Program-made: the position numbers and the translations under genes
Notes under the pieces: generated by a model
Seen by the model: the letters and a program-made list of their open reading frames with translations, nothing else
What the model was told of the DNA's origin: nothing
The model's database searches: none
DNA from: Lunularia cruciata
Lineage: Eukaryota > Streptophyta > Marchantiopsida > Lunulariales > Lunulariaceae
Length of the DNA stretch: 64,000 nt
Assembly (NCBI GenBank): GCA_948567375.1
Contig: OX419755.1
Coordinates: forward strand, 1,059,001-1,123,000
Reading direction: 5' to 3'
In this document: positions 1 through 64,000 of the stretch, piece after piece
How positions within the stretch are numbered: position 1 is the stretch's first letter
How the letters are laid out: each line of letters opens with the position of its first letter

Positions 1-827
1 TGTGCCATTTGCAGCACATTTCTACCTCAGGCTCAATTTGCTGAACTTGGCAGAGCAAACTCGGATGGTGTCACACTTCCATCCTGATTTGCAAAAGGAG
101 GTTGATGTTGAGGAGCAACAATACATCTTGTAGATCAGGAGCACCGACAACTACTACACAAAGACAAGAAAGAATGTGGAGGTCACAATGAGTACCCCAA
201 ATACAAAGAAGAGAAGTCGGCAAGGTGAAAGCCAAGTTTGAGGTGGAGTTGGCAATGTACCGAGAAGATCGGCTTGCAGATCGTGAACATGAGAGAAAGA
301 CAAGATTGGAGCCATTGAAGGAGATAGTCCTCCAAATGAATGCAATGTTAAGTACAGAGGCAAGTATTTGGATTGAAGAGATGAGGCTGCACGAGTTGAA
401 GTTGTTGGTGCAAGAGACAAGGCGAAGACAAGCGAAGGATATAGATATGAATGCTTTGTTAATTAGTCTCAGAACTTGTGTAGACAGAAAGATTTTAGAG
501 GTAGAGGATAACATTTCAATTAGATTAGACTTAGTGAAACTAGAGATAGAAAAGCTTTGGAAAGATGTTAGAGCAAAACCTAAAGTAGATAACATAGGAG
601 TACAAATGTCTTCGAAGTTACCAGTGGAGACATTAGAGAAGAGTGGGTCGGGAGATAAGGAGTTAGATAGATTACCCACTAGTGGAATTTCAGATCAAGA
701 AAGAGAATTGTTGGATTTGGTAGAAGAATTAGAAGTTGTGAAACCCGAGGATAGAGTAGTAGGAAGTAAGATTACTTTGGGTTCGGGTTTGAAAGCCGAA
801 GAAGAAGTAGACATTAGATCGGAGTAG
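1..827 (+). pseudogene. LTR-borne coiled-coil gene, internally deleted 3' part
   Basis: Function unknown. The first ~225 bp encode the end of the predicted globular domain (a stretch reading PFAAHFYLRLNLL, then a basic tail), with a stop near 130. The frame then jumps near 228 to the distal coiled coil (KAKFEVELAMYRED). About 350 residues present in fuller copies are missing, and a short repeat, GAAAGCC, lies at the joint. From 225 to 827 the frame is open for 200 codons of E/K/R-rich heptad sequence and ends in the conserved acidic tail EEEVDIRSE. The stop lies about 40 bp before the GAAGAGGTGC block shared by all copies. This is a dead copy of the gene best seen at 22308-24854. Confidence 0.8.
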
Positions 828-1622
828 TAACAGTTTTGAGATCTGAAGAGGTAGATATGAAGAGGTGCATTGTCATTTCAGATCTGCAAGTTAGAAGAGT
901 TGTTGTAGAACGATATAGTTGTTAGAATTGTCAATTGATTCACTATTTAAGAATGGCATTCGCAATCAAATGTTGTTCAATGCTCATTATTTCTGAGAAT
1001 AGATAAAGCAAAGTGCTATGAAACAGTGCTCGTCGCTTGAGCTTGATTCCGAGTATCAACATTGTACTTGTGTTTGTGAGTGTGTGGAGAAATTAGAAGT
1101 GCAAGTCAGTGTGCTTGTTGGATGTTGGATTCCACAGCCTTGATCTTCATTCTGTGTGTTTGATCCTGAGTGAAGTGCAATCGAAGCAATGCCTTGACAG
1201 ATCTGAGAAGAATTATAGTATTGGTAGTATTTTGCATTTGTGAGTGTAGTGTGAGGTTGATCTGAAGCAATTTTGATTGAGGAAGTTGTGCCTTCAATGG
1301 AGGGGTGGAACACAATTCTTAGGCAAAGTCATTTTGCAGTGAAGTGCTATTTTTGGGAGAGCCTGAATCATCACAATCAAGATTGTTTGGAAAGATTTGA
1401 TGGAGTTGTGATTAAGAAGTGTTAATTTGTGACAAGACTGCAAATCAGTGCTTGTTACCCTCTTCTAGGTGTAGTTTCTACTTGAGAGATTAAAGATGCA
1501 ACCAAGAAGAACTACATTGTTATTGTTTGACTTTGTATTTGGACATTTTTGACTCGTATCTCTGCCGGAACAAACTTTACTTACCCGATTATCGCAAAAG
1601 TGATATTTGCCGAGTTGTCACA
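1..1622 (+). mobile_element. Family A LTR, right part, cut by window edge (copy C0)
   Basis: The copy ends in the family A terminus GTTGTCACA at 1614-1622. Its last 757 bp (from about 866) align with the ends of the other family A LTRs in the window. Upstream lies the 3' part of the LTR-borne coiled-coil gene. No primer-binding site follows 1622. The sequence switches directly to the minus-strand coiled-coil gene of A1, so this LTR (solo or 3') interrupts the 3' LTR of A1. The left end and its TSD lie outside the window; the right flank is CTTTG. Confidence 0.85.
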
Positions 1623-2616
1623 CTTTGCCAAAGTTGCTTCTTCTCTTCTACACTCTCCATCACTCTATCGAGCTCTTGTTCCTTTGCTACTACCCTCGCC
1701 ATAGCATGGATAAGTTCTAATCTTGAATCAACAAACTCTTGCTTCAAGATTTCATATTCTGCTACTTGTCTTTCCCTTGCTATGTCACTCTTCTTAACAA
1801 GATCTTCTCAATATATCACCTCTCTCTTCAAGTCTTCAATTACTTGACTCTTCACTACTACCTCCCCTGGCAGTACTTCCCTTTCTTCCTCACCTCGGGT
1901 TATAATCTTCTTCATCTTCGAGTTCTCTTCTTCTAATCTTGATAACACCTGCAAAACAATCTTCACCTCAGGACATGTCGACTGCATCTCCTTCTTCCGG
2001 TGCTCCAACTTCACCAGCAATGGGCACACAATCTCCCTCAGGTACTCCACTCCATTGCTCGCAACTACTTCCTCTTGCGTAGCAATCTCCTTCCTTACTT
2101 CTTGTTCACCCGCTACTCGCCTTCTCCTCTGCAGTCTTTGTATCGGAATCAACGCCTCACTTCCCAAGTCTCTTTTGCTACTTCTCCCTTACCCAAGAAT
2201 GTGGCACCTTGCTCCACGCCTGCTTCTCTCCCGAGCACTAATCTCCAATCCGACTCTGTCCAGCGAGCCAGATTTCCTCTCTTCCCCTCTTCCTTGGGCC
2301 CATCAAGATACTTGGTCTTGATAATCTCAGTCATGAACCCTAGAAAATTGACATTCCAGTTCCATGCCAAGAACATGATCCAAAGTTGGCTCTAGACTTT
2401 GATTCTTGCGATCACGTCTAGTCTCCGAATTGCATGATTCCTCACTGCAAATTCGGAGTTCTTCTTTCCTCCTCCCATCTCTCTTGCTTTCTCGATATCT
2501 CTCGGTTTCACTCTCTCAACTTCTCCCTTACACACTAGCGCGTCTTCAACTCTATTTCCCTTCCCACGATCACCTACAAGACAACTTCTCAATGGCAAAG
2601 GAAAATTGCTTGACAT
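1623..2616 (-). pseudogene. LTR-borne coiled-coil gene, 5' half, in A1 3' LTR
   Basis: The start MSSNFPLPLRS is conserved among copies. The conserved block RNHAIRRLDVIARIK ends at a stop near 2392, after which the same frame continues as FLAWNWNVNF. Near 2160 the text jumps from AKETWEV straight to the segment coding GSEALIPIQRLQRRRR. The central part of the N-terminal domain is therefore deleted and the frame lost. The A1 5' LTR shows the same deletion. Downstream is coiled coil rich in E, K and R, cut at 1623 by the C0 insertion. No known enzymatic motif is visible. Confidence 0.75.
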
Positions 2617-3029
2617 TGCTTTGTCGTGAGCCCAATTTTTATAGAGTTGCGCTTTCTTTGTCTCTCTTCAATTCAAGTTTCTACCAAGAAATCACACCTC
2701 TTGCATGCGCCTATCACAGTCAATCATACTTCACGCGTATGGGCTGCTAATTTTGAATGGTCCCCTCTTGAATTTCTCGCCCCGATGAAAGGTTGTTAGA
2801 CTATCTTCACCTCGGGTTAAGCTTCCACTGATATGAAGATTTGTTAGTTCGGATTGTATGCTGATAGGGCATTTCCGAGTACTTTGCCTTATGACCCCAA
2901 GTCACTTTACTTCGGGTTTCATCCCAAAGACTCTTTTCTTTGCCTTCTTCGGCCATATAGGTGCAATCCAAATTCTCTATAAACTTCTTCTTCTCTATTT
3001 TGAAAAAAACAAAAAATGTGGGCACCACA
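1623..3029 (-). repeat. 3' LTR of A1 (copy C1), interrupted by C0
   Basis: In sense orientation this LTR starts TGTGGTGCCCACA directly after a polypurine tract, which fixes it as a 3' LTR. It carries the 5' half of the LTR-borne gene up to the residues KKQLWQR region, where C0 begins. A TATAAAAA box lies just upstream of the gene start (about 2637-2644). The expected remainder lies left of the window. Confidence 0.85.
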
Positions 3030-3044
3030 TACCCCCTCCCTCAA
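3030..3044 (-). other. Polypurine tract of A1
   Basis: The sense strand reads TTGAGGGAGGGGGTA and directly abuts the TGTGGTGCCC start of the 3' LTR. This is the expected position and composition for the plus-strand DNA primer of an LTR retrotransposon. Confidence 0.85.
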
Positions 3045-3510
3045 ATGTGAGCATCCCTGTTGTCGTCGGGAAAATAGCCCACGTGTACCCTTGAGGCTTT
3101 TGGTGTGATAAATTTTCTTTTCTCTTTTATTTGTTGTAAGGAACAGGGATTTATGATAATATGTCTCGGGTGTGGTTTTGCTACCTGGTTTTGGGAGAAA
3201 GTGAGGAGACAGAGAAGGGCTGAGGGTTTTCACAAAATGCCAAAAGATTTTGAGAGGGTTTGGCAGAGGATTCCGAGAGGAGTGGCAGAAATTTTCGGGA
3301 GAAGAAAGGAGTAGGGTTTTTTTTTTTGAAAAGGGACAGAGGAGTTTCAAGAGAGAAAGGGGTTTTTTTTCGGGAATGACTGGAGGAGTTTGGGGGCAGA
3401 GGACAGAAGGTGGGCAGGAAGGAAGTGAATCGAAAGGGATTGGAATGATCATGAAGGAGTAGTCAGGAAGGCTTTTTAGGGACAGAGGAAAAATCAGGAG
3501 AAAAAATTTC

Positions 3511-3895
3511 GAGTTGGACAGGAGAGGGTTTGGCAGGAGGAGAAATTCTTGAGAAGCTGGAGGGTTTGGACAGAGGAACACACACAGGAGAGAAATTTTT
3601 GAGTTGGACAGGAGGGGGTTTGGCAGGAGGAGAAATTCTCAAGAAGCTGGAGGGTTTGGACAGAGGAACACACACAGGAGAGAAATTTTCGAGTTGGACA
3701 GGAGGGGGTTTGGCAGGAGGAGAAATTCTCGAGAAGCTAGAGGGTTTGGACAGAGGAACACACACAAGAGAGAAATTTTTGAGTTGTACAGGAGGGGGTT
3801 TGGCAGGAGGAGAAATTCTCGAGAAGCTGGAGGGTTTGGACAGAGGAACACACACAGAGGAGAGGAATTTTCGAGTTGGACAGGAAGGGGCTTGA
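3511..3895. repeat. 90-bp tandem repeat, about 4 copies
   Basis: The block GAGTTGGACAGGAG recurs at 3511, 3601, 3691, 3781 (as GAGTTGTACA) and about 3873, which is a 90-bp period. Units are more than 90% identical by eye, and 90 is a multiple of three. Open frames therefore run through on both strands, but I regard them as artefacts of the repeat. Confidence 0.9.
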
Positions 3896-4002
3896 AAGTG
3901 CAGGGATAGAAAGGAAATTTTCACAAGAATGTGAGGGCTTGAAAGTGCAGGGCAGAAAGTGTTTCATGAAGGAAATTTTCGCAGGAATGTGAGGGCTTGA
4001 AA

Positions 4003-4600
4003 GTGCAGGGTTGTGCTTGGACCAGGAGAGGAATTTCGAAATGTGAGAGTGCAGGGCTGTGCTTGGACCAGGAGAGCAATTTCGAAATGTGAGAGTGCAG
4101 GCTGTGTTTGGACCAGGAGAGGAATTCTGAAATGTGAGAGTGCAGGGCTGTGCTTGGACCAGGAGAGGAATTTCGAAATGTGAGAGTGCATGGCTGTGCT
4201 TGGACCAGGAGAGCAATTTCGAAATGTGAGAGTGCAGGGCTGTGCTTGGACCAGGAGAGCAATTTCGAAATGTGAGAGTGCAGGCTGTGTTTGGACCAGG
4301 AGAGGAATTCTGAAATGTGAGAGTGCAGGGCTGTGCTTGGACCAGGAGAGGAATTTCGAAATGTGAGTGTGCAGGGCTGTGCTTGGACCAGGAGGGAGAT
4401 TTCGAAATGTGAGAGTGCAGGGCTGTGTTTGGACCAGGAGAGGAATTCTGAAATGTGAGAGTGCAGGGCTGTGCTTGGACCAGGAGAGGAATTCTGAAAT
4501 GTGAGAGTGCAGGGCTGTGCTTGGACCAAGAGAGGAATTTCGAAATGTGAGAGTGCAGGGCTGTGCTTGGACCAGGAGAGAAATTTCGAAATGTGAAAGG
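4003..4600. repeat. 46-48-bp tandem repeat, about 12-13 copies
   Basis: Units contain GCTTGGACCAGGAGAG followed by ATTTCGAAATGTGAGAG and repeat every 46-48 bp. The displayed strand is strongly purine-rich. Variants alternate between ATTTCGAAATG and ATTCTGAAATG, suggesting expansion by blocks of units. Confidence 0.9.
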
Positions 4601-5085
4601 AGTCTTGAAGGCTGAAAGGTTTGGAGATGCTTTAGGACTGTGTTTTGGACCAGGATAGGAATTTTCGAAATGTGAAAGGAGTCTTGAAGGCTGAAGGCTT
4701 TTGGAGATGCCTTAGGACTGCGTTTTGGACCAGGATAGGAATTTTCAAAATGTGAAAGGAGTCTTGAAGGGCTGAAGGCTTTTGGAGATGCCTAAGGGCT
4801 GTGTTTTGGACCAGGAGAGAACTTTCCAAAATGTGAGAGGAGTCTTGAAGGGCTGAAGGCTTTTGGAGATGCATGAGGGCTGTGTTTTGGACCAAGACAG
4901 AAATTTCAAAATGTGAAGGGAGTTTTGAAGGGCTGAAAGCTTTTGGAGATGCCTTAGGACTGTGTTTTGGACCAGGATAGGAATTTTCGAAATGTGAAAG
5001 GAGTCTTGAAGGGCTGAAGGCTTTTGGCGATGCCTTAGGACTGTGTTTTGGACCAGGATAGGAATTTTCGAAATGTGAAATGAGT
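4601..5085. repeat. 80-bp tandem repeat, about 6 copies
   Basis: The block GTTTTGGACCAGGATAGG recurs near 4641, 4721, 4801, 4881, 4961 and 5041 (80-bp period). It shares the GGACCAGGA and TTCGAAATGTGA blocks with the preceding 46-bp array. It probably arose from the same unit by acquiring the extra block GGAGTCTTGAAGG. Confidence 0.9.
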
Positions 5086-5483
5086 CTTGGAAGCAGATTT
5101 GTGTTATGAATTGTGACTAGAGTTGAGGAAACTCCATTCTAGGATCTCTCAGTCTGGTCCAGGTGAAAAGCATAATTAAATGATCTGAGTGCCGGATTTA
5201 TGTTCAGTTAGATCACTCAGTTGTTGTTTATTTTATTTTATCAAAGGGCCACCGGACCTAGGTCTATGAACTGCCAGATCCCGAACCATAGCTTGAACCT
5301 GACAAGAAAATAGGATATGAGACCAAGCAGAGGAAGAAACCATAACACCAGCCTCGCATGACAAGATTGGTTTTACAAAAGTCAAGGATAAAACAAAACC
5401 TTCAGGGTGAGTCAACCTCAGAAAACTAAGCACAAGCAGCCATGTGCTCGGCGCACTCTCAAGACCGAACGTTCCCCACGACA

Positions 5484-7240
5484 CCGCGAACATAGACCTC
5501 GGGTGTCTTAGAGACTTTTGAGTCTATGGTCCAATATCTCCAAACTCTCCACCCATTTACTCAAGTGGCAAAAGGATTGCCATCCAAGTCTACAAGCTGC
5601 ATGGACCCATTTTCATAAAGATGAAGAACTCGATAGGGACCCATCCATCTCAAATGCAACTTGCCTGGAAAATTTTTTTGGCGATTGTCATATAACAAAA
5701 CCAAATCTCCTTCACGTACAGCCATAGGCTTGATATGCTTATCATGCCTGACTTTTCTCTGTGCTTGTACTTCCTTCATGGTTTGCATTGCATTGTCTCT
5801 TTCCTCTTCTAACCACATCAGTTGTTCTTTGCAAAGAATCCGATATGTCGGTACTTCAAATTCAACTAGCAGTATGGGATGCAAGCCATATGTCAAGAAG
5901 TATGGATTTTGTTTGGTTGTAATCTTTTCTATCGTTTGATATGCCCACAACACGGCTGGTAATTTTGTATCCCAGTCATAGGCATAATTGATAGTCACCT
6001 TATTCAAAATTTTGCAAAGTAACCCATTCGCCTTTTTTGTTAAGCCATTTGCTTTTGGGTTATAAGGAGTTGTCTTCCAATGTTTAATCTGAAAGTAATT
6101 GGTTAATGCCTCCATTACAGAGTTCAAAAAGTGTGTTCCTCGGTCACTGACCAATTCCACAGGACACCCATATCGGGAAATGATGTTTCAAAAGAAAAAT
6201 TCTGCCACAGTTTTAGCATCATCTCTGTGAGTTGCTTCAGCTTCGACCATCTTGGTAGCATAGTTAGTGAAAACCAAAATGTATTGCTTTCTTGTGACTC
6301 GGGTCACTGGTTGAATGGGACTCACAAAATCAATCCCCCATTTCTCAAATGGGGCCAAAGGCAAAATTGGTCTCAAAGGCCATTGAGAAGTAGCCATTGG
6401 TTTCCCCGTTCTTTGACAAGCATCACAGCTTTGGATATGAGCATGCACATCTTTGTACATTGTAGGCCACCAATACCCTGCCAAAAGAATCTTCTTTACA
6501 GTATTCTTCAGCGCATAGTGTCCTCCCGATGCTTCGGAGTATAAAGATTCAATCACTCCTCCTACTTTGTATGACTCCAAGCATCGCCGAAGTACTTCGT
6601 CCTCGCCCATCTTGAATAAAATGTTGTGTTTGAGCTGGTACGGCCCCATTTTCCTGAGAAAAACTGCTCTCTGCTCCGGGTCCATCCCATCAGGACAATG
6701 GAGAGTATGCAGATAATGATATTCTGCTGCATACCTTGTACTTTGCATTGCTGATAATTGATATAACTCTTCGTCAAGGAACTGATTGTCAATTTCCCAC
6801 TCCTGGTCTTGAGTTTCTAACCTGTACAGGAAGTCCACATTCGAATGCAAAGCTCCCTTCCTTACTTGTATAGTATATGTGAATTCTTGTAACAACAAGA
6901 TCCATCTTGCAATTTGCCCGGACAAATCTGCCTTCTTGACCAAATGTTGCAATGCGTAATGGTCAACATAGAAGACAAACTTGTATCCCAACAGGTAGTG
7001 GCAAAATTTCTTGCAGGCATACACCATTCCGAGTGCTTCTCTTTCAGTCATTGAATAGTTCTTTTCAGAAACTGAAAGTTGTCGGTTGGCATAATACATC
7101 GGGTAGTCCTTCTTCTTTTCATCCTTCTGACTTAAGACAACTCCGATGGCCATGGATGAAGTGTCCACATATACATGAAAAGGGACGTCCCAATTTGGGG
7201 CCCTCATAACTGGTGCTTCAACCAGCTTCTTCTTCAACAC
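5484..7240 (-). pseudogene. pol: A1 RNase H and integrase
   Basis: The RNase H part shows VYVDTSSMAIGVVLSQ, YANRQLS and VDHYALQHLV. The integrase HHCC finger follows (GGHYALKNTV ... CDACQR), then the catalytic core with IDFVSPI (first Asp) and VSDRGTHFLN (second Asp). The expected Glu in the NGxxE motif is replaced: the text reads NGLTKKANG. A stop near 6188 separates the two halves of the core. The C-terminal part carries GDLVLLYDNR and the usual MGPYRVLHL end. I see no chromodomain. Coding stops near 5560, and the remaining 75 bp run to the family B LTR. Cellular role when intact: RNA-strand removal and chromosomal insertion of the cDNA. Confidence 0.85.
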
Positions 7241-8129
7241 TTGGAAAGCTTCTTCTTGATTTGCTTCCCAGATAGTCTTCGGATTTCTTCAGAAGCTTTG
7301 TAAGGGGTGCAGCAAGCACCGCATAATTTGACAGAAAGCGTCTATAGTATCAAACATGTCCCAAGAAGGCTCTCAGCTCCTGGATGTTCTTCAAGGATTC
7401 CAAAGTTGCAATTACTTTAACCTTCCCGACATCGACTTCAATACCTTGGCTTGACACCCAATGCCCCAAAAGAATTCCCTCCTTCATTGCAAAGAAGCAT
7501 TTCTCCGGGTGTAATGACAAGCCGGCAAAATGACACCTTTCAAAAGTTTAGCAAAGGTAATCTAAATGTATATCTCTTTGTCCAAACACACAAAAATCAT
7601 CAATGAAGACTTCCACAAATTTGCACAGGAAATCTTTGAAGATTGAAGTCATCATCCGTTGGAAAGTAGCGGGAGCATTACACAACCCAAAGGGCATTTG
7701 ATAGTAAGAAAAAGTGCCCCAATTGGTTGTGAATGTGGTTTTATCCTTGTCCTCTTCTCAAATGGATACTTGATTGTACCCTAAAAATCCATCAAGAAAG
7801 CTATAACAAGGATGACCAGCTACTTGATCTAAAATTGTATCGGTAAAAGGCAAGGGATTATGATCCTTCCTTGTGACTGCGTTCAACTTCCGAAAGTCTT
7901 GGCACACTCGGATCTTCCTTGTTTTCTTTTTTGGGACAATGACAATGGGGGAAACCCATTCACTACTTAAGACAAGGAAGATGATTCCAGCCCCTAAGTA
8001 CTTGTTGATTTCATCTTTCACCAAAAGCGAGTACTTTGGGTTCAAGCGGTATTGTCTCTGCCAAACCGGAACCGCACCTTCAACCAGATCAATCCGGTGT
8101 TCTCCAAATTCTTGTGGATTACCCGGCAT
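7241..8129 (-). pseudogene. pol: A1 reverse transcriptase
   Basis: The fingers and palm motifs are legible: SSEWVSPIVIVPKKK, QDFRKLNAVTRKDHNPLPF, FLDGFLGYNQ, then MPFGLCNAPATFQ and the catalytic FIDDF. GILLGHWVSSQGIEV and ELRAFLGHV follow. The frame is open from 8129 to 7758. After that, stops and a frameshift (7757-7250) split the thumb and connection region from RNase H. This is a Ty3/gypsy RT by motif order. I do not assign it to a named plant lineage without a tree. Confidence 0.85.
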
Positions 8130-8156
8130 TTTATCAATAGACCAGGCAAATACATC

Positions 8157-9331
8157 CTAGAATTCTATGAACAAGGCAGTGTATCCTGCCAACTCCTCCG
8201 AAGTGACTGTCTTTGAAATTTTAAAATTTTTTCCTTCAATCAATACAACATCTTGACAGTCATCGGGGTTGATGACTCCTTCAACATGGCTTACTCGGCT
8301 TAACCCAAGGCGAGCTGCCATCAAACCCCCTTCCTCCAAGTCAGGTTCACCCGAGGTGAGGTCATATGGATCTTCGTCTTTGACATCCACCTTGTAGCAT
8401 TCCAAATAGTTCACTTGGACTTCATCTTCGGATTCGTCTGAGGATGAAGAGAATGAGTCTTTGGTGCCAAAAAACTTGTTTCCCTGAGGTGGGGAACTTT
8501 TGTCCAACTCACAGTCACCAGCTGCTGATCTTCGGATGAAATGTCCTTGAATCTTAACTTCTGCTGATGCCAATCCACCACAACTTGGGCATTATACAAC
8601 CAGGGTCTTCCAATCAATAGAGGGTAACAAGTCTTTGTCATTGGTTGCAACACAATGTAGTTCAACTTGAAGGGCACCCCTCCAATGATCGTGGTTATAT
8701 TTGACAACATGCCCAAAGGCCGTCTCCTGGTTTGGTCTGCAAATTTCAAAACTCGGGATGTTGGCTCAAACGTATGATACCCGAGTTGATTTGCAGTATC
8801 TTCGGTCATGACATTCACACCGGACCCCAAATCAATGGGTATCGATGTGATCATGCACCTTGCAATCTCTGCATCCACCTCGGGAGATCCCAAATCTTCT
8901 TGTTCAATACGATAGATAGCGTGCAAGTCCTTCTTGGACATCGACCTCACCTTCTTGAGGGCCAAATTCAGCTGCTTCTTGTACAGCTTGTTATCTTCTC
9001 ACAATTGCTTAAATATAACGTTGGCATTTGTGGCTGCCAGATCTGCTACAATATTGTATTGGGGTACTCCTCCCAATTTGACCGTCTTTGCCTTCAGCTT
9101 CAGGTTTGAAGTCTCTCCATGTTCCATCTTGACTTTGGGACGCTTCAAAATGGTGATGGGATTGCTAGTGGCCTTAACCGAAGGATCCTCGGGTTGGCCC
9201 ACCTCGGCTTGGATCAGACCCTTTACTTTGGATCGGATGTCTGCCAAAAAAACTGGAGACTTCGTCTCTGTCTCCTCTTCCAAACTCATTTCTCGAGTTT
9301 TGAGTAGTGCCTCCTTTAGCTCTTTCTGCAA
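8157..9331 (-). pseudogene. pol: A1 protease and preceding linker
   Basis: The linker (9331-8999) is K/E-rich. The aspartic protease follows: PIDLGSGVNVM, then KFADQTRRRPLGM, FKLNYIVLQPM and the flap-end motif PLLIGRPWLYNAQVVVDW. The catalytic triplet reads Asp-Leu-Gly rather than Asp-Ser/Thr-Gly. The same DLG occurs in element A3. The frame breaks near 8411 but overlapping text continues to 8157, followed by the RT. The role would be processing of the Gag-Pol precursor. Confidence 0.8.
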
Positions 9332-9529
9332 GGCTTTAGCTTTGGCTTTTGAGAGGATCTTTTCCTCCTTGGCAGAAAGAATTGCCTTTGGGCGCAGTCT
9401 CTTTGCCTTTCAAGAAGACGACGAGGTCGTGCTCAGTTCTTTGAGATCACGCTTCTTCTTACAGGCACATGTCTCAACCTTCAAAATTTCAAGGTCTGTC
9501 CATTCTCCTTCTGAGGCTAGACTCCCTTC

Positions 9530-11473
9530 CTAAGGTCTCTCCTCCTCAAGCGTGATACAATTTACATTTGTATCCCCCTTTGCCTGAATTGCTGCACGCT
9601 TAGTAGAGGTCTGTACATATTTTACAGGCAGCTTCGAGTTCAGTGGGTGAGGACATTGGTGGCCCGTATGACCTGATCCTTTACAATTTCTGCACAGGGG
9701 AACGTACCCAATTTGCCTTCTTGGCTCCGGACAGTTTGGAGACCAATGTCCCATCGAGCCACAATTGTAGCAGGCTCCGGGTGCAACATTATGGTTGCTC
9801 ATCGGTGGTCTTTGTGGAGGAGCATTGGGGTTATACTCCCTTGGTCCAAACCTCAGACCTTGGTACAATGTGCTAGCCTGAGGCTGTACCTCTTGCGTTT
9901 GGTACACACCCTCTTCGTCCTCGTCTTGGCTCCATCCCGGAACCCAATCAATTTGTTGCACCAAGAATGCATTACGAGTATTGCATTTTGTGTTTGCGTG
10001 GCCTGACTTGCCACATGCGGTGCACCATACATTTGATCTGCCCAATGCGGGGGCCTTCCTTCTGTCTTTGGCCCCAATCATCTGGATCTTGAAATCTGAA
10101 AACTCCTTGATGAGGGCATCCAGCTTGGTATCCGCCTTATTTACACTCTTTGCTGGAGGAGTCATTGGTTTCTTACCCCCATGTCTTCTTACTTGTCTTG
10201 GCTTTGATTCTTCTTTGGACTTGGAAGAAGAGCTCAAAGGCGTGGAGGATTCTTCCGAAGAAGATGATGTACTACGTGAAGCTGTCCTTTTGGGCTTCTT
10301 GCCTTTCTTCTCCTGATTTCTCCGGTTGCCGGCAGAGTGAGAGTGGGCCGCCTCATAACGAGCAACATGTTTGAGTACTTTGTCAAGGGAAGTTACATTC
10401 CTCTCCCTTGCAAAGATTCGGATCTCTAGTGAAAGTCCCCCGAGGAACTAGGTAATGGCTTGGGCATCGGAGTAACCCACCACCCCCGATTGCTTGGGAA
10501 CTCAGTTCAAGAGTACCATGAACCGCTCAAAGTAGTCTCTCAACTTCTCCTTCTTGCCTCGGTCTAAATTGTTGAGTGCCACGAAGACACTCGTGTTGTA
10601 ATCAACCTCCTGGAATCATTCCAGGAAGTTGTTTCTCAAGTCTGCCCAGTCTGCCGGTACAAACCCCTTCTGGGTCACATGGGTGTACCAACTCCAAGGT
10701 TTCTTTCGGAGCAGACTTGGGAAAATTCTCAGTCAATCCGCCAAGTCATGCTCCTTATTAGCAAAGGAGATGACTTTGAATTGTTTGATGAATTCATTGG
10801 GGTCTTTGTTTTGTTTTGTCTCCTTATACTTTTAATAGGCATGTTGGGTGACAGGCAACAAAGTCATTGTTCGATGCACTGGGATTGGCTGAGGTAGTGT
10901 TGAACTTGACGGAACTGAGGGATTGGCTGGTATTGACGCCATGTTGTCAGCCCAGGGGTTCCAATTTGTCAAATTCAAGGTGGGTTCTTCTTCGACAATT
11001 TCTTCTATGAGGGTGTCAACTTCAACCCGGGTGGAAGATTCAAGATCAACACTTCCGATGTGTTCTTCAAAATTCTTTTGGGACAATCAAGGAATCATTC
11101 GTAGAAGATGTTGACACTCTTCTTCCGTAAGTGTTTGTGCTGTCTTTTCTCAAACAAAGTTCTTTAAGGACACAACTTCCTTCATAGCTCTAGGGGAAGT
11201 TGGTGTACTAGGCCGCAATGCATATGTTTGGCCACTCAAGTCTTTCTTCTTCTTGGACGAAGAAGGAGATGCGAAGTAGCCTTTCCAACCGCCTTCGTGT
11301 TTCTTGTGGTCAAGTTCTCGCAGGGCTTCTTGCACTTCGTGAAGGAGTTGAAAGTCCAACGCCTCTCGTTTGGTTTTGTCAACAGTGGATGGGACGTTCA
11401 AACATAAGTCTTCTTCATGCTGCAATGCTCGTCTTTGAGCTCTTTCTTCCCGTTGTTCTCTTGATGCAAACAT
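9530..11473 (-). pseudogene. gag: A1 gag with three zinc knuckles
   Basis: The start MFASREQREERAQRR lies 63 bp after the primer-binding site in sense direction. The capsid-like region includes SWYTHVTQKGF, NNLDRGKKEKLRDYFERF and FLGGLSLEIRIFARERNV, broken by stops near 11150, 10832 and 10440. The 3' part is open for 235 codons (10237-9530). It has three CX2CX4HX4C knuckles: CTACGKSGHANTKC, CYNCGSMGHWSPNC and CRNCKGSGHTGHQC. These would bind the genomic RNA. Element A3 has a homologous gag. Confidence 0.85.
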
Positions 11474-11535
11474 TCATATTGCGTTGATACCCAATTTCAA
11501 ATTTGGCTTTGTATTCTTCTACTTTTGAGATTTGT

Positions 11536-11554
11536 ATCCCCGGCAGCGGTGCCA
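11536..11554 (-). other. Primer-binding site of A1, tRNA-Asp type
   Basis: In sense it reads TGGCACCGCTGCCGGGGAT, starting 8 nt after the LTR end CACA. The plant tRNA-Asp(GUC) 3' end predicts TGGCGCCGTTGCCGGGGAT, as I recall it, giving 17 of 19 matches. It fixes the direction of the element and the inner LTR border. Confidence 0.85.
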
Positions 11555-11562
11555 AAATATCA

Positions 11563-14416
11563 TGTGACAACCCGGCAAACATCACTTTTGTGGTAATCAA
11601 GTAAGTAAAGTTTGTTCCCGCAGAGATACGAGTTAGAAATGGTCAAATACAAAGTCAAACAATAACAATAGCAGTTCTTCTTGGTTGCATCTTTAACCTC
11701 TCAGGTAGAAACCACACCTAGAAGAGAGTAACAAGCACTGATTCTCAGTCTTGTTACAATTAACACTCCATAATCACAATTCCATCAAATTTTTCCAAAC
11801 AATCTTGATTGTGATGATACAGGCTCTCCCAAAAAGCGCACTTCACTACAAAACAACTTTGCCTTAGAATTGTGTTCCACCCCTCCACTGAAGGCACAAC
11901 TTCTTTGATCAAAATTGCTTCACATCAACACTACGTTGCACTCACAAATGCAAAATACTACCAACACTACAATTCCTCTTAGATCTGTCAAGGCATTGCT
12001 TTGATTGCACTTCACTCAGGATCAAACACATAGAATGAAAATCAAGGCTATGGAATCCAACATCCAACAAACACACTGACTTGCACTTCAAATTTCTCCC
12101 AACACTCACAAACACAAACACAAACACAAAGTTGATACTCGGAATCAAGCTCAAGCAACGAGCACTGCTTCACGGCACTTCACTTTATCTATTCTCAGAA
12201 TTATGAGCACTGAATAACATTTGAATGCGAATGCCACTCTTAAGTAGTGAAGCAAATCTTCCTATTGCATAGTTATCTTCCTATTGCACCTCTTCCTAAC
12301 AACTCTACAAACCTGCAAATCCAAAATGACAATGCACCTCTTCATATCTGCCTATTCAAATCTCAAATTGGTTTCTACTCCGATCCAATGTCTACCTCAT
12401 CCTCGTCTTTCAAACCCAAATCTGAAGTAACTTTACTTCCTACTACTCTATCCTTGGGTTTCACAGCTCCTACTTCCTCTACCAAATCGATCAATTCTCT
12501 TTCCACTATGGGTAATCTCTCTAACTCCTTATCTCCCGACCCACTCTTCTCTAATGTCTCCATTGGTAACTCCAAAGACATTTGCACTCCTACTTCATCA
12601 ACTTTGGGTTTTGCTCTTACATCCTTCCAAAGTTTGTCTACCTCTAATTTCACTAAGTCTAGTCTAATTATGAGATTATCTTCTACCTCTAGTATTTTCC
12701 TATCTACACGAGTCTTGAGACTTATCAATAGCACGTTCAAATCAGTGTCCTTTGCCTGCCTCCTCCTCGTCTCCTGCACCAACAACTTCAACTCGTGCAG
12801 CCTCGTCTCTTCAATTTGAATGTTGGCCTCTGTACTTATCATCACGTTCATTGTGAGTACAATCTCCTTCAATGGCTCCAATCTCATCTTCCTTTCACGT
12901 TCTCGATCTGCAAGCCAGTCCTCTCTGTACATCACCAATTCCGCTTTGAACTCGGCTTTAACCGTTTATTTCTCCTTCTCCTTCTGCTCAATCTTCTCCT
13001 CTTGATTACAAAGTAACTCTTGTAATCTCTCTTCTTCCCTATATCTTACTGCCAACTACCTTTGCCAGAGTTGCTTCTTCTCTTCTACACTCTCCATCAC
13101 TCTATCGAGCTCTTGTTCCTTTGCTGCTACCCTCGCCATAGCATAGATAAGTTCTAATCTTGAATCAACAAACTCTTGCTTCAAGATTTCATATTCTGCT
13201 ACTTGTCTTTCCCTTGCTATGTCACTCTTCTTAACAAGATCTTCTCGATACATCACCTCTCTCTTCAAGTCTTCAATTACTTGACTCTTCACTACTACCT
13301 CCCCTCGCATTACTTCCCTTTCTTCCTCACCTCGAGTTATAATCTTCTTCAACTCCTAGTTCTCTTCTTCTAATCTTGATAACACCTGCAAAACAGTCTT
13401 CACCTCAGGACATGTCGACTGCATCTCCTTCTTCCGGTGCTCCAACTTCACCAGCAATGGGCACATGATCTCCCTCAGGTACTCCACTCCATTGCTCACA
13501 ACTACTTCCACTTGCGTAGCAATCTCCTTCCTTACTTCTTGTTCACCCGCTACTCGCCTTCTCCTCTACAGTCTTCGAATCAAAATCGATGCCTCACTTC
13601 CCAAGTCTCTTCTGCTACTTCTCCCTTACCCAAGAATCTGGCACCTTGCTCTATGCCTGCTTCTCTCCCAAGCACTAATCTCCAATCCAACTCTGTCCAG
13701 CAAGCCGGATTTCCTCTCTTCCCCTCTTCCTTGGGGCCATCGAGACACTTGCTCTCGATAATCTTAGTCATGAACCTTGGAAAACTGACATTCCAATTCC
13801 ATGCCAAGAACATGATCCAAAGTCGGCTCAAGACTTTGATTCTTGCAATCATGTCTAGTCTCCGAATTGCATGATTCTTCACTGCAAATTTGGAGTTCTT
13901 CTTTCCTCCTCACATCTCTCTTGCTTTCTTGATATCTCTCGGTTTCACTCTCTCAACTTCTCCCTTACACACTAGCGCATCTTCAACTCTATTTCCCTTC
14001 CCATGATCACCTACAAGACGACTTCTCAACAGCAAAGGAAAATTGCTTGACATTGCTTCATCATGAGCCCAATTTTTATAGAGTTGTGCTTTCTTTGTCT
14101 CTCTTCAATTTGAGTTTCTACTGAGAAATCACACCTCTTGCATGCACCTATCACTGTCAATCGTACTTCACGCATATGGGCCGCCGGTTTTGAACGGTCC
14201 CTTCTTGAAGTTCTTGCCCCGACAAAAGGTTGTTAGATTGTCTTCACCTCGGGTTGAGCTCCCCGTGATATGAAGATTCCTTACTTCGGGTTGTATGCTG
14301 ATAGGGCATTTCCAAGTACTTTGCCTTATGACCCAAAGTCACTTTACTTCGGGTTTCATCCCAAAGACTCTTTTCTTTGCCTTCTTCAGCCATACAAGCG
14401 CAATGTGGGCACCACA
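11563..14416 (-). repeat. 5' LTR of A1 (copy C2), 2.85 kb with internal gene
   Basis: Sense runs from TGTGGTGCCCACA (14416) to GGTTGTCACA (11563), with the primer-binding site directly inside. The outer flank is CTTGT. The LTR holds the coiled-coil gene (14053-12375), preceded by a TATAAAAAT box. About 0.1 kb after the gene stop, the block shared by all copies begins. It is shorter than the 3.6-3.8-kb copies because of the internal deletion shared with C1 and the loss of the T-rich stretch near its start. Confidence 0.9.
12375..14053 (-). pseudogene. LTR-borne coiled-coil gene in A1 5' LTR
   Basis: The ATG at 14053 matches the start used by other copies (MSSNF...). The N-terminal segment RNHAIRRLDMIARIKVLSRLW is readable. 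Most of the globular domain is missing: WEVRHRF, then a jump to the QRRRRV basic stretch near 13580, the same joint as in the A1 3' LTR. A coiled coil follows (KKSDIARERQVAEYEILKQ, MESVEEKKQLWQR). A short frame break lies near 13050. The last 187 codons (12938-12375) are open to the conserved tail DEDEVDIGSE. No catalytic motif is seen. Confidence 0.8.
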
Positions 14417-16500
14417 CTTGTCTGCAAAGATGTGATGATATGGGCCTTGACTAGCCATGGGATACCTTATAATAAAGGGAATTGTGCCAAGGCAAGCATG
14501 TCCATGATCAAGTAATCCGCTAGGAAGGTTTGCTTGCCAATGAGTGTGGGGACCTTTGATAATAGTCCAAGGGAGTGATGTCATCTCCCATCTACCATTT
14601 GAAGGAGAGTAGCAGTCTTTGTCATTCCCTTGAGCCTTAATATCTTTATGACTCCCCTTGTTATGATATTTACCAAAGACCCTAAGTCTTTGCAAAAATT
14701 CAAGATGACACTAACTTCAATTATTACAAGAATATTTGGATCATGGCCTTTGGTGTATTATACTTGATGATCCTTGGTCTTCAAAAGTACCATAGGGGCT
14801 TTTTGGTGCTAAGTTCTATGGGTAATCTTGAATTGGAGAGTGCAGGCTGCCCGTAGTTGAAGGTGTGGATGACTCTACAAGGTCTTGTCAAGGGTGGTGC
14901 AAGGTTTGGGATGTTTTTCTCATCAATGATTTTGTTGCTCCTCTGTTAGAAAGTTTTGAAGTTTTTTGCACTCAATAGGGGACACTTTGCAGAGTTGTTT
15001 GAAAGAAATGTTGGCTTTTACATTTGCCAAGTCAATCATGATGTCATAGTTATGCATGATAGAAGTGGCACAAGGGTGTCAAACATAGGGACTACTGCCA
15101 TGTTCATTTCCAAGACTGCCTAATTAGTTTCTTCTTGTATGGTCCCTTCATAAAAAATGTTAGAGTAACTCTCAAAGTTGGAGGCACTACTTGGATCAGG
15201 TACAATATATGTGGAAGATCCAATTGTAAGGAAGATAGTTGCATCTGAAGTAGCACTTCCATTAGTGGGGTTGCTTCTTTTAGGACAAAAACATCTTCTA
15301 CATTGATAAAATGCATAGTCCTATTAGGACTAGCATTATTATGTGAGTTGTTCTATGCAAGTGCTTGCCATGTTTGTGTTATAAAGTTCTTGACATGCAA
15401 GCATTGTGCAATAATGTGATGCTAGAGCAAAATGAACAATGAGTGTACTTATTGGGTGTACTTATTGTACTTATTGCTATTGATTTGCACTTTGATTCTC
15501 ATAGCAATTGTGATAGCATATATTGATCCAAGTGGTCCCTATCCTTGTTTATTTCCTTGTCTACATTAGACAAGCGGGTCACATAAGCATTGATTGAAGC
15601 TATTCTGCAATGAGATGATATCTATAGCATGCTATCCTCCTTCTCGGGTTTCATGGCATCTTTATAGTGTTTGAAATTTATCATGATGTAGTGCACATAG
15701 TTGTACCATAGGACTAGGTTTTCCATAGGACAATTAATCTCAAAGATGGTTTTTATGTTTTTCTCCCTTGAGAGCCCATCAACCTCCTTGGTTGTCACTC
15801 TCTACTAACCAATCCTCATGTTATTGGAAGACTATGGGACATCCTATAGTAGAGTCCCTGGTTACTTAGGATCAATAACACATCAATTCATACAAGTTTT
15901 ATAATCATCCATTGATTCTAGCAGTCATCCATATAAGAAGTCAAGAGCCATGATAGACAAGGTACTTAAGCCTTATATCCCTTGAATTTGAGCTATCACT
16001 TTACAATGGGAGACCATTCCTTGCCTTGTGAGGAATGTCTTAAAGTATCAGGTTCCACTCCCTCTACCTAGTCCTACTCCTTACCTTCTATTAAGTAGCA
16101 AGTGATTAATTCTTGAGAACTCTTTTGCACTTATACCAACAACTATCAACCAACACACCAAAGAGGATTGATTTCCCTTTTATAACTAGGATCAAACCCT
16201 AAAAAGAATAATTTTATCTACCTCTCAATTTTTCCTTTGGGGTGGCCGTCTCCTTCAATTAGCTACCCCCATCAATGCCAATTGGCTCCTAATTGTTGAT
16301 TCTAATCTAGATTATACTACCTAAGTGCATCAACATGTTGCCTTTACATTTATTATCTACCTAATTTTGTCTTGTTGTGTAATATACTCATATTGTTCTT
16401 GCCCATTCTCTTGTTGCTCTTGTACAAAGAATCTCGCAATGGGAATCACGTAGCAACTTGCCCATAATAGAAGTCTTGCACTCCAATTTGTGTAGCTAAC
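14417..16500. other. Unassigned AT-rich intergenic or decayed repeat
   Basis: About 2.1 kb lies between the 5' LTR of A1 and an old gypsy integrase fragment. Reading both strands I find no frame with recognisable domains, no RNA gene and no tandem array. The longest open stretches (14339-14695 and 15104-15316, minus) look random. It may be an eroded LTR or gag of the element whose integrase follows. Confidence 0.6.
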
Positions 16501-16599
16501 ACAACCCTTAGCACCTACTTGGCCAAGACAACAACAATCAAGATCTCGCACCATTTTCTCTATGATCAAAAAACAATAGGTTTCCCATAGGATCTTTTC

Positions 16600-17275
16600 T
16601 TCCTTGCGCTGCAATGGAATGAAGTGTAGGTTGTAAGGTCTGCACTTTGTGCCATTAGTATGGGACTTCAAAATTTTCTATCCAATGTCTCCAATTGCAC
16701 TAATCCATTGTTAAAGACCTCATATTTTTTGTAAGGGCCTAGCTACTTTTTTGCAAATTTGCTAGGGAATTGGTCCACATTGTCACAAAATTTTAAAACC
16801 AAATCTTTTTTGTAGAGGGGGATCTCTTTGGTTTTGGAGTCAAAGTAGGTTTTATCCCTAACTTGAATGGTATAATTGCTTATTGCATGAAGACAAGTTG
16901 GAACATGGTGAAGCCCATTGTGAGCTTGATCATAGTACAATAAGTCCATAACATGTCTACTTCTTTTCATCCTAATTGGTTAGGTTTAAACTCACAGTTT
17001 TCTTGAGGATTGTTAGCAAAATACCGTTGACTTATTTGACTTGACCATTTGCTTGTGGGAGATAAGGGGTAGAGATATCATGACAAATCCCATAAGTAAT
17101 TATGAGGTCCTGCACACCATTGTTGATGAAGTGTGGTGCTTTGTTTGTGACAATGGATAGTGGATAACCAAATGCAGAGATAATATTCTTAGGTATAAAT
17201 TGAATGGTGATCATGGTAGAGTTGTTGATAAAGGAGTCAACTTTGGCCCATTTTTTTAATGTAATTGGGAAAACC
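16600..17275 (-). pseudogene. pol: Old gypsy integrase fragment
   Basis: In sense, LVFPITLKKWAKVDSFINN, then NIISAFGYPLSIVTNKAPHFIN and PYLPQANGQVK, are the central integrase core. The second catalytic Asp of the usual S-D-x-G is changed to Asn (VTNKA). Downstream, KDLVLKFCDNVDQFPSKFAKK and VQLETLD are the C-terminal domain, ending near RPYNLHFI. Stops interrupt it between pieces. Its upstream end merges with the 3' LTR of A3 at CCAACAAGTA, which fits both sequences. It belongs to neither A1 nor D by wording and is the most decayed coding piece in the window. Confidence 0.75.
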
Positions 17276-18037
17276 AACAAGTATCACTTTGTAGTAATCA
17301 GGCAAATAAATTTTGTTCACATAGAGATACAAATCACAAATGTTCAAATACAAAGACAAATGGTAACAAGATTTTTCTTGGTTGTGTCTTTAATCTCTCT
17401 GGTAAAAACCATACCCAAAAGAGAGTAACAAGCACTAACTTGTAGTCTTGTCACAAATTAACACTTCATAATCACAACTTCATCAAATTCTATCCAAATA
17501 AATCTTGATTGTGATGATTTAGATCCTTCCAAAGATGGACACTTTATTGTAAAGCACCTTCACCTCAGAATTATGTTCCACTCCACCACTGAAGCCACAA
17601 TTTCCTTGATCAAAATTGCTTTGCATTAACTCAATGCTGTACTCACAAATGAAAAATACTACCAACACTACAATTCCTTTCAAATCTGTCAAGACATTGC
17701 TTTGATTGCACTTCACTCAAGATCAAACACACAGAATGAAGATAAAGGTTGCGGAATCCAACATCCAACAAACACATTGACTTGCACTTCAAATTTCTCT
17801 CAAGACTCACAAGCACACACATAGAATTGACACTTGGAATTAAGCTTAATTGACAAGCATTGAACTCAATACTTTGCTTTATCTATCTTCAAAAATTTGG
17901 AATACTAAACAACATAAGATTGCAAAGGCACCCTTTAAATAGTAGAGCAGTCAACAATTGCTAACAACTATACCATTTTACAACAAATATACCAACTTGC
18001 AGATCCAAAATGACAATGCACTTCTTCATATGTCTCT

Positions 18038-18329
18038 TCAAATCTCAAAACTATTGCTAATCCGATCCATGTCTACCTCTTCTTTGGCTTCCAAATCCGA
18101 TGATCCTCCAAGTATTTCTCCTTCTTTGGGTCTATCTTCAATTACCAAATCCTTCACCATTTCTAGTACTTCTTCATTATGAATTACAATTGAGGTCATG
18201 GGTAACCTTTCTAACTCTTTATCTCTTGATCCTCTTTTCTCTAATGTCTCAGAGGATAACTCCAAAGACACTTGCACTCCTACTTCTACTACTTTGGACA
18301 TCTTTCCCTCCTTCACACTACTCCAAAGT
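18038..18329 (-). pseudogene. LTR-borne coiled-coil gene, subfamily 2, 3' end (A3)
   Basis: This is the distal 3' part of the gene whose upstream part lies at 25873-27181. It reads SSVKEGKMSKVVEVGVQVSLE, the ETLEKRGSRDKELERLP repeat of the common tail, then an acidic end (KEEVDMD). The alignment with the tails of C4 and C7 is clear, although most codons differ. Function unknown. Confidence 0.75.
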
Positions 18330-19125
18330 TGTGACAACCTGGCAAATATCACTTTTGCAATAATCGGGTAAGTAAAGTTTGTTCTTGTAGAGATACGAGT
18401 CAGAAATGTCTAAATACGAAGTCAAAGTAACAATCTCAATTCTTCTTGGTTGTGTCTTTAATCTCTCAGGTAGAAACCACACCCAAAAGAGAGTAACAAG
18501 CAATGATTCTCAATCTTATCATGAATTCACACTCCTTAATCACAACTCCATCAATTCTTTCCAAACAATCTTAATTGTGATGATTCAGGCTCTCCCAAAA
18601 ATGGCACTTCACTGCAAAATGACTTCACCTCAGAATTGTGTTCCACTCCTCCATTGAAAGCACAACTTCCTCGATCAAAATTGCTTCACATCAACATTAC
18701 CCTGCACTCACAAATGCAGAATACTACCAACACTACAATTCCTCTCAGATCTGTCAAGGCATTGCTCCAATTGCAGTTCACTCAGGATCAAACACACAGA
18801 ATGAAGATCAAGGCTGCGGAATCCAACATCCAACAAGTAGACTAACTTGCACTTTGAATTTCTCCACACACTCACAAACATAGACACAAAGTTGATACTC
18901 GGAATCAAGCTTAAGCAATGAGCACTGCTTCACAGCACTTTGCTTTATCTATTCTCAAAATTATGAGCACTGAACAACATGATACTGCCAAATGCCACTC
19001 TTAAATAGTGAAGCAATCAACAATTATCTTCCTAGTGCACCTCTTCCTAATGACTCTACAAACCTGTAGATCTGAAATGACAATGCACCTCTTCATATCT
19101 ACCTATTCAAATCTCAAATCGGTTA

Positions 19126-21697
19126 CTAATCCAATCCAATGTCTACTTCTTCCTTGGCTTTCAAACCCAATCTCAAAGTAACTTTATTTCCTACTACTCT
19201 ATCCTCAGGTTTCATAATTCCTACATCTTCTACCAGATCTAACAATTCTCTTTCCTGATCTGACATTTCACTAGTGGGTAATCTATCTAACTCCTTATCT
19301 ACTGACTCACTCTTCTCTAATGTCTCCAATGGTAATTCCAAAGACATCTGCACTCCTACTTCATCTACTTTGGGTTTTGCTCTAACATCTTTCTGAATTT
19401 TATCTATCTCCAACTTTACTAAGTCTAATCTGATCATGATATTGTCTTTGACTTCCAATATTTTCCTATCTACACGAGTTCTGAGACTAATTAATAGAGC
19501 ATTCAAGTCTGTATCCTTTGCATGTCTCCTCCTTGTCTCTTGCACCAACAACTTCAACTCGTGCAGCCTCGTCTCTTCAATACGAACACTGGCCTCTGTA
19601 CTTAGCATTGCATTCATCCTGATTACGATCTCTTTCAATGGCTCCAATCTCATCTTCCTTTCATGCTCCCGATCTGCAAGCCAATCTTCCTTATACATTG
19701 CTAATTCTGCCTCGAACTCGGCTTTCACCGTTTCCTTCTCCTTCTCCTTCTGCACAATCTTCTCCTCTTGATTACGAAGTAACTCTCGTAATCTCTCTTC
19801 TTCCCTATATTTCACTATCAACTCCCGTTGCTACAATTGCTTCTTCTCTTCTACACTCTCTATCACTCTATCAAGCTCTTGTTCCTTCTTTGCTACCCTT
19901 GCCATAGCATGGATAATTTTGTAGTCTTGAATCAGCAAACTGCTGCTTCAAGATTTTGTACTCAACTACTTGTCTCTCCCTTGCTATGTCACTCTTCTTC
20001 ACAAGTTCCTCTTGATACCTCACTTCTCTCTTCAAATCCTCAATAGCTTGACTCTGCACTAATGCATCCACTTGCAGTACTTCCCTTTCCTCCTCACCTT
20101 GGATTATACTCTTCTTCAAGTCCGAGTTCTCTTCTTCCAATCTAATACTTGCAACACAGTCTTCACTTCCGGACACTTTGACTGCATCTCCCTCTTCTTG
20201 TGCTCTAGCTTCACTAACAATGGGCACATAATTTCTTGCAGGTGCTCCACTCCATCACTTGCAACTACTTCAACCTGTGGAGTGATCTCCTTCTTCACCT
20301 CTTCTTCTCTCAATACTCGCCTTCTTCTCTGCAGTTGTCGTATCAAAATAGATGCTTCACTTCCCGAACTAGCATTCTCATCTTCCCTTGCCTTGCTCAG
20401 ACCCGCTTCACACTTCACCTTGTGCCTCGACCAAACTCCCCTCTGAATTGTAATCTTCTTCTCCTCCGGCTCGGGTACCTCGTCCTCAAACTTCACATTA
20501 TTCTCTTCCTCGAGCTCCACCCAAACTTCTTCTTCTTATGTAGGTACCGATGTCATCTCCCCACCTTCATCACTATCACTACTTGTATCTCTAGTTTGTA
20601 GCGTGAGCTCAGGTTCTTCCTTGTGTTCCAAGTCTTCGGACTTGCACTCGGCTTTGCCTTTTGAGTCTTCCTCCAATGACGCAATCACCATCATACCTTT
20701 CCTCGGGTTTTCTCTCTTGGTCTTTTGGGGTCTTGTCTTCTCTATGTCTTTACCTTCTCCTTGTCGACTCCACTTCTTTGACTTTGGAGTACTTACTTCT
20801 ACCGCTGCACTCTTCCCCGTCTGTGCGTAGTACTCATCAGTGCTCCGGATTTGAAGAATATACTATTGCTCCTCCGTGTCGACTTCCCTTCTCAAGTCGA
20901 GATGAAAGTGAGACACCATTCTATTGCGCTCTGCTGCATTGAGCAAATTCAACCCAAGGTAGAAATGTGCTGCAAACGGCACAATATAGTGTGGAGGTGA
21001 CTTATCCCGCAAATTCCACACCATCTGCCTTGTTCTCCCATGGAAGCACCTCGCCCAGTTGATAGGTTCTCCTGGAAACATCTTATGGAAGAACACCACT
21101 TGGTGTTTCATCACATAAGTCGTTCTCTCCGGCTTCAGAATTGCCATGAGAGCACTCACGATCCCTCTCTTCATCGGATCTTTGTAACTCTCGACCTTAT
21201 ACCCATTCTTTGCACTCTTCAAAGAGAAGGCATCCCTCACTTCTTGGGTTTCTTTGGCTACCTCTCCCTTCCCCAAGAACATGGCACCCTACTCCACGCC
21301 TACCTCTCTTCCGAGTACCAATCTCCAATCCGACTGTGTCCAGCAAGCCGGATTTCCTCTCTTCCCCTCTTCCTCAAGGCCATCAAGACACTTACTCTTG
21401 ATTATCTTGGTCATGAACCCTAGAAAACTCACGTTCTAGTTCCATGCCAAGAATGTGATCCGAAGTCGGCTCAAGACTTTGATTCTTGCGATCACATCTA
21501 ACCTCCAAATCGCATGATTTCTCACTACAAATTCGGAGTTCTTCTTTCCTCCTCCCATCTTTCATGCTTCCTCATTGTCTCTTGGGTTAACTCTCTTGAA
21601 TTCTCCTCTACTCACTAGCGCGTCTTCAACTCTACTTCCCTTCCCACGATCTCATGCAGGATGACTCCTCAATGGCAAAGGAAGAATTGCTTGACAT
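19126..21697 (-). pseudogene. LTR-borne coiled-coil gene in C3, full length but broken
   Basis: The ATG at 21697 aligns with other copies, but a one-base change in the first codons shifts the frame (MSSN then a different reading). The N-terminal domain is intact over 139 codons (21282-20863): DAFSLKSAKNGYKVESYKD, FFHKMFPGEPINWARCFHG, VWNLRDKSPPHYIVPF. An acidic linker (EVEKTRPRK-like, S/E/D-rich) and a basic QRRRRV patch follow. The coiled coil ends with 231 open codons (19821-19126, KEKEKETVKAEFEAELAMYK) and the tail KEEVDIG. About 850 codons when complete. Function unknown; probably a structural or nucleic-acid-associated protein by composition, which is only inference. Confidence 0.8.
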
Positions 21698-22280
21698 TGC
21701 TTTCTCGTTAGCCCAATTTTTATAGAGTCGTGCCTTCTTTGTCTCTCTTCAATTTGAGTTTCTACCAAAAAATCACACCTCTTGCATGTGCCCATCACTA
21801 TCAAGTGTACTTCATGCATATGACCGCCGGTTTTTGAACGGTCCCTTCTTGAATTTCTCGCCCCGAAGAAAGGTTGTTACATTGTCTTTGCCTCTATGGT
21901 GCCCTCATTTTTTGTTTGTTTCAAAATAGAGAAGAAGAAGTGTATAGAGAAGTCAGATTGTGCCTGTATGGCCGAAGAAGGCAAAGAAAAGAGTCTTCGG
22001 GATGAAACCCAAAGTAAAGTGACTTTGGGTCATAAGGCAAAGTACTTGGAAATACCCTGTTAGCATACAACCCAAAGTAAGGAATCTTTGTATTGGGGGG
22101 AGCTCAACCCGAGGCAAAGACAGTCTAACAACCTTTCATTGGGATGAGACATTCAAGAAGGGACCGTTCAAAACCGGCGGCCCATACATGTGAAGTATGA
22201 TTGACAGTGACATGCGCATGCAAGAGGTGTGATTTCTTGGTAGAAACTCAAATTGAAGAGAGACAAAGAAAGTGCAACTC

Positions 22281-22288
22281 TATAAAAA
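22281..22288 (+). promoter_or_regulatory. TATA-like box ahead of the LTR-borne gene
   Basis: TATAAAAA lies 20 bp before the ATG at 22308 and about 390 bp into the LTR. The same box (TATAAAAAT on the sense strand) is kept upstream of the gene start in A1 (both LTRs), C3 (21717-21724) and C6 (30621-30629). A related TATAAAAT lies 72 bp before the ATG in C7. A promoter dedicated to the LTR gene is inferred. The short distance makes the transcript start uncertain. Confidence 0.55.
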
Positions 22289-22307
22289 GCGGGCTCACGA
22301 CAAAGCA

Positions 22308-24854
22308 ATGTCGAGCAATTTTCCTTCGCCGTTGAGAAGTCGTCCTGTAGGTGATCATGGGAAGGGAAATAGAGTTGAAGATGCGCTAGTATGTAAGGGA
22401 GAAGTCGAGAGAGTGAAACCAACAGACATTGAGAAAGCAAGAGAGATGGTAGGAGGAAAGAAGAACTCGGAATTTGCAGTGAGGAATCATGCAATTCGGA
22501 GACTAGACGTGATCGCAAGAATCAAAGTCTTGAGCCAACTTTGGATTACGTTCTTGGCATGGAATTAAAATGTCATTTTTCCAAGGTTCATGACTGAGAT
22601 TATCAAGAGCAAGTGTCTCGATGGCCCCAAGGAAGAGGGGAAGAGAGGAAATCCGGCTCATTGGACAGAGTCGGATTGGAGATTAGTGCTCGGGAGAGAA
22701 GCAAGCACGGAGCAGGGTGCCACATTTGGGTAAGGGAGAAGTAGCAAAAGAGACTCAAGAAGTGAGAGATGCTTTCTCTTTGAAGAGAACAAAGAATGGG
22801 TATAAGGTTGAGAGTTACAAGGATCCAGTGAAGAGAGGGATCATGAGTGCTCTCATGGCAATCTTGAGACCGGAGAGAACGACTTATGTGATGAAACACC
22901 AAACGGTGTTCTTCCATAAGCTGTTTGCAGGAGAACCAATCAACTGGGTGAGGTGCTTCCATGGAAGAACGAGACAAATGGTGTGGAATTTGCGGGATAA
23001 GTTGCCTCCACACTACATTGTGCCGTTTGCAGCACACTTCTAACTCGGGTTGAATTTGCTCAACTCGGCGGAGCAAAATTGAATGGTCTCTCACTTCCAT
23101 CCCGACTTGAGAAGAGAAGTCGATGTGGAGGAACAACAGTACATTCTTCAAATCCGGAGCGCGGATAAGTACTACGTGAAGACGGGGAAGAGCATAGAGA
23201 TAGAAGCAAGTACTCCAAAGTCAAAGAAGCAGAATCGGCAAGGAGAAGCCGAAGACAAGACAAGACCTCGGAAGACCAAGAGAGGAAACCCAAGGAGAAG
23301 CATGTTGGTGATTGCATCAGAAGACAAAGACTCAGAGGACGAAGCCGAGTGCAAGTCCAAAGACTCAAAACGTGAGGGAGAACCGGAGCTAATGTTGCAA
23401 AGTGGTGATATGAGTAGCGACAGTGATGAAGGTGGAGAGATGATGTCGGTACCAGCTGCTGCGGTAGAAGAAGAAGAAGTTTGGGTGGAGCTCGAGCCAG
23501 AAGATAATACGAAGTTGGAGGACAAGATACCTGAGCCCAAGTAGAAGAAGTCTGCGATTTAGAGGGGAGTTTGGGTCCAAGCAAGGCCAAGGAAGAAGCA
23601 AATGCTAGCTCGAGAAGTGAGGCATTGATTCCAATACAAAGACTACAGAGGAGGAAGCGAGTATCAGGTGAACAAGAAGTAAGGAAGGAGCTTGCTACAC
23701 AAGAGGAAGTAGTTGCGAGCAATGGAGTGGAGTACCTACGGGAGATCGTGTGTCCATTGTTGGTGAAATTGGAGCACAGGAAGAAGGAGATGCAATAGAC
23801 ATGTCTAGAAGTGAAGATTGTCTTGCAGGTGTTATCAAGATTAGACAAAGAGAGCTCGGAGTTGAAGAAGATTATAACCCGAGGTGAGGAGGGAAGGGAA
23901 GTATTGCGAGGGGAGGCAGTAGTGCAAGGTTGATTAATTGAAGACTTGAAGAGAGAACTGATGTATCAAGAGGAACTTGTTAAGAAGAGTGACATAGCGA
24001 GGGAAAGACAAGTAGGAGAGTATGAAATCTTGAAGCAGCAGTTTGCTGATTCTAGATTAGAAATTATCCAAGCTATGGCAAGGGTAGCAGCAAAGGAACA
24101 AGAGCTTGATAGAGTGATGGAGAGTGTAGAAGAGAAGAAGCAACTCTGGCAAAGGGAGTTGGCAGTAAGATATAAAGAAGAGGAGAGGTTACGAGAGTTA
24201 CTTCGTAATCTGGAGGAGGAGATTGAGTAGAAGGAGAAGGAGAAAGAAACAGTGAAAGCCAAGTTCAAAGCAAAATTGGCAATGTACAGAGAGGATTGGC
24301 TTGCAGATCGGGAACGTGAAAGGAAGATGAGATTGGACTCATTGAAGGAGATTGTCCTCGGAATGAACGCAATGCTAAGTACAGAGGCCAGCATTCAGAT
24401 TGAAGAGACAAGGCTGCACAAATTGAAGTTGTTGGTGCATGAGACGAGGAGGAGATAGGTGAAAGACACAGATTTGAATGCGCTATTGATAAGTCTCAAG
24501 ACTTGTGTAGATAGGAAAATACTAGAGGTAGAAGATAATATCGCAATTAGATTAGACTTAGTGAAATTAGAGATAGACAAACTTCAGAAAGACGTTAGAG
24601 CCAAACCCAAAGTCTATGAAGTAGGAGTGCAAATGTCTTCGGAGTTACCAGTGGAGACATTAGAGAAGAGTGGGTCAAGAGATAAAGAGTTAGATAGATT
24701 ACCCACTAGCGCAATTTCAGATCAGGAAAGAGAATTGCTAGATCTAATAGAAGATGTAGGAGATATGAAACCCAAGGATAGAGTAGTAGGAAGTAAAATG
24801 ACTTTGGGTTTGTGTTTGAAAGCCAAGGAAGGAGTAGACATCGGATCAGATTAG
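22308..24854 (+). pseudogene. LTR-borne coiled-coil gene, fullest copy (C4)
   Basis: Unknown function; about 849 codons from ATG to stop with a few in-frame stops and shifts. Residues ~1-330 appear globular: RNHAIRRLDVIARIKVLSQLW, an FLAWN motif, ALMAILRPERTTYVMKHQ, FFHKLFAGEPINWVRCFHG, VWNLRDKLPPHYIVPF. Then comes a Lys/Arg-rich tail (SKKQNRQGE) and an acidic Ser/Asp/Glu stretch (SSDSDEGGEM). A basic QRRKRVSGEQEV patch follows, then a long coiled coil (RQVGEYEILKQQFADSRLE, MESVEEKKQLWQREL, RLRELLRNLEEEIE). The repeated tail is ETLEKSGSRDKELDRLPTS. Breaks lie near 22565 (stop), 22730 (shift), 23545, 23800, 24230 and 24456. No zinc finger, no RT and no signal peptide. The layout is similar to a Gag-like or structural protein, but I cannot assign a family. 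Confidence 0.8.
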
Positions 24855-24972
24855 TAACCAATTTGAGATGTGAAGAGGCAGATATGAAGAGGTGCATTGT
24901 CATTTCAGATCTGTAGGTTTGTAGAGTTGTTAGGAAGAGGTACTTTAGGAAGATAACTGTTGATTGCTTCAC

Positions 24973-24980
24973 TATTTAAG
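24973..24980 (+). promoter_or_regulatory. Second TATA-like box, distal LTR promoter candidate
   Basis: TATTTAAG sits about 120 bp after the gene stop and about 670 bp before the LTR end. C0 (TATTTAA, 944-950) and C7 (TATTTAAA, 38580-38587) have the same box. It is the likely promoter of the genomic RNA, placing the gene upstream of the main transcription start, in U3. That assignment is inferred from spacing only. Confidence 0.5.
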
Positions 24981-25872
24981 AGTGGCATTTGCAGTATCAT
25001 GTTATTTAGTTCTCATAATTCTGAGAATAGATAAAGCAAAGTGATGTGAAGCAGTGCTCGTTGCTTGAGCTTGATTCTGAGTATCAGCTTTGTGTTTGTA
25101 TTTGTGAGTGTGTGGAGAATTTCAAAGTGCAAGTCAATGTGCTTGTTGGATGTTGGATTCCATAGCCTTGATCTTCATTCTGTGTGTTTGATCCTGAGTG
25201 AGGTGCAATCGAAGCAATGCCTTGATAGATCTGAGAGGAATTGTAGTGTTGGTAGTATTTTGCATTTGTGAGTGCAATGTGAGGTTGATGTGAAGCAATT
25301 TTGATCGAGGAAGTTGTGCGTTTAGTGGAAGGGTGAAACACAATTTTGAGGCAAAGTCGTTTTGCAGTGAAGTGCTGTTTTTGAGAGAGTCTGAATCATC
25401 ACAATCAAGGTTGTTTGGAAAGAATTGATGGATTTGTGATTATGGAGTGTTAATTTGTGACAAGACTACGAATCAGTGCTTGTTACTCTCTTTTGGGTGT
25501 GGTTTCTACCTAAGAGATTAAAGACACAACCAAGAAGAATTACATTGTTACTATTTGACTTCATATTTGACCAATTCTGACTTGTATCTTTGTAGGAACA
25601 AACTTTACTTACCCGATTACCGCAAAAGTGATATTTGCCGGGTTGTCACAGCCTTGGGTTGAGCTCCCCCCGATACAAAGATTTCTTACTTTGGGTTGTA
25701 TGCTGACAAGGCAAGTTCAAGTACTTTGCCTTATGACCCGAAGCCACGTTACCTTGGGTTTCATCTTGAAGATGCTTATCTTTGCCTTCTTCAACCATAC
25801 AGGCACAATCCGACTTCTCTATACACTTCTTCTTCTCCATTTCAAAAATAAACAAAAAATGTGGGTACCAGA

Positions 25873-27181
25873 AAAGGCTTTCTAACTCTGAGTTCACTAA
25901 ATCTAATCTGAGACTCACATTGTTTCCTACCTCAATTATCTTCCTATTTACTCTTTCTCTCAAACAAATTAGAAGAGTGTTCATATCTACATCTTTTGCT
26001 CTCCTCTTCTAAGTTTCTTGCACAAGCAATTTCAATTTGTGTAGTCTTGCTTCCTCCACCCTTCCTTTAGACTCCGTGCTCAACATTTCTTGCAATCTTC
26101 AAACAACTTCTCCTACTAATTGTGATGCATACCCTCAAGATTGTTCTACCTTCAACTCTTCTTGGTACATCTTCAACTTGTCTTTGTACTTAGCCACAAG
26201 CATCTTCTTCTCCTTTATATACGGAGAACTATGCATCTCAACACTTCTTACCAAGCCTTACAATCTCTCCTCCTCTTGGTGTTGGATTGCCAACTCCCTC
26301 TGCCATGCTTGATCTTTTCTTGCTGCACTCTTCTTTAGGCTCACTAACTCCTACTCCATCATAGCTGCCATTGCTTTCACATGAATACTTTCAATGCAAA
26401 CCTCATTGACCTCCTCTTTCATCTTTGCCAGCAACACCATCTGCTCCTTCAACTCTTTGGCTTGACTATGCATCTCTCTTCCCCTCTTCTTGAAACTCTT
26501 GCAAGTTCTCTAAAGTCTTCTTCAAGATTGCATCCACCCAAAGTTCCTCAACTTCTTCTTCTCTTCAGGTTACACTCTCCTTCAATCCCTTCACTTTGTC
26601 TAGCAGATATTTCACCACCTGCAACTCATTCTTCACCTTCATACGATCTTGCGTGATTACCTTCTTTTGCATACTCAATAGCTCCAACAATGGAGTTACA
26701 ATTTGCATTAAGTATTATACTCCCTCAAAGTCTTCTTCATCTTTGGCTTCATCTTTGTACTTTGCTTCTTCCACTTGAGCTTTCCCTTGAAGTCTCAATC
26801 TTTGTACCTTCAAAAATTTTACTTTTGAGCTTTCTTCTTCCTTACAAACTGAGCTCGGACCTGTAGGTTCACCCATTATTGAATTCTTGGCGCTGCCTTC
26901 CTTCCTGTCTTCCTTCTTTGGCTCTTCATCCATCTCCGCTATGGCCAATTCTAAACAAGGGTTATCTCCTCTCTCCATATGATCAATTGCTGCATGGAAT
27001 GCCTCATCTTCTTCCACTTCAGTCAATTATTGAAATTCCTCTTCACCATCACTCTCACTCCTGGATTCCTCATTCTTTAGTATGAGCTTGGCTTCTTCTG
27101 AGTCTCATCTTCTAGACTTTGTCTCTCCTTCAGACTTTGTCTCCAAAGTCTCCTCTTTCACTGTCTTCTTACCTTGCGGAT
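25873..27181 (-). pseudogene. LTR-borne coiled-coil gene, subfamily 2, central part (A3)
   Basis: In sense it begins inside the linker (QGKKTVKEETLETKSEGE-like text, recognisable against C7). It continues through an acidic block (MTEVEEDEAFHAAIDHMERG), a basic segment (LKVQRLRLQGKAQVEEAKYK) and a long coiled coil with several stops. It ends in MNTLLICLRERVNRKIIEVG, LRLDLVNSELE, where C3 is inserted. Wording is closest to C7 and clearly different from subfamily 1 (C3, C4, C6, A1), yet each segment has its counterpart in the same order. Confidence 0.75.
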
Positions 27182-27440
27182 TAAGGGTCTTTTGATCAAG
27201 AGTGGGTTACCAATTTTGGTTATTGGTTGCAACAAAATGTAGTTTAAGTTGAAGGGCACTCCTCCAATGATTGTAGTAATATTTGACAACATGCTCAAAG
27301 GCCATCTCCTGGTTTGATTTGCAAATTTCATAATTTAGGAAGTTGGTTCAAACATCATATATCCCAATTGATATGCAGTGTCTTGTGTCATGACATTCAC
27401 ACCCAACCCCAAATCAATGGGTATGGATGTGATCATGTAG
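27182..27440 (-). pseudogene. pol: A3 protease fragment
   Basis: In sense it reads MITSIPIDLGLGVNVM, the YQLGY and EPTS region, LSMLSNITTIIGGVPFKLNYI and then PLLI, where it is cut at the joint with the 3' LTR. It continues exactly from the gag-protease text that stops at 31024 (KVDTKILGY across the repaired site). The catalytic triplet is DLG as in A1. Everything downstream in pol is absent. Confidence 0.85.
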
Positions 27441-30400
27441 TGTGACAACCCGAAAAATATCACTTTTGCGGTAATCGGGTAAGTAAAGTTTGTTCCTGTA
27501 GAGATATGAGTCAAAATTAGTCAAATACAAAGTCAACGTAACAATTGCAGTTCTTCTTGGTTGCGTCTTTAATCTCTCAGGTAGAAACCACACCCAGAAG
27601 AGAGTAACAAGCATTGACTCACAGTCTTGTCACAAATTAGCACTCCTTAATCACAACTCCATCAATTCTTTCCAAACAATCTTGATTGTGATGATTCAGG
27701 CTCTCCCAAAAACAACATTTCACTGCAAAACAACTTTGCCTCAAAATTATGTTCTACCCCTCCATTGAAGGCACAACTTCCTCGATCAAAATTGCTTCAC
27801 ATCAACACTACGTTGCACTCACAAATGCAAAATACTACCAACACTACAATTCCTCTCAAATCTGTCAAGGCATTGCTCCAATTGCACTTCACTAAGGATC
27901 AAACACACAGAGTAAAGATCAAGGCTGCGGAATGCAACATCCAACAAGCACTCTGACTTGAACTTCAAAATTCTTCACACTCACAAACACAATTGCTAAG
28001 TTGATACTCGGAATCAAGCTTAAGCGACAAGCATTGCTTCACAACACTTTGCTTTATCTATTCTCAGAAATAATGAGCACTGAACAACATGATATTGCAA
28101 ATGCCACTCTTAAATAGTGAAGCAATTGACAGTTATCTTCCTAATGTACCTCTTCCTAATGACTCTACAAACCTGCAAATCCAAAATGACATCGCACCTC
28201 TTCATATCTACCTATTCAAATCTCAAATTGGTTACTAATCCGATTTGATGTCTACTTCTTCCTCGGCTTTCAAACCCAAACCCAAAGTAACTATACTTCC
28301 TACTACTCTGTCCTTGGGTTTCACAACTCCTACATCTTCTACCAGATCTAAGAGTTCTCTTTCCTGATCTGACATTTCACTAGTGGGTAATCTATCTAAC
28401 TCCTTATTTGCTGACCCACTCTTCTCTAATGTCTCTCTTGGTAACTCTGAAGATATCTGCACTCCTACTTCATCTACTTCGGGTTTGGCTCTAATGTCTT
28501 TCCAAAGTTTATCTATCTTTATCTTCACTAGATCTAATCTAGTTGTGATATTGTCTTTGACTTCCAATATCTTCCTATCTACCCAAGTTTTGAGACTAAT
28601 TAACAGAGCATTCAAGTCTATATCCTTCGCATGTCTCCTCCTTGTCTCCTGCACCAACAATTTCAACTCGTGCAGCCTCGTCTCTTCAATACGAACACTA
28701 GCCTCTGTACTCAGCATCGCATTCATCTTGATTACTATCTCCTTCAATGGCTCCAATCTCATCTTCCTTTCACGCTCCCAATCTGCAAGCCAATCTTCCT
28801 TGTACATTGCCAACTTTGTCTCAAACTCGGTTTTCACAATTTCCTTCTCCTTCTCCTTCTGCACAATCTTCTCCTCTTGATTACGAAGTAACTCTTGTAA
28901 TCTCTCTTCTTCCCTATATCTCACTGTCAACTCCCTTTGCCATAGTGCTTCTTCTCTTCTACACTCTCCATCACTCTTGTTCCTTCTCTGCTACCCTCAC
29001 CATTGCATGGATAATTTCTAGTCTTGAATCAGCAAACTGCTGCTTCAACATTTTGTACTCTGCTACTTGTCTCTCCCTTGCTATGTCACTCTTCTTCACA
29101 AGTTCTTCTCGATACCTCGCTTCTCTCTTCAAGTTCTCAATAACTTGACATTGCACTACTACATCCCCTTGCAGTACTTCCCTTTCCTCCTCGCCTCGGA
29201 TTATACTCCTCTTCAACTCCGAGTTCTCTTCTTCTAGTCTTGCCAAAACCTGCAACACAATCTTCACCTCTGGACATGTCGACTCCATCTCTTTCTTCTT
29301 GTGCTCTAGCTTCACTAACAATGGGCACACAATTTCTCATAGCTACTCCACTCCATCACTTGCACCTACTTCCACCTGCGGACTGATCTCCTTCTTTACC
29401 TCTTCTTCACCCGATACTCGCCTTCTTCGCTGCAGTCGTCGTATCAGAATAGACGCTTCACTTCCCGAGCTAGCATTCTCCTCTTCCCTTGCCTTGCTTG
29501 GACCCACTTCACACTTCGCCTTGTGTCTTGACCAAACTCCCCTCTGAATTGTAATCTTCTTCTCCTCCGGCTTGGGTACCTTGCCCTCCAACTTTGCGGT
29601 TATTTTCTTCCTTGAGCTCCGCCCAAACTTCTTCTTCTTTTGCAGCAAGTACCGACGTCATCTCCCCACCTTCATCACTATCGCTACTGGTATCCCCTCT
29701 TTGTAGCGTGAGCTCCGGTTCCTCCTTGTGTTCCGAGTCTTTGGACTTGCACTCGGCTTTGCCTTCCGAGTCTCCCTCTAATGATGCAATCACCACTATG
29801 CCTTTCCTTGGGTTTCCTCTCCTGGTCTTCCAAGGTCTTGTCTTCTCTACGTCTTTGCCTTCTCCTTGTTGACTCCGCTTCTTTGACTATGGAGTACTCA
29901 CTTCAACCTCTGCACTCTTGCCCATCTGTGTGTAGTACTCATCAGTGCTTTGGATTTGAAGAATACATTGTTGCTTCTCCACGTAGACTTCTCTTCTCAA
30001 GTCGGGATGAAAGTGAGACACCATTCTGCTGTGCTCTGCCAAATTGAGCAAATTCAACTTGAGGTAGAAATGTGCTACAAATGGCACAATGTAGTGTGGA
30101 GGCGACTTATCCCACAAATTCCACACCATCTACCTTGTCCTCCCATGGAAGCGCCTCGCCTAGTTGATAGTTCTCCTGCAAATATCTTATGGAAGAACAC
30201 CGCTTGGTGTTCCATCACATAAGTTGTTCTCTTTGGCTTCAGGATTGCCATGAGAGCACTCATGATCCCTCTCTTCATTGGATCTTTGTAACTCTTGACC
30301 TTATACCCAATTCTTTGTTCTCTTCAAAGAGAAGGCATCCCTCACTTCTTGGGTTTCTTTGGCTACCTCTCCCTTCCCCAACCTTTGATTCTTACAATCA

Positions 30401-31023
30401 CATCTAACCTCCAAATTGCATGATTTCTCATTGTGAATTTGGAGTTCTTCTTTCCTCCTCCCATCTTTCCTGCTTCCTCACTGTCTTTTGGTTTAACTCT
30501 CTCGAAGTCTCCTCTACACACTAGTGCATCTTCAACTCTACTTCCCTTCCCACGATCTCCTGCAGGATGACTTCTCAACGGCAAAGGAAAATTGCTCAAC
30601 ATTGCTTTGTTGTTAGCCCAATTTTTATAGAGTTGCGCCTTCTTTGTCTCTCTTCAATTTGAGTTTCTACCAAGAAATCACACCTCTTGCATGCACCTAT
30701 CACTGTCAAGTGTACTTCATGCATATGGCCGCTGGTTTTTGAACGGTCCTTTCTTGAATTTCTCACCCCAAAGAAGGGTTGTTACACTGTCTTCGCCTCA
30801 GGTTGAGCTCCCTTCGATACAAAGACTTCTTACTTTGGGTTGTATGCTGACACGGCAAGTCTGAGTACTTCACCTTATGACCCAAAGCCACGTTACCTTG
30901 GGTTTCATCCCAAAGACTCTTTTCTTTGCCTTCTTTGGCCATACAGGTGCAATCCGACTTCTCATTCTGCAATACACTTCTTCTTCTCCATTTCAAAAAA
31001 AAACAAAAAATGTGGGTATCACA
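27441..31023 (-). mobile_element. Solo LTR of family A (C6), with perfect TSD
   Basis: On the plus strand it runs from TGTGACAACC to GGTATCACA, 3583 bp, flanked on both sides by TGTAG (27436-27440 and 31024-31028). Removing it and one TSD restores the A3 protease frame (KILGYMITSIPIDLG). This is the cleanest proof in the window that the coiled-coil gene lies inside the LTR unit. No primer-binding site or internal coding region is present. Confidence 0.95.
28235..30602 (-). pseudogene. LTR-borne coiled-coil gene in C6
   Basis: The ATG at 30602 (MLSNFPLPLRS) is 19 bp after the conserved TATAAAAAT box. The frame is open for 79 codons through RNHAIWRLDVIVRIK. A deletion then removes about 100 codons and joins to GKGEVAKE. 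The rest of the globular domain is readable (30278-29887: FFHKIFAGEL, PPHYIVPF). The linker, QRRRRVSGEEEVKKE and coiled coil follow, with frameshifts near 29340 and 28940. The last 231 codons (28930-28235) are open and end in AEEEVDIKSD. Subfamily 1. Confidence 0.8.
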
Positions 31024-33636
31024 TGTAGCCTAAAATCTTTGTGTCCACTTTGGGAGATCCCAAATCTTCTTCTTCAATATGATAAATTATGGGCAAGTAT
31101 TTTTTGGTCATCGCCCTTACTTTCTTGAGGGCTTCTTGTACAACTTGTTGTCCTCTCACAATAGCTGAAATGTGACATTAGCAATTATAGATGCCAAATT
31201 GACCACAATATTGTATTGAGGGACTCTTCCCAACTTCATCTTCTTCACCTTTGTCATTGGGTCCAAAGTCTCTCCCCATTCAAATTAGACTTTGGAGTGC
31301 TTCAAGACGGTGATGGAGTACTGGCGGTCTTAACCCAAAGTTCTTTGGATTTTCCCACCTTAGCTTGGATTAGATCCTTCACTTTGGATCTAATATCCAC
31401 CAAAAACAAAGGAGGCTTTGTCTTCTTATTCTTCTCCAAACCCATTTCCCGAGTTCTTTGTATTGCTTCATTGATTTCTTTTTGCAAAGCTTTAGCTTTA
31501 GCTTTTGCTAGAATCTTTTCCTCCTTGGCAAAAAGAATAGCTTTTGGGCATAATCTCTTTGCCTTTTGTGAAGACAAAGAAGTAGTACTTGCTTCTTTGG
31601 GGTCACGCTTCTTCTTACCCAAGCGTGTCTCAACCATCAAAATTTTGAGGTTTGGCTATTCTCCTTTAGAGGCCGGACTTCCTTCTTGAGGTCTCTCCTC
31701 CTCAAGTGTGATTCAATTTACATTTGTATATCCTTTTGACTATAGCGCAACATGCTCAGCTAGGATCTGTACATATTTTACAAGCAGCTTTGGGTTTGGT
31801 GGTTGTAGGCACTGATTTCTAGTATGACCCTATCCTTTACAATTCTTGCACAATGGAACATACCCAATTTGTCGTCTTGGCTCCGGTTAGTTTGGAGACC
31901 AATATCCCATCAAGCCACAATTATAACAAGCACTTGGTGCAACATTTTGAGGCCTATTTTGGCTGCCCATCAGTGGTCCTTGGTGGAGGATTGTTGTTGT
32001 ACTCCCTTTGTCCATACCTCAGACCTTGATATGATGTGCACGCCTGAGGTTGTACCTCTTGGGTTTGCTACACAAACTCATCTTCCCCACTTTGGTCCCA
32101 ACCTGGAACCCAATCAATTTGTTGCACTAGAAATGCATTGCAGGTCAAACACTCCATATTAGCATGGCCAGATTTATCACAAGCACTGCACCATACATTT
32201 GGTCTGCCAAATGATGGAGGCTTCCTTTGGTCCTTAGCCCCAATCATTTGGATCTTGAAATCCGCAAACTCTTTAATAAGAGTCTCCAGCTTTTGGTCCG
32301 CCTTATTTACACTCTTTGCTGGCAGGGTTATTGGCTTCTTTCCTCTGTACCTTTGAATTCTCCTAGGCTTTGAATCTTCTTTGGATTCCAAAGAAGAATT
32401 TGAAGATGTGGAGGATTCCTTTGAAGAAAGGGATGTACTGCAAGAAGCTCTCCTTCTGGGCTTCTTGCCTTTCTTCTCCAGATTTCTTTGGTTGTTGGAC
32501 GAGTGAGAGTGACCCACCTCATATCGGGTGACATGTTTGAGAACCTTGTCCAAGGAAGTTATATTCCTCTCCCTGGCAAAGATACAAATCTTTGGTGAGA
32601 GTCCGCCAAGAAACCAAGTAATGGCTTGGGCATCGGAGTAACCCACCACATCAGATTGCTTCAAGACACAATTCAAAAGGGCCATGAACAGCTCAAAGTA
32701 CTCTCTCAACTTTTCCTTCTTCCCTCTATCCAAATCATTGAGTGCCACAAAGACCCTTGTATTGCAATCAACTTCTTGGAATCATTCCAGGAAGCCATTT
32801 TGCAAGTCTGCCCAATTGGCTGATGTGAACCCCTTCTAGGTTACATGGGTATACCAGCTCAAGGCTTTCTTTCAAAGCAGACTTGGAAAAATTCATAGAG
32901 TTTGCAGAGTAATGTTCCTTGTTGGCAAAAGAAATGACTTCAAATTCTTTGATAAATTCATCAAGATCTTTGTCTTGTTCTGCCCCTTATACCTGTAATA
33001 GGCATGTCATGTGGCAGATAACAAAGTCATTGTTTGACTCGAGTGAATTGGCTATGGTAAAGTTGAACTTGATGGACCCAAGAAATTGGCTGGTATTGAC
33101 ATCGTGTTGACACCCTAGGGGTTCCAATTAGTCAAGTTCAAAGTGGGGTCTTCATCGACAGATTCTTCTTCTTTGATGGTGTCGACTTTGATTGGAAACA
33201 AAGTAAGAGGTTCAACACTTTGAGAGTGTTTGTGAAAATTCCCTCAAGCCAATCAGGGAATTGTTTGTAAGCCAATGTTGGCACTCTTTTTCTATTAATA
33301 TTTGTGCTATCTTTTCATGAATGAATTTCTTTATAGAACAACTTCCTTTATAGCTTTAGGGGAAGTTGGTGTACAGGGTCACAACAAGTATGTTTGCCTG
33401 CTCAAGTCTTTCTTCTTCTTGGAAGATGGAGATGAGAAGTAGCCTTACCACCCACCTTTGTATTTCTTTTGTTTGAGTTCTTGTAGGGCTTCTTGAACTT
33501 TGTGAAGGAGCTTAAAATCCAACGGCTCCTGTTCAGTTTTGTCAAAAGTTAATTGGATCTTCTGGCATTCTTCTTCTTCACGGTGCAACGTTTGTCTTAG
33601 CACTCTCTCTTCCCATTGTTCTCTCAATGCAGACAT
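31024..33636 (-). pseudogene. gag: A3 gag and start of protease
   Basis: It starts at MSALREQWEERVLRQTL, homologous to the A1 start. The capsid-like part (ALNDLDRGKKEKLREYFELF, FLGGLSPKICIFARERNI) is open from 32748 to 32068 (226 codons). It contains the first zinc knuckle CSACDKSGHANMEC. Stops follow. The second and third knuckles are only partly legible, as Cys codons have changed. A K/E-rich linker (31640-31302) leads to EDLGSPKVDTKIL, where C6 interrupts the protease. Compared with A1 it is of similar length and order. Confidence 0.8.
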
Positions 33637-33697
33637 TCATATTGGTTCCAACCCAATTTAAAGTTTGACTTTGTATTCTTCTACTTCCAAGATTTCT

Positions 33698-33716
33698 ATC
33701 CCCGGCAGCGATGCCA
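33698..33716 (-). other. Primer-binding site of A3, tRNA-Asp type
   Basis: In sense it reads TGGCATCGCTGCCGGGGAT, 7 nt after the LTR end. It matches the plant tRNA-Asp complement at 16 of 19 positions and the A1 site at 18 of 19. Confidence 0.8.
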
Positions 33717-33723
33717 AATATCA

Positions 33724-33823
33724 TGTGACAACCCAACAAGTATCACTTTTGTGATAATCAGGCAAATAAAGTTTGTTCCCATAGAGATACAAATCAGAAA
33801 TATTCAAATACAAAGACAAATGG
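33724..33823 (-). repeat. 5' LTR remnant of A3 (about 100 bp)
   Basis: On the plus strand it starts TGTGACAACCCAACAAG and follows the family A LTR terminus as far as GACAAATGG. There the text changes abruptly to TGTCATGCCATTTG. The cut is attributed to insertion of element D. The rest of this LTR would lie beyond the right end of the window. Confidence 0.75.
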
Positions 33824-35081
33824 TGTCATGCCATTTGTAGTGTCGCATATAGATTGCTTAGACATTGGAGTTCCAATGATAATAGTTAGAAGCATTTTGG
33901 CAGTTACTCATAGACTACTTTTTGACGGTCAGATTTTGTATTTAGGGTATTGACTTCATGGAAAGGCCCACCGTCACTTGCACCATTTGCACCATTGGGT
34001 GTGCCATCAGCAGGACCTTTGGGATGAGACCTAGGTCAAAATCAAGAGTATACTCAAGAAGTGCAGCTCTACAAAGCTCACTTTTCCGATGTTGAGTCTT
34101 CGAGTTCTTGGCTAGAGTGGACAGAAAGCCGACAAGCATCACCTGAATTCTCTTAGCTTGAGTGGGTGTGGCTTGACTGTAATTAGTGCCCTATTGTTGG
34201 CAAGTTGTTGAGAATCAGATCAAGTATTAATCTGAGTTGTAAATGATCTGATTACATCAAAGAAGTGAGTTAGTGGGAAATTAGGTGCAAGAACTATTAG
34301 TGGAAGCAAGAGCTCATCCTCACAAATTAGAGATTGGACAAAACCCATTTTTCCAATTTGGCTTGAGTGAAGAGTTAGCAGAGGATTTGGCGGTCAGCCA
34401 TTATTATGGATTTACATCAGATTTAAGTCAAATTTTATGTCAAATTTACATAAGATTTTGTGAAGGATTTACGTCAAATTTTGGCAAGAAAAACTTTGAT
34501 CTGATCCTCAATGATCCTCATAGCTCAGGAAGTAGATAGATACTCTGATTATATCAAATGCCAAATGGTGGCAAAGTTAGTTTTGTGTTGATTTATGAGA
34601 TGGATGGTATTTGTTAAGCATTCTTGTCATTGGACCACCTCCATTCTTTGCTTCCTATTTGTGTTTGTGTGAGGTGCACTAAATTTTGAGCATTGGTGTT
34701 TTGGTGTGCTCTTGGTAGTGAGGTTGGAATGATGACTAGTTAGACTATCTTTGCTTCTCTCTGGTGAGGCAAGAAGTGATGACTTGTAGATCGTGAAAAT
34801 ACATGTTGTTATGGCAGGTTATAGGTTGCCCTTGTCCCTAGTGTAGTAGTCTCAATTAGAGTTACATTAGTGGGTATTGTTTTCTTAGTTTTGGCACTTG
34901 GTGGTGCTTGGTTGGTGTTGGCACTTGGTGGGGTACTTGTTGTTGGAGTTTGTGGTTGCGGTTGTGGTTACTTTGTCACAACGGAGTTCTTTGGGGATTC
35001 CAAAGGAGATAGCCCTACATATGTAGTGGGTTTACTCAAAGTGACACTCAATATTAGCATGTATCTTAGGTCCCAATGAGG
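33824..35081 (+). other. 5' region of element D, LTR or leader, not resolved
   Basis: It begins TGTCATGCCATTTG, a plausible LTR start. It contains no recognisable coding domain except perhaps the last ~100 bp leading into gag. A Gly/Val/Leu-rich open stretch (34870-35079) looks accidental. I could not find a convincing tRNA-complementary site, so LTR and leader cannot be separated. Confidence 0.5.
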
Positions 35082-35295
35082 GAGGAGATTGACTCTGAGT
35101 TGGAGTTTGACACAAGCGTTGATTTGGTTGAGAGTGCATTTGGCGTGTCCACACCATTGTTGTAGGACATGGACAAGATTTATGGGGCCTTGGAGGAAGA
35201 GATTGACTCTGAGTTGGAGTTTGACACAAGCGTTGATTTGGTTGAGAGTGAATTTGGCGTGTCCGCACCGTTGTTGTAGGACATGGACAAGATTT
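35082..35295 (+). repeat. 114-bp in-frame duplication in gag of D
   Basis: The segments starting at 35082 and 35196 are nearly identical. Each encodes 38 residues beginning EEIDSELEFDTSVDLVES and including DMDKI. The length is a multiple of three, so the duplication kept the frame. A shared stop (LL then TAG then DMDK) occurs at the same place in both copies, meaning the stop arose before the duplication or is read differently. Confidence 0.85.
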
Positions 35296-35491
35296 TAGGC
35301 ATTACTCTAGTATAGTGCGTACCATTGATTTGGATGACTTCATCCAAGAGTTTGATAGTTGGTGTGATCTGTAGCAAATGCGGAACCCAACTTTGTTTAC
35401 ACCCTTCATGGCATAGAAGGGGTTGTTTCAACATTTGGAGGATCCACTGATGGACGACTACCATGAGTTTAGGAGAGCTCATTTGGAGGAG
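35082..35491 (+). pseudogene. gag: Element D gag, 5' part
   Basis: After the duplicated segment the frame reads RTIDLDDFIQEFDSWCDLQQ, NPTLFTPFMAWKGLFQHLED and DYHEFRRAHLEE. This capsid-like helical text then continues across the C7 insertion. The family is gypsy by its downstream pol. Zinc knuckles were not found in this part. Confidence 0.65.
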
Positions 35492-38400
35492 TGTGGTATC
35501 CACATTTTTTGTTTTCTTTTCTTTTGTTAGATTTTTTGAAGAAGAAGTTAGTAAGAAAGCCAAATTACAAAGGAAAGGATGCATGAGTATATCTATGGAG
35601 TAAACTCAAAGAAGTTGACTTTGAGTCAAAAAGCAAATACTTAGATGGGGAGGTACAAAGAGACAAGTCCAAAGAAGTACTTATCTTTGGACCAAGAAGC
35701 AAATGCCAATACAAAGATGGTCTAACAACCTTTCGACATGGCAAGAAAGTACACTGCAAGAAACGGTGGAGGTAGGAGAAGCATGTCATGACAGTGACAA
35801 GAAAGCAACATGCAAAAGAAGGGGGAGTTGATTTTGAAATTGATTGAAGAATGACTACACTTTGAGGTAATATAAAATTGTGACTACGTAGGGGGAAATC
35901 AAATATATCAAGGTGATATCTTGTTCCTCTAAGTAGTCCTCATGCAGTAATGTGTGTCAAGAAGCCGACTGAGAGTGAAATTTTCCAAAGTCCAGAAGGG
36001 CTTAGAGTGTCAAGTCCAGGAGAGGGAATAGTTTTTCAGTGCCAAAGAACAAGATCTCAAATCATGGCAAAGAAGGTCAAGAACATGCTTTCAGTAAGGA
36101 GCTTTGCAATTTGGAGGTTAGATGTTGTAGCAAGGATCAAAGTCTTGAATAGACTTTGTATTACATTCTTAGCCTAGAATTAGAATTTTAGTTTCCCAAG
36201 AGTCATAGCAAAGATAATTGCCAATAATTGTGAGGAAGGCCCTGAAGTTGAGGGGAAGAGTGGAAATCCGGCTTGATGGACTGAGTTGGATTGGAGGTTA
36301 GTATTGAGGAAGGAAGCAAGAGAAGCAACTAGAATCACTTTCTATCGGAAGTGTGATACTGCAAAGGAGACCGTGGAAATTTGCAATTCATTCTTTGCTC
36401 TGTGTATGACTAATGGCTACAAGGTGGAGTTCTATCAGGACCCGATTAAACAAAGCATTATCAAAGTGATAATGGCCATGTTCAAACCTGAACAAATGAC
36501 CTATGTGAATATGCAGCAGATTGTCTTCTTTCACTAGTTGTTTGCAAGAGTGAAGGTGAACTAGGCAAAGTGCTTCCACCAGTGGATGGGGCAAATGGTT
36601 GTCAATTGGAGAACTAATTCACCTCCACATTATTTTGCACCGTTCATAGCACACTTCTACTTTGGGTTAAATTTACTGACCGTGGAGGAGAGGTGATGTA
36701 TGGTGTCACACTTCCATCTTAACCTACAACAAGAGGCGGATGAAGAAGAGCGGCACTTCATGACGCACGTACGAGCCAGTGATGATCACTTCAGAAAAAT
36801 GGGACAGAAAGAGAGGGAAGAAGTAAGAAGTCCAAAGACAAAGAAGCGTACTAAACCCAAAGAGAAAGAGTTGCCTCAAGAACAACGGAAGACCAAAGAC
36901 TTACTCTACGAGGCGAGAAGGCGGTGAGAGAAGAAACTTCAGAAACCGAGTCTGAAGGGGAGATAGAGTCTAGAGGAGGAAACTCAAAAGAAGCGGAGCT
37001 CACGTTACAAAGTGGGGAATCTGCAAGTGAGAGTGATGGAGAAGAAGAAGTTTAGCAATTGGGTGAAGTAGAAGAGGATGAAGAATTTCATGTGGTGATT
37101 GATCGTATGGAAGGAAGTGCTTATCCCTATGTAGCCCTGGTCATGGATGAGATAAGGACCAAGCAAAAGATGAAAGACCTTGCCATGCCAAGTTCAATGG
37201 GTAAGGAAGAAGGAAGCTCGGATGCAATATCATTGAAGGTACAAAGATCAAGACTTTGGGAGAAGGAGCCGGCAGAAGAGAAGAAGTACAAAGATGGGGC
37301 CAAAGACAAAGAGAATCTTGATGGAGTATCATATTTAATGCAGGTTGTTACTCCATTGTTGGAGCTGTTGAAAGCACAACAGAAGGTAATCCTGCAAGAC
37401 CAAAGGAAGGTGAAGAATGAGTTGCAGATAGTGAAGTCTTTGTTAGATGAAGTAAAGGGATTGCAAGAACGTGTAGCTCAAAGACAAGAAGAAGTTGAGG
37501 AGCTTTGGGTGGATATAGTCTTGAAGAGAAAGACCTTCGAGAAGTTACAAGTTAGTTTCAAGTCAAGGGAAAGAGAGATGCAACTTCAAGCCAAAGTATT
37601 GAAGGAGCAGATGATGTCGCTAAAGAAGATGAAGGAGGAAGTCAATGAAGCAAGCATCAAAAGTATTCATGTGAAGGCAATGGCAACAATGATGGAGCAG
37701 GAGTTAGAAGGCTGGAAGAAGAGTGTAGTAGGGAAGGATCAAGCATGGCAGAGAGAGTTGTCAATCCAACATCAAGAAGAAGAACAATTGAGAGACTTAC
37801 TACGAAGTGTTGAGTTACATAGTTCTCAGTTACATAGTTCTCAATATGTGGAGGAGAAGAAGATGCTTGCTGCGGAGTACAAAGACAAGTTGAGGATGTA
37901 CCGGGAAGAGTTAAAGGCAAAGCAATCTTGAGGGTATACGTCAAAATCCGTAGGAGAAGTTGTTGGAAGACTGCAAGCAATTTTGAGCATGGAGGCTGAA
38001 GGAAGATTGGAAGAAGCAAGGCTACATAAATTAAAGTTGCTTGTGCATAAAACTCAAAAGAGAAGAGCAAAGGATGTCAATATGAACACTCTCCTGATTT
38101 GTTTAAAGGAGAGAGTAGATAAAAAGATGTTGGAAGTAGGAGACAATGTCAATCTCAAATTAGATTTAGTGAATTCATAGTTAGGAAGAATTAGGAGTAG
38201 TGTGCAAGAAGATAAGAAATCTGAAGTTGTAGAAGTAGGAGTGTAGTTGTCTTTGGATCAGTTATTTAACACTTTAGAGAAGCCTGGGTTGGAAGAAAAA
38301 GAGTTAGATCAGGTACCCACTACTGTAATTGTAGTTCAGAGTGAAGAAGTAGTAGAAATAGTGAAGGATTTGGTAGTTGTAGATATACCTAAAGAAGGAG

Positions 38401-39257
38401 AGGTGATAGGAAGATCATCGGGTTTGGAAGCCAAAGTCGAAGTAGACATTGGATCGGAATAGTTACAGTTTTGAGATTTGGAGAGGCAAATATGAAGAGG
38501 TGCATTGTCAATTTGGATCTATAGGTAGGATGAGTTATTAGGAAATGATATAATTGTTAGTGCCTATCGATTGCTTCACTATTTAAAGGGAGCATTCACA
38601 ATGTTATGTGTTCAGTATTCCAAATTTCTGAAGATAGATAAAGTGAAGTGCTGATTTCAGTGCTCGTCGCTTGAGCTTGATTCCGAGTATCAACATTGTG
38701 TTTGTGTTTGTGAGTGTTGGGAGAATTTCAAAGTGCAAATCAGTGTGCTTATTGGATGTTGGATTCCACAACCTTGATCTTCATTCTATGCGTTTGATCC
38801 AGAGTGAAATGCAATTGGAGCAATGCCTTGACAAACTTGAGAAGAATTGTAGTGTTGGTAGTTTTTTGTAGTAGTGAGTGCAGTATAGTATTGATGTGAA
38901 GCAATTTGAATTGAGAAACTTGTGCCTTTAGTGGAGGAGTAGAACACAATTTGGAGGCAAAGTCATTTTGTAGTGAAGTGCCGTATTCGGGAGAATCTGA
39001 ATCATCACAATCAAGATTTTTTTGGATAGAATTTGCTATGTTGTGATTATGAGTGTGAGATTTGTGACAAGTTGTCAAGATTGAGTGCTTGTTACTCTCT
39101 TCTGGGTGTGGTTTCTACCTAAGAGATTAAAGACACACCAAGAAGAACTACTTGTTATTGTGTGACTTTGTATTTGACGAATTCTCACCAGTATTTCTGC
39201 AAGAACAAACTTTACTTACCTGATTACCGCAAAAGTGATATTTGCTAAGTTGTCACA
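35492..39257 (+). mobile_element. Solo LTR of family A (C7), subfamily 2, 3.77 kb
   Basis: It starts TGTGGTATCCACATTTTTTG and ends AAGTTGTCACA. Flanks AGGAG (35487-35491) and AGGAA (39258-39262) form a TSD with 4 of 5 bases matching. Removing the LTR and one TSD restores the gag frame of D. No primer-binding site follows. Most of its length is the second subfamily of the LTR gene. Confidence 0.9.
35950..38462 (+). pseudogene. LTR-borne coiled-coil gene, subfamily 2 (C7)
   Basis: About 838 codons from MCVKKPTESEIF to the stop. Block order equals that of C4: SFAIWRLDVVARIKVLNRL, FLA, SFFALCMTNGYKVEFYQD, IVFFH, PPHYFAPFIAHFYFGLNLL, HVRASDDHFRKMGQ, a Lys-rich tail, an acidic stretch and a 290-codon open coiled coil (37059-37931). 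It ends SGLEAKVEVDIGSE. Stops lie near 36176, 36275, 36536, 36694, 36926, 37055, 37930, 38180 and 38246. The very different first 50 residues and low identity elsewhere, with conserved layout, suggest an old split of the two subfamilies. Confidence 0.8.
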
Positions 39258-40470
39258 AGGAAATTGACTTATGGAGACAATATTGGTCTTTGAATTATGT
39301 CTCCATCACTTCAGACTCAATTGCTAGGAGTAGATTGGTTGTACCCACAAGTTCTAGCTTGAGTGGTGTTGGTGGAGCTAGTGAAGGTGCACTAGCTAGA
39401 AAAAGTGCTACCATAAGTGGAGGTACCGTTATAAGAGGTGGTGTGGTAGAAGAGCTCCAGTTCATGGAGGACGAGGTGGTATAGGTGGTGGTAGAGGATT
39501 TAGACCTAGTAGAGGTGCAGTACCTACCCTTACTTCTGATACAACTGTGGCTACTCGGATTGAGCAATTGGAGCAGAGATTAGCTAACATGGCCATTGCT
39601 CACAAGAGGTCAGCTTTGGGTGTTGAGGCTTCCACCTCATATGCTGGTGATAGAGATGCTTTGGACTTCATGTGCGGAGCAACATAGGTGGATGCATCTA
39701 TAATAGTGACTAGGAGTGAAGTTTGTGCTCTAGAGCCAAGAGGAGCATCAGTGGAGTTGGACCCATAGAGAGGAGAGGTTGGGAGATAGGTCAGACTTCC
39801 CCAATCTTTCATGTTATCTGAGGCATTGCTGACGATATCCATGGCTCCTAGATGTCCCAGTGCAGATGTGGTAGATGGTGATGGAGTTCATGATAGACTA
39901 CCTACTAGTCAGCCCCTGGCCACTACACAGACTGAGTCTATCATGATGTTGGGGCAGCTTAGCTGATTATGCGGTGCCCTTTGTTTTCAGCCAATGACAT
40001 GTTTACATTGGGAGTTGATCCAACCCTAGTGTTCCAGTTGGTTGCCACGCTTTGTGAGAGTAGAGATGATGCGGTTCCTACTACTAGAGTAGAGGTGGTT
40101 GATAGTGGAGTTGACTTGGTTGGGGAGCATGGGATCCATTCAGCAACAAGTGGTTTATAGCAGGCAGCAACGACTAGACTGGAGGAGTCGCCAACTAGAC
40201 CGGCCTTTAAGAGAGCGCGGTTCATACCTAGAATTGTCCTATTGGATAACCAAAGGGGGAATTTTTTGTTTGGTAGGACCTTCAAGGAAGGTCTATACAC
40301 CACAGAGAGTCTTGTTAGACTCTGGTGTGCAACCTCTTATGTTGGAGAAGGCTACAGTAGTTGGTCTAGAGTTACAAAAGACCAATGTGGAGAGGTGGTG
40401 GTTTGACAAAGTACATCATACATGGGGAGTGTGTTGTCTAGGTTCAGCCTGGTCATCTAATTGATAGCTC
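39258..40470 (+). pseudogene. pol: Element D gag 3' part and protease
   Basis: Gag continues as EIDLWRQYWSLNYVSITSDS, then a Gly/Arg-rich stretch (GGGRGFRPSRG) and TRIEQLEQRLANMAIAHKR, a short helix. After a poorly legible 600 bp with several stops, the frame 40099-40464 reads LVGPSRKVYTPQRVLLDSGVQPLML. Here L-L-D-S-G (Asp codon 40318-40320) is an intact aspartic protease active site, followed by EKATVVGLELQKT. No standard CCHC knuckle was seen. Confidence 0.7.
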
Positions 40471-40471
40471 A

Positions 40472-41809
40472 GTGGTGAGAGCTCAAGCTATTGCAACAAT
40501 AACTAGGTCATACAATGTGCTAGTAGGAGGAGCAGTGTTATACCCCATGGGTTTCAGCATTGACTATTGGGAGGAGACAACCTCCTATAGACCAGATTGG
40601 CAGTCTGGTGAGGGACGGGTATGTCCCCTACCAGTATGCTTCAATAGTGGTAGTCTTGGCTCAATACAGTTTGAGACAATGACAACATCAGTTTCAGCTT
40701 TTAGTGGTGCAGTTACTTGGCGTGGTGACTTGTTGGAGGGGAATGCCCATGCAGAAGATACTCCAATACCAAGAGAGATCACTTGGATTTGGAGTACAAG
40801 TAGGATTGTTCCATCCACCTTGGATGTTCCATTGTGGAGTTTAGAGGAGGCATTGCAACAACATGCGAATCAGTTAGTGCAACAGGCTTGAAGTAGAGCC
40901 TTTGTATCACCAAGAGACGAGTGTGAGGATTAGCCTATAGAGTTGCTTACCTTCACACCTCTAGAAACCACACTCATTGCTTGCCAGTATCTAGTAGAGG
41001 GAGTATGTCTATTGGAGCTATTTGGTGGGATTAGCACTAGACTAGCTATGGTATTACAGGTGGGTATAAGAGTACAGAGGTACTTGAATGTAGAGAGAGA
41101 TGAGATTGCTAGGCGAGTCTCTCTACATCATGTGGCACACTAGGCCTACCAATATCCTAAGTTATTATCATTGTCAGCAGTCAAGGGTTACTAAAAGGCC
41201 CTATCAGTAGACATTTTTCTTCTTGGAAAGACATGGGCCTATTCACTTGGTGATTTTTGGATGGCCATGTCATGGATATACACATGCTGGCTGTTGAGGT
41301 TTGGGTCTTCAAGATCACCATTTTGGTATATTTTGGGAGATGTTACGGATACTACAACATCTCCAAGTTCATTACTCCATTGCTACATCTTACCTTTCGG
41401 AGAATGTTCCTTTGATGGGTGATTCACGCACCAAAGTGGTAGCGAGTACACATCAGGTCTATTCTTGGATGGGACCTGTTGTATTGTTAGATGCAACTAG
41501 AGTAGGATCACGTGCTCATTGTCTTTGTCTTTGGTGGACAAAACTCTTACCCAAAGAAGTTTTACAACATGCATATGATGGGATTCAACGACTAGACCAC
41601 ATCCTTGTTGATGACATCTTGGATGTTGGGTGTCAGTCTCAGACGATGGTAGTGGCTGATAGGTCACCTGTGGTAGTGGTGAACCTAATTGGACAACCTA
41701 GAGTTGCATTTCCCACACTCATGAGTTTCCTACACTCTCATGCTTTTTGAGAGGGAGGACCTAGACTTATTTAGGACTCGCAGTTATAGTAGTTGGTAGA
41801 GCCCAATGC
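40472..41809 (+). pseudogene. Cytosine-5 DNA methyltransferase domain of element D
   Basis: The segment 40472-40891 (NVLVGGAVLYPMGFSIDYWEET) links protease and methyltransferase. Motif I (AdoMet binding) reads LLELFGGISTRLAMVLQVG near 41009, with RYLNVERDEIARRV (motif II-like acidic residue). Motif IV, with the catalytic Cys, reads GWPCHGYTHAG (Cys codon 41268-41270). Motif VI reads SENVPLMGDSR (Glu codon 41400-41402). Motif VIII reads VGSRAHCLCLWW, where the usual Arg-x-Arg has changed. Then come VDDILDVG and a stretch resembling the end of the domain up to LVEPN. Stops and shifts near 40890, 41143, 41290 and 41750 make it inactive. Expected role: methylating cytosines in DNA. The order PR-DNMT-RT shows it is part of the retrotransposon polyprotein. 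Confidence 0.8.
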
Positions 41810-44800
41810 TGTTGGGGAAATTGTTTGGCCTCGAGAGTGCACCAAGCACCTAGCTGCTTGTGCTTAGTTTGCCGTTATTTTAGTTGATTTAGAGTTTCTT
41901 GTAAACTATCATTCTCTTCCTTTTCCTAGTGTGTTGAAATCTCAACTCTGTAAAATTTTGGGTTTTCCTTTGTTTCCTGATGTTGTGCTTCTCGAGGGAT
42001 TGTGTTTGTCTTTGGCCTTTGCAGAATTGGCTAGTTCATGCAGGTTCTACTCCGGTTTTGGACCCGACGGTCCCTAGGAATGGCTGGGAATTTCAAGATC
42101 AACAAATATTATTCTATTGGGCTCAACCCGGCACCCCGACTATTGAACCAAACCATTCATATAGACGGACTAAGAGCTCCTAAAATGGAACTTCCTCGGT
42201 GCTAGTCACAGATCAAACACACCATTTTCTCAGGATTTGTCATTCATAAAATTCCAGCTGCAAGGTTCACAATTTTGGAAAAGCCAACCAACTCCAGTTC
42301 ATATAGTGTATGTACTAATTTATGACAGAAATCATTTCAGCTGGCGCCTTCACACGCACTCTGTCCGATAATAGTAAAGATGACTCACCCTCCAGACTTC
42401 CTCCTTCACCTCCCAGCAGCACTCCCATCAATGCTTTCTCCTCTGAACACCCTCTGTCTCTCTTGAAAGTTCCTGCAAACTTCTCTCTTGAAACTCCTCT
42501 GGCATTTCCCAAAAACTGTCAGTCCTTCTCACTGTGAAAAACTCAACTCCTGCCCAACCTTGCCAACTTCCCTCTCAAAATCCTCAAGAATTTCCCGAAC
42601 TGTCTGCCCTTCTCACTTTCAATAATTCTCAATATTTTCCGAAACTCTCTGTCTTCTCTTCTCGAGAATTTCTCCGGCACTTTCCCAAAACTCTACTATC
42701 TTCTCTCGAAATCTTCTGCAACTTTCTCTCTCTAAAACTCCTCTCTTGATTTCCCAAAAATTGGCAGCTCTTCTCACTTTCGATATTTCTCCATCACTTC
42801 CCTACTGTCTTCTCTCAAAATCCTCTGCACTTTCCCGAAACTCTTCTCCTCATTTCCCAAAACTGGCAGCTTTTCTCACTTTCAATAATTCTCCATCACT
42901 TCCCTACTGTCTTCTCTAAAAAATCCTCTGCACTTTCCCAAAAACCCTACTGTCCTTTCTTGAAATCTTCTGCAATTTTCTCTCTCTAAAACTCCTCTCT
43001 GGATTTCCCAAAAACTGGCAGCCCTTCTCACCTTTTGATAATTCTCAATACTTCCCTACTGTCTTCTCTCTAAATCCTCTGCACTTTCCCAAAACTCTTC
43101 TCCTCATTTCCCAAAACTGGCAGCTCTTCTCTCGTTTGATATTTCTCCATCACTTCCCTACTATCTTCTCTCTAAAATCCTCTGCACTTTCCCGAAAACC
43201 CTACTGTTCTTTTCTCGAAATCCTTTGCACTTTCCCGAAACTCTTCTCCTCATTTCCCGAAACTGGCAGCTCTTCTAAATTTTGATATTTCTCCATCACT
43301 TCCCTACTGTCTTCTCTCAAAAATCCTTTGCACTTTCCCGAAAACCCTACTGTTCTTTCCTTGAAATCCTCTGCACTTTCCTGGAACTCTTCTCCTCATT
43401 TCCCAAAACAGGCAGCTCTTCTCACTTTTGGTAATTCTCCATCACTTCCCTACTGTCTTCTCTCAAAATCCTCTGCACTCTCCCAAAAACTCTACTGTTC
43501 TTTTCTTGAAATCTTCTACAACTTTCTCTCTCTGAAACTCCTCTCTTGATTTCCCAAAAGCCGGCAGCCCTTCTCACCTTTTGATAATTCTCAATACTTC
43601 CCTATTGTCTTCTCTCGAAATCCTTTGCACTTTCCCGAAACTCTTCTCCTCATTTCCCAAAACTGGCAGCTCTTCTCTCGTTCAATATTTCTCCATCACT
43701 TCCCTACTGTCTTCTCTCTAAAATCCTCTGCAGTCTCCCGAAAACCCTATTGTTCTTTTCTCAAAATCCTCTGCACTTTCCCGAAACTCTTCTCCTCATT
43801 TCCCAAAACTGGCAGCTCTTCTCACTTTCGATATTTCTCCATCACTTCCCTACTGTCTTCTCTCAAAAATCCTCTGCACTTTCCCGAAAACCCTACTGTT
43901 CTTTCCTCGAAATCCTCTGCACTTTCCCGAAACTCTTCTCCTCATTTCCCGAAACTGGTAGCTCTTCTCACTTTCGGTGATTCTCCATCACTTCCTTACT
44001 GTCTTCTCTCAAAATCCTCTGCACTCTCCCTAAAACTCTACTGTTCTTTTCTTGAAATCTTCTACAACTTTCTCTCTTTGAAACTCCTCTCTTGATTTCC
44101 CAAAAAATGGCAGCCCTTCTCACCTTTTGATAATTCTCAATACTTCCCTACTGTCTTCTCTCTAAATCCTCTGCACTTTCCCAAAACTCCTCTCCTCATT
44201 TCCCAAAACTGGCAGCTCTTCTCTCGTTCAATATTTCTCCATCACTACCCTACTGTCTTCTCTCAAAAATCCTCTGCACTCTCCCAAAAACCCTACTGTT
44301 CTTTTCTCAAAATCCTCAGCACTTTCCCGAAACTCTTCTCCTCATTTCCCAAAACTGGCAGCTCTGCTCACTTTCGATATTTCTCCATCACTTCCCTACT
44401 GTCTTCTCTCAAAAATCCTCTGCACTTTCCTGAAACTCTTCTGTCCTTTCTTGAAATCTTTTGCAACTTTCTCTCTTTGAAAATCCTCTCTGGATTTCCC
44501 AAAATTTGGCAACTCTTCTCACTTTTGATATTTCTCCATCACTTCCCTACTGTTTCTCTCGAAATCCTCTGCACTTTCCCAAAACTCTTTTCCTCATTTC
44601 CCAAAACTGGCAGTCCTTCTCACTGTGAAAAACTCAACTCCTGCCCAACCTTGCCAACTTCCCTCTCGGCCCAAGTGAGAAAGACGAGATCTTCTTGCAT
44701 GATCCTAGAATCTAAGACCCAACGATACCTAGTTCCTATCTACTTCCTCCACATTCATCAACCACAGGGACCCAAACTGCCTGCTCCACAATCTCGTTGT

Positions 44801-45823
44801 AGCAAAATCCTTCTTAGCCGACATATGTTGAGAAAAAGTCAACTAAACGGTGAGCAATTCGACTTCCATGTGTTCAAACACAGCAGAGCATTTGAACCCG
44901 CATTTGCTGTGGACGGGGAGAGGATTTGAACACAACCGGTACATCCACGTACAGAAGCTAAAAACTTCTACACAGTCCAATTATCCTTCACCACGAAGAT
45001 GGAGAGCCAAGAAATACACGCAAAGCCCCCTTTGTAATCAACCCAGTCCCTTCCACCTCTTTTCTGGACTCCCGCCCCAACAATGAGCTTGTCATAAACT
45101 CATACTTCTGTGCTCCTCCCCTTTCTGTCTCACACTAGGAATCATCCTTTACTTTTCCTATAACCTGGGCGCCTCCACCCTTTAGAGTTCTTGAACTCCT
45201 ACACGTAGGACCTTTCTAACCTTTCATTACAACACCATAATCATCTCCCACCCGCCTTCCATTCCCGGCTAAAAACCCCTTTACACCGGTCCCAGTATCG
45301 AATATGCACGTCCTGGCTGAAGGACCCTCATGCCAAATTTTCCTCTGTTTGCATGGTGTCCAGTCCTTTCTCCGTTAGCCATGATGAACACAAGATAGTG
45401 CGAGCTAATGCAAACGGAGCTGCTACATCGTTCGTAGCCGATAACAAAGAATGTTTCCCAGATCATGCTGTAAACTCCCAGAACTCTGTAACCAGCCAAC
45501 TGCAATGGCATCATGCAGTTCGGCACCACATGAAAGTGCCTCCCGGCTTGCTTAGTTTGGTGTTCATGACAGCAGCCAAGGCATTGATACCTACCTCCCC
45601 AAATCTGAAAGGAAGGACCTCGTCTCACTTACAGACCTCGGCTAACAAACACTCCACCCCCAAACCTGGACGTTGTTACAGTCTCATTCTCCGAGCATAG
45701 AGTTTCTATCCACCTATTCTTTGTGCTCAACCACCCCAGTTTGGGCTGCTGTCCAGCCAACTCCTCTTCTTGAAATCCTGCAACCACTCCTTACCACTCT
45801 CATCTGGCCTTTTCCTGACGACA
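41810..45823 (-). repeat. 3' LTR of family B element
   Basis: On the plus strand it starts TGTTGGGGAAATTG and ends CTGACGACA. The body has a ~780-bp unique part, a tandem-repeat block (about 42590-44640) and a ~1.2-kb unique part. It matches the other LTR base for base over long stretches, with scattered substitutions (a few percent by eye), so the insertion is not recent. A polypurine tract abuts its sense start. Confidence 0.9.
42590..44640. repeat. Higher-order tandem repeat in family B 3' LTR (546-bp unit)
   Basis: Basic ~102-109-bp units carry GGCAGCTCTTCTCACTTTCG and CATCACTTCCCTACTGTC. They are arranged in a 546-bp higher-order unit marked by CAGCCCTTCTCACCTTTTG at about 43019, 43565 and 44110. 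The plus strand is almost entirely pyrimidine plus A. Several frames stay open across it because 546 is divisible by three. Confidence 0.9.
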
Positions 45824-45838
45824 TCTACCCCCACCAAT
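45824..45838 (-). other. Polypurine tract of family B element
   Basis: The sense strand reads ATTGGTGGGGGTAGA immediately before TGTCGTCAGG, the start of the 3' LTR. Confidence 0.8.
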
Positions 45839-45888
45839 CCTGTGCAGCCACCGGTCTGCACCAGCAAGTCCGGAGTGATCAAAATAAG

Positions 45889-47056
45889 CTTTCTTCAGTG
45901 GCATCTTCCAAATCACCTCCTGAGTCAAAATCATGATCTCTTTCCTCCTCGGCTTCTGATTGCCTCTTGAAAAGTTTAACCCTTTTCCCTGCATATGGCA
46001 GACGATGTTCAGTACCATCTAGCTCTCGCACACTGTAGGTGGCATTCCCGTGGACTTTGGTAACAACAAATGGGCCATGCTAACGGCGGGCAAACTTCTT
46101 GAGGGTCGAATGTTGTACGTCTAGGCTATTATCAGAAATCAGCACCCAGTCCCCTTCATTGATAGGTATTGGTCGCAGTTGGTGAGTCTTGTCAAAGTAT
46201 ACTTTGTTCCTCAGCCGCGCTTCCTTCACCTTCTCTTGTGCCACTTGTATTCTCTGTGGTGTCAGGTTAAAGTGCTCGATCCTGCGTGATATCAACTCCT
46301 CTGTAGACACATTATCCTCCCACTTAACAGTTCTCCTATTAATGATGTCCTCTTCAACAGGCATAATAGGTAAGTACCCTGATACTAACTCAGCAGGTGG
46401 CATCCTAGTTACCGAGCTGCAAGTTAACCTATCAGCCATAAGTGCTAAGGGCAGCAAATCAGGCCATTTGTATGTCTCACCTTGGCAAGCCTTCACCAAA
46501 GCATTCACTATCGGTGAATGACCTCGTTCACTCTTACCATTGGCTTCTGGATTGTAGGCAGTAGTCAGGTTCAGCTTGATATTGAACTTAGCAAAGAAGT
46601 CAGCTGCTTCCCTTGCATCCAATTCACCTCGATCTGCCCTCATCCGGTAGAAACATCCGTGCCTGGCAATGATATCCTCTAAGACAAACCAACACACCTG
46701 TTGGGTATGTGTAGACAACAATGCTCTTCCCTCCACATAATTAGACAGGTCTTCCCTAGCTAGCACTAGATATTTAGCTCCTCGGACTCCTAAAGGCATG
46801 TGAACCAAGTCCGAAACCCACTGAAAATGGAGATTAAGCGGATAAGTAGGTTTCAACCCATCTTTGTGCCTTACCTTGGAGTAGATCTGACAGATTTCAC
46901 AAGTTCTACATACCGCCGTACCTCTGTGTAAATACCTGGCCACCAATACAAACCCCGGATGCGCTCGTAGGTACCCTGAACCCCACGGTGTCCGGCAGCA
47001 TCCGCGTTGTGTGACTCCCGTAGCACTCTTTGCTTCGTCTCCTCATCTCCCAACAC
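45889..47056 (-). pseudogene. pol: Family B integrase
   Basis: The zinc-finger region reads ESHNADAAGHRGVQGTYERIRG, then CRTCEICQ after a frame break near 46930. The core shows SDLVHMPLG (first Asp), RADRGELDAREAADFF (second Asp) and NPEANGKSERGH (Glu), so the D,D,E triad is complete. A 288-codon open frame (46946-46080) covers the core and EGDWVLISDNSLDVQHSTLKKF. Text then continues past a stop as HGPFVVTKVHGNATYSVREL to a stop near 45889. The pattern LVLAREDLSNYVEGRAL is characteristic, to my knowledge, of basidiomycete gypsy elements. No chromodomain is seen. Confidence 0.85.
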
Positions 47057-47092
47057 TCTTAGTGAAACTCCAGAGCTGTCCTTGGGCCTTTG

Positions 47093-47953
47093 CTAGAGAT
47101 ACCCATCCTTCAACAAGAATTTTCCCGATCTCCTTCTGATCTTCTCAAATTCTTCCCTGATCCATTTGGAGTTCTTCTCTAAAGAACTAAGATACTTCCC
47201 AACAGCCAGAAGATCATCCTTGTACAGTTCTTCTCTAAAGGGTAAGTTCAAGTCCAGCTCATGCACATCCACCATACAGTCATTTTCAACTCCTTCATAA
47301 CATGCTCTAGACAACATATCAGCTACCGGATTGTCCTTCCCAGCTATGTACCTTAGCTCTGGATTAAACATCCAAATGAACGCTATCCAGCACAACATGG
47401 CAATGTCTGGAGTGTCACAATTGGCAACCATTCCAAGCAGCGGCAAGCAATCTGTCTCTAGGATGACATAGGTCCCTATTAGGCAGTTTCTATCCTGTCT
47501 TAGTGCTATCTTGGCACCCCACAATTCCCGTTTGATCTGAGGGTACCTCCGTTGCCGTTCCGTGAAGATCCTTGCCCCAAACCTTGCTGCAAATCTGCTG
47601 CCGTTCTCGTCGTCTTGGCCCACAGCCCAACCAGCAGAGTAGGGACTTGAGTCAACCGTAACTATAATTGGTCGTCCACAGCGGTAGTCAAGTGGTTGGA
47701 GCACAGGCGGGTTCTGCAGCGCTTTCTTCAGTTTTGCCATAGCATCCGAATGTTCCGGTCTCCAAACAAACCTGATCCTTTTCCTCAAAAGCTGGTAGAG
47801 AGGCTCTGCAACATGACCAAAGTGTGGAATCCATATACGGTAGAAAATGCATGCCCCTAAGAACCTTCTTACCTCCTGAACTGAGGAACAGTCCTTGATC
47901 TTCCCTATTATGTCCACCTTTTTGGATTTGGCTTCCTTCCATACGAGCCACAC
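47093..47953 (-). pseudogene. pol: Family B RT thumb and RNase H
   Basis: An open frame of 286 codons. It reads VQEVRRFLGACIFYRIWIPHF (RT C-terminus), RPIIVTVDSSPYSAGWAVGQ (first RNase H Asp), RQRRYPQIKRELWGAK (Glu) and VILETDCLPLLGMV (Asp), then ADMLSRACYEG. The catalytic residues visible are intact. It overlaps the upstream RT text in another frame near 47908-47953, indicating a frameshift. Confidence 0.85.
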
Positions 47954-48549
47954 AAGTGTCCCACCACAAGGATTTCTCCAAGTCCAAATGCCGACTTCTT
48001 TCCAGAGAGAGTCACCCCCGCTTCCATCAACCTTCTCAGTATCGCCTCCACATCTTGAATATGATCTATGACAAACCTCCTAATACCTCCATCCACCAAA
48101 GTTTCATCCTTTTCGCTCTCTATGCAGCCCTTGACAAGTACATCATCCAAGAATGGACGGGTCTTCTCAGGGATAAAAGACTGCAGAATTCGATTCATAG
48201 CACTTTGCATATGTGCCACAGAGTTAGTAGCCCCCATTGGGAGAGTGCACATACGCATCAGCCCTTATGGTGTTTGCATCGTGGTTATGTCCCGGCTCCC
48301 TTCAGCAAGCTGAAACTGATCATAACCTGAATACAAATCTCCTATAGAATAGATTGCCCTCCCTGCAAACTCCTCAGCAAACTCATCCACAGCCGGTCCA
48401 ACACCAAAATTCCGGATTGTTACCTTATTTGGTGGTTGCATATCCTGTATGAACCGCAACTTACCATCTTTCTTCCGAATGGTGAACCAGCGATTTGAGT
48501 ATGGCGCTTTTGATGGTTCTGAAATCTTTGCCTGAACTTTCTCCTTCAA
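47908..48549 (-). pseudogene. pol: Family B reverse transcriptase core
   Basis: The motifs are PYSNRWFTIRKKDGKLRFIQD, SIGDLYSGYDQFQLAEGSRD, MRMCTLPMGATNSVAHMQ and the catalytic FLDDV. One stop (near 48265) lies just after TTMQTP where Tyr or Leu is usual; otherwise the core is readable. The GATNSVAHMQ signature differs from the FGLxNAPATFQ form in the other gypsy elements here and is the type I know from Basidiomycota. Confidence 0.85.
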
Positions 48550-48596
48550 TAGTTCTGTCAGCTAGGGCAGAAGCGCCTTTGGCACTGGTATTGGTC

Positions 48597-49304
48597 TCAG
48601 ATCCATGGTACATGCGGAACCGTGAAAATTATCGTCGGTGTGATTTCCTGCAGTTTCACACACCCATTCTCCTCGATCTTGAAAGCAAAAGCCTTCCCGC
48701 ACCTCCCAATCATTTCCTTAAATGCACAGCGCTCAATTTCTGTGAGCAATCCATCCCCTCCGACGGTAAGCTCATCCAAGGTCTCTTTAGTAAAGGAATG
48801 ACCAATATCCTTTTCCTGCCTCAGTCTCGGTTCCTCTCTAGTCCTACGCATCAAATCAGAAGCATCCAATGGCAATGGGACAGCAATAGGACAAACCTTT
48901 TTGTCCATTGTTTTGTACTTAGTGTCACATCTCACTTCATGAACCAACTTTGAAAATGTTTCATGAAGCTCCCTTCCTATTTCAATCACGGGTTCTCCTT
49001 TCTCCATTGCCCCGATCACCTTCTGGACTGCCCTACCTTCTCCCCAATCCACCAACAGTCCAATGATAGTCTCGCTATCATCCATTTCCCTTGCTGTTTT
49101 CAGTACTCTCTCTTTCCCTTTCATTCTCTTCTGAAAAATCCCCGTGGTACTCCCTACATGTGCAAAGCAAACAGTTCTACCACTCTGGATTCCCACATAG
49201 GTCCTATCAAAACAATCCTCCTCACTGATCTCTTGCGGTGGAATGTAGCATAGGGCGCCTTGTCCCCCCACCTTCTCTGACAAGACGCCTAGTGGAAACC
49301 CCAC
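48597..49304 (-). pseudogene. pol: Family B linker between protease and RT
   Basis: An open frame of 235 codons. The first part is poorly conserved; the end reads LLTEIERCAFKEMIGRCGKAFAFKIEENGCV and IIFTVPHVPW, the segment normally just before the RT fingers in this element type. It overlaps the protease frame by a few bases (49289-49304), so a frameshift separates them. Function is structural or connecting; no catalytic motif. Confidence 0.7.
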
Positions 49305-49747
49305 CTTCTAGTAGGCTTTTCTGGATCCCTTAACTCTCTCTTATTCCTGTCGCTGCTCGGCAACACAATAGGGAATTGCACTATTCTGATCCCGTTCTGA
49401 CTTCTAACCTTCGCCACATGAGTCCCATCATTCAAAACTTTGCTCTCCATTCTAAACTGAGTAATGAAGGGCTGTCCTAGGATCACCGGGTAGGGCAAGG
49501 TATCATGCACGAACACATTAATAGGCTCTACCACATTCCCTATCTTGATTTTGACCTCCGGACAAGCTCCCCACAATGCATTTCTGGTCCTATTCACTAA
49601 GTTTACCTTCCAATCAATGTCACGGTCCACCTTCCATCGCCCTTCATTGTAGACCGCCTTTGACACGAGATTGACCTCAAATCTTGAATCAATCAGCGTC
49701 TCACCGGTGCTTTCACTCCTTGTATCTCGATCTCGCACTCGCTGCAA
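49289..49747 (-). pseudogene. pol: Family B aspartic protease, altered active site
   Basis: TLIDSRFEVNLVSKAVYNEG corresponds to the active-site strand. The catalytic triplet is Asp-Ser-Arg rather than Asp-Ser-Gly. Later NVFVHDTLPYPVILGQPFI is the C-terminal hydrophobic-Gly motif. 152 codons open. A single-base change could explain the Arg. Likely inactive as read. Confidence 0.75.
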
Positions 49748-50685
49748 CTTCTCGCCCAGAAAGAGTCTTGAACCTCCTCTGACAAGGGCACAAAAGACTT
49801 CTCATCCTCAAGAGCCGCATCATAGACACGTGCTTCTTGGGTCTCCTCCTCTGGTTTTTCCTGTTCAAGCTCAAGCCCAAAAGTTCCCACCTCTCCTTCA
49901 GCCTCACTCCCTTCCTCGTACAGCAAGGATGTGTGCGGTCCTTCCTTGTAGAATTGTTTCTTCTTTGCCTTGACAAGGATAAGGTCCTGCACATCCTTCC
50001 TCAAGCTACCAAAGAACTCTTCGTTTGTGAAACCCCTCACCTCTTGCTTCCAAAACTTTTTGCCAATCTCTTGCGGATCCAGTTCCATTTCTATGTCCCG
50101 GCTCAATAGCCAACCCGGCCCCTTCCTAGGAGATCTCTCTCTCGGCTTTTGGTTTGCTGCTCCTTCTGTGTCCATTCGTGACTCTTCTCCAACGCCCAAA
50201 TTCTGATCCCTGCTCTTTTGCGCATCGCTGAACTGCACCTCTCTGATTCTAACTTGTCTCCTCTCTGGTTCCACTCGCTGTTGCTTTTCCCTTGGCTGCC
50301 CTTCATTATCTGCCCGTTGATCAGATTTTTGTTTCTCTTCCACCATAGCATCCCAAGTGGCACCAACTTCAGCAGTGATGGCAGTTATTACCACCGGCAC
50401 ATCCCACCCTGATTTCCTCCGGACCTGCTCTGCTAGTCTCTTCTTCTCAACTTCTCCTAGGTCTGCACATTGCTTCACTTCACTCATTGCACTATACACA
50501 CTAGGCTCAAATGCAGCGACTGCCATACTTACTTCACGCTTGCCCATGTGTCTTTCCAGCAGAGCCTTCATTCCTCCCCTGTTACCGTTCAGCGGTATTG
50601 GCTCCCCAGTATCATAGAAGGCTATCTTCTTCATCTCAAGTTCTCCAACAAACTTCATCCACTGCTCCTTCTTTGGGCATCTCAC
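49693..50685 (-). pseudogene. gag: Family B gag, C-terminal half
   Basis: 330 open codons. The region 1-80 reads KEQWMKFVGELEMKKIAFYDTG and MKALLERHMGKREVSM. The middle is Gln/Lys/Arg/Glu-rich. A basic SPRKGPGWLLSRDIEMELD follows, then the acidic EEGSEAEGEVGTFGLE, ending before the protease. I found no CCHC zinc knuckle. It overlaps the first gag frame at 50636-50685 in a different frame. Confidence 0.7.
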
Positions 50686-51259
50686 TCACTCGCTGTTCCT
50701 CCTTCCCTCTCCCGGACCCAATCGTGTTACTCCGAATAGGCGCTTTGGCTATTGCTTCTTCATCCAACTCTCTCTGCCTCCGCCTACGGCTTACCCAGAC
50801 AACCGCCTCCTCAATCTTTCCCCACTCTACCACTCCCAACCGATCAAGTTGGAGCAAATTGAGTGCATACTCCAACTCATCCTGCAAACGACTATCCACA
50901 GCTCGCAGAAAATAGTTAGACCTCTGTAGTCTAATGGCCTCAGCTTCACAAGCTGACAAATGCCCCAATCTCTTGTTAAACTCTCTTAGGAGATCTTGAG
51001 GCCCCAAGTTTTTACTCCTATCGTTCACCCAATCCAAGAACATGGCCTGGGTGACCCGATCTGCATCCTGCAGTAAGAATTCCTCCTTCATCATCTGGGA
51101 GAACTCCTCCCACGTCTCCGCCCCTCTCACCAAGCCCTCAACCACCTTCCTGATTTCAAGTTCAGCCAACGTAGGAAACCTAGCAATGGCAATGTTCTCA
51201 TCCAGATCATGAAGCTTAACCTCCCTCCAGTAGACCTTTAGGTACTTCGTCATGTCCAA
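50636..51259 (-). pseudogene. gag: Family B gag, capsid-like N-terminal half
   Basis: 207 open codons from MDMTKYLKVYWREVKLHDLD. VEGLVRGAETWEEFSQMMKEEF and LLREFNKRLGHLSACEAEAI are helical capsid-type text of the retrotransposon gag fold (WxxF...EF pattern). Gag probably begins further upstream (an in-frame Met near 51434), with a stop between. It ends near 50636, where the frame shifts into the C-terminal half. Confidence 0.75.
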
Positions 51260-51534
51260 ATTCCCCTTGCTGATCTACCACAGCGCGCAGACACTTCGTG
51301 ACTTGGGAAGACTGCACTTTCACCCTATCTCTTTCTTCATCTTGATCCTTCATGGCTCTCATGGTTGCCATGACAATCAGTGAGATCTCCTATTCCCTTG
51401 TCATAGCTGCAGATGAAGCCTCTGGGCCCATCTCCACCTCAGCACAGCTCACTACTGTCCACTTAGATCAGTTCAATCTGTCCTTGTTCCCTTCCCCAAC
51501 TCCATTAGTCGTAACGTCTAAGCACAAGCCTCGA

Positions 51535-51555
51535 GAATCCCCACCATGGTCGCCA
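51535..51555 (-). other. Primer-binding site of family B, tRNA-Arg-like
   Basis: In sense it begins TGGCGACCATGGTGGGGATT, 4 nt after the LTR end CGACA. The first nine bases match the 3' end complement I recall for a plant tRNA-Arg; a tRNA-Lys match is weaker. Position is secure; the tRNA identity is tentative. Confidence 0.7.
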
Positions 51556-51559
51556 CTTA

Positions 51560-54500
51560 TGTCGGGGAAATTGTTTGGCCTCGAGAGTGCACCGAGCACC
51601 TAGCTGCTTGTGCTTAGTTTGCCGTTATTGTAGTTGATTTAGAGTTTCTCGTAGACTATCATTCTCTTCCTATTCCTAGTGTGTTGAAATGTCAACTCTG
51701 TAAAATTTTTGGTTTTCCTTTGTTTCTTGATGTTGGGCTTCTTGAGGGTTTGTGTTTGTCTTTGGCCTTCGCAGAATTGGCTAGTTCATGCAGGTTCTGC
51801 TACGGTTTTGGACCCGATGGTCCCTAGGAATGGCTGGGAATTTCAAGATCAACAAATAGTATTCTATTGGGCTCAACCCGGCACCCCGACTACTGAACCA
51901 AACCATTCATATAGACGGACTGAGAGCTCCTAAAATGGAACTTCCTCGGTGCTAGTCACAGATCAAACACACCATTTTCTTAGGATTTGTCATTCATAAA
52001 ATTCCAGCTGCAAGGTTCACAATTTTGGAAAAGCCAACCAACTCCAGTTCATACAGTGTATGTACTAATTTATGACAGAAATCATTTCAGCTGGCGCCTT
52101 CACACGCACTCTGTCCGATAACAGTAAAGATGACTCACCCTCCAGACTTCCTCCTTCACCTCCTAGCAGCACTCCCATCAATGCTTTCTCCTCTGAACAC
52201 CCTCTGTCTCTCTTGAAAGTTCCTGCAAACTTCTCTCTTGAAACTCCTCTGGCATTTCTCAAAAACTGTCAGTCCTTCTCACTGTGAAAAACTCAACTCC
52301 TGCCCAACCTTGCCAACTTCCCTCTCGAAATCCTCAAGAATTTCCCGAACTGTCAGCCCTTCTCACTTTCAATAATTCTCAATACTTTCCAAAACTCTCT
52401 GTCTTCTCTTCTCAAGAATTTCTCCGGCACTTTCCCGAAACTCTACTATCTTCTCTCAAAATCTTCTGCAACTTTCTCTCTCAGAGATTCCTCTCTTGAT
52501 TTCCCAAAAATTGGCAGCTCTTCTCACTTTCGATATTTCTCCATCACTTCCCTGCTGTCTTCTCTTGAAATCCTCTGCACTTTCCCAAAACTCTTCTCCT
52601 CATTTCCCAAAACTGGCAGCTCTTCTCACTTTCGATAATTCTCCATCACTTCCCTACTGTCTTCTCTTGAAAATCCTCTGCACTTTCCCTAAAACCCTAC
52701 TGTCCTTTCTCAAAATCTTTTGCAATTTTCTCTTTCTGAAACTCCTCTCTGGATTTCCCAAAAACTGGCAGCCCTTCTCACCTTTTGATAATTCTCAATA
52801 CTTCCCTACTGTCTTCTCTCGAAATCCTCTGCACTTTCCCGAAACTCTTCTCCTCATTTCCCAAAACTGGCAGCTCTTCTCTTGTTCAATATTTCTCCAT
52901 CACTTCCCTACTATCTTCTCACGAAAATCCTCTGCACTTTCCTGAAAACCCTACTGTTCTTTTCTCGAACTCCTCTGCACTTTCCCAAAACTCTTCTCCT
53001 CATTTCCCAAAACTGGCAGCTCTTCTCACTTTTGATATTTCTCCATCACTTCCCTACTGTCTTCTCTTGAAAATCCTCTGCACTTTCCCAAAACCCCAAC
53101 TGTTCTTTCCTCAAAATCCTCTGCACTTTCCCGAAACTCTTCTCCTCATTTCCCGAAACTGGCAGCTCTTCTCACTTTCGGTAATTCTCCATCACTTCCC
53201 TACTGTCTTCTCTCGAAATCCTCTGCACTCTCCCAAAAACTCTACTGTTCTTTTCTTGAAATCTTCTACAACTTTCTCTCTCTGAAACTCCTCTCTTGAT
53301 TTCCCGAAAACTGGCAGCCCTTCTCACCTTTTGATAATTCTCAATACTTCCCTACTGTCTTCTCTTGAAATCCTCTGCACTTTCCCAAAACTCTTCTCCT
53401 CATTTCCCAAAACTGGCAGCTCTTCTCTCGTTCGATATTTCTCCATCACTTCCCTACTCTCTTCTCTCAAAAATCCTCTGCACTCTCCCGAAAACCCTAC
53501 TGTTCTTTTCTCGAAATCCTCTGCACTTTCCCAAAACTCTTCTCCTCATTTCTCAAAACTGGCAGCTCTTCTCACTTTTGATATTTCTCCATCACTTCCC
53601 TACTGTCTTCTCTTGAAAATCCTCTGCACTTTCCCAAAAACCCTACTGTTCTTTCCTCAAAATCCTCTGCACTTTCCCGAAACTCTTCTCCTCATTTCCC
53701 GAAACTGGCAGCTCTTCTCACTTTCGGTAATTCTCCATCACTTCCCTACTGTCTTCTCTCAAAATCCTTTACACTCTCCCAAAAACTCTACTGTTCTTTT
53801 CTCGAAATCTTCTACAACTTTCTCTCTCTGAAACTCCTCTCTTGATTTTCCAAAAACTGGCAGCCCTTCTCACCTTTTGATAATTCCCAATACTTCCCTA
53901 CTGTCTTCTCTCGAAATCCTCTGCACTTTCCCGAAACTCTTCTCCTCATTTCCCAAAACTGGCAGCTCTTCTCTCGTTCAATATTTCTCCATCACTTCCC
54001 TACTATCTTCTCTCAAAAATCCTCTGCACTCTCCCGAAAACCCTACTGTTCTTTTCTTGAAATCCTCTGCACTTTCTCGAAACTCTTCTCCTCATTTCCC
54101 GAAACTGGCAGCTCTTCTCACTTTTGATATTTCTCCATCACTTCCCTACTGTCTTCTCTCAAAAATCCTTTGCACTTTCCCAAAACTCTTCTGTCCTTTC
54201 TCGAAATCTTTTGCAACTTTCTCTCTCTGAAACTCCTCTTTGGATTTCCCAAAATTTGGCAGCTCTTCTCACTTTCGATATTTCTCCATCACTTCCCTAC
54301 TTCCCTCTTGAAATCCTCTACACTTTCCCAAAACTCTTCTCCTCATTTCCCAAAACTGGCAGTCCTTCTCACTGTGAAAAACTCAACTCCTGCCCAACCT
54401 TGCCAACTTCCCTCTTGGCCTAGGAGAGAAAGACGGGATCTTCCTGCATGACCCTAGAATCTAAGACCCAATGATACCCAGTTCCTGTCTTCTTCCTCCA

Positions 54501-55572
54501 CATTCATCAACCACATGGACCCAAACTGCCTGCTCCACAATCTCATTGTAGCAAAATCCTTCCTAGCCGACATATGTCGAGAAAAAGTCAACTAAACGGT
54601 GAGCAATTTGACTTCCGTATGTTCAAACACAGCAGAGCATCTGAACCCGCATTTGCTGTGGACGGGGAGAGGATTTGAACACAACCGGTACATCCACGTA
54701 CAGAAGCTAAAAACTTCTACACAGTCCAATTATCCTTCACCACGAAGATGGAGAGCCCAGAAATACACGCAAAGCCCCCTTTGAAATCAACCCAGTCCCT
54801 TCCACCTCTTTTCTGGACTCCCGCCCCAACAATGAGCTTGTCATAAACTCATACTTCTGTGCTCCTCCCCTTTCTATCTCACACTAGGAATCATCCTTTA
54901 CTTTTCCTATAACCCCGACGCCTCCACCCTTTAGAGTTCTTGAACTCCTACACGTAGGACCTTTCTAACCTTTCATTACAACACCATAATCATCTCCCAC
55001 CCGCCTTCCATTCCCGGCTAAAAACCCCTTTACACCGGTCCTAGTATCGAATATGCATGTACTGGCCAAAGGACCCTCATGCCTAATTTTCCTCTATTTG
55101 CGTGGTGTCCAGTCCTTTCTTCGTTAGCCATGATGAACATAGGATAGTGCAAGCTAATGAAAATGGAGCTTCTACATCATTCGTAGCCGATAACAAAGAA
55201 TGTTTCCCAAATCATGTTGTAAACTCCCAGAACTCTGTAACTAGCCAACTGCAATGGCATCATGCAGTTCGGCACCACGTGAAAGTGCCCTCCGGCTTGC
55301 TTAGTTTGGTGTTCATGACAGCAGCCAAGGCATTGATACCTATCCCCCCAAATCTGAAAGGAAGGACCTCGTCTCACTTACAGACCTTGGCTAACAAACA
55401 CTCCACCCCCAAACCTGGACGTTGTTACAGTCTCATTCTCTGAGCATAGAGTTTCTATCCACCTATTCTTTGTGCTCAACCACCCCAGTTTGGGCTGCTG
55501 TCCAGCCAACTCCTCTTCTCAAAATCCTGCAACCACTCCTTACCACTCTCATCTGGCCTTTTCACAACGACA
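51560..55572 (-). repeat. 5' LTR of family B element
   Basis: On the plus strand it starts TGTCGGGGAAATTG and ends ACAACGACA. It matches the 3' LTR throughout, including the repeat block. The flanking ATGC is the TSD. It lies on the right because the element is on the minus strand. Confidence 0.9.
52340..54360. repeat. Higher-order tandem repeat in family B 5' LTR (546-bp unit)
   Basis: Same organisation as the other LTR. The CAGCCCTTCTCACCTTTTG marker occurs near 52774, 53320 and 53866, exactly 546 bp apart. Basic ~102-109-bp units are variants of one sequence. Arrays in both LTRs have the same number of higher-order units, as expected if both were copied from one template at insertion. Confidence 0.9.
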
Positions 55573-56250
55573 ATGCCAATGAGAGGGAGCAGGTGATGGG
55601 TTTTTGCACCGGTATTACCGTAGTTCTAGTTGTGTCAAAGGCATCCATGAGTCAGGTGTTAGGTTAGGCTATGGACCTGAATTGTTTGATTTGGATTGTG
55701 AGCCTTGGCTTGGCAAAGCAGTGTAAGATACGCTTGATAGGCATCACCACTTGGACACTTGTGAGCCCTATGCCTATTTAGACAATTTAGGCACATGCTG
55801 GGGGTGATGGACTGAGTGGACAGGGTGTTCTTGGGACACAACTAGTGGCAACTAGGGAGAGTGGTCTACTTGGAGTCCATCTAGGTGAGCGTGGTCTACT
55901 TGGATTACACCTTTGGTCTACTTGGGATGTAGCTAGAGGATGTATAGAGCTTGCAGCCATATCAAAGGGAGTTTTCTACATTGAGGTTGGGACCTCTAGT
56001 AGTTGGAAGCATGCCAGTACTGCTCCCAAGGGCCTAGTGTAGCAGCAAGTCAGCATGTCTTCCATTCCTATAATAGTTACAGAGGATACTTTGGAGCTAG
56101 ATCTTGGACCCAAGCTTATAAGAGAGGACAAATGGAGAGTTTGGAGGTTCTTGAGGAGCTACACGAGTTGTTTTACCTTTTGTATGAAGGATTTGGGTGC
56201 TTCAAAGGACCTGGTATACAAATTGAGCTAATTAGAAATACACTAGTTTT
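55573..56250 (+). pseudogene. pol: Element D linker between methyltransferase and RT
   Basis: It resumes from EPN in frame as ANEREQVMGFCTGITV and ends near REDKWRVWRFL, a segment before RT. Several stops are present (for example near 55663 and 56040). A short duplication GGTCTACTTGGA recurs about every 36 bp at 55860-55925. No enzymatic motif. Confidence 0.6.
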
Positions 56251-56258
56251 CTGACGTC

Positions 56259-57174
56259 CTTATCACTATAGTGACATGGAGAGGACATTGATTTAGAGCC
56301 GGAGCAGAGACCTTTTTGAGGCTGGTTTGGTCTAGATCTCACATGGAGAGTATGCATCAGCTATAGTGCTGCCAGCCAACAAGGATATGCATGGCAACTA
56401 CACAGATGGGCGGATGTGTGGAGATTACCATCCTATTAACCAAAAGACTAAGGCTGATCGGTATGCCATGCCTACACTAGAGGAGATCTTTGATGCGATT
56501 GGGCATGCTAAGGTCTTCAGCACTTTGGAGCTTCAAGTAGGATATCATCAGTTGCCGATGGAGGAGGATAAGTCCAAGGTAGCATTTTAGGCTATTGATC
56601 CTCACGGCAAGGATGTGTTATATTAGTTGAGGTTCTTACCATTTGGGTTAAAGAATGCTCTTGCTGAGTTCCAAAGGGTCATGGATAAGATCCCAACTGG
56701 ATTGGATTTTGCTTGGAGCTATATTGATGATATTTTGGTCTCTAGCACTTCTATGGAGGAGCATGAGAGATAATTGTTGGAGGTGTTTGAGATCTCATGG
56801 ACTCAAATTACATCTTGGGAAGTGTAGGTTCTTCCATATGCAAGTTGAGTATTTGGGTCACACTATCTACCTTGGAGGACTTGGTGTTCAGTAGACCAAG
56901 GTGTAGGCTATTGCACGTATTCCTTGGCCTACGGATGTGAGCAGAGTGCGAGCATTCGTTGGGTTGGTAAACTTCTATTTCTGCTTTGTTAGAGAATTTA
57001 GTGCCCCTTGACAAAGTTGACCAAGCTTACATAGGAGTGGTGTTGGGGAGATGAGCAAGCGAGAGCTTTTGTAGAGCTCAAGGAGAGGTTGAAATCTACT
57101 CCTATTTTGAGGAGACCCATTAGAGGATGACCATTTCAGGTTCATACTGATTGGAGTATGTTGGGGCTTAGAGC
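56259..57174 (+). pseudogene. pol: Element D reverse transcriptase
   Basis: It reads PYHYSDMERTLI, GEYASAIVLPANKD, RMCGDYHPINQKTKADRYAMP, FSTLELQVGYHQLPM, FLPFGLKNALAEFQ and the catalytic YIDD at 56720-56731. Then come RFFHMQVEYLGHTIY and RVRAFVGLVNFYF, followed by the start of RNase H (HTDWSMLGL), where element E4 begins. Stops lie near 56589, 56623 and 56773. The wording differs clearly from A1, E4 and family B, so this is a fourth gypsy type. Confidence 0.85.
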
Positions 57175-57847
57175 TATAACACCCATTTGTGCATGTGTGT
57201 GGTATTGTGATATTTAGCTTGGTATTACAAGTACTTAAGAGATATTATTTATATAGAGATAAAGGATGGTTCCATATTAGTCATGGTAAGCTAAAGTTAG
57301 TCATAGTTAAGATAGAGGGGACCTTACTTTAGAGGAAGTAGAAAAGATGAGCACCACTATTTTGGATTTTAGTGTGTTGACTTGGTATTATTCCTAGGTG
57401 TTTGGCTTTGAGGAAAGAGTTGAGAACTCTTGGGTCCGCAAGCCATTTTGTTTTGGATTCTTTTTTAGTCCAAGGATAGCCCATGTGAAGGAATCCTTGA
57501 GTTAGTGGTTGGGTCAAGATAAGACCACATGCTTAGGGGAATATGCCCATGTGAATGGATATTCCTTTCTACTTTTTGACTTTACTTGACTTTTAGTCTA
57601 GTACTTGAGTTTCTATGGTACGTAACTATTTCACAAGTATATAAACAAGGGGTGAGGAGGTACTCATCATCCTTTCATTTGCAACTATCTCTCTCAATGA
57701 GTTCTATAGTGAGCAATGTCTTGAGTCTTGGAGTGTTAGCCTTGGGAGAGTATGATGGAGTTTGGGTTCCTTGCCTTCTTAGTCCATGGTGCGTTACCAT
57801 AATAGCCATCAGAGGTATATCCTGAGTGAGAGATAAGTTGGCTCACA
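57175..57847 (+). repeat. 5' LTR of E4
   Basis: It contains the same ordered blocks as the right LTR, including CACAAGTATATAAACAAGG (a TATATAAA promoter-like box near 57640) and the end GGCTCACA. The first dinucleotide has mutated from TG to TA. The right LTR has an extra ~14 bp near 63430. Confidence 0.9.
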
Positions 57848-57851
57848 TTTT

Positions 57852-57870
57852 TGGTTCCATTGTCGAGACC
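57852..57870 (+). other. Primer-binding site of E4, tRNA-Glu-like
   Basis: TGGTTCCATTGTCGAGACC starts 4 nt after the LTR. It matches the complement of the plant tRNA-Glu 3' end, as I recall it, at 14 of 19 positions including the first seven. Position is secure, identity tentative. Confidence 0.65.
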
Positions 57871-58690
57871 TCTCTAGAAAGCAAGATAATGTTCCGCGTT
57901 CAATTCTACATTAGGCAGAAGGAGGCTATGAGAGCTCACTTGGAGAGGAGAGGGCTGAACTTATGTTAGAGAACCAAGATCCATTTGTATACCCTGTAGT
58001 TCATTAAGATGTCTTTGAGCTGATTTTGTACATCTTGTACACATGAGAGGAATTGGAGAGATTGTGTGAGGTGGATTGCAGATTTTGGGGATTAAGGTGA
58101 TTTTGGGCAAAATCTCAAGTTTGAGATCTGGACTTGAAATTTCTACACATGATAGCTTGGGTTATGTTCCAGTTAGCACACTTGAAATTATTGTGAGAAC
58201 TACTATGCGCACTATGCTAGAAATTCTGAAAGTTGATAGGGTAAAGTGCTCCCGCAACTGCATGCTCTCTAGAAAACTGTACAGAGTCTGCCATTTCTTC
58301 AATTTTTAGTGAATTTTCCTGAAAATTACTAAGAAAATGCAGTGCATTTTATCCTACCTGCTGCCACAAAAATTAGAGAGAGATTGTTTTTACACACTGA
58401 GTTATGAGTTTTTGAAGTGAGGGGGTGGTTTTCAAACCAAATCTGAAATATGTGTGCTGAATAGAAAGGTGTCTAGGCCAAGTGGCTAAATGAAAAGATC
58501 TGCACTTTTCCAAGGATGGATGCCCTGGAGTTGTCATAAAGTGTGAAAAATTTCAGAGGACTGTCACATACTGGTTGGGAGATTTGAGTGACATTGTGAG
58601 GAAGGGTCAATTCTATAGAGTGGAGATCTCATGCATGAGGAGTTTGAGAGCAACAAAAAACATGTTTGAGTGTTTAGATTCATCTTGGGA
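57871..58690 (+). other. E4 leader, no coding domain recognised
   Basis: About 0.8 kb between the primer-binding site and the first gag-like text. Open stretches are short, and I see no repeat, RNA gene or conserved motif in it. Confidence 0.6.
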
Positions 58691-58692
58691 AC

Positions 58693-59165
58693 ATGGAGGG
58701 TCATCAAGAGTGGAAATTGAGATTATGCAAGGTTCCCCAAGGGTTTGAGGTGATTGTAAGGGTGGATTTGAGGGAAATAGAGTTTACAATAGAATTTGAA
58801 GAAGTGTTGAGAGGATCCAAAAACCTATGCCACGTGGAGGAAAGAGTGAGTCTAAGTGCTTTTTATGTGGAGAGAAGGGACATAAGGCAAGTTCATGTCC
58901 ATTGACCTTTCTGAGCAAGAGATTGAGGGAAATGAGAGGCTTACTTGACTTGGGTTTGCATGTTGGACCTTCTTCACCAAGATTGGGAGGGAGAAGATCT
59001 AAGACCAAGGAGTTGTGTGAGGTTTGTGGAGTGGAAGGACTTCCAAAAGGACATCAATGTAGTAGAGTAAAAGCACTTTTGGAGACTTTGGTGAAGGATC
59101 TTGGAGAGAGTCTTAGTACAGTTACAGAAATACTACCACCTTCATTAGCTAGTTCTCAAGATTAG
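58693..59165 (+). pseudogene. gag: E4 gag-like segment with zinc knuckle
   Basis: It reads PQGFEVIVRVDLREIEFTIEFEE, then after a frame change PRGGKSESKCFLCGEKGHKASSC, a complete CX2CX4HX4C knuckle. A second cysteine motif follows, CEVCGVEGLPKGHQC, and a helical end to 59165. It lies upstream of the capsid-like text, the reverse of normal gag order. It may be a fragment of another gag or a rearranged part of this one. Confidence 0.65.
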
Positions 59166-59399
59166 TGATGGAGATAATCTTTCAACTTATGGATAAACTA
59201 TCCATGAGAGTTAGATTAATATGCACTCAAGGATTTGATGTTGCTATAGAAATCTTGGAGCAACCTGAACCCTTTGTGTTCCATAGAGTGGATTATTCTC
59301 AAATGGTGTTAGTCATGTATATTCTCTATTAGTAATAGAGTGAGAGAAAAGAAAAGAGAAAAAGAAATTGAGAAAAAAGAAAGATAGTGAGGGGTTAAG

Positions 59400-60004
59400 A
59401 TGGGAAACTTCCAATTTTCTTTGGCAAGGATGGAGAAGATGTGGAGGCCTTTGTGAGGACTTCAAGAGAGCTTGCTTAGGAAACAATGAGAGGAGGAAGA
59501 ATGAGTGGGCCTCATTATTACCAGATTTCTTTGAGGATGCAACACTTACATGGTATGAGTCAGAATACCAAAAGAGAGAGAGGAGAGATGGGGAAGAGGA
59601 GTCTTGGGAGACTTTGACTTCAACACTCATTGAAAACTTTCTTCCTAATGAGAGTTATGAGAGATTGATGAGTGAAGTTATATTTCTCAAACAAGGAGAT
59701 GGAGAGAAAGTGAGTCTATGTGGAAAGAGTGGAAAAGTTAGAGTCCTGATTTCACATAGTGTTGAGGAAGGGTGGGGATGATGTGGAGACTACAATGATT
59801 GGCATAGGAGCCATGCTCACCAAGAATTTTGTGGGAGGGTTGAGACCACAAATTAGAAGCAAGGTGAGATATGAGAAACCTTCTTCCAAGGTTGAAGCTA
59901 TCAAGATCGCAATTCGTATGGAGGAGAGTTTGGAAGGAGATGAGAGTGATTTGTTGATGAAGGAGCACATTCACATACACCATCTTCTGATTATTGCGAA
60001 TTAG
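59400..60004 (+). pseudogene. gag: E4 gag capsid-like region
   Basis: It starts with GKDGEDVEAFVRT and, after a frame change, reads ERRKNEWASLLPDFFEDATLTWYE, ENFLPNESYERLMSEV and FLKQGDGE. A third frame segment follows (59759-60004): MLTKNFVGGLRPQIRSKVRYEK, AIKIAIRMEESLEGDES. The motifs LTWYE and FxxGLRPxIR are typical of the retrotransposon gag domain. No knuckle or protease follows before RT. Confidence 0.75.
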
Positions 60005-60027
60005 ATTCTGAAGAAGGAGCTTCAGGT

Positions 60028-60762
60028 GTGGACACGAGCATGGAGGAGGAGACTTCCACGGAGCAGGATGAATCTAAATCCGATTCAGATGTGTATCCCT
60101 TGTGTGCTATGGATTTTGGACCTAAGCCAAAGGTTTTGAAGGACCTAGATAAATCACCATTGACACTTGAGGAGGTAGAGAGATGGTTAGCTACCCTCAA
60201 GTATGGCCCAAATGTTACCAAGGAGGAGAAGGTGAGATTTGAGGAGATTTTCCACAATTTCATCCATGTGTTTGCTTTTAGTTACAAGGATTTGAAGGAA
60301 GTCACCTTGGAGGAGCACAAGATAGAGGTGGAGTCACATGCAAGACCAATCCACCAAAAGCAACGTTGCATTAGCCCACCAATATCATTGGTTGTGAAGG
60401 AGGAGATTGATAAGCTCAAGGAGGCCGGATTTATCTTTGAAGTGGAGAATTCAGAATGGGTGTCTCCAATTGTCATTGTGAAGAAAAAGAATGGCAAGCT
60501 TTGGGTATGTGTAGATTACAAGAAGCTCAATGCTGTTACCAAGAAGGACTACTACCCGTTGCCATTCATTGATGAGATCTTGGAGGAGGTTGTAGGGCAT
60601 GAGAGATATAGTTTTAGAGATGGTTATAGTGGATATAACCAAATCAAGATTACACCAGAGCATCAACAACTCACCATGTTCACCACACCTTGGGGAACTT
60701 ACGCTTTCGAGGTCATGCCTTTTGGGCTTTGCAATGCTCCAGCCACATTCCAATGGTTCTAA
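60028..60762 (+). pseudogene. pol: E4 reverse transcriptase, N-terminal part
   Basis: 244 open codons. It reads KAGFIFEVENSEWVSPIVIV-type fingers, KKKNGKLWVCVDYKKLNAVTKK, FRDGYSGYNQIKI and MPFGLCNAPATFQ, then a stop by frameshift. It continues in the overlapping frame 60690-61955. The N-terminal ~100 residues (LTLEEVERWLATLKYG) precede RT with no protease motif. Confidence 0.85.
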
Positions 60763-61955
60763 ACAAGGTATTTAAACCTTTCATTGGGAAATTTGTGAGA
60801 GACTTCATTGATGAATTTTGTGTCTATGGGAGCAAGGAAGAGCACTTTGAACACCTAATCAAAGTCTTGCAATGCTTGGATGAGGCAAATGCATCACTCA
60901 ACCCAAAGAAGTGCATTTTTGGATGTGAAGAAGGTCTACTTTTGGGGCACATCATCTCCAAGGATGGAATAGCAGTTGATCCTGAGAAGGTGAGGAAAAT
61001 CTCAGACCTTCCATTCCCTTCAGGCTTGACAAAGTTATGCCAATTCTTGGGGACGATTGGGTACTATAAGAGGTTCATCTTCTCATTTTCCAACAAAGCT
61101 TATGCATTGACCATCTACATGAAGAAGGGTGTAGATTACATGGTGATTTTGGAAGACAAGGAGGCTCTCAAAGCTTTTGAGGAGCTCAAGCAATCCCTTG
61201 TTGTAGCTCCAATTCTTGCTAAACCTGATTGGATTAAGCCTTTCATCCTCTACACTGATGTTTCTAATGTAGCTATAGGATGCACTCTTAGTCAATTAGA
61301 CCAAGATGGGCATGATCATCCAATAGCTTATGCTAGTAGGCAGATGGTTTCAGCAAAGAAGAACTACTCTGTCACAAAGAGAGAAGGGATCTTTGGTCTC
61401 AGGAAGTTTAGACACTACTTGATTGGAGGGAACGCCACCAGTTTTATAGATCATAGGGCTTTGAAGTACATCTTCAACAAGCCTAATGTTGAAGGGAGAC
61501 TAGCAAGGTGGATGATACTCTTGTTTGAGTATGACTACACCATTGAGGATAGGCCAAGAAAGAAACATGCAAATGCTGATTTGTTATCTAGGTCCTATGA
61601 TCATGATGGAGATGAGCCAATGGATGATTCCTTCCCAGATGAGGAGCTCATGAAAATCTCAGTCTCTCAAGAGGTTCCAATGAAGTACAAGGAGATTGTG
61701 GATTTTGTGACAAGAGGTAACTATCCAGAAGGGATGCATGCTAGGGAGAGGAAGGCCCTAACAACAAGATCTAGACCTTACACAATAGTAGAGGATATTC
61801 TTTTTCACCAAGGAGAAGATGGTCTACTTCAAAGAGCAGTGGGTAAAGAAGAGTCTATCTTACTCATAAAGGAGTTTCATGAAGGTTTAGTGTGTGGAGG
61901 ACACTTTGCACGAAAGGTGACTGCTTTCAAGATTCTAGATGCAGGTTACCATTAG
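60690..61955 (+). pseudogene. pol: E4 RT palm, RNase H and integrase finger
   Basis: 421 open codons. It reads VLNKVFKPFIGKFVRDFIDEFCVYG, where the catalytic FIDD has become FIDE, so the second Asp is lost. Then come LGHIISKDGIAVDPEKV and LCQFLGTIGYYKRF. RNase H follows: LYTDVSNVAIGCTLSQ, YASRQMVSAKKNYSVTKRE, DHRALKYIF. The integrase region starts with FHQGEDGLLQRAVGKEE and the finger histidines (EFHEGLVCGGHF), ending at a stop where Trp or Tyr is usual (DAGYH). Confidence 0.85.
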
Positions 61956-62952
61956 AGAGGGATTTTCAAGGATTGTCTTGATTATTGCAAAACTTGTCAT
62001 GTTTGTCAAGCTTTTGCTAGAAAATCTACTTCCACTCCACCACTTAGATCAATTCCATTGCTAGGACCTTTTGAGAAGTGGAGAATTGATTTTGTAGGTC
62101 CTCTCAATAGAACCCCAAGGAAAAATTGGTACATTGTGGTAGTTACTGATTACTTTACCAAGTGGGTTGAGGCTAGACCATTGAGGGACAAGAATGAAGA
62201 TGAAGTGGGTAGATTTCTTTATGAACGCATTATCACTAAGTTTGGATGCTCTTTGGAGTTGGTTTTTGATAGAGGAGGAGAGTTTATAGGAAGCATTACT
62301 ACAACCATGCTATGACATTTCTCTATCACACATAGAGTAACTACATCCTATAAGCCAAATTCCAATAGCTTGGCAGAGAGAACCAATCAGACCTTGTGCA
62401 TGATGTTGGCCAAAGATGCAGAAATGGAGGGGGCTAAACATCATTGAGACAAGAGGATTCATGCAGTTTCATGGGAGTATAGGACAACCATGAAGACCTC
62501 CACCGGATATTCTCCATTTCAATTGGTATATGGTATTGAGTCTACCCTACCTATTCACTTTGATCTTCCTACCTTCCAGATCATTCATAGGAGATTGAAG
62601 AAAGCACAAGGAGGTGATGCAGAGAAGTCAAGGAAGGAACAACTCATGGAGTTGGAAGAGGCAAGAGCAGTTGCTATGGTTCGAGTGGAGCAAGCCCAAA
62701 GGAAAAAAAGGAGAGCTATGACAAGAGGCAAGGCAAGAAGAAGGTGGAGCCTTTCAAGGAAGGTGATTGGGTAATATTGTTTGATTCCATTTGATTCAAG
62801 AGAGTGCAAAAGAAGTTTTTGCCTAAGTACTTTGGACCTTTCATAGTGGAGAAGATGTGGGGCAGTCACACCTATGATCTCAAGGAGTTGGGAGGAAGAC
62901 ACTTTGATAGGATTAACCATGATAAGTTGAAGATGTACCATAGAAGGTAGAG
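61956..62952 (+). pseudogene. pol: E4 integrase core and C-terminus
   Basis: The finger cysteines (CKTCHVCQ), IDFVGPL (first Asp), LVFDRGGEF (second Asp) and SLAERTNQT (Glu) are all present, separated by stops near 62313 and 62445. An open frame 62490-62774 reads TSTGYSPFQLVYGIESTLPI. Text then continues past stops as KFLPKYFGPFIVEKMWG, YDLKELGGRHFDRINHDKLKMY and ends near 62950. No chromodomain is visible. Confidence 0.85.
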
Positions 62953-62989
62953 AGACCTTTACTTTCAAGACAAAGTGAAAACTTAGTCT

Positions 62990-62998
62990 AGGGGTAAA
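62990..62998 (+). other. Polypurine tract of E4
   Basis: AGGGGTAAA directly precedes TGTAACACCC, the start of the 3' LTR. Confidence 0.75.
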
Positions 62999-63685
62999 TG
63001 TAACACCCATTTGTGCATGTGTGTGGTATTGTGATATTTAGCTTGATATTACAAGTACTTAAGAGATATTATTTATATAGAGATAAAGGATGGTTCTATA
63101 TTAGTCATGGTTAGCTAAAGTTAGTCATAGCTAAGATAGAGGGGACCTTACTTTAGAAGAAGTAGAAAAGATGAGCACCACTATTTTGGATTTTAGTGTG
63201 TTGACTTGGTATTATTCTTATGTGTTTGGCTTTGAGGAAAGAGTTGAGAACTCTTGGGCCCGCAAGCCTTTTTGTTTTGGATTCTTCTTTAGTCCAAGGA
63301 TAGTCCATGTGAAGGAATCCTTAGTGGTTGGGTCAAGATAAGACCACATTCTTAGGGGAATATGCCCATGTGAATGGATATTCCTTTCTACTTTTTGACT
63401 TTACTTGACTTTTAGTCTAGTAACTTGAGTTACTACGGTAATTAGTAACTTTGGTACGTAACTATTTCACAAGTATATAAACAAGGGGTGAGGAGGTACT
63501 CATCATCCTTTCATTTGCAACTATCTCTCTCTCATTTAGTTCTCTAGTGAGCAATGTCTTGAGTCTTGGAGTGTTAGCTGTGGAGGAGTATGATGGAGTT
63601 CGGGTTCCTTGCCTTCTTAGTCCATGGTGCGCTACCATAATAGCCATCAGAGGTTCATCCTGAGTGAGAGACAGGCCGGCTCACA
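62999..63685 (+). repeat. 3' LTR of E4
   Basis: It starts TGTAACACCC and ends GGCTCACA. It matches the 5' LTR with a few substitutions and one ~14-bp insertion around GTTACTACGG near 63430. The inserted bases partly repeat neighbouring sequence (GTAACT), consistent with a local duplication. Confidence 0.9.
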
Positions 63686-64000
63686 GGAATTTGTTGGACC
63701 TTTAGCATTGATTGTGAGACATCATTAGTATGTTTTGGTGATGGTGGAGCACTTCTCCAAGTGGATTGAGTTGGTGGCAATTCCTGACAAGTCTAGTGAA
63801 GGGACAACTTTCTCGTTCTTGGATCGAGTTCTTAGTCATTTGGTGTACCAGCTGAGGTTTTGACTGATCAAGGTATAACGTACTTGGGGGAGTTTTAGGT
63901 CATATGTGAAAAGGCTTTGATTATTCATCATACTACATCCCAAGATCACCCGGAGGCAGATGGCTTAGCAAAGATAGTGGTTCAGATGATGAAGAGAGGA
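63686..64000 (+). pseudogene. pol: Element D integrase core, cut by window edge
   Basis: It reads EFVGPLALIVRHH, VLVMVEHFSKWIELVAIPDKSS, FLDRVLSHL and, after a shift, VLTDQG-like text (second Asp). Then come TSQDHPEADGLAKIVVQMMKR, where the catalytic Glu of LAE is replaced by Lys. It continues beyond the window. RNase H and the zinc finger that should precede it are missing from this window. Confidence 0.75.

Follow-up and report, generated by a model that had tools for sequence, protein, structure and literature searches.

Background

The nef gene of HIV and the accessory genes of foamy viruses reach into the U3 of the 3' LTR and lie only partly within the LTR. As described in PMC4667437, retroviral LTRs are ordinarily non-coding, and the sag gene of MMTV and endogenous betaretroviruses lies mostly in the LTR U3. 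According to the same paper, sag occurs chiefly in solo LTRs (in 490 of the 527 contigs shortlisted), with a one-ratio dN/dS of 0.289 across decaying copies.

Additional open reading frames (ORFs) are also described in plant LTR retrotransposons. PMC7264820 names Grande gene23, RIRE2, Retand ORF4 and PvRetro13 ORF2, together with env-like ORFs of Athila and Bagy2; the additional ORF of Grande encodes a nuclear protein and that of PvRetro13 an SMC domain. There these ORFs belong to the internal region, most of them following pol and preceding the 3' LTR and several running antisense; the original prediction for the present locus had likewise stated that such ORFs usually lie between pol and the 3' LTR. 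For Retand, PMC11963269 reports antisense TRP28 ORFs and, in the clusters studied, LTR lengths of 315-1,194 bp. Among the matches listed in the open-access literature, a scope outside which most subscription papers fall, we found no case of a plant gene inside an LTR.

Here we analyze a 64-kb stretch of DNA (the window) in which a large gene lies inside the LTRs of a Ty3/gypsy family.

Results

LTR units and their family

The unit named C6 in the original prediction (c6) is a 3,583-bp LTR at 27441-31023 with TG...CA ends (TGTGACAACCC at 27441, GGGTATCACA at 31023). It interrupts an element, A3, whose homology to a second element, A1, continues on both sides: A1 8602-8855 matches 27184-27437, and A1 from 8864 matches the sequence from 31034. 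The A1/A3 offset shifts across c6 by 3,588 = 3,583 + 5, so c6 sits exactly in a single site of the protease-like region of A3; the original prediction had noted its ends, its perfect TGTAG target site duplication (TSD) and a protease frame restored by its removal. The "protease" region itself was assigned by eye, with weak backing from Pfam (Asp_protease_2 at E 0.14, which does not reach the cut-off). The LTR units are as follows.

27441-31023, sense on minus: c6, solo LTR, TG...CA ends, TSD TGTAG/TGTAG, inserted exactly in A3
27436-27440: c6 TSD, left copy (TGTAG)
31024-31028: c6 TSD, right copy (TGTAG)
18330-25872, minus: c4, whole LTR unit, split by c5; TSD AAAGT (18325-18329) / AAAGG (25873-25877)
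18330-21894, minus: c4, larger part
25651-25872, minus: c4, 5' remainder on the far side of nested c5
21895-25650, sense on plus: c5, complete LTR nested in c4; TSD GCCTC (21890-21894) / GCCTT (25651-25655)
35492-39257, plus: c7, complete LTR of a diverged subfamily; TSD AGGAG (35487-35491) / AGGAA (39258-39262)
17271-18329, minus: c3, 3' part of an older c7-like LTR, target of the c4 insertion
25878-27192, minus: c8, middle part (gene linker and coil region) of the older LTR that also includes c3
1-1622, plus: c1a, LTR of another copy running past the window edge

Four solo LTRs with TSDs thus lie within 64 kb. Four-of-five-base TSDs had been claimed for units C3, C4 and C7, which were named without coordinates and which we equate with c4, c5 and c7; all three pairs recur here. 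The right end of c4 was placed by alignment because its outermost bases are mutated, and the left end of c7 was chosen among four candidates because its start resembles the other LTRs, which makes c7 the weaker case. By our own arithmetic, the chance of a match at positions fixed by homology is about 1/64 for at least four of five bases and about 1/1024 for all five. LTR length is 3,583-3,766 bp in c6, c5 and c7 and 2,854 bp in A1.

The structure of the family is seen in A1 and in what flanks c6.

11563-14416, sense on minus: c2, the 5' LTR of A1, whose gene has an internal deletion of ~848 bp
1623-3029, minus: c1b, visible part of the A1 3' LTR, with the same deletion as c2
11536-11554, minus: A1 primer-binding-like site, ~8 nt from the end of the 5' LTR
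3030-3042, minus: A1 polypurine tract, GAGGGAGGGGGTA in sense, adjoining the 3' LTR
5564-10447, minus: A1 internal genes, comprising gag (zf-CCHC), protease-like, RT-like, RNase H and integrase zinc-binding parts
31029-33723, minus: internal part of A3 (the host of c6), gag side, with a primer-binding-like site beside 33724

The A1 primer-binding-like site is putatively tRNA-Asp-like. In pol, a single frame (6191-7288) holds Pfam matches to RT_RNaseH (residues 34-136) and then Integrase_H2C2 (245-295), which is the Ty3/gypsy order; the protease-like and RT-like stretches (RT at 7761-8156) were recognized by eye and have no Pfam match above cut-off. Tandem-repeat arrays lie between pol and the 3' LTR (3405-5170). 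The family is a Ty3/gypsy LTR retrotransposon: it has paired LTRs, TG...CA ends, a primer-binding-like site after the 5' LTR, a polypurine tract before the 3' LTR, RNase H before integrase, and a 5-bp TSD, the last observed at solo LTRs only. The TSD of A1 itself cannot be seen, its 3' LTR being interrupted. The two A1 LTRs were predicted to contain the gene, with the primer-binding site after one and the polypurine tract before the other; this arrangement stands, with the correction that the same ~848 bp are missing from both, so A1 carries a deleted gene.

The gene inside the LTR

All five whole and three partial LTRs of the window contain the gene or its expected part, which bears out the central claim of the original prediction. 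The gene lies inside the LTR, on the sense strand like gag-pol; it has about 800 codons, encoding an N-terminal domain, in a region of about 250 aa, and a coiled coil, and each full-length LTR of the family (3.6-3.8 kb) holds the whole of it.

28235-30464, minus: gene of c6, Met at 30464 and stop at 28235, broken
19126-21558, minus: gene of c4, Met to stop, about 810 codons, among the most complete copies
22446-24854, plus: gene of c5
36064-38462, plus: gene of c7, with a 291-aa stop-free stretch at 37056-37928
30623-30629, minus: upstream TATAAAA of c6, LTR position 395, 165 bp before the Met
28110-28116, minus: downstream TATTTAA of c6, LTR position 2908, after the gene, with an inferred role as genomic-RNA promoter

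There is no intact copy in the 64-kb window. Five in-frame stops as well as frameshifts have broken the c6 gene, in which at most 251 aa (28238-28990) can be read without a stop, and the other long copies are each broken as well, with six in-frame stops in c4 (per 849 scored codons), nine in c5, ten in c7, nine in c8 and five in c2; the C-terminal part in c1a has none in 199 scored codons. The 5-10 stops in c6, c4, c5 and c7 nevertheless contrast with 42-83 in the two shifted frames. The N-terminal protein region is 51% identical between two subfamilies, and the heptad periodicity of the coil was matched by 0 of 500 shuffles for c7 and 16 of 500 for c6.

When 13 gene pieces were compared with the internal DNA of A1, A3 and elements B and C and with one LTR of B, no match fell below E 0.1. 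Within the window the pieces match LTR copies only, which rules out a gene of the internal region; no link to gag emerged either, the best match in A1 internal DNA having E 0.22.

We detected no relative of the protein in Pfam, PDB or the protein collection. The last gave 245, 3,100 and at least 7,996 candidates, none at E <= 0.01. Searching PDB by sequence gave two weak ribosomal S8 matches (E 0.36-0.40), and a profile search had no match up to E 1. Viral contigs held no relative, and none of 179 pattern matches in genome contigs was confirmed. The best Pfam matches of five gene pieces were PilJ_Pilin (E 0.0068), Med9 (0.015) and PcRGLX_3rd (0.039), all below cut-offs, and a PRS7_OB match (E 0.093) in one of eight further pieces was taken as chance. 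Since the searched collections apparently include few or no plant genomes, the absence of a homologue says little.

A TATAAAA box lies 165-193 bp upstream of the Met in six of six LTRs; one of these is c7, in which only patches of the 5' region can be aligned. The TATTTAA box after the gene is missing from c2. Between c6 and c7, divergence per 200-column bin is 0.31-0.57 through the gene and 0.15-0.22 past the second TATA-like box. The gene probably lies within U3, judging from the position of TATTTAA and from this step in divergence, which could also reflect constraint on R-U5. The step also fits a possible exchange of R-U5 between subfamilies by strand-transfer recombination; topology counts past the box are mixed (9:3:8 and 27:13:8 in two of seven quartets). 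Between c6 and c5, dS is 0.48 in the gene against a raw divergence of 0.11 in the LTR part after it, so the LTR is not evolving as one unit.

Selection on the gene

Between elements (c6, c4, c5, c2, c1a, c1b), dN/dS is 0.14-0.32; comparisons among c6, c4, c5 and c2 give 0.18-0.32 with an excess of third-position differences (for example, 110, 89 and 178 by codon position in 777 codons). The internal branch carries 57 synonymous versus 31 nonsynonymous changes, an omega of about 0.14, and two other splits give 0.19. The divergence of A1's two LTRs after insertion shows 14 synonymous versus 36 nonsynonymous changes (omega 0.62-0.67) without third-position excess (18, 20 and 15), from only 53 differences. 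The internal branch and the A1 pair differ at Fisher P 4e-5 (0.0015 for the split {c6,c4}|{c2,c1b}); tested pair by pair against the A1 pair, support is modest (P 0.0021-0.041 in 11 pairs with overlapping sequences, uncorrected). Omega is 0.16 for the N-terminus and 0.16-0.18 for the coil.

As noncoding sequence gave a pseudo-omega of 0.39-0.75 in seven pairs, omega alone is no proof, and the codon-position pattern and the A1 pair bear the argument. The signal is present between elements and absent between A1's two LTRs after insertion: the LTR protein was under purifying selection while the family spread. The constraint is about as strong as that on gag (A1 vs A3, omega 0.16; bootstrap 0.09-0.24).

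Discussion

Reasoning from sequence, we consider it likely (probability roughly 80%) that this is a Ty3/gypsy family in which each full-length LTR contains an entire accessory gene, about 800 codons long, probably in U3 and kept by selection. The gene would be transcribed from its own U3 promoter into an mRNA ending at the LTR polyadenylation signal, and the second TATA-like box would serve as genomic-RNA promoter, which would place the gene in U3. The protein, presumably a globular N-terminal domain with a long coiled coil, may self-associate and aid replication or regulation of the element in trans. With U3 doubled at each reverse transcription, an element would have the gene twice; recombination would then leave one copy per solo LTR, to decay there. 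The predicted doubling of the gene with the LTR and its retention in solo LTRs are borne out here.

An improbable alternative is that a host gene was captured once into the LTR and rides as a passenger of no use to the element. A1 moved with a deleted gene, and no relative turned up in Pfam, PDB or the protein collection, where a host source could still be missed given how few plant genomes, if any, these apparently contain. A passenger would drift, however, and the internal branch (omega 0.14-0.19) and both gene regions (0.16-0.18) are constrained in a gag-like manner, in a gene present in two subfamilies with a 51% identical N-terminal protein region.

Less probable still is selection on the solo-LTR gene as a domesticated host gene, or a cassette that spreads by itself. 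The promoter-like box, gene and later LTR part do lie together in one LTR, and four TSD-flanked solo LTRs occur in 64 kb, but the long copies are broken (5-10 in-frame stops each) and the A1 pair shows no third-position excess after insertion. We do not uphold the suggestion that the gene travels and persists without gag or pol: solo LTRs are leftovers of LTR recombination, the long copies in the window are broken, A1 itself moved with a deleted gene, and the selection signal is seen between elements and not after insertion in A1.

That the units are independent elements (e.g., a DNA transposon with a 5-bp TSD) flanking A1 by chance is very improbable and was rejected: four stand alone without gag or pol, but an LTR end adjoins the primer-binding-like site in A1 and A3, the other end adjoins the polypurine tract in A1, and the two copies flanking A1 have one large deletion in common, as from one template. 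A spurious gene, with purine-rich low-complexity DNA reading as coiled coil by chance, is equally implausible: Glu and Lys make up 26-27% of two coil pieces, but the third-position excess and the few stops in one frame only contradict it, the N-terminal region conserved across subfamilies has 15% Glu + Lys in the c5 piece, and an LTR of element B, 4 kb long, contains no sense stretch of at least 80 codons.

Against the preferred reading of a selected accessory gene in the LTR, A1 transposed with its 848-bp deletion, which shows that not every jump requires the gene in cis. We raise, quite tentatively, a further idea: the LTR might be a self-sufficient cassette of promoter, complete gene and polyadenylation signal, with solo LTRs and full elements forming a dispersed trans-acting gene pool off which gene-less elements such as A1 might live. 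Recombination between LTRs, which usually kills an element, might then preserve, even enrich, the helper gene.

What stands out is a gene of about 800 codons, selected about like gag, wholly inside a Ty3/gypsy LTR, a normally non-coding part. If general, such genes would account in part for very long LTRs and would mean that solo LTRs have coding potential; they would supply a coding marker with which to follow LTR evolution, and one could test whether retrotransposons keep helper genes in trans by way of the debris of their own recombination.

Like sag, the gene is an accessory gene inside an LTR, doubled with it and found in solo LTRs; unlike MMTV sag, it belongs to a Ty3/gypsy element, probably from a plant, rather than a retrovirus, has about 800 codons, lies wholly within the LTR and encodes a coiled-coil protein. 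Pfam models revealed no homology to sag: in five gene pieces none reached its cut-off, and the single match from eight further pieces (E 0.093) was to another family; Pfam presumably includes a sag model. The parallel with MMTV sag, drawn in the original prediction, is best read as one of position, with no detectable relationship. The tandem-repeat arrays of A1 between pol and the 3' LTR recall the Retand lineage, from which the family differs in its LTRs of about 3.6 kb (outside 315-1,194 bp) and in having a gene there. Like the additional ORFs of plant elements, this is an extra conserved gene in an LTR retrotransposon; unlike them, it lies inside both LTRs and in sense.

LTR identity of the gene-carrying units

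The original prediction took the unit at 27441-31023 (c6; sense strand minus), which carries a large coiled-coil gene, to be a solo LTR, and we find this to be correct. The unit has TG...CA ends, is flanked on both sides by TGTAG, and fits exactly into its Ty3/gypsy host element A3, whose offset relative to A1, an element of the same family, shifts by 3,588 bp (3,583 + 5) at the insertion. Its copies within the window were mapped by blastn.

Copies of the LTR unit in the window
1-1622 (c1a): partial LTR
1623-3029 (c1b): partial LTR, the visible part of the 3' LTR of A1
11563-14416 (c2): whole LTR, the 5' LTR of A1
17271-18329 (c3): part of an older LTR, shared with c8
18330-21894 and 25651-25872 (c4): whole LTR, split by c5
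21895-25650 (c5): whole LTR, nested in c4
25878-27192 (c8): part of an older LTR, shared with c3
27441-31023, minus (c6): whole LTR
33724-33819: LTR remnant, 96 bp
35492-39257 (c7): whole LTR

The C6 units are LTRs. The target site duplications of c4, c5 and c7 match at four of five bases, the left end of c7 having been picked from four candidates because it starts like the other LTRs (TGTGGTATCCACATTTTTTG). In A1, a primer-binding-like site adjoins the LTR at 11563 and GAGGGAGGGGGTA (sense) adjoins the LTR ending at 3029, which is seen only in part because c1a cuts it at 1623; the junction of LTR and primer-binding-like site recurs in A3 at 33724. The same ~848 bp are missing from both A1 LTRs, as expected for copies of one template. 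The pol of A1 follows the gypsy order, with Pfam matches to RNase H and then an integrase zinc-binding domain in one frame; its reverse transcriptase stretch was identified by eye and has no Pfam match, and its protease stretch, also identified by eye, has a sub-threshold one (E 0.14).

A large gene within these LTRs, as originally predicted, is confirmed: the gene or its expected part is present in all five whole LTRs (c2, c4, c5, c6, c7) and all three partial ones (c1a, c1b, c3+c8), with a deletion in c2 and c1b. The region 17271-27192 is a three-deep nest: c5 lies in c4, and c4 in turn interrupts an LTR of earlier origin, which belongs to the c7 subfamily and is represented by c3 and c8; the gene or parts of it occur at every level. 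Beside c7, at 34900-35400, a short duplicated stretch (GAGATTGACTCTGAGTTGGAGTTTGACACAAGCGTT...) was noted by eye.

The gene and its placement

In the sense direction, an aligned ATG opens the gene in c4, c5, c6, c2, c1b and c7, and a common stop closes it about 800 codons downstream in c4, c5 and c7. The predicted protein has an N-terminal region of ~250 residues (51% identical between c4 and c7), a charged linker discerned by eye, and a coil rich in Glu, Lys and Leu. A 3.5-residue periodicity is strong in c7 (reached by 0 of 500 shuffles), modest in c6 (16 of 500), and absent from an N-terminal piece (383 of 500). Thirteen pieces of the gene gave no match below E 0.1 to the internal DNA of A1, A3 and two other elements, B and C, or to one B LTR.

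Element B (41810-55572) is gypsy-type, with internal genes on the minus strand and 4-kb LTRs (41810-45823 and 51560-55572; 95% identical) full of higher-order tandem repeats of 146, 254 and 400 bp. In the one B LTR examined (51560-55572), sense stretches all fall short of 80 codons, so LTR length alone does not yield such a frame. Element C (57177-63685), also gypsy-type, has pol on the plus strand and LTRs of ~0.69 kb (92% identical). Between integrase and 3' LTR, A1 contains tandem arrays (3405-5170; 90-, 46- and about 81-bp units), whose long stop-free frames are repeats.

Each of the six LTRs that retain the region ahead of the gene has a single TATAAAA; its distance upstream of the Met codon is 165 bp in c6, c5, c2 and c1b, 166 in c4 and 193 in c7. 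Downstream of the stop, TATTTAA lies in an identical alignment column in c6, c4, c5 and c7, and can also be read from the alignment in c1a and c3; c2 lacks it, and c7 has two more within the gene. GATAAA follows further downstream (alignment column 3255) in c6, c4, c5, c2 and c7. We infer that the upstream box would act as promoter of the gene and the downstream one as promoter of the genomic RNA, an arrangement that would place the gene in U3.

When the subfamilies represented by 35492-39257 (c7) and 27441-31023 (c6) are compared, divergence is much higher in the gene and the 5' region of the LTR than in the part past the second TATA-like box; in bins of 200 columns it is 0.31-0.57 within the gene and 0.15-0.22 beyond the box. 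This step suggests modular R-U5 exchange; it fits such exchange by strand transfer, or constraint on the downstream part.

Selection on the protein

We phased 875 codon columns from stop-free stretches and excluded columns with less than 70% phase-vote agreement; the set takes in some pre-Met codons (in c4-c5, 43 that were scored, starting at column 421). At least 50 codons were available for 33 of 36 pairs, over which dN/dS is 0.14-0.78 (two without a value, dS being saturated). High values come from c3 comparisons (0.52-0.78, on 70-78 codons) and from the A1 pair (0.62). All remaining pairs give 0.14-0.37, and those among c6, c4, c5 and c2 give 0.18-0.32. Differences at codon positions one, two and three number 110, 89 and 178 for c6-c5, 106, 95 and 203 for c4-c5, and 67, 50 and 127 for c6-c2.

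The A1 pair (c2 versus c1b) serves as an internal control because, gene conversion aside, its differences arose solely after insertion. They number 18, 20 and 15 by position in 330 codons (dN/dS 0.62, bootstrap 0.36-1.29), and Fisher tests of 11 other pairs against it give P 0.0021-0.041 (uncorrected, the pairs not being independent). Over 492 codons, the sites fixed between {c6,c4} and {c5,c2} number 19, 15 and 55; the three alternative groupings gave 19, 13, 39; 13, 13, 30; and 20, 10, 38. The first grouping has 57 synonymous to 31 nonsynonymous changes (omega ~0.14), which differs from the A1 pair's 14 to 36 at a Fisher P of 4e-5; {c6,c4} against {c2,c1b} has 41 to 29 (omega 0.19, P 0.0015) and against {c5,c1b} 32 to 23 (omega 0.19). 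The later, noncoding part of the LTR lacks a clear position pattern (2, 4 and 5 in 244 triplets), and its pseudo-omega of 0.39-0.75 in seven pairs means that a dN/dS of 0.3-0.4 is by itself untrustworthy.

dN/dS by region
N-terminal: c4-c5 0.16; c4-c7 0.16
Linker: c4-c5 0.31; c4-c7 0.45
Coil: c4-c5 0.16; c4-c7 0.18
Tail: c4-c5 0.36; c4-c7 0.68
Pre-Met: c4-c5 0.48; c4-c7 0.53

Set against the A1 pair and a gag yardstick (A1 versus A3, 0.16; 0.09-0.24, 181 codons), these results indicate a protein held about as strictly as gag while the elements moved, with decay following insertion.

Every long copy is broken, with in-frame stops in c6 (5), c4 (6), c5 (9), c7 (10), c8 (9), c2 (5) and c1b (2); the two copies free of them, c1a with 199 codons and c3 with 78, are short. 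The last jump of A1 was made with a deleted gene. The further proposal that the gene travels independently thus finds no support. Judged from its sequence, the feature is real and unusual, a conserved accessory gene of a Ty3/gypsy family that is probably encoded in U3.

Comparison with known systems

Among the matches listed in a literature search of titles and abstract openings, there was no plant LTR-encoded protein; the matching passages of two papers (PMC1560396, PMC4016481) were unrelated. The elements in the window resemble those of plants, so their host is probably a plant. Additional ORFs of plant elements are located in the internal region, according to a review (PMC7264820). In position, the nearest parallel is MMTV sag, whose endogenous relatives likewise survive mainly as solo LTRs and have a dN/dS of 0.289 (PMC4667437).
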